The translations under genes were made by a program, and so were the position numbers. The notes beneath the pieces were generated by a model. The model saw only the letters and a program-made list of their open reading frames with translations. It was not told where the DNA came from and made no database searches. 64,000 nt of DNA, from NCBI GenBank assembly GCA_026770025.1, contig JAMXDE010000037.1, positions 62,001 through 126,000 on the forward strand, written 5' to 3'. Origin of the DNA: Craspedostauros australis. Lineage: Eukaryota; Bacillariophyta; Bacillariophyceae; Mastogloiales; Achnanthaceae. This document shows positions 1 to 64,000 of the stretch, in pieces; position 1 is the first letter of the stretch, and every line of letters starts with the position of its first letter.

Positions 1-1
1 G

Positions 2-247
2 CACACCAACCTCCAGTGCACTGTCTTCGAGGACAACCAAGCCTGCATTTCCCTCGCCACCAATCATCAGCCGACCGCGCGCACCAAACACTTCCTAACC
101 AAGTGGCATTTCTTTTGGTACTGGGTCAAGGCAGGATTCATTTGCATTCAACACATCTCCACGCCGGAACAGCTCGCAGACATCTTCACGAAGGGACTGT
201 CCATCGTGGTCTTCGAATACTTACGGTTCAAAATCATGGGCTGGTAA
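2..247 (+). mobile_element. Ty1/copia pol fragment: C-terminal RNase H region
   Basis: Open frame entering from outside the window and ending at a stop near 247. It reads as the C-terminal copia RNase H domain: the stretch FEDNQACISLA, then ARTKHF where the family has its conserved ARTKHIDIR-type motif, then QLADIFTKGL. This is the 3' end of the coding region of an element lying mostly to the left. It is followed by a purine-rich tract (about 315-327) and an LTR-like block. It is a fossil fragment in this window, and its completeness further left is unknown. Confidence 0.85.
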
Positions 248-327
248 CAACCAACAAACAACAATGAAGGATGAAGTTTTCATCGATACCACAACTCCAA
301 TCACGACCCAACACTGAGAGGGAGAGT

Positions 328-963
328 TGAGATTCAATGAGGGACAGACTACAACCGGACACGGTATCAACCAGATGGGAGAAATTCTCGTTTTGGCGCG
401 AAATCCTCCGACTTGATCGACCACCAAATCTTTTCTCCTCCTTTCTCTCCTCCATTCACGAATCCATCATGACTCAAACATGACCGATCGGACTCACACC
501 TCACCTTGGGAACTATATGCTCCTCAGATCCTTTTACTACAACATACCTCGATTCCCTTCACACTGACGGCTACTGCATTATTGCCGTAGTCTCATCATG
601 TGTATCCAACTTGCTTCAACCTGAGCAATGGAATCCGAGGGTCAGCTCCAGCCACAACCACTGCTTCATGACTGTCACTAACATGCGTCATGGCCTACAC
701 TACAGTGTATCTACATGTGCGGAGAGCAAGGCACTGTTATGATCATCAACCCCGAGCACTGAACCAAGTACATCAGTGCAGGGTCTCGCCAAGTTGTGTG
801 ACATCGTTTCTTCACCCCATTAACACCACAAGCTAACTCATAATAAACACAGACAAGGATTAGCTACAAAGCACTCATCTACTCATCGTTACAGTAACAA
901 CTCTTCAATCAATACACCCCTCTTGAACTGCATCACACGGCTATCCCGAAGCTGGCAGATTCA
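328..963 (+). mobile_element. Probable 3' LTR of the left-edge copia element
   Basis: The block starts TGAGATTCAATG directly after a purine-rich tract that fits a polypurine tract, and ends near GGCAGATTCA. It resembles the stretch at about 49838-50539 in several places: a TTTGGCGCGAAA motif, the GGGAACTAT.TGCTC stretch, the CAGCACTGAAC/GAGCACTGAAC stretch, the TCGTTTCTTCA stretch and the GGCAG end. Shared order over some 600 bp supports a common LTR family. The outer 3' border is estimated from the inverted TG...CA ends only. Confidence 0.6.
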
Positions 964-2899
964 AGAGACATCCTCTACCGATTCGCGCCAACTACGCCCG
1001 AATCCTAACTCTGCTTCAGACTTGTGGTTTGCTGCGTGTACTGGAAGCGGCATTCCATTCTGGGTGATGTGAATGTGGATGAATGAATAAGTCTGCGATG
1101 ACAGGCAGCGACAACTTTGTGACAAGTTTGTGGGAAGTACCTGCCATGATGCACGTGTCCATATGCTGCGAAGTATGCCAACGAGGATGGACAAGCCGCG
1201 GCTCTGACTGTTGCTGATGTGCCTTCTACGAAAGGAGAGGTCTTTTTGTTGGGCCACCCTCCTCAGCTTCCTTCAATCGAATGGAAGAGCATGCAGCTGT
1301 GGTGTCAACTTCCTCTCTCTGCATCATGCGCGGCCATGTTTCTGCTTCTGCATTGCTGTGTTGCTGCCAGTGCCACTTCCATTACCATTGCATTTGTCCC
1401 TTTTTTGTCCATGGCATAGATAGCTGCAGAGGAGCTTGGACAAGCCATTGGTTGCTCATCTTGTCTCAACTGCTGATGCCAGAATTGTGGGTGGTGTTGT
1501 CTGCTGCCTTGATGTGGGACCTCTCTTTCCTCAGTACGTCTTGCATCTTACATCTTGCATGTGGTTTGGTGTGGAGTTCTTGGTTGTGGCAGGACAGACT
1601 CACACCTAGTGCTAGTGCTCGTGTAGAGATGTGGAGTGTTGTGGAGTTTGATAGATTTCGTTTGAGTTCAATGGGTTGTGCTGTGTCGCAGCAGAGAGTG
1701 AGAGTGTGTGTGAGAGATTGCACAAGTGACGTCTGCTGCGCTTGTGAGTAAGGATGGCCATGATGATGATAATGTGGATGATGATGATGATGCGGATGGC
1801 CAAGCTTCTGGATTCTCCTTTTTGTGTTGATGTTTGTTCTTCTCTCATCAAGTTTTGCTGACGCCATTGAAACGAAGATGGTCACTAGGTTGTTGTTTGG
1901 CTGATCGTGGGTGTTTCGTTTCGTTTCGTTTCGCCTGTCTATTTTTCGCTGTACCTTCTGTGGCTCTTGTTGTCCAAGTCTGTTCATGACTCATCCAAGT
2001 CCTCGTGACTGCTTTCGCTCCATCAGATGCCATCTATCCAAACATCATTGACAACGCATCTGTATCTTTCTCGTTTCGGAACGCGCGCACGCACACACAT
2101 GTCAACAGAAAGAGCAGAAACGGAACGAAACACAAGAGGGAGAAGAAGGCCACAATGCCGACGATGTTGACATGGAGTACGATACTCTATTCCATTCCAT
2201 TCCATGCTTCACTCTCCACTCCACTCTGTTGTGGCATCTGTCTGAACTGCTCCACAAAGGATCGGCATCATACACTCTGTGCCTTGCAAGTACACACAGG
2301 AAGAATACAAGACAAGGCCCACCATCATCATCGCCATCAACGCCATGTTCACATAGATCTGCTTTGACACGATCTCTGGCCTTCCTGAGGGAGTATAACA
2401 CATCATACTCGTCATGAAACTCGCAGGGATATCGATTTCCATCATGTCACAGACGCCATCCAAACGTATTGGCACATTCCGCAACTACAACTCCGCTCCA
2501 TGAAGGAATGGTGATCACCATGCCTCCGAGCCAGAGGGATGGCGACTTCTTCACAGCCTCCCCCTCTCCACGGTCGCCCTAGTAGTACAGGATAGCGCAA
2601 GTTCAGTTGCCCCCTCTACTCATATGAGTACAAAGCTTGCTGTTGTTCTGGAGCAGCTCCACCACTGCCAACACACTCAACACACACAATCATGACGATC
2701 TTCAATGATGGCACTGCGGTTGCACTTGGCGCACCACCATTGTCAGTGCTCTATGGCCAGACATGCACAGTGCATTTCGGTGTATACGAATCAAACACTG
2801 CTCACCATCACTCTACTGCATCGTACTATTGCCATGATCTCATGTATTCAAATTGGAATTGAGCTGGATGATTGGCGCTCTCTGTGCCCGTGCGATTCC
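964..2899. other. Intergenic stretch, no recognised gene
   Basis: Open frames here are short, overlap on both strands and show no domain I recognise. Composition is T- and TG-rich, with simple runs such as TTTCG repeats near 1915 and ATG/GAT repeats near 1755-1800. I see no gene or RNA I can support. Confidence 0.5.
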
Positions 2900-3607
2900 T
2901 GTTGGAAATCCGGGGTGACCCAGCCTTATTAGTTATATCTGGTTACCTATTCCTGTTGTTGCATTCTCAGAACTGTGAGCATAACATCTTCAGCTCTTCC
3001 AATTCCATTTGCCATAGCATGTATAATCCACAGTAACATCATGTCATACTGTTGCCTTCATGCTGTCTTCATCATGCATTCTCGCTTGTATTCATTGATC
3101 CTTTCATCAGGCATCTCCATCATGCATTTCATCATGCATATCATCATCTACATTCATGCGGTACGATTCCGCAGTCATGCACTTGACTTGTCACAGGTTT
3201 CGCCCTTGATCTCTTGACACCTTTTCTTACGATTGGTGTCAAGCTTGATGTCCTTTCTGAATTGTTCTAGTCCGCGAGTGGCACGTGTTTCGGTTCTCCA
3301 GATGGGGTGATCACAGACCTGCTGGTCGTCAATGTTTCTCCTGTGACGTCGTTGTTTGGATCGTCGCGATGTCATGCTTGATGTTGGGACATCCTGTTTT
3401 TCGATGTTGTGGCTTTTCTTGATTCAGAGAGGACAGGCTTGTTTTCTTGTCAAGACTGAGATCAGTCACGTTTGTCTTGAGTCACGGGTGTGATCAACAA
3501 GACTCAAAGATGTGATCAACAAGAGTTAACTTCAGTTGTGATTGATAATTTTGGGAGGTGCAGCAATCATGGGTATCTTGACAAAGTCGTACCACCGATT
3601 CCTAACA
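2900..3607 (-). mobile_element. Solo LTR (CoDi-like LTR family A), minus strand
   Basis: The left border reads TGTTGGAAATCCGGGG, the reverse complement of the ends at 6621, 27568, 30821 and 36051. The right border reads CCGATTCCTAACA, the reverse complement of the family start TGTCAGGAATCG. A TGGGAGGTGCAGCAAT stretch just inside the right end matches the U3 motif shared by the other copies. No coding sequence lies beside it, so it looks like a solo LTR. I do not see a clear flanking duplication, so it is probably old or one border is eroded. Confidence 0.75.
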
Positions 3608-3770
3608 TGCACCGTCCGTCTTGGGACCGTATACCAACAGTTTTGATTAACAAAAGCAGAACACACAGCAACATCGAGTGCCTCGACGGACGCGACCGAG
3701 GGTGCGTGAGTCTCAAGAGAAATCGTCTGAAATGAGCTTAATCGAAGTAGTCGTTATTTTCTCAAATACT

Positions 3771-3861
3771 GGACTGGTGAATCCACTTACAGTAAGTGGA
3801 TCCACGAGTCCACTTATTTTTCTGTTTCGTGCACAGGAGTCGTAAGTGGACTCACCAGTCC
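3771..3861. mobile_element. 91-bp palindromic MITE-like element
   Basis: GGACTGGTGAATCCACTTAC at 3771-3790 is the reverse complement of 3842-3861 with one mismatch in 20 bp. Each end also folds on itself: 3777-3805 is a near-perfect palindrome with a one-base centre, and GTAAGTGGACT/AGTCCACTTAC (3842-3867) is a perfect 11-bp hairpin with a 4-base loop. The flanking trinucleotide is ACT on both sides, a possible 3-bp target duplication. It is too short to code. It is either a miniature inverted-repeat element or a foldback-type regulatory or terminator structure. Confidence 0.5.
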
Positions 3862-4280
3862 ACTTACAAAAACGCCCACACACAAAATTCCTTACGGATA
3901 TGGGAGTATACAGAGGGGATGGGGTGCTCAGATACGATGGATATGATGAGGAAGGGCATGATTGTCGACCGTGAAGTGGGGGTGGGTGAGTGTCGCCCAG
4001 AGTTTTTTTATGTGACAACACGCAATATCACGGGCCGAAATGGTATTGAAACTAAAGTTATCTATTTTTAAGTTCAATATTCACTATCACTGACAGTCAG
4101 GTATTCACATGGTATGCTCAGTTTATGGTTTAACTGAGTTGGTGTATAGATATAGCATCATAAGGGGTTGCTGAGGCTGGTTTGGAGTTTGAGTCGTGAT
4201 TAGCCTTGATTTGTCCGCAAAGCACGACAGAATCCCAAAGTGGGGCCCACAGCTAGCATTTGCATGGTGAAATTACCAGT
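3862..4280. other. AT-rich spacer downstream of LRR copy A
   Basis: About 400 bp with no supported gene. It lies 3' of the LRR gene on the minus strand and presumably holds its 3' UTR and polyadenylation signals, but I cannot point to a specific site. Confidence 0.4.
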
Positions 4281-5966
4281 TTACAGAGGGTACAGAGGGT
4301 TTTTCAATGATGTGAGGAGACCAAGCTGAGTTGGAAGTGGCCGAGTGAAGTCAGTCCATCCTAGATCAAGAGTGGTGAGAGCTGTGAGTTGACCAATCTC
4401 GGATGGAAGCTGCCCAGTGAAGTCAGTCCATCCTAGATCAAGAGTGGTGAGAGCTGTGAGTTGGCCAATCTCGGATGGAAGACGCACAATGAAGGCATTT
4501 TTCTCCAGACCAAGATGTCGCAAAGCTGTCAATCGAGCAATCTGAGAAGGAAGGGGTCCAGTGAAGTGGTTGGCAGCCAGGTCAAGATGTGTCAATTGTG
4601 GAAGTTGATACATTTGTGACAGAAACGCACCTCGCAGTCCCATGTATTTTAGAGTTAGCTCTGAGAGCATGCTCAACATGCCAATATGACTGAAGATGAT
4701 ACCATCGATCTGTCCGCGAGTGATGAAATTCAATTCCATTGACCATTTCTCAAGGTGCGAGAGATGATACAGGGCCGGATCGAGCGTGCCCCGCATGTTT
4801 CTGTCACCCAAAGCTACTTTTACCACATGACCATCAACGCATGTCACACCACCAGAGGAAGATTGCCAGTCGCACACGTCAGCATCTGATAGAAAGCCCA
4901 TCTTGTCGTTCCAATTGGCTCCATCGAGTGAAAAGTATATGCTCACAACTGCATAGTACTTCAGTAGGCTCTTGGCATTGGCTTGTACATCTTCCGCGAT
5001 CATTGATGTGAGGTATGGGTGATTGATGTTTGCCATCCTGTCCAGCGTTCGATGCGCGGTACTGATTGTGCTGGCGAGTATGGCTGTATCGACGAAAGTA
5101 GGCTCTTCTTGGAGTATGGGCGCGAGCACCTCCCAAATGGTGAAGAAAGCATTCGATTGATCGAAGCTGTACGTTGGGTTCGACGAGTGTCGATCACTCG
5201 GTTTATGCGTGGGTGTGAGGGTTGGGTTCGACGAGGGTAGATCACTCGGTGTATCCGTGGGTGTGAGGGTTGGACTTTGTGAGGGTCGATCACTCGGTAT
5301 ATGCGTGGATGTGAGGGTTGGGTTCGACGAGGGTAGATCACTCGGTGTATCCGTGGGTGTGAGGGTTGGACTTTGTGAGGGTCGATCACTCGGTATATGC
5401 GTGGGTGTGAGGGTTGGGTTCGACGAGGGTAGATCACTCAGTATATGTGTGGGTGTGTGAGTTGGGTTCGACGAGGGTAAATCACTCGGTACATCTGAGG
5501 GTAGATCACTTGGTACATCCGAGGGTAGATCACTCGGTATATCCGAGGGCAGACCACTTGGTATATCCGAGGGCAGACCACTTGGTATATCTGGGGGTAG
5601 ATCGCTCGGTATATCCGTGGGTGTGTGGGTTGGATTTTGTGATGGCCGATCATGGGGGCCATCTGCGGTGGGCGGATTACTCCTGCTGCCATCTATGTTT
5701 CTGTTGCTGCTGTTCTCGCCACTGGGGGAGAACACTACTCCTGCTGCAATGGCACCAGCTACACCGACGACGAGAAACACCACAGTAACAACTGTCAGGA
5801 ATCGAGTGTTCTGAAACACCATATTGCCGCACCTCCCAAGAGTAAGGAGCCGAACGTCGGGATATTCTACATTACCGCAACTCCCACGTTTGATCATTGT
5901 GACACAGAAAAATGTGAGCTGCACGTTACTTGCGGTGGAGAACGCCACGTGCCGAATGCGAACCAT
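4281..5966 (-). CDS. LRR copy A, C-terminal part: diatom-type LRR membrane protein
   Basis: The 561-residue frame encodes a single-pass membrane protein with a long extracellular region. Residues 59-79 are a hydrophobic segment (VVTVVFLVVGVAGAIAAGVVF). Residues about 98-260 are a low-complexity stalk of PSDLPS/NPTHTPT repeats. A helical pre-LRR domain follows (AFFTIWEVLAPILQEEP to about residue 340), then plant-type LRRs to the end, with units of the form LTALTTLDLGWTDFTGQLPSEIGQ. This architecture is common and expanded in diatoms, and roles in adhesion or sensing are proposed only by analogy. The first 58 codons lie inside a solo LTR (5793-6621), so this start is LTR-derived. In the paralogue at 31-33 kb the hydrophobic segment follows a WSWKGVV stretch, which here lies beyond the LTR at 6622 onward. 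The host gene is therefore split. It may survive as a shorter protein from the LTR-borne ATG, or be a pseudogene. Confidence 0.8.
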   Translation of the reverse strand: MVRIRHVAFSTASNVQLTFFCVTMIKRGSCGNVEYPDVRLLTLGRCGNMVFQNTRFLTVVTVVFLVVGVAGAIAAGVVFSPSGENSSNRNIDGSRSNPPTADGPHDRPSQNPTHTPTDIPSDLPPDIPSGLPSDIPSGLPSDIPSDLPSDVPSDLPSDVPSDLPSSNPTHTPTHILSDLPSSNPTLTPTHIPSDRPSQSPTLTPTDTPSDLPSSNPTLTSTHIPSDRPSQSPTLTPTDTPSDLPSSNPTLTPTHKPSDRHSSNPTYSFDQSNAFFTIWEVLAPILQEEPTFVDTAILASTISTAHRTLDRMANINHPYLTSMIAEDVQANAKSLLKYYAVVSIYFSLDGANWNDKMGFLSDADVCDWQSSSGGVTCVDGHVVKVALGDRNMRGTLDPALYHLSHLEKWSMELNFITRGQIDGIIFSHIGMLSMLSELTLKYMGLRGAFLSQMYQLPQLTHLDLAANHFTGPLPSQIARLTALRHLGLEKNAFIVRLPSEIGQLTALTTLDLGWTDFTGQLPSEIGQLTALTTLDLGWTDFTRPLPTQLGLLTSLKNPLYPL

Positions 5967-6621
5967 GCCTTGACGTTCATGACTCCAATGCAGGAATGCG
6001 AATCACACGTGTATGTCGCAGGGGGCGGGGATGTTGGAATCGTGACCAACATCACGATACGAGCGACTACGGCCCCCATGTCGCAACCAATGAGAAAAGA
6101 GTACTGGAGGAAGGCCGACATCACGAAGTGTGAGACGGCCTGTGAACGAACCTGGTATGAGGAACATCCAGGAAGCCGGTGAAGTGATCGGCGAAGAAAC
6201 AATCAGAAACGATCGGAGTCGACCAGAGTTGATCGGAGATGATCGGAGATGTCTGATGATCAAGGAGCTGAACGAGCTCCCAACCAAGGTGTTCCCGTGA
6301 CGAATGGGAGACCGTGAACTGATCGAATGAACCGATCTGTGTCATGCCTACGACTCGGTGATGTCTAAGGCATCGAAACTATCAGAGGAGGACAACGTGC
6401 TAATGTGCACGAACATGGGGTACTCGGTGGTGCATGCATGTCCATGATGAATTTGCGATGAATGCAAGATGGATGCCTGTTAGACCAATAGAGGGACCCA
6501 TGGCAATCTCAGGAGGAGATTGGACTTTGCAATCGAGAGCAATGAAGAGCTCACAGTTCAGAGAAGTAGATTCTAACAAACGATTAGCATTCTACTATCA
6601 CACCACCCCGGATTTCCAACA
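5793..6621 (+). mobile_element. Solo LTR (family A) inserted in LRR copy A
   Basis: Starts TGTCAGGAATCG and ends CCGGATTTCCAACA, the same ends as at 26779-27568 and 35259-36051. The flanks are AACAAC at 5787-5792 and AACAAC at 6622-6627, a perfect target duplication. No internal coding region is present, so it is a solo LTR left by LTR-LTR recombination. It interrupts the coding region of the host LRR gene just before its hydrophobic segment; the duplicate gene at 31-33 kb lacks it. The clean duplication suggests a fairly recent event, later than the gene duplication. Confidence 0.9.
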
Positions 6622-7206
6622 AACAACACCTTTCCAGCTCCATCCTGCAGGATTATCACCATTTTCAGGGACGACCTCTGGAACTGCATCTGGAAGATCG
6701 ATTTCATTCTCTGAGCTATCATCAGGGTTGTGTTGATGTCCTGGTGTTTGAGTTTGGAACAGGCGTGAAATCCTATGCAATTCCCTTTGCGTTTCAGCTA
6801 TCCTTTGAGCTTGCAGTTCTGCTTCCGACGCGGTTGAGGCAATGGGAGCTGTGGGAGCAGTGGGAGCAATGGGGATTTCTGGCGGCAGTTCTGCTTCAGA
6901 CGCATCACGTGTTGTCTCTTCATCCATTGTTGGGTATGAATTTGGCTGCGGCTGCGGCTGTGCAGTTGGGCTGTGCGTCGGTTGCACCAGCGACGAAGAT
7001 GTGAATGGTACATGCGCGAAACTTGGGCTCTCTCTGTCTCTCTCAAGATCGTGAGTGGTGGTGGTCACTGGATGATGTTGTTGATGGATTGTGAGGGTGA
7101 GGAAATAAGATGTTCCAAACGATTTCAGGCATGCCAACAAGATCAATGTTGGGCGAGGCAGAGAGAGCAACTTCGCTTCTCTGTAGCAACAATCTCTTGA
7201 TCGCAC
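6622..7206 (-). pseudogene. LRR copy A, N-terminal cytoplasmic part (split off by LTR)
   Basis: The frame starts at 7206 with an alternative Met at 6927 (MDEETTRDASEAELPPEIP). The second start resembles the usual acidic N-terminus of diatom LRR membrane proteins, but both starts are conserved in copy B (MGDETTYDASAKLPP), so the choice is open. The region is Pro/Ala- and Gln/Glu-rich, with a short helical QRIAETQRELHRISRL segment and an acidic DDSSENEIDLPDAVPEVVPENGDNP stretch. It ends WSWKGVV exactly at the LTR junction. In copy B the equivalent WSWKGVV runs directly into the transmembrane segment, showing that both parts once formed one gene. The frame continues a few codons into the LTR and stops. 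As a separate product it would be a soluble cytoplasmic tail, probably without function. Confidence 0.75.
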
Positions 7207-8338
7207 TCATCAGTGAGGTCGTGGTGGCATTTGCACCAAGTAATAGAGCCCAAACGTAATGGCTGTTGTCTTGTTGGCTGTTCTTTAGCTGTAGGCAGAG
7301 GCTTGACTGGCAAGCGATCCGGACGAGAGTCTTCTGTTCCACAAGTAGTCAATTTAGAATACTGGTAGATGGTGAAGAAACGTGCGGATTATGAGATTAG
7401 TGCAATTATTCTTGTTCGTGTGACACCCTGTGTGGGTTGCCCTGGAAAAGGGTCGTAGGGTTTGCGTAGCCCAAGTACCACAGGAGGGGGCCCTTTTGTT
7501 GGGTTGCTGTCAGAAAAGGGCGTAGGGTTTGCGTAGCTCCAGTACCAGGGGAAAGTTTCCCTCCATCAAGTTGGAAGCTGGGCGAAGGTCATCTTGCGTG
7601 TATTCCCACGTGGAACTGTACCGTGGATCCAGCAGTCTTGTATCGGCATCAAGTTTTCGGTGGGGAGGGGTTCCGATGACACAGTCATTGGGACCCTTTT
7701 TCCATGGGTCCTGGATTTCAAAGAGTTTCTTCGAAGACTTGTGCCTGCTCCAAACATGGTTATGTCCGAAACGTGGTTCAGACCGATTCGTGGGAAAACG
7801 AGTCATGTGTTCCAGGAAATCCTTCCTTAGCCTAACTGCTAGTTTAGCTCTATTACCAAGTTTGTCATTTGCATCCGTGACGATGATAGTGGGCAGCTGA
7901 GGTGTCAACCATTGGTAGTGGTACCCTTTCGTACAATTTCGTACGCATTGGTGCTGTATCGTCCCCCATCGCACATGCTGTACTCGTACCACGCACTCTG
8001 ACACTCATCCTTCTACTTTCACAGATGTTCTTTACTTTCACGCACACGAATCGAACAGCCAAAGCGCTAATACTCATCCTCGTCTTTGTTCGCACGCTAG
8101 GTCGCACCCTCGGAAGGTGATGGACAGAGTGCGAGCTACCGACAATACATCGAGGCATGAGTCGTCAATGCAAACAGAGAAACAGAAGGCAAGGCAGACT
8201 CATCCGCTCCTATGATTGCATGCTTGATTGCATGCTAGATCGCACCCTCGGAAGGCGATGGGTCAAGCACGAGTAGCAGAAGAGGTCGGTCGGAGGGCAA
8301 TGCCAACCATGCGAGTACACACCTCTCTACTGTACACT
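7207..8338. other. Upstream region of LRR copy A (duplicated segment)
   Basis: Parts of this stretch match the region upstream of LRR copy B in the same order: 7868-8035 against 33198-33408, and 8090-8338 against 33655-33978. The duplication therefore includes the presumptive promoter. A segment at about 7240-7865 is unique to this copy. It contains two imperfect copies of an approximately 40-bp AAAAGGG.CGTAGGGTTTGCGTAGC block at 7448-7545. A 164-codon minus-strand frame (7510-8004) crosses the junction between duplicated and unique DNA and has no recognised domain. Confidence 0.55.
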
Positions 8339-8650
8339 CTAATCGTGTCCACCAGCGACCTCCAAAGGCTCCTTTTCAGCGTTGCGTCGATGATCCTCCC
8401 AACATGTGCTTTGTGACGATGTCGGTGACGATGAGAAAGACTTCCGAAGAAAGTGGTATGATGTATTTGATTTGCTGTGTATCTCACCCCGACAACGACC
8501 AGTCTCACCTTCAGCCGTCTCATCGACAAGGAAACCAAACGAAAGTCACCAAAATGAGTCTCCGAAAATTGGCGCCAAACAAAACAACACGTCAAAACAG
8601 ATTTGCAGTCACAAGCCCATGATTAGACCTCTCTGGATTGTTGAAAGAGT

Positions 8651-10231
8651 GTGCGCGGATACGACGATGCCGACATGAGGAGGCCACCAGGATCAGGATC
8701 AGCATCAGCATCGTCGACACCTTGGTCGGTCGGTCCGATCCTTCGGATGGTCCTCGCCATCGCCATCTTCCTCAGCCTTGCGCAGATCTCATCGCTCCGC
8801 TTCACATCCAACCTCTTCGATGTCCCTGATGTCATCATCACATCGTTCAAGGGGGATGGTAACACAGCCACAGCCACAGCCACGCGCCTCCAATGGCCGG
8901 AAGCCACTCCGTCGGGACTGTCGGGCGTGCTGAAGATGCCACCGTTCGACGCGATCCACGACTTCTCGACAGGCCACAGACCGCAGCGGTTCATGGCAGG
9001 GTACAGCAGGGATGATCTGCTGTAGGGTCGTGGGGTGTCATTCGAGGACAACGAAGACGGGACCGTTGACATGACAACGTTCCCTGCTGCGCCATCCACA
9101 GCGGACGACAGCACACAACGGTTTGCTGGCATGACGCGAGAACAGCCCAGCGATGGCTATTCGGCCGCGTGGCTCGTCACCGTCAACCGCTTGCTCAGCA
9201 AAGGCCGCATCAGCCTGCAGCATCTTCACGAAGCCAAGAGCATAAACCTGGAGTTTGGTCACTTCGCAATGAGCGCGAAGAGCTGGAATCTGCAAGCCGT
9301 CGACATGTTCGATTTCTTCGTGCATCATCTGTCGTACTACGAGAAGATCACGGGCAGGAGCGCGGAGCTGCTGGGCGACACGATCCAGCTGTTGGAAGGC
9401 ATGCAGGATGACTACGAGCGCAACGACTTCTACAATAACGCCTCGAAGCAACGCAACGGACACACCTTGGCGATCATAGCGTACTACGCGGCCAAGCTCA
9501 ACGGCCCAGCATTGCGACGCAGCCAGCTGTTCCTCAACATCACGGTCAAGACGGTGGCGGCCGTGTTCCCAAATGTTGTCGTATTCGTGGGAGATCCATC
9601 CGACTACGCCTACGTCGCGCAGAGCAGCGGTCTCAATCGGTATCTGTACGGCGTGCAGTTCATCAAGGATCTGCGGTCGTTCGATCGCTTGACGTACAGC
9701 ACATTGGTCACGGCAAAGGAACTGCTGCGACAGAATGTCTACAGCCAGGATGAGATTGATTTCGTCTACTACACCGAGGCCGACGAGCTGCCGCACATGC
9801 GTGACATGCACTACTTGCTGCGGCATGCGCTGCAGCCAGCACCTACTGGTCGATTCTCTTCGTCCGTCATCATTCCGCATCGTGGCCAACCCATTTCGAT
9901 TGCGTCGGATGTGTCGCAGGTGACTTTGGAGGCGCACAAGAAGAGGTACGACGACGTAGACTTGGGTGGCAAGCGCGTGGTGCATGATGTGCCGGATCTC
10001 ATGTCGAGCAGCTGCTGCTTTGATCGTCCCAACATCCGACATGGACCCTTCGTCAGCCCGGAGGAGTTGATTTTCATCACAAATTCCACGCTGGAGCTGT
10101 TCAGGCAGCACCGCAGCTTCTCGCATGTGGCTGGCACGGGCAACATCTTCAAGAAGATGTTCCGTCTGTGCCAAATGTCAAGTCCGCGGCAGATGTGCTT
10201 GTCTTCGTCGGCACGCTGGTGGCGCCGATAG
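8651..10231 (+). CDS. Putative glycosyltransferase-like type II membrane protein (one in-frame TAG)
   Basis: Two adjoining frames in the same phase (8651-9025 and 9035-10231) read as one protein of about 520 residues. The first carries a short basic N-terminus (alternative Met at 8675) and a hydrophobic signal-anchor, VGPILRMVLAIAIFLSLAQI. This is followed by a lumenal-type domain: KTVAAVFPNVVVFVGDPSD, then FVYYTEADELPHMRD and a C-terminal GTGNIFKKMF. The YYTEAD motif after a hydrophobic strand is reminiscent of the acidic metal-binding motif of GT-A glycosyltransferases, so a Golgi sugar-transfer role is plausible. That is inference from motif and topology, not a family match I can name. A TAG codon at 9023-9025 separates the halves. 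It may be a real nonsense allele, a sequence error or a missed tiny intron; I see no convincing splice pair of the right phase. The region is more GC-rich than its flanks. Confidence 0.5.
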
Positions 10232-11001
10232 CGTTGATGACGTCGACGTTGGTGTTGGATTGGAGCTGAGCTGACTGAGATGATTGCTCGAAGTGATCTG
10301 CTCGCCAGGCACGTCCATCAAGACTCACCAACGACCAAGCAGGGGGTGCCAACAGACTTACCGCCTGGCCGACCAGCCAGCATCATCATCTGCGTGACAG
10401 ACCACCATGTTGTTGGCAGCCGTCTCCAGCATGCCACGACAACGCGTCGGTGCAAAGCAATCATACCAAGTCTTCCATTCTCAAATTTATCACAGTGCCA
10501 GCCATGGGATCGTTGCGACGCAATGCTGGCAAAGATTTTGCAGCTGCATCCAGGCTGTGCCGATACAATGTTTTGCTCAGAACAATTGGTTCGTCGAGTG
10601 TGGGGTATCAGCCACCTCCAGCACGTGTAGCAAGTGATCGAGTGGTGCCGTCGATGTCCCTTGGCTGATTCATATTTCCCAGAGGTAAGGTGAGACAAGC
10701 CGTCATCGTGCGGCCTTCGTCAGCAAGTGACGCGCATTTGGGCTGATCCATCCCATTTGTATTGCACGAATAGTATGTCTGATTCAACGCACGCCATACA
10801 AGTACGAGAAGAGTCAGAGCGTTGCATAAGCCCCATGAAAGCCAAACTGCTCAGAACCACCTACCTATCCAGTTGATTCTCTCCGCGTCACGAGGGAAAC
10901 CGCAATCATGCACTCCATTTCTACACTCTTGCAGCAGATCCCAGGATGATGAGAGCGAGTGCATAGCATTGTGTAGCTTTGGGTTGCGATGCATTAGTTG
11001 G
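10232..11001. other. Intergenic, no recognised gene
   Basis: About 770 bp between convergent genes (plus-strand glycosyltransferase-like gene, minus-strand HMG-box gene). Short frames on both strands show no domain. It must hold the 3' ends of both transcripts, but no specific signal is supportable. Confidence 0.4.
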
Positions 11002-12084
11002 TTACATAGCCGGAGATGTTAATATCCACTTTTCGCCGCCGTCGTCTTCCACCTGCTCTTCACCGTCTTCGTCAGCATCGTGACCATCATCATCACCACC
11101 AATATTCTGATCGACCAATACTCCGTCATTGGTCCCATCGTCAGCATCATGGTCCTCGGTGCTTTCCTGATTCTGATGATGAGAATGATCAGCGCCGTCT
11201 TCTATTCGTGCATCCGCCATCTCCTCACCTTCATTACCTTCGTTGCCTTCGTCTTCCTGCTCCTCTTCCTCATCGTCGTTGTTGCCGTTTGTGTTGCCGT
11301 TTGCGTTACCATTGCCGTTGCCATCACCTGCCATCTCATCAACTTCGATGTCGATGGCAGCCATTCCTTCTGCGCCATGCGCCTCCGCGGTCGTGTCCGT
11401 CCGCATGGCCAAGGCGCGCAATTTCCATGTCTGCTTCTGTTCGGCATCCACTCCCGTCTTCCATTGTCCAGCGACGATGCGAATCAGCTGATTGCTGGGC
11501 AATTCTGGATTCTGCGCCTTGACCGTTGGATACGTCTCCTGCACGAACAGCGTGTACGCCGTTTGTTGGCGCTTGCGTCGATTTGGATTGATCTTGCGTT
11601 TCCTGGCCTTGGGTTTGCGACCCTGTTTCTTGCCCTTGTATTTGGGAACGCCATTCTCATCGAGGGGTGGCAGTTGGGTTGGATCGATGGCTGCGGTGCG
11701 GAATGTTGGGGTGGATATCATCGCACGTCACGCGTTGGCCATGGTTGTTTCATTGTTGCAAATGGTGATGAGTGATAAAGGAGATTGCGGTGCGATGAGA
11801 GATCAAACAAATGAGACAAGACGACGACCGCTAATTTCAATGTGTAGCAAAGACAGGGCTTTGCTTGCCACAACCCTGCCTGACTCACCGTACTGATCCT
11901 GGGCGGCCTGCGTGACACCGAATTGCACCGACAGCATGCGTGCCTGCTCGTTGAGGCGGTCGGCCTTTTGCTGCGACAGATCGGCCTCCTGCCTCAGATG
12001 TCGCACGAGGGCCTTCGTGGCAGAAAAGTTGGGATCATCAGGATCGGACAGCAGCTCCACGAGCAACGCGCTGGTGTCGGCCAT
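11002..12084 (-). CDS. HMG-box chromatin/transcription protein, two exons
   Basis: Exon 1 is 12084-11889 (MADTSALLVELLSDPDDPNF...), exon 2 is 11690-11002, and the intron 11691-11888 is 198 bp. The donor reads G|GTGAGT and the acceptor CCGCAG|CC; they join in phase 1 to give a 294-residue protein (..DQYAIDPTQLPP..). Exon 1 is helical and Gln-rich (LRQEADLSQQKADRLNEQARML), possibly a coiled coil. A basic stretch (KGKKQGRKPKARKRK, about residues 84-98) looks like a nuclear localisation signal. An HMG box follows at about 99-160 (TAYTLFVQETYPTVK...VAGQWKTGVDAEQKQTW). The C-terminal third is a long acidic Asp/Glu/Asn/Gly tail, typical of HMGB-type DNA-bending proteins. The inferred role is nuclear DNA binding in chromatin. 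The start at 12084 is the only Met giving the helical exon 1. Confidence 0.85.
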
Positions 12085-12486
12085 TGTGGAATCGTGCGAA
12101 TGTCGTTGCGCATGCGCCTCTTCTCGTCTCGTCTTGCGTGTGCATACTTGCGTGTGCGTACTTGCGTAGAGCAGCCTATCCTATCTCAACATGGCTGTTC
12201 GTTGTTGCGCTTGATGCAGCCGCCGGAGTACGGATATAATGGACAAAGGGCGGCTCATAGTACGAGTATGATGATGCCTCTACAGATCGAGAAATGTGTT
12301 GGATCTGTTGGGTAACAGATTTGTTGGTGATCATTGACGTGATCATTGTCGTGGTGATTTCCCGGTGATTTTGTTTTCATTTTGTTTTGTTTTGCGGCGC
12401 GTCTGTCCTTTCGTTCGTATTTTTTAGTGTGTTCTTGTCCTGGAGTGTGTCCGAGATGCAAAATTAGGAGAATGGGGTTGGATACA
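12085..12486. promoter_or_regulatory. Upstream region of the HMG-box gene
   Basis: About 400 bp between the HMG-box start codon and the minisatellite field. It contains no gene and must include the promoter by position. It has CTTGCGTGTGCGTACTTGCG short repeats at about 12130-12170, but I cannot identify a TATA or initiator element with confidence. Confidence 0.3.
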
Positions 12487-14330
<1,844 letters not shown>

Positions 14331-14802
14331 CAACGCTCGTTCACATGCGCATGCACAACCCCCTAGAGTTGTCTCTCACACATTGTGCATTCTGCTGGCC
14401 ACTCCATGATGCCTGTGGCTACACTCAAATGCTAAGCATGGTTCATTGTTGAGTCTCACAGTTGAAGTCACTGCCACTATCTGTTTCAACGCCCTTGACT
14501 GAGATATTCACACATTCAGTACTGCCAATACGTACCCCAAAGCCCTCTCTTTCAGGTGACTCCAAAGTGCCCTTGTCCATCAGAGCACCTTGCCATCATT
14601 CATATATACTTCGTCTACAGTCCATGGTCTCTGGTCATAGGCGGATCCTTTCCCAGTGGTTGGATTCCTCCTTCACACTTGTTGTTGGGTGGGGACAGGC
14701 CAGGCCACATAGCAGAGCATGACTGGATGTGATGCAGGACAGGCCATAAGGTGGTCCCAGTGTGATCAATGAGAGTTCATTTGGAATAGTCTGAATGCTA
14801 TT

Positions 14803-14860
14803 GTTGGGAGGTGCAGTAGTCATGGGTATCACAGCATAGTTGCACCCTTGATTCCTGACA
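14803..14860 (-). mobile_element. Fragment of family A LTR
   Basis: TTGGGAGGTGCAGTAG...TTGCACCCTTGATTCCTGACA is the reverse complement of the first 55-60 bp of the family A LTR and ends at the family terminus. No matching other end is found to the left, so this is a terminal remnant. Confidence 0.65.
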
Positions 14861-16430
14861 TGGACCATGATGGACCACAGTTGCACATGATAGACCATGA
14901 TAGACCATGTTGACACGTGATGGATCACAATAGCACACGATCCAACGTGATCACATGCACACGCACACGATTGACCGTGATGACAGGCGATGAAACACGC
15001 AGCAACATGCCATGCAATTGTGATCAACCATGATGGATAGTGAGTGCATGCAATAGCATGGGGTATCATGCAGGAACAAATGAGAACACACAGTAACTGG
15101 TGAAAGACCGCACTAACATGTGATGGACCGCGGTGAAACACACAGTGACACGTGATGAGACGCAATAAACCACAATTGCAGGCGATGACACACGATGGAA
15201 CATGAAGAACCATGATGATACAGGCAGCAGAATGTGACAGGCTGCAATGAGAGCCAATGACAAGAAATGGATCATGATGCACCGTGATAGACCGCGATGG
15301 CACACGATGTTGAAACAACAACGTCTGCAGCGGTTCCAACCCGGAAATGAACCAAAGCGATAGACCAGAGGCAGAGCTGTGTGATGGATGTGGGTGGTGC
15401 AATCAGATAGTTTACACAAGATTATGAGCTGTTGTGCTTTTTTGCTTGTTTGCGTGTTTGCAGGTTTGCATGTTTGTTGTTCGCCTCTTTGCTGCTGTTT
15501 GCCTTGTGATGTGCAGCTTGGTGGTGGTAATGACTGCCAGCCGTTGAATCAAATCTGTGGATGACAGGCACGTCCTTGCTCCGTCCGGTGTCTGTCCCAG
15601 CAGTGTTCTGATTAAAGTCAACTGCACCAACACACGATGCAATGTATTGGACCGCAATGGACCGCGATGGACTACGATGGAATGTGAGTGCATGCAGAAC
15701 ATGTGATAACACGCAGCAACTCGCGATAGCACACAGTAGCACGCGATAGTACGCAGTAGCACATGACAAGACGCGATGACAGGCAATGGAACATGATGCA
15801 CTGAGATGATACAGGCAGCAGCACATTGTAGGCAGCGATGGACCATGATGGACTGTCATTACACATGATACACCATGCCAGACCGCATTGACACGCAGTG
15901 GGCCATGGTGGACTGCTATGGACAGTGATGGACAGTGAGTGCATGCAGTAGCATGTGATAGCATGCAGGAACAAATGACAACATGCAGTAACTCGTGATA
16001 GACTGCACTAACATGTGATGGACCGCGATGATGCATGCAGTAACACGTGATGAGATGCAATAAACCGCAATAGCAGGCGATGACACATGATGGAATATGA
16101 TGGACCATGATGATACAGGCAGCAACACGTGACACACTGCGATGACAGCCGATGACAAGCGATGCACCATGATGCACCGTGATAGATTGGGATGACACGC
16201 GATGCAATGTAACGGACCGTAATGGACAGTGATGGACAGTGAGTGCATGCAGTAGCATGTGATAACATGGAGCAACATGTGATAGACAGTGATGGATTGT
16301 GATGGATCGTGATGGACCGCAGGATCACGTGATGTCATGTGGTGGACCATGATAGCACGCAGTCACTCATGATGGAACGTGATGGACCGCATTCACACAA
16401 GCCAGTACAAAGAGCTTGATCACTCACATC
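14861..16430. repeat. Degenerate short-period repeat field (GTGATGGACC-like)
   Basis: The stretch is built from degenerate 10-13-bp words such as CATGATGGACC, ACGTGATG and GCGATGACA. On top of this is a longer repeat: about 15030-15310 and 15925-16205 match over some 280 bp (GTGAGTGCATGCA.TAGCATG..., AGGAACAAATGA..AC, CACTAACATGTGATGGACCG). An unrelated insert with the GTTTGC-rich stretch (about 15416-15640) separates the two. Long minus-strand frames rich in Cys/His/Ile arise from the repeat. No gene is supported. Confidence 0.75.
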
Positions 16431-19400
16431 AAAATCGCAGTAGCACATCATGTCATGGCTACTTATCATGCTGAGGATTGATTGTGGCACCTCCCACTCC
16501 GTTCTGACGTCTCCAACAAAATCCATTTTCAACGGGGACACTACGAGCAAGCACGGGCAAGTACAACGACCCAAAGTTGTCACGTCAAATCCATGGTTTG
16601 ACTTCATATTGTGGCTAATTAGCACACTGCGGTTCGAATACGACACCCCCGACATCTTGATGATGAACACACCAACCATGGTTCACAACATGGACACTCA
16701 GTGGGGAAAGCAGTCACCACGGGCAAGTACGACAACCCGTAGATGTCACATCCAAACCGGGGTTTGACCTCATATTATGGGTGATTAGCACACGGCGGAT
16801 CGAATGTGACCCCTCCCACTTCGTAATTCCATCTACAAGACAATCCAGCTGTCATATGGTGGATATAGGGAGGTACGACAACCCAAAGTTGTCACATTCA
16901 AACCATGATTTGGCTTCATATTATGGCTAATTAGCACACTACGGATCTATTGCCACATCTACCACTTCGTAATGATGAACACACCAACCATGGTTCACAA
17001 CATGGACACTCAGTGGGGGGAGCAGTCACTACGGGCAAGTACGACAACCCATAGATGTCACATCACATCTGTGGTTTGACCTCATAGTATGGCTAATGAA
17101 CACACGGCAGATCGAATGTGACCCCTCTCACTTCGTAATTCCATCTACAAGACAATCCAGGTGTCATATGGTGGATATAGGGAGGTACGACAACCCAAAG
17201 TTGTTACATCAAATGCATGGCTTGACCTCATATTATGGCTAATTAGCGCACCGCGGATCGAATGCGACACCTCGCACTTCGTAATGATGAACACACTAAC
17301 CATGTTTCACAACATGGACACTCAGTGGGGAAAGCAGTCACTACGGGCAAGTACGACAACCCATAGATGTCACATCAAATGCATGGTTTGACCTCATAGT
17401 ATGGCTAATGAACACACCGCGGATCGAATGCGACCCCTCGCACTTCGTAATTCCATCTACAAGACAATCCAGCTGTCATATGGTGGCCACAGGGAGGTAG
17501 TACGACCCAAAGCTGTTACATTAAATGCATGGTTTAACCTCATATTATGTCTAATTATCACACTGCGGATCGAATACGACACCCCCGACATCTTGATGAT
17601 GAACACACTAACCATGGTTCACAACATGGACACTCAGTGGGGAAAGCAGTCACTACGGGCAAGTACGACAACCCGTAGATGTCACATCAAATGCATGGTT
17701 TGACCTCATAGTATGGCTAATGAACACACCGCGGATCGAATGTGACCCCTCGCACTTCGTAATTCCATCTACAAGACAATCCAGCTGTCATATGTTGGAT
17801 ATAGGGAGGTAGTACGACCCAAAGCTGTTACATTAAATGCATGGTTTTACTCCAGATTATGGCTAATTAGCGCACCGCGGATCGAATGCGACACCTCGCA
17901 CTTCGTAATGATGAACACACTAACCATGTTTCACAACATGGACACTCAGTGGGGAAAGCAGTCACCACGGGCAAGTACGACAACCCGTAGATGTCACATC
18001 AAATGCATGGTTTGACCTCATAGTATGGCTAATGAACACACCGCGGATCGAATGCGACCCCTCGCACTTCGTAATTCCATCTACAAGACAATCCAGCTGT
18101 CATATGGTGGCCACAGGGAGGTAGTACGACCCAAAGCTGTTACATTAAATGCATGGTTTAACCTCATATTATGTCTAATTATCACACTGCGGATCGAATA
18201 CGACACCCCCGACATCTTGATGATGAACACACTAACCATGGTTCACAACATGGACACTCAGTGGGGAAAGCAGTCACTACGGGCAAGTACGACAACCCGT
18301 AGATGTCACATCAAATGCATGGTTTGACCTCATAGTATGGCTAATGAACACACCGCGGATCGAATGTGACCCCTCGCACTTCGTAATTCCATCTACAAGA
18401 CAATCCAGCTGTCATATGTTGGATATAGGGAGGTACGACAACCCATAGCTGTCACACTAAATGCATGGTTTTACTCCAGATTATGGCTAATTAGCGCACC
18501 GCGGATCGAATGCGACACCTCGCACTTCGTAATGATGAACACACTAACCATGTTTCACAACATGGACACTCAGTGGGGAAAGCAGTCACCACGGGCAAGT
18601 ACGACAACCCGTAGATGTCACATCAAATGCATGGTTTGACCTCATAGTATGGCTAATGAACACACCGCGGATCGAATGCGACCCCTCGCACTTCGTAATT
18701 CCATCTACAAGACAATCCAGCTGTCATATGGTGGCCACAGGGAGGTAGTACGACCCAAAGCTGTTACATTAAATGCATGGTTTAACCTCATATTATGTCT
18801 AATTATCACACTGCGGATCGAATACGACACCCCCGACATCTTGATGATGAACACACTAACCATGGTTCACAACATGGACACTCAGTGGGGAAAGCAGTCA
18901 CTACGGGCAAGTACGACAACCCGTAGATGTCACATCAAATGCATGGTTTGACCTCATAGTATGGCTAATGAACACACCGCGGATCGAATGTGACCCCTCG
19001 CACTTCGTAATTCCATCTACAAGACAATCCAGCTGTCATATGTTGGATATAGGGAGGTACGACAACCCATAGCTGTCACACTAAATGCATGGTTTTACTC
19101 CAGATTATGGCTAATTAGCGCACCGCGGATCGAATGCGACACCTCGCACTTCGTAATGATGAACACACTAACCATGTTTCACAACATGGACACTCAGTGG
19201 GGAAAGCAGTCACCACGGGCAAGTACGACAACCCGTAGATGTCACATCAAATGCATGGTTTGACCTCATAGTATGGCTAATGAACACACCGCGGATCGAA
19301 TGCGACCCCTCGCACTTCGTAATTCCATCTACAAGACAATCCAGCTGTCATATGGTGGCCACAGGGAGGTAGTACGACCCAAAGCTGTTACATTAAATGC

Positions 19401-20940
19401 ATGGTTTTACTCCAGATTATGTCTAATTATCACACTGCGGATCGAATACGACACCCCCGACATCTTGATGATGAACACACTAACCATGGTTCACAACATG
19501 GACACTCAGTGGGGAAAGCAGTCACTACGGGCAAGTACGACAACCCGTAGATGTCACATCAAATGCATGGTTTGACCTCATAGTATGGCTAATGAACACA
19601 CCGCGGATCGAATGTGACCCCTCGCACTTCGTAATTCCATCTACAAGACAATCCAGCTGTCATATGTTGGATATAGGGAGGTACGACAACCCATAGCTGT
19701 CACACTAAATGCATGGTTTTACTCCAGATTATGGCTAATTAGCGCACCGCGGATCGAATGCGACACCTCGCACTTCGTAATGATGAACACACTAACCATG
19801 TTTCACAACATGGACACTCAGTGGGGAAAGCAGTCACCACGGGCAAGTACGACAACCCGTAGATGTCACATCAAATGCATGGTTTGACCTCATAGTATGG
19901 CTAATGAACACACCGCGGATCGAATGCGACCCCTCGCACTTCGTAATTCCATCTACAAGACAATCCAGCTGTCATATGTTGGATATAGGGAGGTAGTACG
20001 ACCCAAAGCTGTTACATTAAATGCATGGTTTTACTCCAGATTATGGCTAATTAGCGCACCGCGGATCGAATGCGACACCTCGCACTTCGTAATGATGAAC
20101 ACACTAACCATGTTTCACAACATGGACACTCAGTGGGGAAAGCAGTCACCACGGGCAAGTACGACAACCCGTAGATGTCACATCAAATGCATGGTTTGAC
20201 CTCATAGTATGGCTAATGAACACACCGCGGATCGAATGCGACCCCTCGCACTTCGTAATTCCATCTACAAGACAATCCAGCTGTCATATGTTGGATATAG
20301 GGAGGTACAACAACCCATAGCTGTTACACCAAATGCATGATTTGACTTCAGATTATGGCTAGTTATCACACCGCGGATCGATTGCGACACCTCCTTGTCC
20401 AATCTGACCTCTGCAACAAAATCCAGTTTTCAACGATGACTACCAGGAAGCATGAGCAAGTACGATGATCCCACATTGTCATCTAAAAAGTGCCATTTGC
20501 CCTCGGATTTTGGCTAATGGGCGCACTGCGGATCGATTGCCGCATCTCCCACTTCGTAATGAGGTCTACAACAAGGTCTGTCCAGCAATGTGGACACCAT
20601 GGGGCAAGCACCTGGGTAGTACGATGATCATGAATTGTCATTAACAAAGTGAGGTTTGCCTTCAGATTATGACTAAGTAGAGCACTGCGGATCGATTGCG
20701 ACACCTCCCACTCCAATCTGACATCTGTAACAAAATCCAGGTTTCAACGTGGACACCACTTGCGAGCACGATGACTGACAAGAGGCGTCCAAAAGTCGCG
20801 GTTGGACCTCGTACTATGGTTCATGAGCGCAGCGCGGATCGAATGCGGCATCTCCCACTCCTTAAAGACGTCTTGAAGGGATTGAAATATGGACCCTCAG
20901 TGGGGTCGCAACAACCAATGACAAATGGGACACAACTAGC
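16431..20940 (+). repeat. Satellite array, 312-bp monomer in 624-bp higher-order units
   Basis: A repeat starting ATGGCTAATGAACACACCGC recurs at 17401, 17713, 18025, 18649, 19273 and 19897, a spacing of 312 and 624 bp. Each 312-bp monomer is itself two related halves of about 146 and 166 bp. Alternate monomers differ (GGTGGCCACAGGG against GTTGGATATAGGG), giving a 624-bp higher-order unit. The central units (about 17400-20330) are nearly identical, while both edges (16431-17100 and 20350-20940) are strongly diverged, as expected when homogenisation acts in the centre. Subunits near 150-165 bp are nucleosome-sized. The position next to a telomere tract suggests subtelomeric origin. A 100-codon frame is carried by several units but shows no protein features. 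Confidence 0.95.
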
Positions 20941-21342
20941 TTGAACGGCCGAAAAACGATGGTCAAAGGCCGCAGATTGGGTAATGCTTACACGGCGGAC
21001 CCAAAAAGTGAAAGCGTTGAGGTCAAAGACGTCAACTGCGACATTTGGGCATGGTCCCACCGACACTCCCTGCTCCATACTGATCCCTCCGCAGCCCCAG
21101 GAACGTGGATTAGTCACAGTCTGCACCCGCAGGTTGGCCAAGTCGACCAAGGCGGATCCAACCAGCCACCTCCCATGCGTATTCCAGCACCTTGCAAGGC
21201 ATTAGGAAAACACCCTAAGCCAGGTACGGACCCAAAGCACGAAGTGGGAGGTGTCCGGGTGAGGTCCCGCTGGTCCAGGGAGGTCCCCCGCACGTGTCCC
21301 ACATCCTGCTGGACCCCCACCGAGACATGTATGGTTGATACA
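20941..21342. other. Subtelomere-like transition between satellite and telomere tract
   Basis: About 400 bp of GC-richer DNA between the diverged satellite edge and the CCCTAA tract. It has no recognised gene. Short Pro/Arg-rich frames are present on both strands and are not convincing. Confidence 0.4.
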
Positions 21343-21369
21343 AACCCTAACCCCTAACCCTAACCCTCA
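21343..21369. repeat. Interstitial telomere repeat (CCCTAA)n
   Basis: The tract reads CCCTAA, CCCCTAA, CCCTAA, CCCT between 21345 and 21367, about four units with one extra C. The C-rich strand runs 5' to 3' toward the right, the orientation of a cap on the DNA to its right. It abuts copia gag sequence directly. The first few codons of the adjoining long frame are simply translated telomere repeat. Confidence 0.85.
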
Positions 21370-24300
21370 ACTCAACGGAATGCAGTTGAAGAAGGGCGAG
21401 CGCCCTGATTCGTTCCTCACCGACATGGAGGTGCTCCGCAACCATTTGGAGAATGCTGGCGTGAATATGGACGTCGAGCAATACAACATGCTTGTGCTCA
21501 ACGCTCTCGGAAGAGACTACAAGATGGACGTGAAGCTCATAGAGCTCAAGTTCGCAGGCAAAGAAGACAAGATGACAGTTGAGGACATCCGCGAGGCCGT
21601 GTGCCTCACCTACGACCGCCACCATACCAAACATGGTTCTAAGCGCGAAGGAGGCAACCATGGCAAGGAGGAGATGGCCTTGGCCGCGATCGGCGGGTTC
21701 AAGGGCAACTGTCGCAACTGTGGCGTCTACGGGCACAAGAAGGCGGACTGTCGCTCCCCTACCAAGAGCGGCAACGGCAAGCAAGGCGGTGGCGCCAAGA
21801 AGAACGGCAACCGCGGCAACGGCAACCGCAACAACGGCAACTTCAGCGCCGGAGGCTTCAACGGCAAGTGCAAGTTCTGTGGCAAGACAGGCCACAAGAT
21901 CGTGCAATGCTTCAAGTTGAGAGCAGCGATGAAGGACGCAGACTCAGCCAATGTGGCTACCGACGGGATGGACGGCATGGACGACGTCGCGCTGATCACC
22001 GTCGATGATGTGATGTTGTGTCACGAAATCGCGGAAGATGGAGAAATCGCGCGCAACATCAAAAATGTGAGCGAAAAACAAATTCTCACCGACCACGAAA
22101 TCGTGACAACACGCACCCACGACACGGAGAGCGGCATCGAAAACCTCATGGAGGACATGGCTCTCATGGTCGTCGATGGAGACCTGGCCGCAGGATTCTA
22201 CAACGGGACCAACAACAACAACGACGAGGGATCGGTCGAAGTGGTTGGGATTCGCAGCCCGAACGACTACGGTTATTACGGACCACAAATTGACGCGGAT
22301 CGCATGATGAGTGACAACTTGTTCTCGTCTGATGAGAGCGAAGCTGACGAAACCGAAAGCAACGAGATCGCGATGCCCGGCATCGACCTCCACGCGACGG
22401 CCTCAGCAAGACGACCAGAGCCGATCTACAACGTGCGCCCCATCCGCTCCTACTTGGACGGATTGATCGAGACCGCGTCTCGACGCGACAACGACAACGC
22501 GTGGTGCCCACTGTGCCTGACCAAAGGGCCTTTGTTCTCGTGGTGTGTTGACTGCCCGTTCTGCCCATTCTTGATCCTCATCCCAGGAGGACCAAAGGGA
22601 GACGTGCCTGTGACCCCAGCCGAGAAGCTTCAACGCCGCCAGATCCTCGGAAGCGACAGCCCTCCCTATGCGGTGAGATGCTCGCTGTCCAACGTGATGC
22701 CTGCGAATGATGTTCGTTCCGACCTCTCGCTCATCTGCTATGACGCGATGGAGGCATACCAAGGCATCGACGAGAACCGCATGGAAGTGCGGAGTGTGTA
22801 CTTCATGCTGATGACCATCGGCGTGATCGGAGCATACGACGTGGCGAGCAAGGCAATCGACATCAACGATTTGCTTGAGGAGAATCGTCTCCCGCCACTC
22901 CCAAAGAACCTGATCTCGCGTATGAGTGCCATGGCCGCGGATCGCCTGCTCTGGATTCACCATCCATCGGACAACGGCGTGCGCGACGGACACATGTTCG
23001 ACGAGTTACCTGTCTACGGGTACAACCATGCGCATGAACTAGCCATGGTGATCGGTGACATGTATGACGCCGGCGAACGCAAGAAGACCATCGCGCCAGA
23101 TCGCCACGAGGCAAACACCTGGCTTGGCGACTCGGGGGCATCGTGCCATCTCACCAACAGCGACGAGGGCATGACTAACGTGCGCCTCGCGAGCTTCGCA
23201 GTGAAGGTGGGAAGCGGGCGCTACCTCAAAGCAACGAAGGTGGGCGACAAACGCATGAAGGTGATGCAGAAGGATGGCTCAGAAGTCGTCATCATCCTCA
23301 AGGCGGTGAAGTTCGTCCCCAAGCTTTGGGTCAACCTCCTGAGCATCACGAAGGCACTCGAAAGCGGATTCGACATCAGCAACAAGGGTGTGGTGATGGC
23401 TCTCGAGAAGAACGGATTGCGTATCCGTTTCGACCGCATCATGGCGACTCACAGTGGATTCGTTTCCGGCGTGAACATGGTGGCGGTCCCAGCCGAACAT
23501 GAGATGGCAAACATTGGTGTGTCCACCGGCAAGGCGGTCGACATCAATCAAATCCATAAAATGTTAGGCCACGTTGACACTTACACTATCTCGCGCACTG
23601 CTGCGCGATACGGATGGAATGTCACAGGACGAATGAATCCATGTGAGGACTGTGCTATCGGCAAATCTCGACAAAAATGTTTGTCGAAATTGTCACAGGC
23701 GAAGGCGAGCAGAGCTGGCGAACGGCTGTTCATGGATACCTCCAGTGTCCAGACGTACAGTTTTGGTCGCGGAAAATTCTGGCTCCTGATCATTGACGAC
23801 TACAGCGACTACTGCTGGAGCTACTTCATCAAAGAGAAGAGTGAAGTGGGATCGAAGATGATGTCGCTCTTGAGATGGCTCAAGGCGAATCAGAACGTGA
23901 CTGTCAAGAATATCAGATGTGACAACGCAGGAGAGAACTACAGCGCAGAGGCGCAGCTACTCAAGGAGGGATTCGGCCCGACGTTCGAATACACGGCAGC
24001 TTCAACTCCACAGCAGAATGGTCGCGTGGAACGGAAGTTCGCTGTGCTATACGGAAAGGTCAGGGCGATGCTCAATCAGACCCACCTACCAAAGCACCTA
24101 CAAGGAAAGCTATGGGCTGAAGCAGTAAGAACAGCAACGCAACTTGAGAACATTATTGGAACGAAGTCGAGAGAACCGGCTTGCGTACTATTCAATGGGC
24201 AGACACCCACATACGTGGACGGACTGCGTTTGTTTGACGAGATTGGCATGGTGTTCATTGGAGGCCGAGTGATCAAGACGAAGCTGGACGATCGGTCCAA

Positions 24301-27300
24301 ACCTGCTATGTTCGTCGGATACGGACAGTCACATGCGAGAGGTGTATACCGAATGATGAACCTCGCAACGGCAAGGATCCTAATCACGCGAGATGTGACA
24401 TGGATGAACCAGTCGTATGGGCAATTCAAGGGTGTTGAGAATGCCAACAGGTCGGTGATATATGATCTGGATGACGACGACTCTGAGACTGGAGATGCAA
24501 TCCAGAGAAAGAGAGTGACTTGGGGGCGAAGCTCGAATATCGCGAGGAACGCGAAGATCGGCGTAGCAGAGAGGAGCGGAAGAGCCGGACACACAAAAGA
24601 AAACACAGATGACACCGCTCACGAGCAAGATGATTTGCTACCTGCCCAAGGGGAAGAACCATCGGACAATGATGAAGACGATGAATCCAGAAGGGACAAC
24701 GACCGTGCGGGGCGGATCGATTCGGCTATTGAGCAATCGACTGCACGTATTCCCGTGAGACCATTGGCGCGCGTACCGAGGATGGTGAGTAGCCTGGCCG
24801 GCTACAACAACTCACCGATTCCCCAAGAGGAGAGGGAACGAGAATCAGAATCAGATTCGGAATCGGAGGCAGACGAAGCATCAGCATCAGGAGATGAGGA
24901 TGGCTATGACACTGCACAGGAGACGATGATAGTCCCCGCGGCTACTGGAGGACCCAACTTCCACACAGATGGGTCGATGTTCAACAGAGACGTCGCCAGC
25001 ATGATGATCGATACTACCCAAGGGAGGATGAGACTTATCGACTTCATCGCTGCGAGTCAAGATGTTGAGAACGAACGGAATGGTGAATGGTCCGAACAAG
25101 CCAACACGGCTGTGATGTTGGATCCAACGACGTTCGAGGAGTGCTGGGATCATGCTGATCCCAAGAAGAGAGAGAAGTGGCGTGGGGCTATCAACAAGGA
25201 GTTTACCGACATGGCCAGAAGAGGAGTATGGCAGAAGATCAAAAAGAGCGAGATGCCAGACGACCGACGATGCGTGAAGACCAAGTGGGTGTTCAAGGAG
25301 AAGAGGAACGGCGTGTTCCGCGCCCGACTGGTTGCATGTGGGTACTCCCAGATTGCAGGAGTCGACTTCTCAGCGCATCATGCACCGGTGATCCACGACG
25401 CTACCTACCGAGTGATGCTAACCATGAAGATGCTTCTTCGAATGGACTGCATCATCATCGACTTCGAGACAGCGTTCTTGCATGGGGATCTCGAAGAGGA
25501 GATCTACATGCAATGCCCGAAAGGCATGAGGCATGAGGCCGATGAATGCTTGTTGCTCAAGAAGACGATCTATGGGCTCGTGCAGAGCGCCAGGCAATGG
25601 AACAAGAAGCTGGTCGACATCCTGATCGAAATGAGATTCAGACAGAGCAAGGTGGATCCATGCCTCCTGATTCGGAATCAGGAAGGGAGACTGTTACTGA
25701 TCGGAACCTACGTCGACGACTGCCTGTGCATCGGGGATGAACAGGAGCTGAAGGACCTCGTGGGGGACATCAAGGCAAAGCGATTCGGTATCAAGGTGGA
25801 AGAAGATCTCGAAGACTACCTCAGTTGTAAGATCAACTTCAACCACGACAAGACCAATTGCTGGGTGAACCAACCGCACATCATCAACAACATCGTCAGC
25901 ACTTTCAAGGACGATGTGATGAAGCTGCAACGATACGGTACACCAGGGACGCCGGGACAAGGCATCCAGAGAGAGAGTGACTCACCAAAGGTCGACAAGC
26001 AGCGACACAGCAACTACCGAAGCGGAGTGGGGATGTTGCTGTACCTGGTGAAGCACTCACGACCCGACATCGCCAATGCAGTGCGAGAACTGACCAAGGT
26101 GTTGGACGGACCAACGGCCGCAGCATACAAAGAGATGCTGAGAGTCATGAAGTTCGTGTCGGACACGAGGGAGTACGGTCTGAAGATGAGACCGAAACCT
26201 TTGGAGAACGATGCATGGAAGATTGTGGTGTACACCGACAGCGAGTTCGCTGGTGACAAGGACAATCGCATCAGTGTGGGAGGACACCTCGTCCTACTAC
26301 AGGGAGTGCCTATCATCTGGAGATCGAAGGCACAACGCAGCGTGACGCTGAGCTCAACGGAGGCAGAGTACGTTGCACTGTCGGAAGCAGGCAAGGAGAT
26401 CCGCTTCCTGGCGCAATTGATAAGTGACATCGGGTTGGAGATACACAAGCCAACAGACGTGATGGTTGACAACGTGGGAGCAATCTTCATTGCTTCCAAC
26501 CCATCTACATCGGCCAGAACAAGACACATCGATATCCGACATCACTTCATCCGAGAGCTGATTGCGAACAAAGAGGCTAGAGCCCGGTTCGTACGTTCAG
26601 AGGACAACATCGCAGACGGCTTCACCAAGAACACGAAGAAAGAGATCTACGACAGACACAAGGGAGATATCATCCAGCCTCGGTCAGCAGTGGACCGAGA
26701 AGAGTAAGAGGGATGGTGGTGCAAGAGAGTGATGGAGTGTGGAGTCTATGGTATGATGTCGATGCGACAATGGAAGGGTGTCAGGAATCGAGGGTGCGAC
26801 TATGTCGTATTATCCTAGATTGCCGCACCTCCCATAATACCAAAATTAGACTGACCGATCTATCAAAGTCGGACACGCTCCCAAGTCCATTGTGGACCTC
26901 CTCCTCTGTGTGTCAAGAGTATGACGGACGACGGACAGACTAATTGTGAGACATGGTTTGAGTGGATTGACGAACGGACATGGCGAACGATGGATGTGAA
27001 AGGGAGACCGGAACACCAAAGTGTTCCAAGCATGAGGGTTGACCGGTTAACCTGAGACATCTATGCGAAAACGCTATCACGGTTGAGTCGCTCGGAACCC
27101 AGAACATGATTACGTGACTGACAGAGAACCAGCGAAGGAGAACAAAGCGCGGACTGGAACAGCATCGAAGGACTGCACTGATCGTGCCAGAACTCCATGT
27201 TCTGAGCAAGTGTGAATGTTGGTGGACATGTGAGAAGAATGAGTGAACAACACGGAAGAGTGCACTGAATGAGTGACGGATGTCTAATGAGAAGAGAGTG

Positions 27301-27568
27301 AATCGAGCATCGGCATGCATGCGCCTCAGGAGTGTAGACTGATCTCTCAACAGCTGAGCATGATGAAATGCACTTGTCATGAGCAATGAAATGGACATGA
27401 CGGAGAGAGAGATTGTGATGATGATTATGAGGGGCAACTACAGGAGGCCATCATCATCATCATGGGCAAACGAGTTGACGATTTGAGAAATGAGTATGTT
27501 GTTCTCACAGTTCTAAAACGGTACAGTGTAATAAGCATTAGACTCTACTATACCCCGGATTTCCAACA
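21370..27568 (+). mobile_element. Copia-1: CoDi-like Ty1/copia element, 5'-truncated
   Basis: One long frame (to 26707) carries the copia order. The Gag C-terminal half has two zinc knuckles (CRNCGVYGHKKADC and CKFCGKTGHKIVQC, about 21.7-21.9 kb). The protease has DSGAS (about 23.13 kb). The integrase has an HKMLGH...CEDCAIGKS zinc site and a DDYSDYCW...DNAGEN...PQQNGRVER core (about 23.5-24.1 kb). Reverse transcriptase has YVDDC (about 25.7 kb). RNase H has YTDSEFAGD...SSTEAEYVA...NIADGFTKN (26.2-26.65 kb). A purine-rich tract and the 3' LTR (26779-27568) follow. The 5' LTR and first part of Gag are absent, since the element begins at the telomere tract. Apart from this truncation the coding region looks open, so it was probably lost recently. 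Its 3' LTR abuts Copia-2 pol sequence, so it had inserted into Copia-2. Confidence 0.92.
26779..27568 (+). mobile_element. 3' LTR of Copia-1 (family A)
   Basis: Starts TGTCAGGAATCG after the purine tract ATGGAAGGG and ends CCGGATTTCCAACA. It contains the family U3 motif ATTGCCGCACCTCCCA near 26819. It is about 790 bp, within the length range of the other family A LTRs here (708-829 bp). Confidence 0.9.
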
Positions 27569-28373
27569 TTCCTGCATGAAGACCTCGACGAGGAGATCTA
27601 CATGCAATGCCCGAAAGGCATGAAGCACGAAACTGACGAATGTCTGCTGCTCAAGAAGACCATCTACGGACTCGTGCAGAGCGCGAGACAATGGAATAAG
27701 AAGCTCGTCGACATCCTATTCAAACTAGGGTTCAGACAAAGCGAGGTGGACCCTTGCCTACTGATTCGGAATCAGGAAGGGAGACTGCTACTGATCGGTA
27801 CCTATGTGGACGATTGCCTCTGCATCGGTGGAGAGCAGGAACTGAAGAAGCTCGTGAAGGACATCCGAGCAGAACGGTTCGGCGTCAAAGTGGAGGAAGA
27901 TCTGGAAGACTACCTGAGCTGCAAGATCATATTCAACCACGACAAGTCGAACTGTTGGGTCAACCAGCCACACATCCTCAAGAACATCATCGATACGTTC
28001 GGAAGCGATGTGGTGAAACTACAACGATACGGAACACCTGGGACGCCAGGGCAGGACATCCAAAGGAATAGTGATGCACCCAAGGTGGACGAACAGCGAC
28101 ACAGCAGATACCGAAGTGGAGTAGGCATGCTGCTATACCTGGTGAAACACTCTCGACCCGACATCGCCAATGCAGTGCAAGAATTGACCAAGGTGCTGGA
28201 CGGACCAACAGCCTTAGCATACAAAGAGATGCTACGAGTCATGAAGTTCGTATGGGACACGAGAGATTATGGACTGAAGATGAAACCAAGTCCACTTGCC
28301 AACGATGCATGGAAGATTGCAATATTCACTGACAGCAAATTCGCGGGTGACAAGGACAATCGCATCAGTGTAG

Positions 28374-29576
28374 CAAGGCACGGGAATTCCGTTGAAACTG
28401 ACACTCGATCGCACTTGACCAAGACGACCACTCTAGAAACGCAATCACGATTCGACTACAGCGACCAATATGCACAACCAGCAGCATAATATATAACGTC
28501 TATAACCGCTATTACTTTAAAATCCGAACACCAGGCCAATGGCAATTAAACGTTGAAACTATCACTGATCTGTTGAAACTAATGACGAAACGTTGAAACT
28601 AATGAAGAACCGTTGAAACTAATGAAGAAACGTTGAAACTAATGAAGAAACGTTGAAACTAATGAAGAAACGTTGAAACTAATGAAGAAACGTTGAAACT
28701 ATCGGCGAGGTGTTGAAATTATCGGCGAGGCGTTGAAACTAATAGAGAGCCGTTGAAAGCAGTCACGATTCATTCGTGAAGCCTTGTGACACTCCAGATG
28801 AAAAATGATGCACGTAATTTGATCGAGGCGATGTCATCACACAACAGGGCAACGGCGGAAAAGCCACCTTGTTGTGCCATTCGCTGTTTTCGCTCCCGCT
28901 GTCGCAAACGAGCCGCTCTGACAGCGCCCCCTTGCCCATCCACCAAGCTTTCCATGGCGGTTCCGTTGACATGCTTGGATCTGGAATTGGGTTGATGGTT
29001 GTTGCAATGCCGTACATGGCATTTGACGATCCTTGCAGAGTTTTGTTTTGTTTCCCCATTGTCGTGTTGTTGTGTTGGGTGTCTTGGTGACAGTCTTTTC
29101 TTGGCGTCAGGATGCGGACGAAAGCCGAAACCAGTGATGTCACTTGCCACGGATTGGCCCCGCAACCAACCGATGCTCTCAGGATCATCCAAACACGAGT
29201 CAATCACTACTGAGCAACTGTTGAAACTATCGCTGACTTGTTGAAACTAACACCGACTTGTTGAAACTAATCAAGAACCGTTGAAACTAACGCCGACTTG
29301 TTGAAACTAATCAAGAACCGTTGAAACTAACGCCGACTTGTTGAAACTAATCAAGAACCGTTGAAACTAACCCCGACTTGTTGAAACTAATAGAGAATCG
29401 TTGAAACTAGTTGGTCGCCAAATAACCGTCATAACGTATATTTAACGTTTGTATGACACCTTCATTGTTGTTCGTGTGGCCGAATCGGCACGAGCATGTG
29501 TCCCGTGACGCACGATTGCATCCGGGACTGCTGGTTTGTCTCTGAGTACCAGTTTCAACGAAATTCCCGTGCCTTG
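28374..29576. mobile_element. E1: non-autonomous DNA transposon with 20-bp subterminal arrays
   Basis: The 1203-bp element is flanked by TAG at 28371-28373 and 29577-29579. Its inverted repeats start CAAGGCACGGGAATT and run on to CGTTGAAACT, about 26 bp with one mismatch. Inside the left end are 11 units of a 20-bp repeat with core GTTGAAACT (28551-28760); inside the right end are 10 units (29221-29410) in the same direction. ACGTTA-type motifs flank the arrays (28490-28515 and 29421-29450). The centre (28761-29218) has short minus-strand frames with no recognised domain. It interrupts Copia-2 cleanly, which defines both borders. Ends, target duplication length and array design match E2 and E3, whose transposase could act on it in trans (inference). 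Confidence 0.9.
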
Positions 29577-30074
29577 TAGGAGGGCATGTCGTCCTACTAC
29601 AAGGAGTGCCGATCATATGGAGATCAAAGGCACAACGCAGCGTAACACTCAGCTCGACAGAAGCAGAGTACGTCGCACTGTCCGAAGCAGGGAAAGAGAT
29701 CCGCTTCGTGACGCAACTGATGAGCGACATCGGATTAAAGATGCACAAACCTGCGGACGTTATGGTCGACAACGTTGGAGCGATCTTCATCGCCTCCAAC
29801 CCATCGACTTCCGCAAAGACAAGGCACATCGACATCCGACATCACTTCATACGTGAACTCATCAAAAATGGAGAAGCCATAACCAAATTCGTGCGATCGG
29901 AAGACAACATCGCAGACGGCTTCACAAAGAACACCAAAAAGGAGATCTACGACGACCACAAGAATCACTTCATCCAACTGCGGTCTGCAATGGATTAATG
30001 GGAGTAAGGCGAAAGGTGAGAGAGAGAACGACGGTGATGATGGATGTTATGTTGTCGATGCGACAATGGAAGGG

Positions 30075-30821
30075 TGATAGGAATTGAGGGTACGACTTTG
30101 TCGGAATACCCACGATTGCCGCACCTCCCAACATTACTCGTCACAGCTTTGAATATTATTCGTCACATGTTCGGAGACTATTCGTCACACCTTTGAATAC
30201 CATGTCAATATGACTATGACTAAGGACACGGACGTGATTGATACCTGTACTACCGCGAGGAGGATAGCCTGTCTTCCAGTAACGCAAGGATGACACCTAT
30301 GGCGGATCAGGAGGTCCCGATACCGCGCCAACCATGGCAACCATCCAGACGACGACGTCGATCAGAACAGCAAGTCCATGGGCAAGTGGCGCACCCTCTT
30401 CAGAGGACAGCACGCGCCCCTCCTGCGGACAAGAACATCCGCAGGTTTGGAACATCAGAAAGGATCAGAACATCTGCAGGTTTGGAGCATCACCAAGAGG
30501 TGACATCGACCATGAGGCGATGGTGTCATGAGATCAACGACGGAAAACATGAGATAGGCAAGTGCTCAAGATTGCAGATCCCTACCATGCAAGTGTAGAC
30601 AGCTACGACGATGCAGAGACAAGGAAGCAAGAACAGAGCATGATGAATGAAGGGGGAAGCACCTAGGAACAACAGGACGCCTCGTGTCGCCACCGCGACA
30701 GATGCCTACCATGAAGATGAAATTGGAAGAGAAAGTGAGATTGTGCTCACAGTTCTAAAACGGTACAGTTTCTAACAGCGGATTAGATCTTAGTACTAAC
30801 TATAACCCCGGATTTCCAACA
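30075..30821 (+). mobile_element. 3' LTR of Copia-2 (family A)
   Basis: Starts TGATAGGAATTG after ATGGAAGGG and ends CCCCGGATTTCCAACA, with the U3 motif ATTGCCGCACCTCCCA near 30115. It is about 747 bp. It differs from the Copia-1 LTR at many positions, as expected for a separate, older insertion. Confidence 0.9.
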
Positions 30822-31118
30822 CAGGTATCAGTCACGGACGTTACCGGACTCGATGCAGTACTGGCAACAGTAGATACATGACTGGACTCAATTGGGAGAA
30901 TAGGATCTTCAATCTAGTTATCAGTCTAGGTCACCAGCTGCCGAGTTTTTTGGTCGATGAGTCGTGTTCAAATCGACTAGTTCATTGTTTAGTCGCAGAC
31001 AAGGAGGCCACCGACTATGGTTACTGCTCTTGATGCTACATCTCAACAGTACATCAATTCAAATCAACCCTAAATAGTACATAAGCTTGGCCAGTTGTGC
31101 TGGAAAAATTGGAGTGAA
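30822..31118. other. Spacer between Copia-2 and LRR copy B
   Basis: About 300 bp with no supported gene. It contains the 3' flank of LRR copy B. Confidence 0.4.
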
Positions 31119-33073
31119 TTAGATTCCAGGAATCCCGGCTATTTCCAATGATGTGAGGAGGCCAACCTGAGTTGGAAGCGGTCTAGTGAAATTGGTCCCT
31201 CCTAGACCAAGATTGGTGAGGGCTGTCAGCTGACCAATCTTGGATGGAAGTTGTCCAGTGAAGTCGGTGTATCCTAGATAAAGATAGACGAGCGCTGTCA
31301 GTAGACCAATCTCGGATGGAAGCTGTCCAGTGAAGTCGGTGTATCCCAGATAAAGATTGACGAGCGCTGTCAGTTGACCAATCTCCGATGGAAGCTGCCC
31401 AGTGAAGTCAGCATATCCCAAATCAAGAGAGGCGAGAGCTGTCAGCCGAGCAATCTCGGATGGAAGACGCCCAGCGAAGCCGTTGGAAGCCAAGTCAAGA
31501 TGTGTCAATTGTGTAAGTTGATACAATTCTGACGGAAACGCACCTCGCAGTGCCATGAACACTAGAGTTAGCTCTGATAGCATACTCAACATGACAATGT
31601 GACTGAAGATGATACCATCAATCTGTTCGCGAGTCCAGTAAGTCATTTTCATTGACCATTGCTCAAGGTGCGAGAGATGATACAGGGCCGGATCGAGCAT
31701 GCCCCGCATGTTTCTGTCACTCAAAGCTACTTCTACCACATGACCATCATCGCATGTCACACCACGAGAGGAAGAGTGCCAGTTGCAAAGGTCAGCATCT
31801 GATAGAAAGCCCATCTTGCGGATCCAATTGGCTCCATCGAGTGAAAAGTACATGCTCACCACTGCATAGTACTCTAATAGACGTGTGGCATTGGCTTGTG
31901 CATCTTCCGCGATCATTGATGTGAGATCTGGGTGGTTGCTGTTTGCCATCCAGTCCAGCGTTCGATGCGCAGTACTGGTTGGGCTGGCGAGTATGGCTGC
32001 ATCGATGAAGGTAGGCTCTTCTTGGAGTGTGGGCAGGAGCACCTCCCAAATCGTGAAGAAAGCATTCGATTGATCGAAGCTGTCCGTTGGGTTCGACGAG
32101 AGTAGATCACTCGGTATATGCGTGAGTGTGTGAGTTGGGTTCGACGAGGGTAGATCACTCGGTGTATCCGTAGGTGTGTGGGTTGGACTTTGTGATGGTC
32201 GATCACTCGGTATGTGCGTCGGTGTGAGGGTTGGGTTCGGCGAGGGTAGATCACTCGGTATCTCCGTCGGTGTGTGGGTTGGATTTTGTGATGGTCGATC
32301 ACTCGCTATATCCGTCGGTGTGTGGGTTGGGTTCGACGAGGGTAGATCACTCGGTATCTCCGTCGGTGTGTGGGTTGGATTTTGTGATGGCCGATCACGG
32401 GGCCATTTGTGGTGGGCTGATTACTACTGCTGCCGTCTATGTTGCTGTTGCTGCTGTTGCTTCTGCTGGTCTCGTTACTTAGGAGGAACACTACGCCTGC
32501 TGCAATGGCACCGGCTGCACCGACAATGAGTAACACCACAGTAACAACACCTTTCCAGCTCCATCCTGGGACGACCTCTGCAACTGGAATATAGGTTTGA
32601 TTGCTCGTGCTCCCATCAGGGTTGCATTGGGCACTTGGTGTTTGAGTTCGTCACAGTCGTAAAGCCCTTTGCAATTCCCTTTGCGTTTCAGCTTGCATGT
32701 GGGCTTGCATGTCTTCTTCAGACGCTACTGGCGCAGAGGGGACAGGGATTGGTGGCGGAAGTTTAGCAGACGCATCATATGTTGTCTCGTCGCCCATTGT
32801 TGGGTATGAATGTGGCTGCGGCCGCGGCTGCGACTGTGTAGGTGGGTTTGCGTCGGTCGCACCAGCGACGCAGATGTGAATGGCGCCTGCGGAACTTGGA
32901 CTCTCTCCCCCAAGGTCGTAATTGGTGGTGGTCACTGGATGATGTTGTTGATGTATTGTGAGGGCGAGGAAATTAGATGTTCCAAACGATTTCAGGCATG
33001 TCAACAAGATCAATGTTGGTCGAGGCAGAGAGAGCAACTTCGCTTCTCTACAGCAACAATCCCTTGATCGCAC
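31119..33073 (-). pseudogene. LRR copy B: paralogue of LRR copy A, frame-disrupted
   Basis: This is a direct-orientation paralogue of the gene at 4.3-7.2 kb. In gene order it has an N-terminal cytoplasmic region (frame 33073-32651; MGDETTYDASAKLPP) and a WSWKGVVTVVLLIVGAAGAIAAGVVF membrane segment (about 32560-32490). A PSDLPS/NPTHTPT stalk (about 32390-32090) and a FFTIWEVLLPTLQEEP domain follow, then at least five plant-type LRR units (LTALVYLYLGYTDFTGQLPSEIG type) to 31119. It has no LTR between WSWKGVV and the membrane segment. However, the N-terminal part, the membrane segment and the stalk/LRR part lie in different frames, with about two shifts near 32650 and 32400. The 307-codon frame from Met 32042 encodes only the pre-LRR domain and LRRs, without signal or anchor. 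It is probably a pseudogene, unless introns at those places restore it; I see no convincing splice pairs. Confidence 0.75.
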
Positions 33074-33978
33074 TCACCAGCGAGGGCGTGGTTGTCATAG
33101 GAGCAACGATACAACTCTCCAATTGTCGCAACTCCTCACAGAGTACACCCTTCGATATTTGGCCCAAAGAGGTGATACATTGGGGCAGCTGCCCCACGTC
33201 TGTCATTTGCGTCCGTGGCGATGATAGTGGTCAGTTGAGGTGTCAACCATTGGTGGTGATACCCTTTCGTACCGTTTCGTACGCATTGGTGCTGTATCAT
33301 CCCCCATCGCACACGCTGTACTCGTAGAAATCAAATCTCCGATTGTTTGTACTCGTACCACGCACTCTGACACTCATCCTTCTACTTTCGCAGATGTTCT
33401 TTATCATGGGACACGGACCGAACAGCCAAAGCGGTAATCCTCATCCGCTCCTATGATCGCATTCTATGATCGCATTCTATGATCGCATTCTCTGATCGCA
33501 TTCTCTGATCGCATTCTCTGATCGCATTCTCTGATCGCATTCTATGATCGCATTCTATGATCGCATTCTATGATCGCATTCTATGATCGCATTCTATGAT
33601 CGCATTCTATGATCGCATTCTATGATCGCATTCTTTGATCGCAGGCTATGATCGCAGTCTAGGTCGCACCCTTGGAAGGCGATGGGTGGAATGCGAACTA
33701 CCAACCATACATCGTGGAATGAATCTTCAATGCGAACAGAGAAACAGATGGCAAGGCAGATGCATCCCCTCCTATGATCGCATGCTTGATCGCATGCTTG
33801 ATCGCATGCTTGATCGCATGCTTGATCGCATGCTTGATCGCATACTTGATCGCATACTTGATCGCATGCTTGATCGCATGCTTGATCGCACCCTCGGAAG
33901 GCGATGGGTCAAGCACGAGTAGCAGAAGAGGTCGGTCGGAGGGCAATGCCATGCGAGTACACACCTCTCTACTGTACG
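33074..33978. repeat. Duplicated upstream region of LRR copy B with 13- and 12-bp minisatellites
   Basis: The region matches 7868-8338 upstream of LRR copy A but is expanded by two tandem arrays. About 33452-33650 holds some 15 copies of a 13-bp unit (TATGATCGCATTC, with a CTGATCGCATTCT variant). About 33772-33895 holds some ten copies of GCTTGATCGCAT (12 bp). Copy A has only one or two such units (8212-8245), so the arrays grew after the duplication. Homology to copy A ends near 33978, which marks the duplication border. Confidence 0.85.
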
Positions 33979-34031
33979 ACCCCATTCAGGATACGATAGT
34001 ACGTTCGTGCCGATTTTTAATTTGAGGACTA

Positions 34032-34245
34032 CCATAAGACCCACGTCAGCCAATGACCGTACGACCACGGCAGGATTCTGAAAAAATGGGCTCCTATAGA
34101 GACTATAATTTAACTATGTATACTTCAACACATTTTTAATAAGGAAAAGGTGCTATACAGTGAGTCTGGGCCTTGGATATAAAGTTATGAGGTGATGAAA
34201 ATGGCCAAGCTATCTCTAATAGGGCCTTTGTGAGTGCGTTTTTTG
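34032..34245 (+). repeat. Dispersed 220-bp repeat, copy 1
   Basis: Starts CCATAAGACCCACGTCAGCC and matches the reverse complement of 50675-50894 closely over the first 140 bp (CAATGACCGTACGACCACGG, AAAAAATGGGCTCCTAT). It then matches more loosely through GTTATGA and GGCCA to GCGTTTTTT. It has a sharp common left border and is otherwise non-coding. It could be the end of an unidentified transposon or a SINE-like unit. Confidence 0.65.
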
Positions 34246-35258
34246 CGTTGTTCTTCTTCTTGTGTGTTTTTGTCAATGAGACTGATTCGGTACATTTCTG
34301 GTTGGTTCACGGATCCGAGACCCTCTCGAACTCGATTTTGGGCCAAACATTCGTGAATGAAACGTACTCACGGGCAGACGACACAATCTCACGACGCACT
34401 CAACGTCGCGAAACAAAGCTGCCACCGTGCACAACCGCTCCAAGCGCTTCAGCTACTTTTCCAACGCTCATCTTTGTGTGGGTTGGCTCAATATATTGCA
34501 TGGGGGAGGAATAACCGCTCATGCACGAGTGGTGGTCCAGTCCATGCCCTACTCAAAGAGCAAGGCGATGATGGAGAGTGGCGTTGGCATTATCACCCCA
34601 GTGGATCACCGTGTTGGACTGTCGGGAATGTCCTTGTTCACATTTGTTCGATCCCAGTGGTTCAATCCAACCCTTGTCGAAGAAACTGTCTCCAGTCTCT
34701 GAAGTGGATCATTTTTTAAGCATACAATGAGATGCAGTCTGCTGGATTGAAGTGGGTGTGCTGGGGAAGAAGCAATCGCGGAGCCCATCCGGTCGTCATC
34801 AATCCAAAGCGAGAGTGATCATTTCGAATATCGGCTCGCGCAACCCCCAAAACGTCCTTCTTCATGTATGGCAAAATTGTACGTGATTTGTACTACTGAT
34901 CGATGTGAACGTTTCACTTTCAAATTTGAAATTTCCAGATTTTTCTCATCTTTTATCATTGACATTCGTCATACGTCACTATCAAATTGCGTTGTCCAAT
35001 CATTTCGTCTCAGAATCATGACGTATGCACACGTACATACGGACAGACAGTGTTTTGTTCCCGCAAAGCCTCAAAACCAAACAAATCCAACACATCGTTT
35101 GGCGAGAGGTGTTGAGTGCACCAACACATTCGCCCCAATAACACCGTTAGCAACAGGTATAAGAAAAACAAACACAATTACGTCCACCACAGCAAGTCAA
35201 CCAGGGGCGCAGGTCAACATTGTCGCCAACAACGACGCCATTGTGGCCATCGACCATA
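34246..35258. other. Intergenic, no recognised gene
   Basis: About 1 kb. Frames of 90-147 codons exist (for example 34230-34514, 34427-34702 and 34868-35311 on the plus strand), but they overlap each other in different phases and show no domain. Confidence 0.4.
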
Positions 35259-36051
35259 TGTCAGGAATCGGGTGTTATGAAACGCATGATTGCCGCACCT
35301 CCCAAGAGTGAGAAGACAAGTGCCATGAAACACTATATTACCGTGCCTCCCACCGTGACATTGTGAACACCAAAATGTGAGGTACATGACAGGGCGAATG
35401 GTACCATGAGACAAATGGTGAATGACAAGTGTGGATCGGATGATGATGACTGTGAAGGGTAATGCAATCATCCAATACACGGTTGCATGTCACACAGGGC
35501 TGCAATGATGCATTCGTGACCATCATCAGGTACAAGCGAATACAGCCCTCATGTAATGACGAACAAAGAACCGAGGAGTGGGAATATTCCATTACCACGA
35601 AGTACAAAAAGGATCGTGAGAGAACCCTCCGGTGATAATGGATGAAGCTGGTGACGAACCAGCGAAATGCATGTGGTAAGGGATGTCTGCCTCAACACGA
35701 GACATCGTGTGAGAAATCGTGAGAACAACGGTTCAACCGTGAGAACAGTTGTGTCTCTTGTGTTTTGTGAAAAACACGAAGATGACGATCCGACCGAGTG
35801 AATTGAATTGGTGATGCCTGTGAATCAGCCATGTCTACGATGATGAATCTATCAGAGGAAAGACAGGGTGAATTCACGAGATGGGCAACCTTGCAAGATG
35901 AATGCATGGTAGATGAGCAGATGCAACCACGAGGACTGCAGCAGGAGATCGATCATCAACATGAAAGAGCAATGAAGAGCTCACAGTTCGAAAGAGTAGA
36001 TTCTAATATCGATTAGTCTTCTACTACTAACACCACCCCGGATTTCCAACA
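35259..36051 (+). mobile_element. Solo LTR (family A)
   Basis: Starts TGTCAGGAATCG and ends CCCCGGATTTCCAACA. It is flanked by ACCATA at 35253-35258 and 36052-36057, a perfect target duplication. The U3 motif TTGCCGCACCTCCCA is at about 35291, with a diverged second copy near 35340. No coding region lies beside it, so it is a solo LTR. It is closest to the copy at 5793-6621: both share GAGCAATGAAGAGCTCACAG near the 3' end. Confidence 0.9.
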
Positions 36052-36726
36052 ACCATATGCTCAATGTGTGCTGAGTAGAGGAACACTGCGCAGCTTGGTA
36101 TCAACAGCGTTGTCAACGACCACGAGACACTGTCATGGCATGAACACACCAATGAAGCCATCCACCAAACTACTCCACTAACGCATGCCACAGCATCATC
36201 AGCGGGCTTCTCTTCTCAAGTGGCCTATTGCCGCAATACATGCAATGCTGTGTGGCATTCCATGTATTTGAAGAAGCAACTATGGCACTCGCCAGTTGCC
36301 ACACGCCACATGAGGCCTACCATGGTAGAGTCCCGATTGTGTACACCTACGGGCTCTTGGCTCCAGGATGTTTGCGCGCAAACCTGGACAGCCAAGGGCA
36401 AAGCTGCATCGGCACTCCTGTGATGGCGTTTTCCTGGGATACACTGCTACAGCGTCCAACATTGAGTAGAACGACGTATCCATGGGCCAAGTGAAAACAA
36501 CGGCCCATTTCATCATTGACAAGGCTCACTACAACGCTCAGGAGCGATTGCCAGGGCCGCAGCTCCTGTGCAACCTTGTCCTTCAGGAACATCAACCCGA
36601 TGTAGTTGCCATCCCAGCTGTGCTTTCTATCCTGCTATCAGCACAAAATCGAATAGTGCTAAGTACGTTACTCCCGTAGCCCCCACTATCTATAAATTTC
36701 ACTTGTGTTCGGATCAGCAATCGCAT
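36052..36726. other. Intergenic, no recognised gene
   Basis: Short frames on both strands (for example 36228-36494 plus and 36347-36595 minus) overlap fully and lack recognisable motifs. No gene is supported. Confidence 0.4.
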
Positions 36727-36796
36727 CGCCTGTAGCTCAACGGTAGAGCACCAGTAATTCTAACTGAGGTTACGGGTTCGAATCCCGGCATGGTAC
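36727..36796 (+). tRNA. tRNA-like sequence (A and B boxes), probably a pseudogene or SINE head
   Basis: TAGCTCAACGG fits the pol III A box, with a 4-bp D stem (GCTC/GAGC). GGTTCGAATCC fits the B box in a T arm (CGGG-TTCGAAT-CCCG). The anticodon arm forms CAGT/ACTG around AATTCTA, which places A, not T, at position 33 and would read TTC. The acceptor stem pairs poorly (about 4 of 7). A functional tRNA is therefore doubtful; a decayed tRNA gene or a tRNA-derived SINE start fits better. Confidence 0.4.
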
Positions 36797-38028
36797 TTTG
36801 CTTTTGCTCACCCCTTGTGATTTTTCGATAGTGCTCTAATACCTGCAACGCGAGCTCCGTCCCGTTACTGCGTCAAGATTGCAGCCCGCATGCCTTTGCC
36901 ACTTGGAGAGCTTGCGAACATCCCCACGCATGCGTCAGCGGCCATCCTGAGTACGACTGTCCCTTCTGATCCAGATTCAGTCCTGGGGTCCATTTCATCG
37001 GTGATCCATTCGGCGCGAGTTTCCGATGCACCATGTCTCTTTCCGGGAGCGATGACACCCTTGGGCTTGACCTCGAGATGGACAACATTGTTGGAATGTG
37101 TGTACTTGGATGTGTATGCATCAGTCACACTTGCGTGCCATCAAGAATATTTGGTGGCAGAATCACGACCCAAGCCTAATGATGTCACAACGATACCACG
37201 AGGATACTACGATACTACAATACCAGGATATCACAATACCAGCGGATACCACAGTATCCACCGCATGTGACATCACATCAAGGTCTTACCTACCAGGTCT
37301 ACAGAGAATGAAATATGTTTTAAATAATCCATCAGATTCCATCAATCATCAGATTCAACAAAACCCGAGAACAAAACAACGACGAGACAACGAGAGAGAA
37401 ACAACAACACAAAAATCAAGTCAACACCAGCAAGCAACAAGGAGAGCCATGTGCATAGAGGTGCAAGAGTATTGCACCAGCAATGAGAGCAAGGAAGAGA
37501 TGGATCAAGAGAGCATCTTGATCATCTCATTCCGCACGCTCGCTCATCAACAATCGATAACAGTAACAGTAGCAAGTAACGGAAACACTTACAGCCAAAG
37601 AGTGTGACGACTACCAATTCTCCGTGCGTGGAGCCTTCCAACACTCTCTCTCTCCATGTTGTCACTGCGCGATACTCTGTATTCGATACGTACTCAATTG
37701 TCCTGTCTCATATTGACCTACTGCTTCATGCGGAGTTTTCAATGTCTTGGTTGAACTCCTCCTTCACATATCCATGATCTCCATGATGCCACAGTAATAG
37801 AATCTTTGAATTCTGTTCTGATGTGGAGTCAGCTGTTGATGTGGGACACATGACATCATGTCAGTGCCAGCTGTCGTTCCATACTCCTTCACATTCCATA
37901 TTCCAATGATGATGTGGATGGGAGGCAAAGTTATTGTCATTTTGGGTATAGTTGTGAAATATTTCGACCTGGACTTGATGTCACTTGTTTCTGTCGAATG
38001 GATGGGCAGACCAAATATCTGATGCTCT
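36797..38028. other. Intergenic, no recognised gene
   Basis: About 1.2 kb. A minus-strand frame at 36865-37128 (87 codons) is the most protein-like stretch but has no family I know. A GATACCACGAGGATACTAC-type short repeat lies at 37190-37262. No gene is supported. Confidence 0.4.
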
Positions 38029-38198
38029 CAGCAAGACACGGGAATTTCGACGAAACGATCGAAGAAACGTCCAAGAATGTCAATGCTGACGTGGCATTTG
38101 TGCACCAATGTATTATTCTGATTAGTCAAACTCCGTTGACACCATTGAGGACGTTAAATATTAGGTAATAACCGTTATTTCGGTTATTCATCGAAACA

Positions 38199-38390
38199 GT
38201 ACTTTCACCTAATCCAGAGTACTTTCGTCGAGTCTGGAGTACTTTCACCTAATCCTAATTACTTTCGTCGAGTTTGGAGTACTTTCACCTACTCTCGAGT
38301 ACTTTCGTCGAGTCTGGAGTACTTTCACCCAGTCCTGAGTACTTTCGTCGAGTTTTGAGTACTTTCGTCGAGTCTGGAGTACTTTCACCT
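38199..38390 (+). repeat. E2 left subterminal array, ten 20-bp units
   Basis: Units begin ACTTTCGTCGAG or ACTTTCACCTA at 38201 and every 20 bp to 38381, with no register slip. The core TTTCGTCGA resembles the inner part of the E2 inverted repeat (TTTCGACGAAAC). Confidence 0.9.
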
Positions 38391-40531
38391 TTTTCTCTGC
38401 TCTTCTCGGCCGGTTGTGCGACATGTGTTGAGACCACAATTAACGGTACAGGGACTAAGCGGGAGCCGCGGTAAACCATGTAACTAATATTTCCACTACT
38501 TCTTCCCGAGTGCTGTCGGCTCACGAACACGTCATCATCAGACTTGTTTTTGTCTTCATGGTGTCGCAAGAATACGTCACCATATGACGTCATTTCTCCA
38601 ATTTGGTCGATGACATACCTCCGTCTCGGTATCAGGCCTTCGTTCAATTTGCCTCGTTTCTGTTCGGGTAGATGCGGGCTTCGTTAGTCGACTACAGGCT
38701 TGCTTGTCGCGATCTACGAGTCGTCATTTTGAGACAGCCCTGCTGCACATTATGATCGCAATACAGCATAATACTCCGTACTGAATTAGGCTACATGACT
38801 ACCTACCGCCACTACTATCAAGGTGCTCGATGTTACAGGGCTTGCCGCATTCTACTTGCGTTCATTCACCGCTCTTGTATGCATCAAATTAGTGAATGCT
38901 GTGCATTGTCTGATGGAACTTGCTTGTTTTGTTCCAACTTGTTGTCATCAACAGTCTTCATGATTCACCTTACCAATTCCTCACTGTGCAGCTTCAGACA
39001 AGAGCCCTTTGCGTACTTCTTGTTACAAGTCTCATCTAGATATTGGAATCGACGGTACACAAGAAGAGGAAAGACTTCTGTGCAGACAAAAGGATTCAGA
39101 TCATGGTGACAGTCTTGCTGCCGCAAGTTGATGGTTGTTGCAAGGACAGGGTACTCAATCTTCTGGCAGCGCAATAAAATGTCCATTGCACCACAGTCCA
39201 GATCATGATGATGGATGTGAGAAAAGCGGTGGCCCCTACTTCCAATTGTCTTGGAGGTTGCTGCCTCATGCTGGTGCTTGTGGTTGATCCCAGAAGTGGG
39301 GCCAAGAGGACATGAAAGAGAGCCAATGGCACCTTAATGGCAACCATGCTGCAACTCCTTTGTACAGCTGCTGCTGCCTTTGGTGTGCCGCCAACTATGC
39401 TATTTCACTTGCAAATTGCAACAACGCATTGTATTGGAAGCATAATTGGACTCACAGAGAAGCACAAGGCAGATTGTGTACAATTCTGTATCAATCACAT
39501 CGAAGATGTTGGGTTGTTTCAGAGTTTGGATGATGTTGTCCACGTATATCTGCATTGTGCTTTATTCCGCACAGCTCTCTCCCTCGTGTTCTTGCGTAGT
39601 TGTGTGTTTCAATCATATCCTGTGCCAACTCGAACAATGAAATTGGTGTGTGTTACAAGCGAATAGCTCAACAAGAAACGAAATTGAGGATGCATGAAAG
39701 CATAGTACCATAGACAAAGTATGACAAAAGAACAACAGTACTGTGAGATGGCTACTTGCCTGAGTCAGTTGAACCTAAAGATGCAACGATCCTATCCAAT
39801 GCATGCAGAACACAGGAATGCAGGAGCAACAGCATGGACATGAACACAGGTCAGAGTGTAAGCTCACAACTCTTAAGTTTGTAATAGCATTCAAGTTCCA
39901 ACAGAGTTTACAGTGGATGCCTCCTTCTTGATCTGATCAATTGCTGAAGGATGTGTTCTTCCTACAATACTGCCAATTCTCAAGTCTAACAACGTAGATG
40001 AGAAGTGGTTCTTCATTCACTTGACCAAATGTAGGCCATGGTGTGTCATGGGTGAGGACCCTCGAATCCAATATGGAAACACAGCCATGACCACAATCCA
40101 AATGATGGTCTATCTTGCAGGAGTGCTGAAGTTGCAGCATGCAAGGACAAGATGATTGCATTGAATTCCAGGAGTGCCATGCAGAACCATGCTAGGTACA
40201 ATAGCGGCTTGCAGGACAGCAATGGCAAATGCTCAAAGAGGGTGATGAGTGGAGCTTCCACCAGAACACAGGGATGTGCACATGGTACATTCCAAGACAA
40301 GGCGTTTGCAGGTCAAGTATCATGTATGCCAGTGTCGTCAGAGATGCGGTGGAGGTGAACATGGCGAGGGTCTGGCTCTAGCAAGGCATGGAGGCGATCG
40401 GTGGCGACGCCGACAAAACCACGCAACAAAGGGCGGCAGGCGAGCTCACTGACGCGCAGAGGGTGCTCACCATGAAGCTCACGATGCAGGAGGCGGCTGT
40501 GGGAACACAGATGGCTCAGTAGAAGGCAAGG
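38391..40531. other. E2 internal DNA without recognised gene
   Basis: About 2.1 kb inside E2. Frames of 66-120 codons on both strands (for example 39337-39666 plus and 39096-39347 minus) have no domain I recognise. A decayed accessory or transposase gene could lie here, but I cannot show it. Confidence 0.35.
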
Positions 40532-41047
40532 ATGAGTGATAGCTGCCCCAGGCATGGCGAGACGGAAACTCACGGCCACCTCTGGGTCTGCTGCTCGCTG
40601 GAATCAATGGTGCTATGGAAATTGCGGCGGAAACGGCTGAAGATCACGATGCAGAAGATGTTGACTCATCCTGCCATTGCAAAAATACTGTTGAGCAATG
40701 TCAAGCAAGTGTCAAGAGGGCTGGGACCTGTTGGACACATACACGCAAACCTGATTGAGGCAAAGCTGATGGATGATCAACAAGAGGGAGGATGGGATTG
40801 GCTGGTTGAGGGCATGGTCAAGGTGTCATGGACAGAACTACAGGAGCAGTACCATACGCAAATTGGTTGTAGGTTGTCCACAGAAAAGTGGGTGGCACGG
40901 ATCATACACAAGCTCTGGAAGGTGGTGTGGGACCATTGGTACCAATGCAATCAAGCAATGCATTGCACTGATGAGGGGCCGGAGGCTCGCATGAGGCAGA
41001 TGGTGCAGGACTATGACTTGGCCCTGGAAGACTTGGCGCGACTATGA
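40532..41047 (+). CDS. W-rich C-terminal fragment of a diatom-type element protein
   Basis: The frame has 171 codons: HGETETHGHLWVCC, then IHANLIEAK, GGWDWLVEGMVKVSWTELQEQYHTQIGCRLSTEKWVARIIHKLWKVVWDHWYQCNQAMH. The spacing of Trp, the LW..VWDHW..CNQAMH ending and the preceding Cys/His pair recall a C-terminal domain seen in many uncharacterised diatom proteins, some linked to LINE-type elements. That resemblance is from memory and unverified. No start context or upstream partner is evident, so this is likely a fragment carried in E2. Function is unknown. Confidence 0.4.
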   Translation: MSDSCPRHGETETHGHLWVCCSLESMVLWKLRRKRLKITMQKMLTHPAIAKILLSNVKQVSRGLGPVGHIHANLIEAKLMDDQQEGGWDWLVEGMVKVSWTELQEQYHTQIGCRLSTEKWVARIIHKLWKVVWDHWYQCNQAMHCTDEGPEARMRQMVQDYDLALEDLARL

Positions 41048-42079
41048 GGGGCAAGCACAGCCATGTGGGCCCAACTACAGCTGTCAGGCAAAGGAGCTAC
41101 AGACATGGGAACCGTCGCAATATGGATTGGACAAGTGCACCAAGTGCTACAGATACCAGATGATCAAGTTCCCATTGAAGTCCAAACCTGGCTCCGCTGA
41201 AGCCAGTAGCTGGCCATTGTGAATGAGGCTGTCCCTGGATTTCCTTTCATGAGTACACAAACACATACAACTTACATACTACTGGAGAGCCGCAAAGAAT
41301 GGAGAGCAGGATAGGTGGAGGCCGTTGTGATCCCCTGATCATGCATACATATTGACTTGATAGCCGTTCTGCCTCATGCCCTACATGAAATCAAAGCAGA
41401 CAATGTAAAAGTGCCTATGGCACAAGCTGGGCACACACTAATCAGCTTCATCCATAAGTTCCATATAAATGATAGGTACAATAGGCAGCAGCACAATGAG
41501 GTACAGCAGTCAAGACAATTCACACATGGATTTCAGATGAATTGGATGGAGACCATGAAGTAGGATGAATTGTGACAGAATACAGACCAGCACTAGGCCA
41601 TGAATTTTGTCACTGACATTGGCGCAACCGTGAGTACGAATGTGTGGAGAGACAGGAGGGAGAGCAGAGAGGAGAGCAAGGGAGCAACAACTAGCAGGCT
41701 CTCCATGATGAAGCACGATGAAATGACAAGGATGGCACGAGCAGGAAGCAAACACCCTCATATACACCTTTGACGATTCTGGTATGTTGCAGCATGGTGC
41801 ATTGTCGTTCAGTCGAGCCTGACAAAACATGGAATGTGCAACGAGCAGCGCGTTGTGTCGATCAATGCGCCTATGTAATTTAGTGTCCTTTGCCACAGTG
41901 GGTAGGCATCGGAAAATAGTGCAGAATCCGACTCACTATCGAATATAGAAAGGCTGTGTGGGATGAGTTGGATGCTCTATGTGCATGGTATCACATTGGA
42001 TATGCTGTACCATATCAAGGTACTTTGGAAATGGTTTGCGCGCAAGAGGTCAAAGAGAAGCCAGAGCACGCGCACATTT
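41048..42079. other. E2 internal DNA left of E3, no recognised gene
   Basis: About 1 kb. Short frames only (for example 41510-41896 minus, 128 codons), with no recognised domain. Confidence 0.4.
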
Positions 42080-42249
42080 CAGCAAGACACGGGAATTTCG
42101 CCGAAAGTGCTTTGAAACCACGTACCCAAGACTTCCACCAGTCCGGTCCCGTTCGCAACGATGTCGAAACTCAAAAGAGTCGGATGAGGACACCAGGTGA
42201 GTGTGTTAGGACGTTAAATAGACGTTACAAACGTTATTTGAGATATTGC

Positions 42250-42590
42250 TACTTTCATCGAAGTGGTATTACTTTCATCGAAGTGGTATTACTTTCATCG
42301 AAGTGGTATTACTTTCATCGAAGTGGTATTACTTTCATCGAAGTGGTATTACTTTCATCGAAGTGGTATTACTTTCATCGAAGTGGTATTACTTTCATCA
42401 AAGTGGTATTACTTTCATCGAAGTGGTATTACTTTCATCGAAGTGGTATTACTTTCATCGAAGTGGTATTACTTTCATCGAAGTGCTGTTACTTTCATCG
42501 AAGTGCTATTACTTTCATCGAAGTGCTATTACTTTCATCGAATGGTTGCGACCATCATTGGCACGTGCGTACTTTCATCGAAATACTGTT
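42250..42590 (+). repeat. E3 left subterminal array, 15+1 units of 20 bp
   Basis: GGTATTACTTTCATCGAAGT repeats from 42251 to 42540 with almost no variation, and one further ACTTTCATCGAA unit lies at 42571. The near-identity of units implies recent homogenisation or selection. Frames through the array are simple-repeat translation. Confidence 0.95.
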
Positions 42591-42919
42591 GGTGACGGTC
42601 GGATGACAGACGGAGACGCAGCAATTTCCCGTCTCCACAGCGTCTGCAGAGACGACCAGAGCATCCACAAAAATCTCACATCTCGCACATCTCGCACACA
42701 CACACAACAACACGCATCCGTATCCTCTCCTGATTGTCACAAGTTCACTGTAATCCCATGCTGCAGGCCAAGCTCTCTTTTCAGCTGTGCTACAATTATG
42801 TATGCAACTCTCTAAGATACTACAGTTAGAATGTCCACTGTCAATCAGTACAATCAGTACAAGGAAGCTGCTGAATCTTTGGATTGGAGATACTATTCAA
42901 TGCAGCTATTGTCATTACT

Positions 42920-43396
42920 CTATCGCTGTGTTTCACGGAGATCATTTTTACGTTGTTGCCAATACAGCGACTCGTATTTTGATCGCTTTGCTGCATGGAA
43001 ATGCTGTCTGAATTGCTTCATCGGAAACTCCTGATAGCATTGTCTCTTTTGATACAACTCCAATGGTTTGAGAGAATTCAAGGATGAATCCTTGAAGTCC
43101 TTTCGAAGCATGCTTTGTGCCTCAGAGCCATCCCATCTGAGTTTTGCAGCTGGCTTTGTGGAAATTGTCATCTTTCGGAAAGCAGCCAGACAATCCTCTG
43201 CCTCTGCAGCGTCATCCTTGTGCTGTTTCCACTTTTTGCGAAGGCGGTTCAGATTGCTGCGGAAGTTGGTGTAGTTCACCTCTGAGAATTCTGCATGGCT
43301 TTCGTAGATGGCCTTTGGCTTCATCTCCTCGGTGATTGTTCCCTCCTTCAATTCCTTCTCCAGAATCTTCTTGGCATCTGCCCATTTGAACGGCAT
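42920..43396 (-). CDS. Small protein with duplicated SANT-like DNA-binding-type domain (E3)
   Basis: 158 residues from Met 43396 (MPFKWADAKKILEKELKEG); the frame extends to a Met at 43573 through Gln/His-rich sequence that looks like untranslated repeat. Two homologous domains are visible. Residues about 4-58 run FKWADAKKILEKELKEG...KPKAIYESHAEFSEVNYTNFRSNLNRLRKKW. Residues about 85-145 run LRWDGSEAQSMLRKDFKD...LKPLELYQKRQCYQEFPMKQFRQHFHAAKRSK. Each has a Trp near the start, three predicted helices and a basic third helix, as in SANT/Myb-like DNA-binding folds. A similar W..S.A..LL motif family is widespread in diatom genomes. PIF/Harbinger elements need a Myb-like partner for nuclear import and end binding, so that is the likely role (inference). 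Confidence 0.6.
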   Translation of the reverse strand: MPFKWADAKKILEKELKEGTITEEMKPKAIYESHAEFSEVNYTNFRSNLNRLRKKWKQHKDDAAEAEDCLAAFRKMTISTKPAAKLRWDGSEAQSMLRKDFKDSSLNSLKPLELYQKRQCYQEFPMKQFRQHFHAAKRSKYESLYWQQRKNDLRETQR

Positions 43397-44069
43397 TTTG
43401 GGCCCTGGCTCAACACTGCCATGCAGCTGCTGTTCTTGAGAATGCTGTTGCAAGGGGCTTCTGCACACAGCTTCGATGATGGTGTGTGGCCAAAGATATG
43501 CCAATGCTGTTGCTGTCTGTGGGAATGCTTCCGCAAGGGGATTCTGTGCACACCTTCGGTGATGATGTGACAATCAAGATGATCCAGATTTTTGTCTTTT
43601 CGTGATGCCAACATTGGAATTGGTAATGCCGTTGCCATTGCCGTTGGGGTTGTGGGACAACCGCACCATCCATATGGGATTGTTGCCGTTGCTGCTGATA
43701 TTGATGCTGGGTTTCCAGCACAGTGACAGGACGAGTCTCTGCTGCTTTGCCATGTTCGATTCTGCTCGATCAGAGCTTGGCCTGCAGCTGTCAGTATGGC
43801 TGTCGTTATTGCTGTTGCTGTTGCTGGTGCCGCGAAAGCTGTTGGTTGCCGTTGCTTTCAGCCTTGTCTTGCTGTTATTCTGCAGTCAATTGCTGTATTG
43901 ATTGATTGATGAAAGGAATGTTTCCTTGCTGTTGAAAGCTGTCTGTCTTCTCTTCAAGTGGTGTGATGGTGGCTTTGCTCGTCTTCCACTGTCGGGGTTT
44001 GTGTGGGATTTGTTGTGTGTGTTTCTGTGCGCCCCTTGCGCGCACCTGAGCGGATGACGCGAATCGACG
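43397..44069. other. E3 spacer between divergent genes
   Basis: About 670 bp between the minus-strand SANT-like gene and the plus-strand gene of unknown function. It is GTTGCTG/TGCCGTTGC-rich (43500-43850) and may hold a bidirectional promoter. No specific element is identified. Confidence 0.35.
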
Positions 44070-45941
44070 TTGTCGACCCACAGAAATACCGACACTGATG
44101 TCATCTGCCACGCGGCGGGTCGTGTGGGTTGGCCGAAATCAAAAACTGTGGGGATCACCACGACGCTCTGTGGCCACAAAAAAGAACACAACATGCGCGA
44201 TCCTACCAATGACGCCACTTCGCTTACTCCAGCGCGTTCCCACCGTGGAGCAACTCCCAACCGCTCAAATTCAAAATCAATAGGACCGGCAGCCGACATC
44301 GTCATCATTGACTTCATACTTGGAGCAACACGCCATGACAAGTTCTGGCTGCACTGCGACCTACATGCGCACATCCTTGGCGGGAGTGGTACTGCAAAGC
44401 GATGTGCTTCCCGACAGCGCAAGCGCTATCTCGAGACGCACCTTGACAAGGAAGAACTCCAAGCATTGCGAGAATCGCATCAGGAGGCATTGAGTGGAGA
44501 GGGCCAAGGCACATCACAAGCATCATCAACAATTCCAGCAACGCCAGCAACACCAGCGCCAACCAAACCCCTTGCAACATCCACCATAAAACAGAAGGTT
44601 CCAACCATCGTAACACCTTCCACATCAAAGTCGACACTCTCACCACAACGACAACGCAAGTTGCTTTTCTCCACTGAAGCAGCAATGGGCAACGACAACG
44701 ACACCATCATCACCACTACTACCACCGAGAGCGACGCTGGCGAGCGCTATCTCATCGACCTTGATCATCCATTCAAGCATGTCGACAACATCATGATCTA
44801 CCGGATGGAAGGCGTTGTCCTTGATGGCCGTTCCTTCTCTTGCCTCGTCATCCGCAAGCCGTTCGTGGACAAGGACGATATCCACAATATCAAGGCATCC
44901 ATCTGTGAGGATGGAACTTGCATCAAGATCGAGGAGCCAGCCATCCCCTCACTGATGCTCGAGCCCAGCACAGATGAGATGTTCGTTCAGAAGAAAGGAA
45001 CCATGGATGGCAATCTTGAGCGAGAGAAGATGCTCTTCCACACACTGGTTAACCGTGAAACCGCCAAAGGAGTGGGCTCCAAGTTCACATACTTTCATTG
45101 CCCAAAAGGCATGACTCTCAGTGCCAATTTCTTTGGAAACGAATCTGACTGCCTCACGAAGACCTATTGTCCAACACCCAAAATCCTGGTGCACAAGGCA
45201 AGCGGTCGACAGATCAAGATCCCCACGAACATGGTGTGCTGGAGAGTTGCCATTGCTGGCTTTCATGGGAGAGTTGGATTGGTTGGCACCAACAGCCCTG
45301 ATGTCGATGATGCATTCTTCCAGATGCTGTCGAGCACCGGTGAGTCGCCGCCCCCATGATTCTTCGAACAACTTCTTTTGCAGATGCCTGGCCATGTTGC
45401 AACACCTAACCACGATACTTTAGCAACAGCAGTAACTCACATCATATATCATCTATTCTCTCCTCTTGTTTTTGATTGCTCTATTTATGGTGCAGCAAAC
45501 ATCACCATCAACCCCAGTGAGTCCCTGGATATGGACATCGAAGACTCCCCATCACCATCTCCAATCCTGTCCAACAACCAGGTCAACCTACCACAGCCAT
45601 TTGCGGGTGTCCCAAGCATGGGACCTGAAGAGGTCGGACGCAACCCAGAACCTGAGGGGGTGCCAAGCAACCTGGACCCCGGAAACTTCGAGGAAGGGAG
45701 GTCCCCATTGGATACTCCTCTTCCTGATGACGTGGGGAGAGACAACCAGGGTTTCCCCATTGTTGCAACATCGAAGTTGGAAGGGCCTGAGACGAAGGAA
45801 CTTGTGGTGAGCACGAGCCCAACTGTTCATTATCAACTTGTTGCCTGCACTGTGCCGCCAGCCTCTGATGCTGTCATGGGCGATGAAGGCCAGCACTTGA
45901 AGCGAGAGGCAGCCGCAGCCCACCAAGAAGCTCAAGCCTGA
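44070..45941 (+). CDS. E3 accessory protein of unknown function, two exons
   Basis: Exon 1 is 44070-45339, intron 45340-45495 (156 bp; donor CACCG|GTGAGT, acceptor GGTGCAG|CA), exon 2 45496-45941. The phase-1 junction reads ..SSTANITINPSES.. and gives 571 residues. A downstream Met at 44193 (MRDPTNDAT) is an alternative start. The N-terminus is basic and disordered. Residues about 110-145 are charged and helical (SRQRKRYLETHLDKEELQALRESHQ). Residues about 226-423 form a compact globular domain (YLIDLDHPFKHVDNIMIYRMEGVV...FTYFHCPKGMTLSANFFGNESDCLTKTYCP...VCWRVAIAGFHGRVGL) with several conserved-looking Cys and Trp. The exon 2 tail is Pro/Ser/Glu-rich. I do not recognise the fold. Its place between the SANT-like and transposase genes, inside the inverted repeats, implies a role in transposition or regulation, but no function can be assigned. 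Confidence 0.65.
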
Positions 45942-46113
45942 TCATGATGCAGCGGATTGCAAGTTTCCCGCTTCAGACCAGGTCAAGAAGTCTCTGCCAA
46001 TGGCAAGTCTGAATGTTTCTGGCATTGACGACTACGATCCTCTTGACGACTACTTTGGATAGATACAAATGGATGGAGAGAAGCAACTGTTGTAATAGTC
46101 GGAAATTTATCAT

Positions 46114-47923
46114 TTATATCTCAAATATTGGATGCCCATTGTCCAATTCGTATTGAATCAAAATGCAACATGATTCAAATACACTTTGGTGCTTATCGAG
46201 TTGGTTGCGATAGTCATGCACAAGTGCTTTGAAGCTTTTTATTCTCCCATTGAAGCTCTCATGGCGAGCTCTCGCTCTGTTCTTGAACTTCTTGACAGCA
46301 GCCGAATCCATTGGATTTGGTGCACTGATCGTGGGTTCATTGCGATACCCACCATCAGCAATCACCATGCTCCCTGGTGGCAGTTTGGACCTCAGACCAT
46401 TGGGCTTTCGGTACATTGCAAGATCGGATGTGGAGGCTGGGAAGGGACCATTGATCCATACCAACTTGCTTTCGGCCAACGATATGCCAAGCTCGTACGT
46501 GAACCCAGCAGAGTGGGATTTATGGGAGTACCACTTCGTCCCTGGGTCCATCCTTGGCTCATAGATCTTGACATGCACTCCATCCACACTGATCAGGAAG
46601 TGCTTGTCGTCGCCAGATAGCTCGAGGCTGTTAGGGGGCCAGACAACCTGGGAGAGGACGAGCCAAAGAAATGAAAGATATGCAAGTATGAGGGCTTTGT
46701 CAGAAGAGGCAATGAATGAAGGTGAGAGCAATGTGTGCACACTGACTTACCTTCTCGGGGAGCAATGCTTGAATTGCTGGTATGTACGACCAAATGAGAG
46801 ATCGGATGGTTTTCTCATCCAAATGCCAACGACCGGCCATTGCATGCTCTGTGCTGTACTGTTTGAGCCAATTCAGGACAACAAAGACTTCGTATGGGCG
46901 TGGCTGCTTCACTTTGTGCTCTTGCTTGCTATTGGTTAAATCAACGAATAGACATCCAAAGCTCTCCGGACTCAAGCCATACATCGCAGAAAAGCGATCT
47001 GTTCTGGTTCGTTCTGCCATCCTTTTTTGCCGGAAACCAGCATATCTCAGGCCAAGCTCCAGAATCTCATCGCGAGTCAAGAAGGCAACATCAGCTGCAT
47101 CATTGGTGGTCTCATTGCCGGCTTCATTGTGTCTGGCTTCACAGGTGTCTCGGGTGGCCAGTTGTCTTGCTTGATTGCTTTGGGTGGTACCTTGAATGGT
47201 TGGTTGCCGTGCAGACTCACCCTGCTGTTGTGAGATTGATCTGCTGCTTCGGCTGGTACCTCGAATGGTTGGTTGGTGTGCAGACTCACTCTGCTGATGT
47301 GGGGTTGGTGTGCTGCTTCGGCTGGTACCTCGAATGGTTGGTTGGTGTGCAGGTTTGCTCTCCTGATGTGAGATTGATCTGCTGCTTCGGCTGGGACCTC
47401 GAATGGTTGGTTGCCATGCAGACTCACCCTGCTGATGTGAGATTGATCTGCTGCTTCGGCTGGGACCTCGAATGGTTGGTTGGTGTGCAGACTTGCCCTG
47501 CTGATGCGCAGTTGGTACGCTGCTTCGGCTGGGACCTCGAATGGTTGGTTGCCGTGCAGACTCACCCTGCTGTTGTGAGATTGATCTGCTGCTTCGGCTG
47601 GTACCTCGAATGGTTGGTTGGTGTGCAGACTCACTCTGCTGATGTGGGGTTGGTGCGCTGCTTCGGCTGGTACCTCGAATGGTTGGTTGGTGTGCAGGTT
47701 TGCTCTCTTGATGTGAGATTGATCTGCTGCTTTGGTTGGGACCTCGAATGGTTGGTTGTTGCACAGACTCGCCCTGCTGATGTGCGGTTGGTGTGCTGCT
47801 TCGGCTGGTACCTCGAATGGTTCGTTGGTGTGCAGACTCGCCCTGCTGATGTGAGATTGATCCGCTGCTTCGGCTGGCCCCTCGAATGATCAGTTGCCTC
47901 CCAGGTTTGTGCCTTTGATACAT
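46114..47923 (-). CDS. DDE transposase, PIF/Harbinger-like (DDE_Tnp_4 type), two exons (E3)
   Basis: Exon 1 is 47923-46751, intron 46648-46750 (103 bp; donor GAGAAG|GTAAGT, acceptor CTCCCAG|GTT), exon 2 46647-46114. The phase-0 junction (..LLPEK|VVWPPNS..) gives 568 residues. Residues about 12-245 are ten tandem 23-residue repeats (RGTSRSS...HQQGESAHQPT), basic and Ser/Gln-rich. Residues about 275-391 form a helical N-terminal domain (DRFSAMYGLSPESFGCLF...MAGRWHLDEKTIRSLIWSYIPAIQ). The catalytic core is in exon 2: D413 (ISVDGVHV), D489 (MVIADGGY) and E521 (RARHESFNGRIK), with the family-typical GPFPASTSDLAMYR between. All three catalytic residues are present. It would cut and rejoin the element ends in the nucleus, with the SANT-like protein as a likely partner. 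The start at 47923 is the first Met in frame; the repeat run makes the true N-terminus uncertain. Confidence 0.85.
47200..47890 (-). repeat. 69-bp coding minisatellite in the transposase N-terminus
   Basis: Ten copies of a 69-bp unit lie in frame, alternating among a few variants (SRSISHQQGESAHQPT, STPTPHQQSESAHQPT, SRSISHQESKPAHQPT). The recurrence of the same variant order suggests a duplicated block of several units. The opposite strand is also open across it, so long antisense frames occur. Confidence 0.85.
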
Positions 47924-48280
47924 GGTTGGTTGACTGCTTGTATTGTTGACTGATGAGTTGGTCTGCGCTATGTTGGCAATGTTCTGTCAATGGTTGTGTT
48001 GCTAGCTCTGTAGGGTCTCTGCTGCCTTTGCTTCCTTTTTTGGTGAATGTCGGTATGCCAATCGGTTGGCTGGTTGCTGAGTTCTTCCTCTGTGATGTGA
48101 TCGATCTCATGTTGCCGTTGATCAAAAAGACCTGCTTTGTTGTGTCGAGCGAGCCGGATTGTTTCTGAGTCTTGTTTTTTGTCATTGGCCTTGTTGCAAC
48201 TGCATCTTTGTTGAGACACGAGTCGTTCATTGAATCGTGGTGACCAACGTTGGATGGTGCTCGCTGTCATTGGAGTCGCA

Positions 48281-48400
48281 ATACTGTCGTCGGACTGGTG
48301 GCACTTTCATCGAACTGGTGGCACTTTCATCGAACTGGTCGTACTTTCATCGAACTGGTGGTACTTTCATCGAACTGGTGGTACTTTCATCGAACTTGTT
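48281..48400 (+). repeat. E3 right subterminal array, five plus one 20-bp units
   Basis: GTACTTTCATCGAACTGGTG repeats every 20 bp from 48303 to 48400, preceded by a degenerate unit at 48283. The direction matches the left array rather than mirroring it. Confidence 0.9.
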
Positions 48401-48726
48401 GTCATTGGAAGGTGTTCGGAATTCAAACTAAAAGACGTTATATACGTTAAAATACAAATTCAATGGTGGTCCATTGAGTCCAACCACAGTTCGTTTGGAC
48501 CGTTGGGGGGATTAGTCGATGTGGTCGATCGCAAACGGCATCGAGTTTCAGCGAAATTCCCGTGTCTTGCAGCCGACGTCATCATGTCCAAGAATGTGAC
48601 AACCAATCAGACTTGAGGTGGACACCATTATTTTAGCATATATTCAACTACCGCGCCTCCCAATACACGGAACAGAATTCCAACGAACCGTGAGGAATCA
48701 AGGCGCAGCAACCTCAACGAACGGGA

Positions 48727-48840
48727 GTACTTTCGTCGAGTTTTGAGTACCTTCACCTACTCTGGAGTACTTTCGTCGAGTCTGGAGTACTTTCACCTAG
48801 TCCTAAGTACTTTCACCTACTCTCGAGTACTTTCACCTAT
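48727..48840 (+). repeat. E2 right subterminal array, six 20-bp units
   Basis: GTACTTTCGTCGAGT and GTACTTTCACCTA units start at 48727 and every 20 bp to 48827. They share the consensus and direction of the E2 left array at 38201-38390, which links the two distant ends as one element. Confidence 0.88.
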
Positions 48841-49022
48841 TTTGTTTTTGAACCAGGATTTGTCTTGATTTGAATTTACAGACGTTAATTAACGTTATAA
48901 CTACTGCATGCAAGTATTCGGTTTAGTCAAACAGGCAATCCGAACAGGACAATTGGCAGAGAAGTCGTACCGACTCACGACTCAGCCTGATCGTGTTTCG
49001 TCGGTTTTCCCGTGTCTTGCAG

Positions 49023-49837
49023 ATAATGTTGTTCACCCATTGCCTTCCGAAATGGTGAACACATTGGCGCGCGTAAATTCGTGATGTGATTCACTCAATC
49101 ATGCTTCATTGATGACACGAATGTTAGCGCCGTTTGCACAGAGAGTGCAAGAGAACAATGGGTGAGTAATGCACATACACCTATGCGCATTCCGACACAC
49201 AAACAACCTGAAGACAAAGATGCGAAAGGCTATTCTTTCCCATTCAGTGATGGAGGTGATTGTGCACCATGTTAGAATAACAAAGATAGCAGTTGGCAAA
49301 CAATCCAGATCTATTATGCAGAAAAGCAACATCATGCAGAGTAGAATAGTAGGGTGTGCATAGAGCATGCAGTGCACATGATGCTGTGATGGATGTAGAG
49401 GAGTATGACACAAGGTCACTCAACAAAAACGCGCAGTGCAGAACGGAGAACAAAGCGAGAATCGAACCAGCGCAAAAGGATCGCATGAGCAACGAAAGAC
49501 TCTCTGCCGTGTTGTGTGGCGACACGTGATGCAAAACGCAAATACAGTGGATTTCATTTTCATCGCACGACGAGTGTCCCAAATGCACTTTCGAGACGAA
49601 TTGGCAAACATGCCTCTGCGACCCAGAAACCGTGAGAATCAGCATCGATCTGAAACAGGTGGGACGAAGATATCAAATAAAAAGTCTGTCCAACCACTCG
49701 TGAGCTTGACGATGTCACTCAACATGGAACATGCGACGTTGCCATGCACTTAACGACAAGAAGAAACACGTCATCACAGTTTCGACTCGAACTAACGCCC
49801 GTAACGTCGAAATGAGTACGTCATTTTGTTCCAAATA
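49023..49837. other. Intergenic, no recognised gene
   Basis: About 800 bp right of E2. Overlapping frames of 63-133 codons on both strands are without domains. No gene is supported. Confidence 0.4.
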
Positions 49838-50539
49838 GTTGAAGTTCATCTAAAGAACGGACTACTTTTCACTCAGTGTGTTCCTTGTCGCACCTTGAAA
49901 TTATTTTGGCGCGAAATTTTGGCGCGAAACCTCCCAACCAACAAATACGGAACAATCGCCCTTTTCCCTCCTTCTCCCACACTCATTCATGAATCACCAC
50001 TGACTCAAACACTATCCGAAGTCAATGGGATCAAGATACCCTGGGAACTATGTGCTCTCCTGAACTATTGTAATGCAGCCAACCTGAATTCCGTTGTCAG
50101 CTAAACAACCTGACAACCTTGCATGACAACAGCCAAGAGATCCTCCCTGCTTCAACACACGCAGGGAATCTTACATCAATTCCTGCGGCCTGACAACCTG
50201 TGTTCTCGATCCCAAACCTCAATCAAGGTGTCAAGGCTTAGTACTCGAACGTAGAACGACTACGATGAGATACTGGAGAAAGAGAGAAAGAGAGGACCCG
50301 TCCGCCCTCAGCACTGAACCTCTGAAGGTCAGTGCAGAGCCGCACCATTCAGACCAACTATCGTTTCTTCATCCTACATCTCAAACTGATCAACTCACAA
50401 TGCAGACTATTCAAATAACAAATATCACAACTCAAGATCAGCACTACAACACTTATCTACTTCATTGTCACTAACTACTAATCTCCAGACGGTCGCCCCA
50501 CGTTGACTTCATCATCAGATTCCCAGAATCTGGCAGTCA
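49838..50539 (+). mobile_element. Probable solo LTR related to the left-edge LTR
   Basis: It shares ordered blocks with 328-963: TTTGGCGCGAAA (twice here, 49905-49916 and 49918-49929), CTGGGAACTATGTGCTC, AGCACTGAAC, TATCGTTTCTTCATC, and an end near AATCTGGCAGTCA. No coding region flanks it. The borders are estimates, and I found no exact target duplication (AATAG against ACTAG is one mismatch), so it is likely an older solo LTR. Confidence 0.5.
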
Positions 50540-50674
50540 ACTAGGTCATCCCTCCCGGATCGTGTCACAACAGCACACGAAAATCCAACTCAAATCGAGC
50601 TTCCCACCAAGCAAAACACAAAGAAAGCGAAAATCAGATAGAAATGGGTGCCACGTGTCGTGACAGGAGCTCCC

Positions 50675-50894
50675 AAAAAAGCGAATTCTGGCCGCTTGCA
50701 TCACGTTTTGCCTCTAAAACTCTAGGCTGACGCCATCATAACGTTATAACCAAAGGCTGGACTCACTGTCTAGCACCTGGTCCTTATTACCAATGTGTTA
50801 AAGTATATATGGTTAAATTTTAGTCTCCATAGGAGCCCATTTTTTCAGAAACCTGCCGTGGTCGTACGGTCATTGGCTGACGTGGGTCCTATGG
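50675..50894 (-). repeat. Dispersed 220-bp repeat, copy 2
   Basis: Inverted copy of 34032-34245; its border CCATAGGACCC on the minus strand corresponds to CCATAAGACCC there. The conserved core is CAATGACCGTACGACCACGG and AAAAAATGGGCTCCTAT. It is non-coding. Confidence 0.65.
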
Positions 50895-51842
50895 ATATTG
50901 CATCATGCGTGGAAGCGATCTGAATCGCTTCTGAGTCATACTGCCGACGGAGTTGCGTCTGTCATCGTTCCCTCTCGGATGTGATGGCTCGTCCACGGAA
51001 TGTCCGATGAGATTGTCCTCTGCTGAACCAAAGGTCGTGCCACACCACATCACCGATGTGCAGTTGATCATTGAAGTCCCCAGACGCGTATCTTTGTGCC
51101 ATCGATGGCGTCGTGGTCAAATTGGTTGAGAAGTCGAGGAGAGACGATGCCGCCGACTTTCGACACAAACGCGCCCCCACACGATCGTCATTCAAGGCGG
51201 AAGCCAGACGAGCATGGGAGCCTTCGTTCTATATGAATGATAGTACTACTCCGACCGGAAAGGATTCAGCCCGAACACAGGCACGGCACGCTCTGTTTTT
51301 GTCGTTCAGCCACCCTCAGAAGCTGCGGGGGAAATATAAAACCACACAATCAAGTGCTGGTCGAATAAAAAGAAGCACGCCCGACGGACCCTGATAATAT
51401 GCGCTTAGAGAGTGTCGAGTTAATGCGAGACCATCGTAGTTGGTACCATGGTTGTGTCCAACCCTCATTTCGTTGCTGTCTGTGTCATCTCCTGGCATAT
51501 TCTCCTTCACTCGTGTGATCTTGTTCTCTGAGGTGAATCGGTTCACACACGGACACGACCTGGGGTAACTCGGGTGAACTTCGCGCACAGGACACGCATT
51601 CTAGTCCACTCAACTGACAAATTATTCACATACCTCTCCGACACTTCCGCCCACAGGTTGCTCATTGCATTTTGAAGCCTTCATCTCCATCTCCATTGGA
51701 ATCTCGTTGTGTCTGTGTCACTTCATCTCGTAGTTGCTGGTTGCTGTTCTTGCATTTTTCCTGTGTGTCTGATTGGAATACTGCTCGCAAGCTCACTTGC
51801 CTGTTTCTTCCTCACTCTTCATTCCTCAATCTGACAGACTCC
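50895..51842. other. Intergenic, no recognised gene
   Basis: About 950 bp. A 107-codon plus frame at 51071-51394 (basic, Ser/Arg-rich) overlaps minus-strand frames and has no recognised domain. A T- and CT-rich stretch lies at 51660-51835, just left of the Copia-3 LTR. Confidence 0.4.
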
Positions 51843-52335
51843 TGCATCACCAATGGAACGTGATATCTGGAGAGCAGAAGGACGCCTACTGACGTCGACA
51901 GGATATCATCATGTCAACACGTTGACATCTGTCTCCAAGTCAGAGCAGGAGGCGAAGATACGATGACCCATGAAGATCATGGATACTGAAGGTGAACTTC
52001 AAATGGCAAGTACTCATGGAGTAGGAACCAGTACTGAACGAACGGAGTGTTGAATGCGGGGTACACATCGAACACGGAGTATCGTGCAGCATGAGCACAC
52101 GATGTTGAGAGAGAGAGAGAGAGAATACAGAGAAGAGCGAGAGAGCATCTCGCGTACCGACTCATAGTCGGAGACCGAATCTACAAAACAGATTGAAGCG
52201 CCAAGAGCATTGGGCAAGAGAACTGGTGTACACCGAGAGCATCGGAGTAGCCAACTAATGAAATAGCAAACAACCGACTATCAACCAACACCATCTTCCA
52301 CGATCGTAGGCTTCCAATCACGGAACTTGCCAACA
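51843..52335 (+). mobile_element. 5' LTR of Copia-3
   Basis: Matches 58967-59464 from TGCATCACCAATGGAA to CTTGCCAACA. Shared blocks include CATCTGTCTCCA, GAGAGAGAGAGA, GAGAGCATCTCGCG/CACG, CCGACTCATAGTCGGAGA and AATAGCAAACA. The outer border is taken from where the two copies stop matching; a TG start about 50 bp further in is also possible. Confidence 0.8.
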
Positions 52336-55300
52336 TGTTTATAAACAATAGATCAGGGCGAGCCCGCGGATCGGATCCTGCGAGGAAGACGAACATCATT
52401 CAAGAGCAGCAGGCTGAATGAGCGAGGAAGAGGAATTGAAAGACATCCCTCTGTCCAATCCGGCTATCAAGCAAGAAGAAGGTGCAAGTGAGACTCCACC
52501 ACGACAAGAGAAGGAAGCAGCCGCGGCTACTGTCCTATCAAGCACGGACGCAAGCGCGATTGACGAGACCAAAGAAGAACGGTCTGCGAGACTACACCGT
52601 GAGAAGAAGAGGATTCTCAAGGCGGCCAAGCAAGAGGAGACTGGTGTGACGAAGAGCATTTGCACAGCCAAACAGGGTGAGAAAAGTGAGACACCATCAG
52701 GAGGAGAATTTGTGACGAAAACAACCTCCGCGCAACAACAGGCGAAATTCGAAAAAGTGACAACACAGAAACAAACGGAAACAAAGGACGCGAGCGCACC
52801 AACAACGAAACAACAAGACAAGATGGCGACATCAACCAACACGAGCAAGCGACGCATCAAGGCGCCGATGTTCAGCGGTGAACAGGAAGACTACAGCGCA
52901 TGGGAGTCCCAAGCAAAGGCATACGCTCGTACACAGAAGACAAGAGACGTGATGTTGGGCAAGACGAAGATCCCAACAATGAGTGAGATCGCAGCAGCCA
53001 ACGAAGCAGACAGGGAAGCGCTGGAGGAAACCTACGAGCTGGAATGCGAATGCTTCAGCGATCTGATCCTCATGATGGATGCAGAGAAGGGAAAGGGCAA
53101 GCAGGCCATCCAAGACATCAATGCATCTCCGACGATTACCCCAAGGGGGATCCACACGCTGCATGGAACGTTCTCGCGGAGAAGTTCCGCCCATCCGATG
53201 CGACAACGAAGATCAAACTCAAGCGTCAATTCAACAACAAAAAGATGAAGAGAGACACAGACCCCGACATGTACATCACATGACTCAAGATACTACGTTC
53301 TCATCTCCACGATGTCGGATACACGATCACTGACGAGGAAATGATCATGCAAATCCTCAGTATGGTAAGCGTCGAGTACAGAACGCACATCGTGAGCTTC
53401 AACCACCAACTCACGTTCAATCCGGAACTGGTTACCATCAACGAGATCAGAGGAGTACTCCGCACGGCACACGCCACTCATCAAGGAGGCAAGGCGTACA
53501 TCGACGACTTCCAAGACAGCAACACGAAGAGCAACGACACCGGCTTCACGAGCACCGGTAACTTCAAGGGTACCTGCCACAACTGTGGTGTGTATGGTCA
53601 CAGATCCGCCGATTGCCCAGAACGCAAGAAATCGAACAACAAGAAAAACAACAACAACAACAACAACAACAACAAGATGAACAGAAAGCGCAACAAGGGA
53701 AGCGGCTTCAACGGGAAGTGCAACTACTGTGGCATCTTCGGACACCGTGAGGCGGAGTGCCGAAAGAAGAAATTCAACGAGAAGAAGAAGGCCGACGAAC
53801 AGGCCAACGCGGCTACGGAAGGACACGACAAGAGCGGGCACGAGATGGTACTCTCAGCAAAGGACATGCCGCTCTGCATGTTGGTGTCCGACGACTACAT
53901 CGAAGACTCCTTCTTCGATAACTTCGAATACGTCGGGAGTGACGACGAAGTGCAGGATGATGAGATCATCCCGGAGTGGCTCAGCGAGGAGCCCATCATC
54001 CACGAGGTGGATCCAAGACGCGAAGTGAGCTACGAATGCTGCTTCAACGCGCACGACCTGATCGGTTCATACGGCGACGAAGCTGAGATGGACGAGGCCA
54101 ACGATAGCGACATCGAAGAGGCCATGAGCGATGACGATGACGCCGACGAGGACGGCGCAGATGAAGACGACGAGGCGAACCGCGACGAGTTGCCTCCTCC
54201 TCAAGCTGGGAGATACGAGAGAACGGGAACCTTCATCAATCAAGGCGAAACGAACCGCGCCGCGGCGCCACCTCCTCCAGCGGCGGGGAACAACAGATCG
54301 GGCATCTTCGACGAAGATGACAGCGACGAAACCGAGGATCATCCAGACGACAACTTTAATCCAAACGAGCGTGTCGTCTATCCAGCGAATATCGACTTCC
54401 CAGATATTGAGGATCCCAACAGCGTCGACTACCTCCTCCGTCACAGCACCATCCCGTATGCAACAGAGACAGCATTGATAATCCAAAAGCAACTCATCTT
54501 CGATGCAGTGATGGAAGCAGGAGTGAGCCTGTTCCCAGGAGTCGCACAAGGAGTGCTGAGACCAATATGGGTGAACATGATGGGATCCATCCTATCCGAG
54601 CACTTCGAATCAATCGAAGAGATCCTCGTCAATGCGATCATCATCAACCGCATACTGGAAGGGAACGACTCGGAAACGATCCCAGAGACGGATCTGCATT
54701 ACATCCTTGGAGGATGCATGCGTGTGCTCTTACGCGAGCGATCACGCGTCCACCCATACAATCCAGCCACAGGATCACATCGAAGCAACACGATTCCATC
54801 GGACTACGCGCAACTACCCGATGACATGAACTACGAGGAACACCGCAATCCATACAACGAAGATGGAGTCCACGAAGACGACGATGACGGCAGCTTTGAC
54901 GACGAGATAGCTGCAGCAGCCGTGGAGCAGCTCCACGAGATGAGTAGCAGATACAAAGACAAGGTCAACAAGGACACCTGGCTTGCCGACAGCGGAGCCT
55001 CGTGTCACATCGTCAACTCAGACGCCACCCTCTTCAACGTGCAGCAAATCAAGTCCTTCGTCCAAGTGGGAGACAGCACGAAGCTGGACTCTCCCAAAAT
55101 GGGATCCATTTGCTTGAAGGCCAAGCAACGAGACAACACCGGCCACATCATCCAGCTTGATGATGTGAAGTACACACCAAAAATGGCGGTGAACCTTTTC
55201 TCTACGAAAAAGGCTCTGTACAACGGTTACCAGCTTGGTAACAACGGCATTCTGATGGACATCATCAACGGATCCGGAACGAAGATCGTGTTCGATCGAG

Positions 55301-58300
55301 TTTTCCCTACATCCAACGGATTCATCACGGGAGTACAGATGCATCCCATCATGCCGACAGACGACGACAAGGCTTGCACAGCCATCGTCAAGAATCCATC
55401 CAAGGAGATCAGCGCAGTGAATCTGCACCAAATGCTCGGCCACGCGCCACTCGAGACCATGAAGCGGACGGCCGCTCAGTACGGATGGAAGATTATCGGC
55501 GAGATGCCGGTATGTCGCGACTGCGCGGTCGCGAACGCAAGAGTGAAGAACATCCCGAAGGCAACCATTCCGAGAGCAACTCGCCGTGGCGAACGGCTCT
55601 TCATTGACATTAGTTACACTAAACACATAAGCTTCGGAGATAAACGCTACTGGACCCTGATCGTGAACGACTGCACGGATCACTGCTGGAGTTTCTTTCT
55701 CAAGAACAAAAGTGATCAACCAGGGTACATCAAACGATTCATCCAAACGATCAAGTCACAGACTGGTGACCAACAGATCATCTTCCAAGGTGACAACAGC
55801 GGAGAGAACAAATCCACACAGGATATTCTCATCGATGCAGGACTCAACGTGAAATTCGAATTCACCGTATCGAACACGCCGCAACAGAATGGCAGAGTGG
55901 AACGCAAGTTCGCGTACCTCTACACCAAGATCCGTTCCCTGCTCAATGGAGCACAACTCGACGAAGAGTATAGACATGGTCTGTGGGCAGCAGCTGCTAG
56001 CACTGCCACCGCCATCGCCAACATCACCGTAGCGAAGAACCAGAAGGAATCACCACATCGACAATTCTTCGGCAACGATCCACCATATGCGGACGCGCTC
56101 CGCACGTTTGGAGAGGTAGGTGTTGTGAAGACCACCTACGGCGGGATCACCGCCAAACTCAAGAACAGAGGAGAAGAGATGGTGTTCATCGGATATGCAC
56201 ACCAACACGCATCAGGGGTCTACAACATGTATAGACCATCGACCAAGTCACTCATCTGTTCACGAGACATCAAGTGGCTCAATCAATCATACGGACAGTT
56301 CCGTGGCTGGGCACCAGCACCGAACATATCCAATGAAACAGGAACAACGGACGCAGACGGCTTCACAACCATCGGACGGAAGGGAGCAACGCCAAGGACG
56401 GCAACGCGTCAAACATCGGAAGCGAAGAGAGTATCTTTCGCTGACAGCAACAGGTACTACATCCTATCAGACAGCGATGATGAGGATAATGAGGACGACG
56501 GAGTAGTGACTCAACTAATCCAGAATGACGAGGAAGATCGGAACGAATCCAATCATGAGGATGACAAGATCACACCATCCGGCGACGAAGCCGAAGATGA
56601 TACAGGCATCACTCCTCCGAACACACCAGCAAGGTCTACACATGACACACCATCCAGACCTCCACCAAGCAAACCAAGCAAGCATGACATAGCTAGAAAG
56701 GAGAGAATCCGACGTCACGAAGCACGAGGCAGGAAGGGAGAAGCTAATCCCAAGCCAACCACAGGGAAGAGCATTCCCAGAGCTCTGCGTGAGCTTGCAG
56801 ACTTCAACGAACAAGGTCGAGAGGAAGAGGGTTATGAGAGCAAGTCATCATCCAATGACGATAGTGACGAACTGAGCGATGAGGTAACCGACGAGTCCAA
56901 CAACGAAACTACAGATGATGAAGAAATCGAAGACGAAGATGAAGAGATCGAGATCACTCATCATAGCACAACAGGACTATACGGGATGAACGCAATCATC
57001 ACTGAAGCACCAGCGATCGACATCGGACTGTCAATGCAGGACGAGAACAAGGAACCAGAGAAGCACATCGAACCAACAACATTCGATGGAGCCTTCAATC
57101 ACCCAGATCCCATCCATCGAAAGGGATATCGAGCAGCCATCAAGAAGGAGTTCGACTCCATGGATACACGAAAAGTGTACAGCAAGATCAAACGAGACGC
57201 CATTCCACGCGGCCGCAGATGCTGCAAGTGCAAATGGGTCTTCAAGCTGAAGCGTGACGGCACACATCGAGCGCGGCTCGTTGCATGTGGCTATTCACAA
57301 GTCGCAGGAGTAGACTTCCAAGAGCATTACTCACCCGTCATCCATGACGTGACCTATCGAGTCATGATGGTGACTATGCTGATCAAGAAGATGGACTGCG
57401 CACTCGTCAATGTCGTAACGGCATTCCTACATGGAGACCTCGACGAGGAGATCTACATGAACTGTCCCAACGGGATGGATCATCAACCAGACGAAGCCCT
57501 GACCCTACACAAGCCAATCTACGGACTTGTACAGAGCGCCAGGCAGTGGTTCAAGATGTTGGTATCGACCCTCAAGAATATCAACTTCGATCAGAGCGCA
57601 GCAGACCCGTGCCTGTTCTACAGGAAGACAAACGAAGGAAGCACAATCGTGGCCATTTACGTGGACGATTGCTTCTGCTGCGGAGACTCCAAGGCACTGG
57701 AGACATTCCTGAAGGATATCCAAGGCAGCAAATTCAAGGTGACAATCGAGCGCGGACTCGGAGACTACCTCAGCTGCAACATTGAACTGAACCATGACAA
57801 GACTAGAGCGACATTGCGTCAACCACATCTCATCCGACACCTCATCGAAGAGTTCGGAACCAAGGTTGAGAAGATGCAACGCTATGGGACATCGGGAACC
57901 CCGGGTCAAATCATCGTACGACCATCCGAAGATAACGGACTGCAGAAGGTCGGACCGGAAGAACATGCCGAATATCACCGAGGCGTCGGTATGCTACTCT
58001 TCCTCATCAAGCACTCGCGACCAGATTCGCGAACCCTGTGAGGGAACTCTCCAAGGTATTGATCGGGCCCACCAAGGCCGCAATGAAGGAGATGTATCGG
58101 ATCATCAAGTATGTGATCGATACAAAGGACTATGGATTGAAGATCCATCCAGCGCGTCCAGACGACGACGGCTGGGACATGGAGCTCTTCTGCGATAGCG
58201 AATATGCAGGAGACAAGAACACGAGAATCAGCGTAGGAGGGTTCATCCTATACCTGTGCAAGGTGCCAACCCTTTGGCGATCCAAGGCACAGAAGGCCGT

Positions 58301-58966
58301 CACACTCAGCTCATCCGAAGCAGAATACGTTGCCCTTTCCAAAGCGGCAAAGGAGATCTTCTTCGTCATGCAGCTACTCGAAAGTGTGGGCGTCCCAGTG
58401 AAGACACCGATCAAGGTCCGCATGGACAACATTGGAGCAATCTTCATCGCCAAGAACCCATCAACATCCCAGCGATCGCGGCACATCGACGTGCGCCATC
58501 ACTACGTGAGAAACATGGTAATCAACAAGACCATCGAAATCATTTTCGTCAAATCCGAGCAGAACACAAGCGACGGATTCACCAAGAACATCAAGGCCGA
58601 CTTGCAACGAGAGCATGAGAAGTCGTACCTTGACACATCGAGAACATTCGAATGACCGAATGCACACAGGAAGGGTGTCGAGATGTATATGTGTGTATGT
58701 GCATCGTTCACCTGCTATTCTCTCATACTCATGTATGGATGGTACAACTACACGTGTGTCGATAGTATACTGTGATTTGTCAAAATCACATCACGAATTC
58801 GGACACATGAAAACAATCAGAATTCCGGAAGGAAACTCGTGAACAAACATTTCTGAGAGCATCAGGAATCCTGTCCGTCCATCAACAGACAAAAATGTAT
58901 GGCATCAAGAAATGATCAATGTACTTCCCAACTAAACCTCAAATGACAACATCCTCGCCAAGCCAT

Positions 58967-59464
58967 TGCATCACCAATGGAATATGGAATCTGGAGGACC
59001 ATGGAAGGCGAGAGCTGATGTTGACAGGATGTCATCATGTCACCACGTCAACATCTGTCTCCACATCAGATCAAGAAGGTGAAGATTTGATGACCAAGGG
59101 ATATCGAGATCGTGGATGTACAAGGAGGAGTTTGGACAAGACATTGGCAATTACTCACAGAGTAGCGGGCCAATAGAGAATGAGATGACAGAGTATATAC
59201 CGAATACGGAATACATATCGAGCATGGAATATTGCATGGTGTGAACACGCAATATTGAGAGAGAGAGAAAGAATACGATGAACAGCAAGAGAGCATCTCA
59301 CGTGCCGACTCATAGTCGGAGAGACGCACCAAGAGCATCAGGCAGAGCAACAAGAGGCACCAAGAGGATCGGAGTGTCAATGTAACGAAATAGCAAACAG
59401 AACAGTAACAATCACTACCATCACCTACAGTTGCAAGAATATCTGTGAGCGGAACTTACCAACA
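58967..59464 (+). mobile_element. 3' LTR of Copia-3
   Basis: Counterpart of 51843-52335. It contains CCGACTCATAGTCGGAGAG, a perfect 8-bp hairpin stem (CCGACT.AT.AGTCGG type) that both LTRs keep. It ends ACTTACCAACA, directly against the next sequence TGTATTACGTGAG. Confidence 0.8.
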
Positions 59465-60317
59465 TGTATTACGTGAGCTGTGCGCTGCGCACCGCGAAAC
59501 GCACAGCCAACACCTATTTGAGGACCACATGGGCGTTGCATTAATCGCAATGGCGTCATAAGGTGAGAATGATGGTGCACCATGGCAAAGAGGAGCAATG
59601 ATCCAATGGGCGTGAAGGAAGTAGAGTCACACAGCAGAGTAGCATCTGGCCAATAGATGGCGAACAATGATGACACTATAGTGGAGTCTACAATAGTACT
59701 GCATTGCACAATCGCACTCTGCTGAAGTCAACGCCGCGCACTTCTCTCCCGCAAGATGAAGGAGCACTACCGCTTAGCAGACACACACACAAACTACCAG
59801 ACAGACTAACAAGACAACACAAGATACTGACATGAAGGCATACCCTACAAGACCGATAGAACTGAAACAGAGCGAGTTTTAGGGTCAAACGAGTCGCGTA
59901 GCTCGTATTGGTCAAAGATTCTGTGACCGTACAGTCACAAGCAACCGAGGCGGAATGTTTGTGGCTGAAACAACACAGGGGAAAAACAAACAAACAGAGC
60001 ATGTGTCTTTGTTGGATTCATGGCATGCGGTCACAATCTGGTTCACAACACGGAGTGTATCAGCAATACACCAACAGCAGATAAGCAATAGAAGACTGTC
60101 ATCTGTGTGCCTGCGAGTGCTTCATTTCGCGTCCTGAGCACGCAAGCAAGCCAGAATCATTCGGTTTATCAGTTGCTTCGCTCTGCGATTTGGAACCAGT
60201 GACGGCAGGAGCGACGGCTCGCAGAAGTCAAGTCACTTGGGAGCTCAACGGACTCACGGATTGATCATCCAAGTGAGGGTGTCCAGCAGCGGCAGTACCG
60301 GCTGACCACCACACAGC
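59465..60317 (+). mobile_element. Candidate 5' LTR/leader of Copia-4
   Basis: The stretch lies between the end of the Copia-3 LTR and the Gag start of Copia-4. It begins with TG directly at the Copia-3 border and contains no gene. By position it should hold the 5' LTR, primer-binding site and leader of Copia-4. The matching 3' LTR is outside the window, so the LTR end cannot be placed. Confidence 0.4.
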
Positions 60318-63300
60318 ATGGCGATCACACTGACCCAGATCTTCACCTGGTTGGGGTTTGACTCGATTCCCCACCGCAACATCGTTCGCGACGACTTCGT
60401 GCCGCAGAACGTTGGACTCGAAGGGTTGCAACATGAGACAGCGGAAGCCATCGACACCGCTTGCAACCAGTACTCTCGCAGAGGTCAAGACGCCTTCCAT
60501 GTCTCCAGAGCGACGAGGCGCCTGCTCATCGCCCTCATGTATTGGGTGCAAGACCAAGTGCGGTTGGATCTCGAGGTTGAGTTCGACGATGACACCACGC
60601 GTCAGGAATTCTTTTCCGAGATACTGGAAGCGAAGGCACGGCACGACCGGCGCATCACACAGACGAAGAAGGGCGACAAGCTGTTGACGCACACCTTCTG
60701 TGTCCAGCTCAAGTCAGGCGCGCAATGGCGACGCTGGGTGGATGAACTTGTGAGCACCCTTGAGGCCATCATTGGTGCCAAAGGCATCCCACTCAGCTAT
60801 GTCATCAGAGAGCAGGCGGAACCATCCGACGAACCCGATCTCAGCTGGGAACACAACGCTCTCACGCTGGCGCCGCTGACCGGCGAAACCTATCGCCTGG
60901 ACACAGCAACGGTGCACCGCATCATCCTCCAGAACATCGCAGAGGATTCCGACGCGTACACCTACATCAAGCCATTCATCAGGGCGCGCGACGGCAGGCG
61001 TTGCTTCAAGGCACTGGCTGAAAGGTACGACAACCCAGCCAGCGTCGAGGCAAGGGTCACAGCCGCCAAGCAAGTCCTTCGCACCATTCGCTACAACAAC
61101 GAGCGCCACCTGTCCTTCGAACAGTACTCGGCCAAGCTACAACGTGCAGTGGACGAACTTGACGACTGCGACCGACCGATGTATGACCAAGACATCGTTG
61201 ACACCATCTTCCAGACAATCCAAGCACCGGGATTGCAGATGCTCAAGTCCACACTCAAGCTGGACTACAGCCGCAACCCAACCAATTACAAGACAGTCCT
61301 CTTGGAGTTTGCGAAGGAAATACCTGAGCATTCAACCAGCATGCGGGGCAACCGACAAGTCGCTCAAACAACCTCCAACGGCCGCACCACATCGCAAGGA
61401 TCACCACCAGCCGTGGGCGCCATCACAGCTGATGGATCCCTGTACATCGGCAAGTACAGTCCAAAGCAGTGGTTCAGCGCCGAGGTGCAGCAACACCGCG
61501 AAGAGATCCTGAAGGCCAGGGGCACGAAGCGCAACGGACACAGAGGGAAGGGCAAGCAGAACCTCCAGCGACAGGTCCAGCAACTCAAGAGACAAGTGAG
61601 CCAACTCAAGTCATCCGCATCCGCGCAACAGAAGCGCAATCACGATGCCAACGACGAGCCCACCATGGATCGTGGGCAGCCAGCGTCCGACCGACACGAC
61701 CAAGCTGGCACAGCGTTTGGTGGAAGGGACTCCAAGCGACAGAACACCGGAAGCTGATGGTGTTGGCGAGAGTGCACGTTAGTGGTGATGTTCGGTATCT
61801 GGATTCGTAATCTAAGACGCTGTTACTCACATACCCAACGACACTCTTGCGAGTACACCAGTTGCATATCCGTGTTTCGTACGTCCCAAAGATCACGACG
61901 TGTTGGCACAATACATGCCAACAATCCGCATGATGGCCATGAGGTACAGTCCAGGCTTGAACTGGACTCTCATGCCGACACCATTGTTGCCGGCCGACAG
62001 TGCGTGGTGCTACATTATACTGACAGGTGCTGTGACGTGTCACCATACACTGACAGCTATGATCCAGTCAAAGATGTGCCCATAGTGACAGCCGCAACTG
62101 GATACACATCCGCAGCAGGCCGGCGGTACATACTCGTGTTCAACGAGGCATTGTCAATGCCAAGCCTCGACCACTCGTTGGTCAATCCAAACCAACTGCG
62201 GCACCATGGAGTTGACGTACAGGACAACCCATACGCTGGGAAGCCCATGGTCATACGACATGACGAGCAGGGTTTTGCGGCGTGTCTGCAATCAGAGGGT
62301 ACCACCATATACCTCGACACATGGAGGCCATCATCCGCAGATCTGAGCCAGCTACCACACATCGTACTGTCCAGCCCGACACCTTGGAACCCAGAACACG
62401 TCCGGTTCCCAATCATCCCATACCACGAACAGGAAGAGATCGAGGTCCGAAACACGCATGCAGTTCGCTCATCCACCCACCACGCTGACATGGATAACCA
62501 TTATGGATCCATCAATTGCCATTTCAACCAACGGCTGATTCGGAGTGTGCGTGTGGATGAGAAGGCAATAGACCGCAAGCCTGCGGTGTCAACGGCGATG
62601 ACGGACAACCCCGATGTCCATATCCCTGGTCCCATCACAGAGGACGAGATCCAGGTACCGAGATCGTTCCTGTCGGCTGACCGGCACTCGAAGATGACGG
62701 CCGAAGAGCTCAGCGATCGGTGGCACCTCAGCCTCGAGCAAGCACGGCTTACTCTTCGGGCTACGACTCGGAACCTCGTGCGATCGGCGGTCATGCCGTT
62801 GGCTCGGCGCTACCGTGCCGATCGCATGTACATCCCAAAGCGGATCCAGGGGACTATGGCAACGGATACAATGTATGCCCGATGTGAGGATCTACATGGG
62901 CACAAGTACTCGCAGATCTTCGCATCTCCTCAATTCTTCGTTGAGGCATACCACATGTTCCGGAAGTCGGAGGCACATGAGGCCCTCGACACCTTCGTCC
63001 GTGACTATGGGGCTCCGGATATACTCGTCGCAGACGGTGCGCCGGAGCAGGTTGGACCACACAGCCAATTCCGAAAACGATGTCGCAAGTACAACATCCA
63101 GTTGCATGTCACGGAAGTCGAGCGGCACAACCAGAACCCGGCGGAAGGTGTCATTCGGGAGTTGAGACGGCGGTGGTACAGGGTCATGTTCAGGACGAAC
63201 TGTCCCAGACGATTGTGGAGCTACGGGTTGACCCACCTCGCTGCCATCATGCAGCGCACAGCCAGCAATGCAGGAGGCTTACAGGGACGCACACCGATTG

Positions 63301-64000
63301 AGCAATTGACTGGCGAGACGCCGGACATTTCGGAGTACCTCGATTTCGGATTCTACGATCGAGTGTGGTTCAAGCCGAACGCGGGGCTGGGTGAAATACA
63401 GGTGGGGCGATTCCTTGGTGTGGCACGGACGACGGGATCGTTGATGTCATATTGGGTTTTGCCAGCGTCTGGCATTCCCATGGCGCGCACTACGGTGCAG
63501 CGGGTGACCACTGTTGAGATGGGTGTCGATGCCCACAAGGAGAAATTCGTGGCATATGATGCTGCAATAGCTCGGCGTTTCAAAGAGGAGCGGCTGGCGG
63601 TCACGGGAGGGAGGCCGCAGCTTTCCGCATGGGCCGAGCTGAATGACGACGATCCCGACTTTGCGGCCGAGTTCTCCCGAACGTTCAGCAACGGGGACGT
63701 CGCGGAGGCCGATGACGCTTTCGACCCTGATACGTTCGATGGATACCTCAACATGGAGCTATCTATCGATCGCGGGGGAGAGTATCCGGAATTCGCTCGC
63801 GTCACAAAGCGGCTTCGCGACAAGGACGGCAAACCCATTGGGACAGCGGCCACCAACCCAATCATGGATACGCGGTTGTACGAAGTTGAGTTCAGCGACG
63901 GACACCGGCAATCCATGGCAGCAAACGTCATTGCGGAGAATTTATTCGCACAGATTGACGAAGAAGGCAACCGGCACGTGCTTATCGATGAGATCATCGA
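60318..64000 (+). mobile_element. Copia-4: divergent CoDi-like Ty1/copia element, cut by window end
   Basis: Gag (60.32-61.76 kb, 479 residues from MAITLTQIFTWLGFDS) is mostly helical, with RCFKALAERYDNPASVEARVTAAK. It lacks the CCHC knuckles of Copia-1 and Copia-3 and ends in a Gln/Lys coiled-coil-like and basic tail (LQRQVQQLKRQVSQLKSS). Pol follows in the same phase: an aspartic protease motif LDSHADTIVAG (about 61.96 kb) replaces DSGAS, and an integrase-type domain follows, with DLHGHKYSQIFAS, an FVRDYGAPDILVADGAPEQ stretch and HNQNPAEGVIRELRRRW (62.8-63.2 kb). The frame is open to the window edge, ending in an acidic linker before reverse transcriptase. The SHADT-type protease and knuckle-less Gag mark a CoDi lineage different from the other three. 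Completeness cannot be judged here. Confidence 0.85.

Follow-up and report, generated by a model that had tools for sequence, protein, structure and literature searches.

We identified a DNA transposon, E3, at positions 42083-48569 of the window (the whole 64,000-nucleotide stretch of DNA that was analysed); it has 24-bp inverted ends, a DDE_Tnp_4 transposase, and two further genes. In identity, gene set, and CWG target, E3 is very probably a copy of a PHIS (Harbinger/IS5-type) transposon. It is best placed as a PHIS variant with NuwaI-like target choice, to which are added a third gene (G3) without a found relative and subterminal arrays that run in the same direction. The features are listed in Table 1.

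Ends, target site, and nested position of E3

The ends of E3 are CAAGACACGGGAATTTCGCCGAAA on the left and CAAGACACGGGAATTTCGCTGAAA on the right (reverse complement), and they match at 23 of 24 positions. The initial annotation had described matching 24-bp inverted repeats within a CAG/CAG duplication, along with 20-bp subterminal arrays, and all of these were recovered. The TAG duplication that it also ascribed to the element belongs to the flanks of a different element, located at 28374-29576. The right array has the same orientation as the left array. An AACGTT-rich block resembling that of E3 lies between end and array in other elements too (six elements examined).

E3 is inserted into a related element of family B (38032-49019); no E3-type gene was found in the relatives of this outer element. 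These relatives provide a paralogous empty site: one CAG is present at seven of eight outer-family loci, and the two halves of the alignment to L017 overlap by 3 bp.

Table 1. Coordinates of E3, its genes, and the surrounding outer element in the window.
Feature	Position	Strand	Remarks
Outer family B element, left part	38032-42082	+	L017 1-4047 aligns, 97.6%
Left target-site duplication, CAG	42080-42082	+	single CAG at 7/8 outer-family loci
Left terminal inverted repeat, 24 bp	42083-42106	+	23/24 identical to right repeat
Subterminal block, repeated ACGTTA (ACGTTAAATAGACGTTACAAACGTTA)	42211-42236	+	
Left subterminal array	42250-42546	+	20-bp unit TACTTTCATCGAAGTGGTAT, 14.9 copies, 97% match
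Partner gene, two tandem homologous helix-rich repeats	42920-43399	-	candidate start 43394-43396, stop 42920-42922
G3 exon 1	44193-45339	+	
G3 exon 2	45496-45941	+	frame-shifted near 3' end relative to L023
DDE transposase exon 2, stop codon included	46114-46647	-	DDE_Tnp_4; whole triad
Transposase intron	46648-46750	-	GT...AG
DDE transposase exon 1, open frame	46751-47986	-	first ATG 47921-47923; start codon a candidate
In-frame 69-bp minisatellite in transposase exon 1	47176-47888	-	10.3 copies, 23-residue repeats
Right subterminal array	48282-48396	+	20-bp unit TACTTTCATCGAACTGGTGG, 5.8 copies, 92% match
Right terminal inverted repeat	48546-48569	-	
Right target-site duplication, CAG	48570-48572	+	
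Outer family B element, right part	48570-49019	+	L017 4045-4494 aligns, 97.6%

Three predicted genes

The gene models of E3 are predictions read from the sequence. The transposase matches Pfam DDE_Tnp_4 with an E-value of 3.4e-14 over profile positions 1-157 of 158 (53.2 bits; cut-off 24.8). Its catalytic triad, D-75-D-31-E, is complete (minus-strand codons 46582-46584, 46354-46356, and 46258-46260), and with the GT/AG intron this bears out the spliced DDE transposase with three catalytic residues first proposed from the letters. L023, the closest sister of E3, has an in-frame stop inside the transposase repeat region. In a search of 5.8 billion proteins, which served as the positive control for the G3 search, the transposase found 220 proteins; among the 120 matches listed, all three for which the organism was read are from diatoms. 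The transposase had no match in PDB at E<=1 and only a weak IS5-family match, far below the cut-off, in NCBIfam. In the viral contigs, 105 stretches matched its pattern and none were confirmed.

The initial annotation had also placed a SANT-like partner alongside the DDE gene, and a second gene encoding tandem helix-rich repeats is present. The two halves of the E3 protein align with a score of 75, whereas shuffled sequences averaged 27 and none of 2000 reached 75. The open frame extends upstream of the candidate start. No SANT/Myb model in Pfam matches the partner, the hits being at chance level and below the cut-off (best E 0.049). Its fold, a low-confidence prediction from one sequence with a mean pLDDT of 55.6, returned 23 Foldseek matches at E<=10 and none at E<=0.001. 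No YqaJ match was found in the E3 genes other than the transposase.

G3 sits between the partner and transposase genes, in the orientation opposite to both, and its two-exon model corresponds to the third spliced protein of the initial annotation. The description of E3 as possibly intact does not hold for this gene: a frame shift near 45930, relative to L023, deprives the E3 protein of its C-terminal tail. With G3 exon 1 as query, Pfam contained no family at E<=1, and the exon 2 frame gave a chance hit only (E 0.19). Matches of G3 in NCBIfam were at chance level (E 0.055), and the best E in PDB was 0.3. Against the 5.8 billion proteins, an alignment query had no match at E<=0.01 when the 7,996 candidates with the most words in common were scored, and residues 180-380 gave 138 candidates, none at E<=1. 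In the viral contigs, 54 stretches matched the G3 pattern and none were confirmed. For the G3 domain, prediction from a single sequence yielded no usable fold (mean pLDDT 36.6).

A multi-copy family with conserved gene content

The assembly contains 54 occurrences of the 13-bp end motif, compared to two of the backwards motif, and the G variant with CWG, CWGCAAGGCACGGGAA, occurs 52 times, compared to none in the backwards control. Relaxing the search to 16 bp with 2 mismatches gave 243 places versus 70 in the control; it served only to recognise facing ends among the first places listed. A chance repeat or an assembly artefact was ruled out by the 54 versus 2 and 52 versus 0 counts and by facing pairs on many contigs. 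The ends of the family begin CAAGACACGGG (CAAG).

The flanks are identical over 3 bp in all 27 pairs read at both ends, 26 being CWG and one TAG; CAG, CTG, and TAG are the only duplications. Omitted from these pairs were six single ends that faced no other end in the sequence retrieved around them (L029, L031, L033, L036, L039, and L040; CAA adjoins L031) and a 13-kb pair on contig C8, which was read in two parts and likewise has CAG on either side. The initial proposal would have failed if E3 had been the only copy with these ends and duplications; many others exist. It would equally have failed if the genes were found elsewhere without these ends. In the 74.8-Mb assembly, all 12 full-length copies of G3 lie between facing CWG-CAAGRCACGGGAA ends together with the same transposase and partner. 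Two decayed copies (C35:277860-278969 and C43:2545-3567) are without such ends in the stretches read. Beyond the elements, the only other G3 matches are five weak ones, from a DDE clade that has diverged further (52% identity), and three at chance level (E 0.19-0.73). The weak matches have the same place and orientation at five of five loci in that clade.

The dN/dS ratios, estimated from pairs of copies, show purifying selection on all three genes. They range from 0 to 0.32 for G3 (12 pairs), from 0.02 to 0.095 for DDE exon 2 (the 7 of 10 pairs where the ratio is defined), and from 0.08 to 0.10 for the partner (4 informative of 8 pairs); the partner pair L050-L052, with few changes, gave 0.60. 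In several distant pairs dS exceeds 1 or is undefined. Two loci on different contigs are 99.90% identical over 4,095 bp, which fits recent movement or duplication by other means, the flanks lying outside the comparison.

DNA transposons can capture genes, and no relative of G3 was found among other organisms' proteins in the 5.8 billion-protein collection; G3 might on these grounds be a captured host gene carried as a passenger, with no role in transposition. We consider this highly improbable. The 12 elements found via G3 keep the same two other genes in constant order and orientation, dN/dS is well below 1, and outside the elements there are only decayed, weak, or chance-level matches.

Of 27 elements examined, 26 have countable arrays at both ends, and in all 26 the left and right arrays run in the same orientation. 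The array unit varies between families, with the start TACTTTC kept in families A-D and the core TACTTTCAWYGAA present in families A and C. This arrangement resembles VANC in the VANDAL elements of Arabidopsis, which, in the parts of PMC5735166 drawn on here, combine a third gene with same-orientation tandem motif arrays. G3 and VANC possibly work alike. If so, G3 would be a sequence-specific anti-silencing protein that binds the same-orientation arrays and lifts host repression, and its lower conservation (identity to E3 among full-length copies down to 47%, versus 81% for the transposase) agrees with this, as does the change of array unit between families. We nevertheless judge an anti-silencing role unlikely. 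Here the arrays are retained by derivatives down to 438 bp, without any gene to de-repress. Their retention in the gene-less 438-bp derivative L014 argues that the arrays serve transposition itself. VANDAL elements are Mutator-like, and their transposase superfamily differs from that of E3; the E3 arrays also differ in being subterminal.

Placement among PHIS groups and a proposed mechanism

NuwaI, a PHIS group described in excerpts of Han et al. 2015 (PMC4482050), has 5'-CWG-3' duplications, a DDE transposase, a second gene with a Myb/SANT domain, and TIRs of 12-61 bp that usually begin GGG. Most autonomous candidates there have a two-gene coding capacity, the group is reported from animals only (16 genomes), and the function of accessory genes in PHIS elements is stated as unknown. 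The elements described here share with NuwaI the CWG duplication (26 of 27 pairs, and the empty site for E3), the DDE transposase with a second gene, and a TIR length within the same range. They differ in TIRs that begin CAAG, in their 20-bp subterminal arrays, in a third gene carried by all 12 elements found via G3, and in their host, apparently a diatom to judge from named homologues. The shared features could mean that a NuwaI transposon reached the alga and that G3 is a late local addition, which we regard as somewhat unlikely. The ends and the animal-only record of NuwaI in the same excerpts speak against it, and the CWG preference could be independent in origin. G3 also seems, from weak matches, to be present in two DDE clades that are only 52% identical, so it is probably not late.

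PIF/Harbinger elements, as far as the excerpts of PMC4482050 and PMC2836001 describe them, likewise encode an accessory protein separately from a DDE_Tnp_4 transposase and have short gene-less derivatives, which are moved in trans there and presumably here. Their duplication is TWA (PMC4482050, in part), found in none of our 27 pairs, and they mostly have two genes (two ORFs in the typical Harbinger of the PMC9179366 excerpt) compared to three. The early call of a Harbinger-type element with a target other than TWA is upheld. The other groups also differ: ISL2EU has an AT duplication and YqaJ, Pangu an ANT duplication, NuwaII TNA within CTNAG, and Spy no duplication. PHIS in stramenopiles is not new, since the excerpted PMC4482050 has one heterokont report of Pangu. 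Among the open-licence PMC papers surveyed, we found neither a CWG-type PHIS element outside animals nor a third gene in PHIS elements; the "third ORF" of PMC7998251 is, in the part consulted, a retrotransposon matter. Of the undescribed diatom lineage first suggested, the coherent multi-copy lineage with the same ends stands, whereas its CWG duplications are already known from NuwaI.

By analogy with the superfamily, cut-and-paste chemistry is presumed. The DDE transposase would cut out the segment bounded by two CAAGRCACGGGAA ends and join it to a CWG site opened with a 3-bp stagger, producing the CAG or CTG duplications. The partner, with its two tandem repeats, may act as the usual accessory DNA-binding protein. 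That G3 and the arrays have roles in transposition is, in our view, about evenly balanced: G3 would be a constant component of the machinery, maintained by selection, and the arrays would be cis-acting, multi-copy sites at which one of the two accessory proteins binds during end assembly. Tentatively, and at somewhat less than even probability, the family may form a separate stramenopile-algal PHIS lineage with three obligatory proteins, namely the transposase, the duplicated helical partner, and G3, in which G3 reads the polar arrays and so distinguishes left from right within the element itself, despite its near-symmetric inverted repeats.

If the host is a diatom, CWG-targeting Harbinger-type elements extend beyond animals. 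The PHIS superfamily, described with one or two genes, gains, whatever the host, a third component that is conserved and for which no relatives were identified. The gene-less derivatives down to 438 bp are ready mini-elements, and together with near-identical copies and countable arrays, the presumed cis-sites, they make the function of accessory genes testable in this family.

E3, the element it interrupts, and its relatives

The transposon copy E3 is flanked left and right by CAG, and 20-bp arrays sit close to each of its ends. The matching inverted ends and CAG duplication, the spliced DDE transposase with its three catalytic residues (D-75-D-31-E), and the spliced third gene (G3), all described in the initial annotation, were recovered; all E3 gene models are predictions from the DNA sequence. 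The suggestion that E3 is possibly intact did not hold, as a frameshift close to the 3' end of its G3 removes the tail, a basic PKKxK-like stretch followed by an acidic end. A similar tail is found in nine other copies read (loci L023, L032, L045-L048, L050, L053, and L054).

Features of E3, related loci and array units, and other repeats (positions without a contig name are window positions; C numbers are assembly contigs)
Feature	Position	Strand	Detail
E3, with inverted ends	42083-48569		24 bp, 23/24 matching
E3 transposase gene (DDE_Tnp_4)	46114-47986	-	E 3.4e-14
E3 transposase intron	46648-46750	-	read from sequence
E3 second gene (partner)	42920-43399	-	read from sequence
E3 third gene (G3), spliced	44193-45941	+	read from sequence
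Outer family B element	38032-49019		about 4.5 kb without E3; multi-copy relative
TAG element, relative	28374-29576		1,203 bp; ends CAAGGCACGGGAATTCCGTTGAAACTG; TAG/TAG duplication; no gene seen; 20-bp arrays at either end, unit GTTGAAACTAA
Full-length G3 loci	C1, C5, C7, C11, C18, C22, C33, C34, C35 (E3), C45, C60, C68
Decayed G3 copy, three pieces	C35:277860-278969
G3 remnant	C43
Loci of 40-45% identical transposase lineages, examples	C1:2402023/2405505, C6:342110/345383, C17:732843/729173
Array unit consensus, family A			TACTTTCATCGAAgTGgTat
Array unit consensus, family B			TACTTTCacCtAgTcttgAg
Array unit consensus, family C			TACTTTCATTGAAaCgttAT
Array unit consensus, family D (one element)			TACTTTCAACGTTTGTtaAG
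Tandem repeat, satellite-like	16561-20394		312-bp unit, 12.3 copies, 91% match
72-bp tandem repeats	4311-4543, 31173-31501		by eye, resembling leucine-rich-repeat coding units
Adjoining minisatellites	33451-33890		13 bp (16.2 copies) and 12 bp (9.7 copies), units related

The window belongs to contig C35 of the 90-contig, 74.8-Mb assembly. Outside E3, the inward-facing end motif additionally occurs at both ends of the outer element. The DNA between these outer ends and E3 matches L017, a 4,494-bp element elsewhere, at 97.6%; positions 1-4047 of L017 correspond to the left outer part and positions 4045-4494 to the right one, with 3 bp shared between the two. An unoccupied site with a single CAG was present in seven of eight outer-family loci (L010, L012, L017, L019, L020, L021, and L025). 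At L013, which with L012 bounds a single 13-kb span on C8, the junction search found nothing. Because the unoccupied sites carry a single CAG and the L017 parts overlap by 3 bp, the insertion of E3 made a 3-bp CAG duplication. L017 has one open frame of at least 150 residues (218 aa).

Further copies with E3-type ends are present: the assembly contains 54 occurrences of CAAGACACGGGAA, versus 2 for its backwards control, and 52 of CWGCAAGGCACGGGAA, versus 0. The 3-bp flanks were identical in all 27 element pairs read at both ends, although these pairs are partly non-independent: the flanks of a C49 copy (L024) recur at L029 on C1 and L039 on C49, so some copies lie in duplicated DNA. The duplication had been given as CAG or TAG; CAG stands at E3, and TAG flanks a single pair versus 26 with CAG (19) or CTG (7), the latter a CAG site on the opposite strand. 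At the flanking positions, the commonest single base never exceeds 13/27. For six single ends, the facing end was not found within the stretch fetched. Of these, L036, with AGG as its flank, probably matches by chance; L031, adjoined by CAA, looks like a true end. By eye, the sequence split by the TAG element in the window resembles a copia-type pol gene.

Countable 20-bp arrays occur at both ends in 26 of the 27 elements (L024 gave no array count at one end). The two arrays run in the same direction in 26/26, while the terminal repeats are inverted; the arrays of the outer element were additionally checked on its own two parts. L014, a 438-bp derivative, retains the ends and both arrays and little besides.

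The three-gene set

The assembly was searched with E3's three proteins. The transposase had at least 150 matches (150 of 357 candidates scored), 13 of them at ≥81% identity, the partner had 39, and G3 had 16: 12 at full-length loci, three that are pieces of a single decayed copy, and one in a remnant. When checked for occurrence outside E3-type ends, all 12 full-length G3 loci, with transposase and partner, lay between facing ends of CWG followed by CAAGRCACGGGAA, read letter by letter for E3, C22, and C45 and by pattern search only at the remaining nine loci. Partner, G3, and transposase follow one another in that order in 12/12, with G3 on the opposite strand. The long spans on C1 (15 kb) and C11 (23 kb) presumably contain other insertions.

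All three genes have open frames in L032 (C22). Some copies are not intact: the C7 partner match holds a TGA. L023 has an in-frame stop within the transposase repeat region. The TAG flagged in the C7 and C33 transposase matches appears to lie at the border of the intron, since exon 2 is open in both.

In Nei-Gojobori comparisons, where several distant pairs have dS >1 and give rough values, dN/dS was 0 to 0.32 for G3 (12 pairs), 0.02 to 0.095 for transposase exon 2 in the 7 of 10 pairs where it is defined (two others are saturated, one is without changes), and 0.08 to 0.10 for the partner in four informative of 8 pairs (E3-L023, E3-L032, E3-L047, and L032-L047). The remaining partner pairs gave 0 and 0.60 in two with few changes; two were undefined. 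Within the 4,095 bp read, the C5 and C60 loci share 99.90% identity, which is compatible with recent movement. Judging from the E3-L023 G3 dS of about 0.18, E3 is older than these copies.

The E3 partner is built of two homologous halves (their local score is 75 versus a shuffle mean of 27; 0/2000 shuffles reach 75), and a single-sequence model of low confidence (mean pLDDT 55.6) has three helices per half. It had been called SANT-like; the second gene is present, but Pfam SANT/Myb at E≤10 gave no match for four partner members, in a search whose HMMER filters drop most weak matches. Position and superfamily suggest, by analogy, a Myb-like DNA-binding protein.

Relationships of the family and the third gene

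The transposase homologues, at least 120 in number, include proteins from Pseudo-nitzschia arenysensis, from Cylindrotheca fusiformis, and from a Bacillariaceae MAG, which suggest a diatom host; these three are not the closest, and transposons can cross between hosts. In PMC4482050, six groups of the PHIS superfamily are defined by duplication: TWA in PIF/Harbinger, AT in ISL2EU, none in Spy, ANT in Pangu, CWG in NuwaI, and TNA within CTNAG in NuwaII. NuwaI has been reported from 16 animal genomes, and most of its candidates have two genes. The E3 family shares the CWG target but differs in the first bases of its ends, its third gene, its arrays, and, it seems, its host; we therefore do not assign it to NuwaI and set it apart by the features described.

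Within the assembly, DDE_Tnp_4 matches number at least 150 (150 of 227 candidates were scored), and several Harbinger-type lineages seem to coexist there. One group with frames of about 444 residues outscores the E3 clade and has no neighbouring partner among the 39 partner matches. In other lineages, whose transposases are 40-45% identical, the partner query matches weakly some 3 kb off, with space for a further gene between.

For a wider search, the G3 of the diverged copy L053 was used as query. With this query, a second transposase clade, 52% identical to E3, gave weak G3 matches at five loci (per-genome E 0.012-0.037); these loci are interrelated and so are not five independent tests. Each match lies inside an open frame of 374-380 residues, between the transposase and partner matches of its locus and on the opposite strand. 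The five loci have an additional weak co-linear stretch (E 0.08-0.16) in a frame of equal length. Beyond the first clade, its two remnants, and these five loci, the query had no match at E <0.05; three further matches (C37, C26, and C49) had E 0.19-0.73. Because weak matches occur in so distant a clade, G3 is probably old in this lineage.

By analogy with VANC, as described in PMC5735166, G3 may have an anti-silencing role. Gene-less derivatives, however, retain the arrays, which favours the other reading, in which G3 would help to assemble the element ends.
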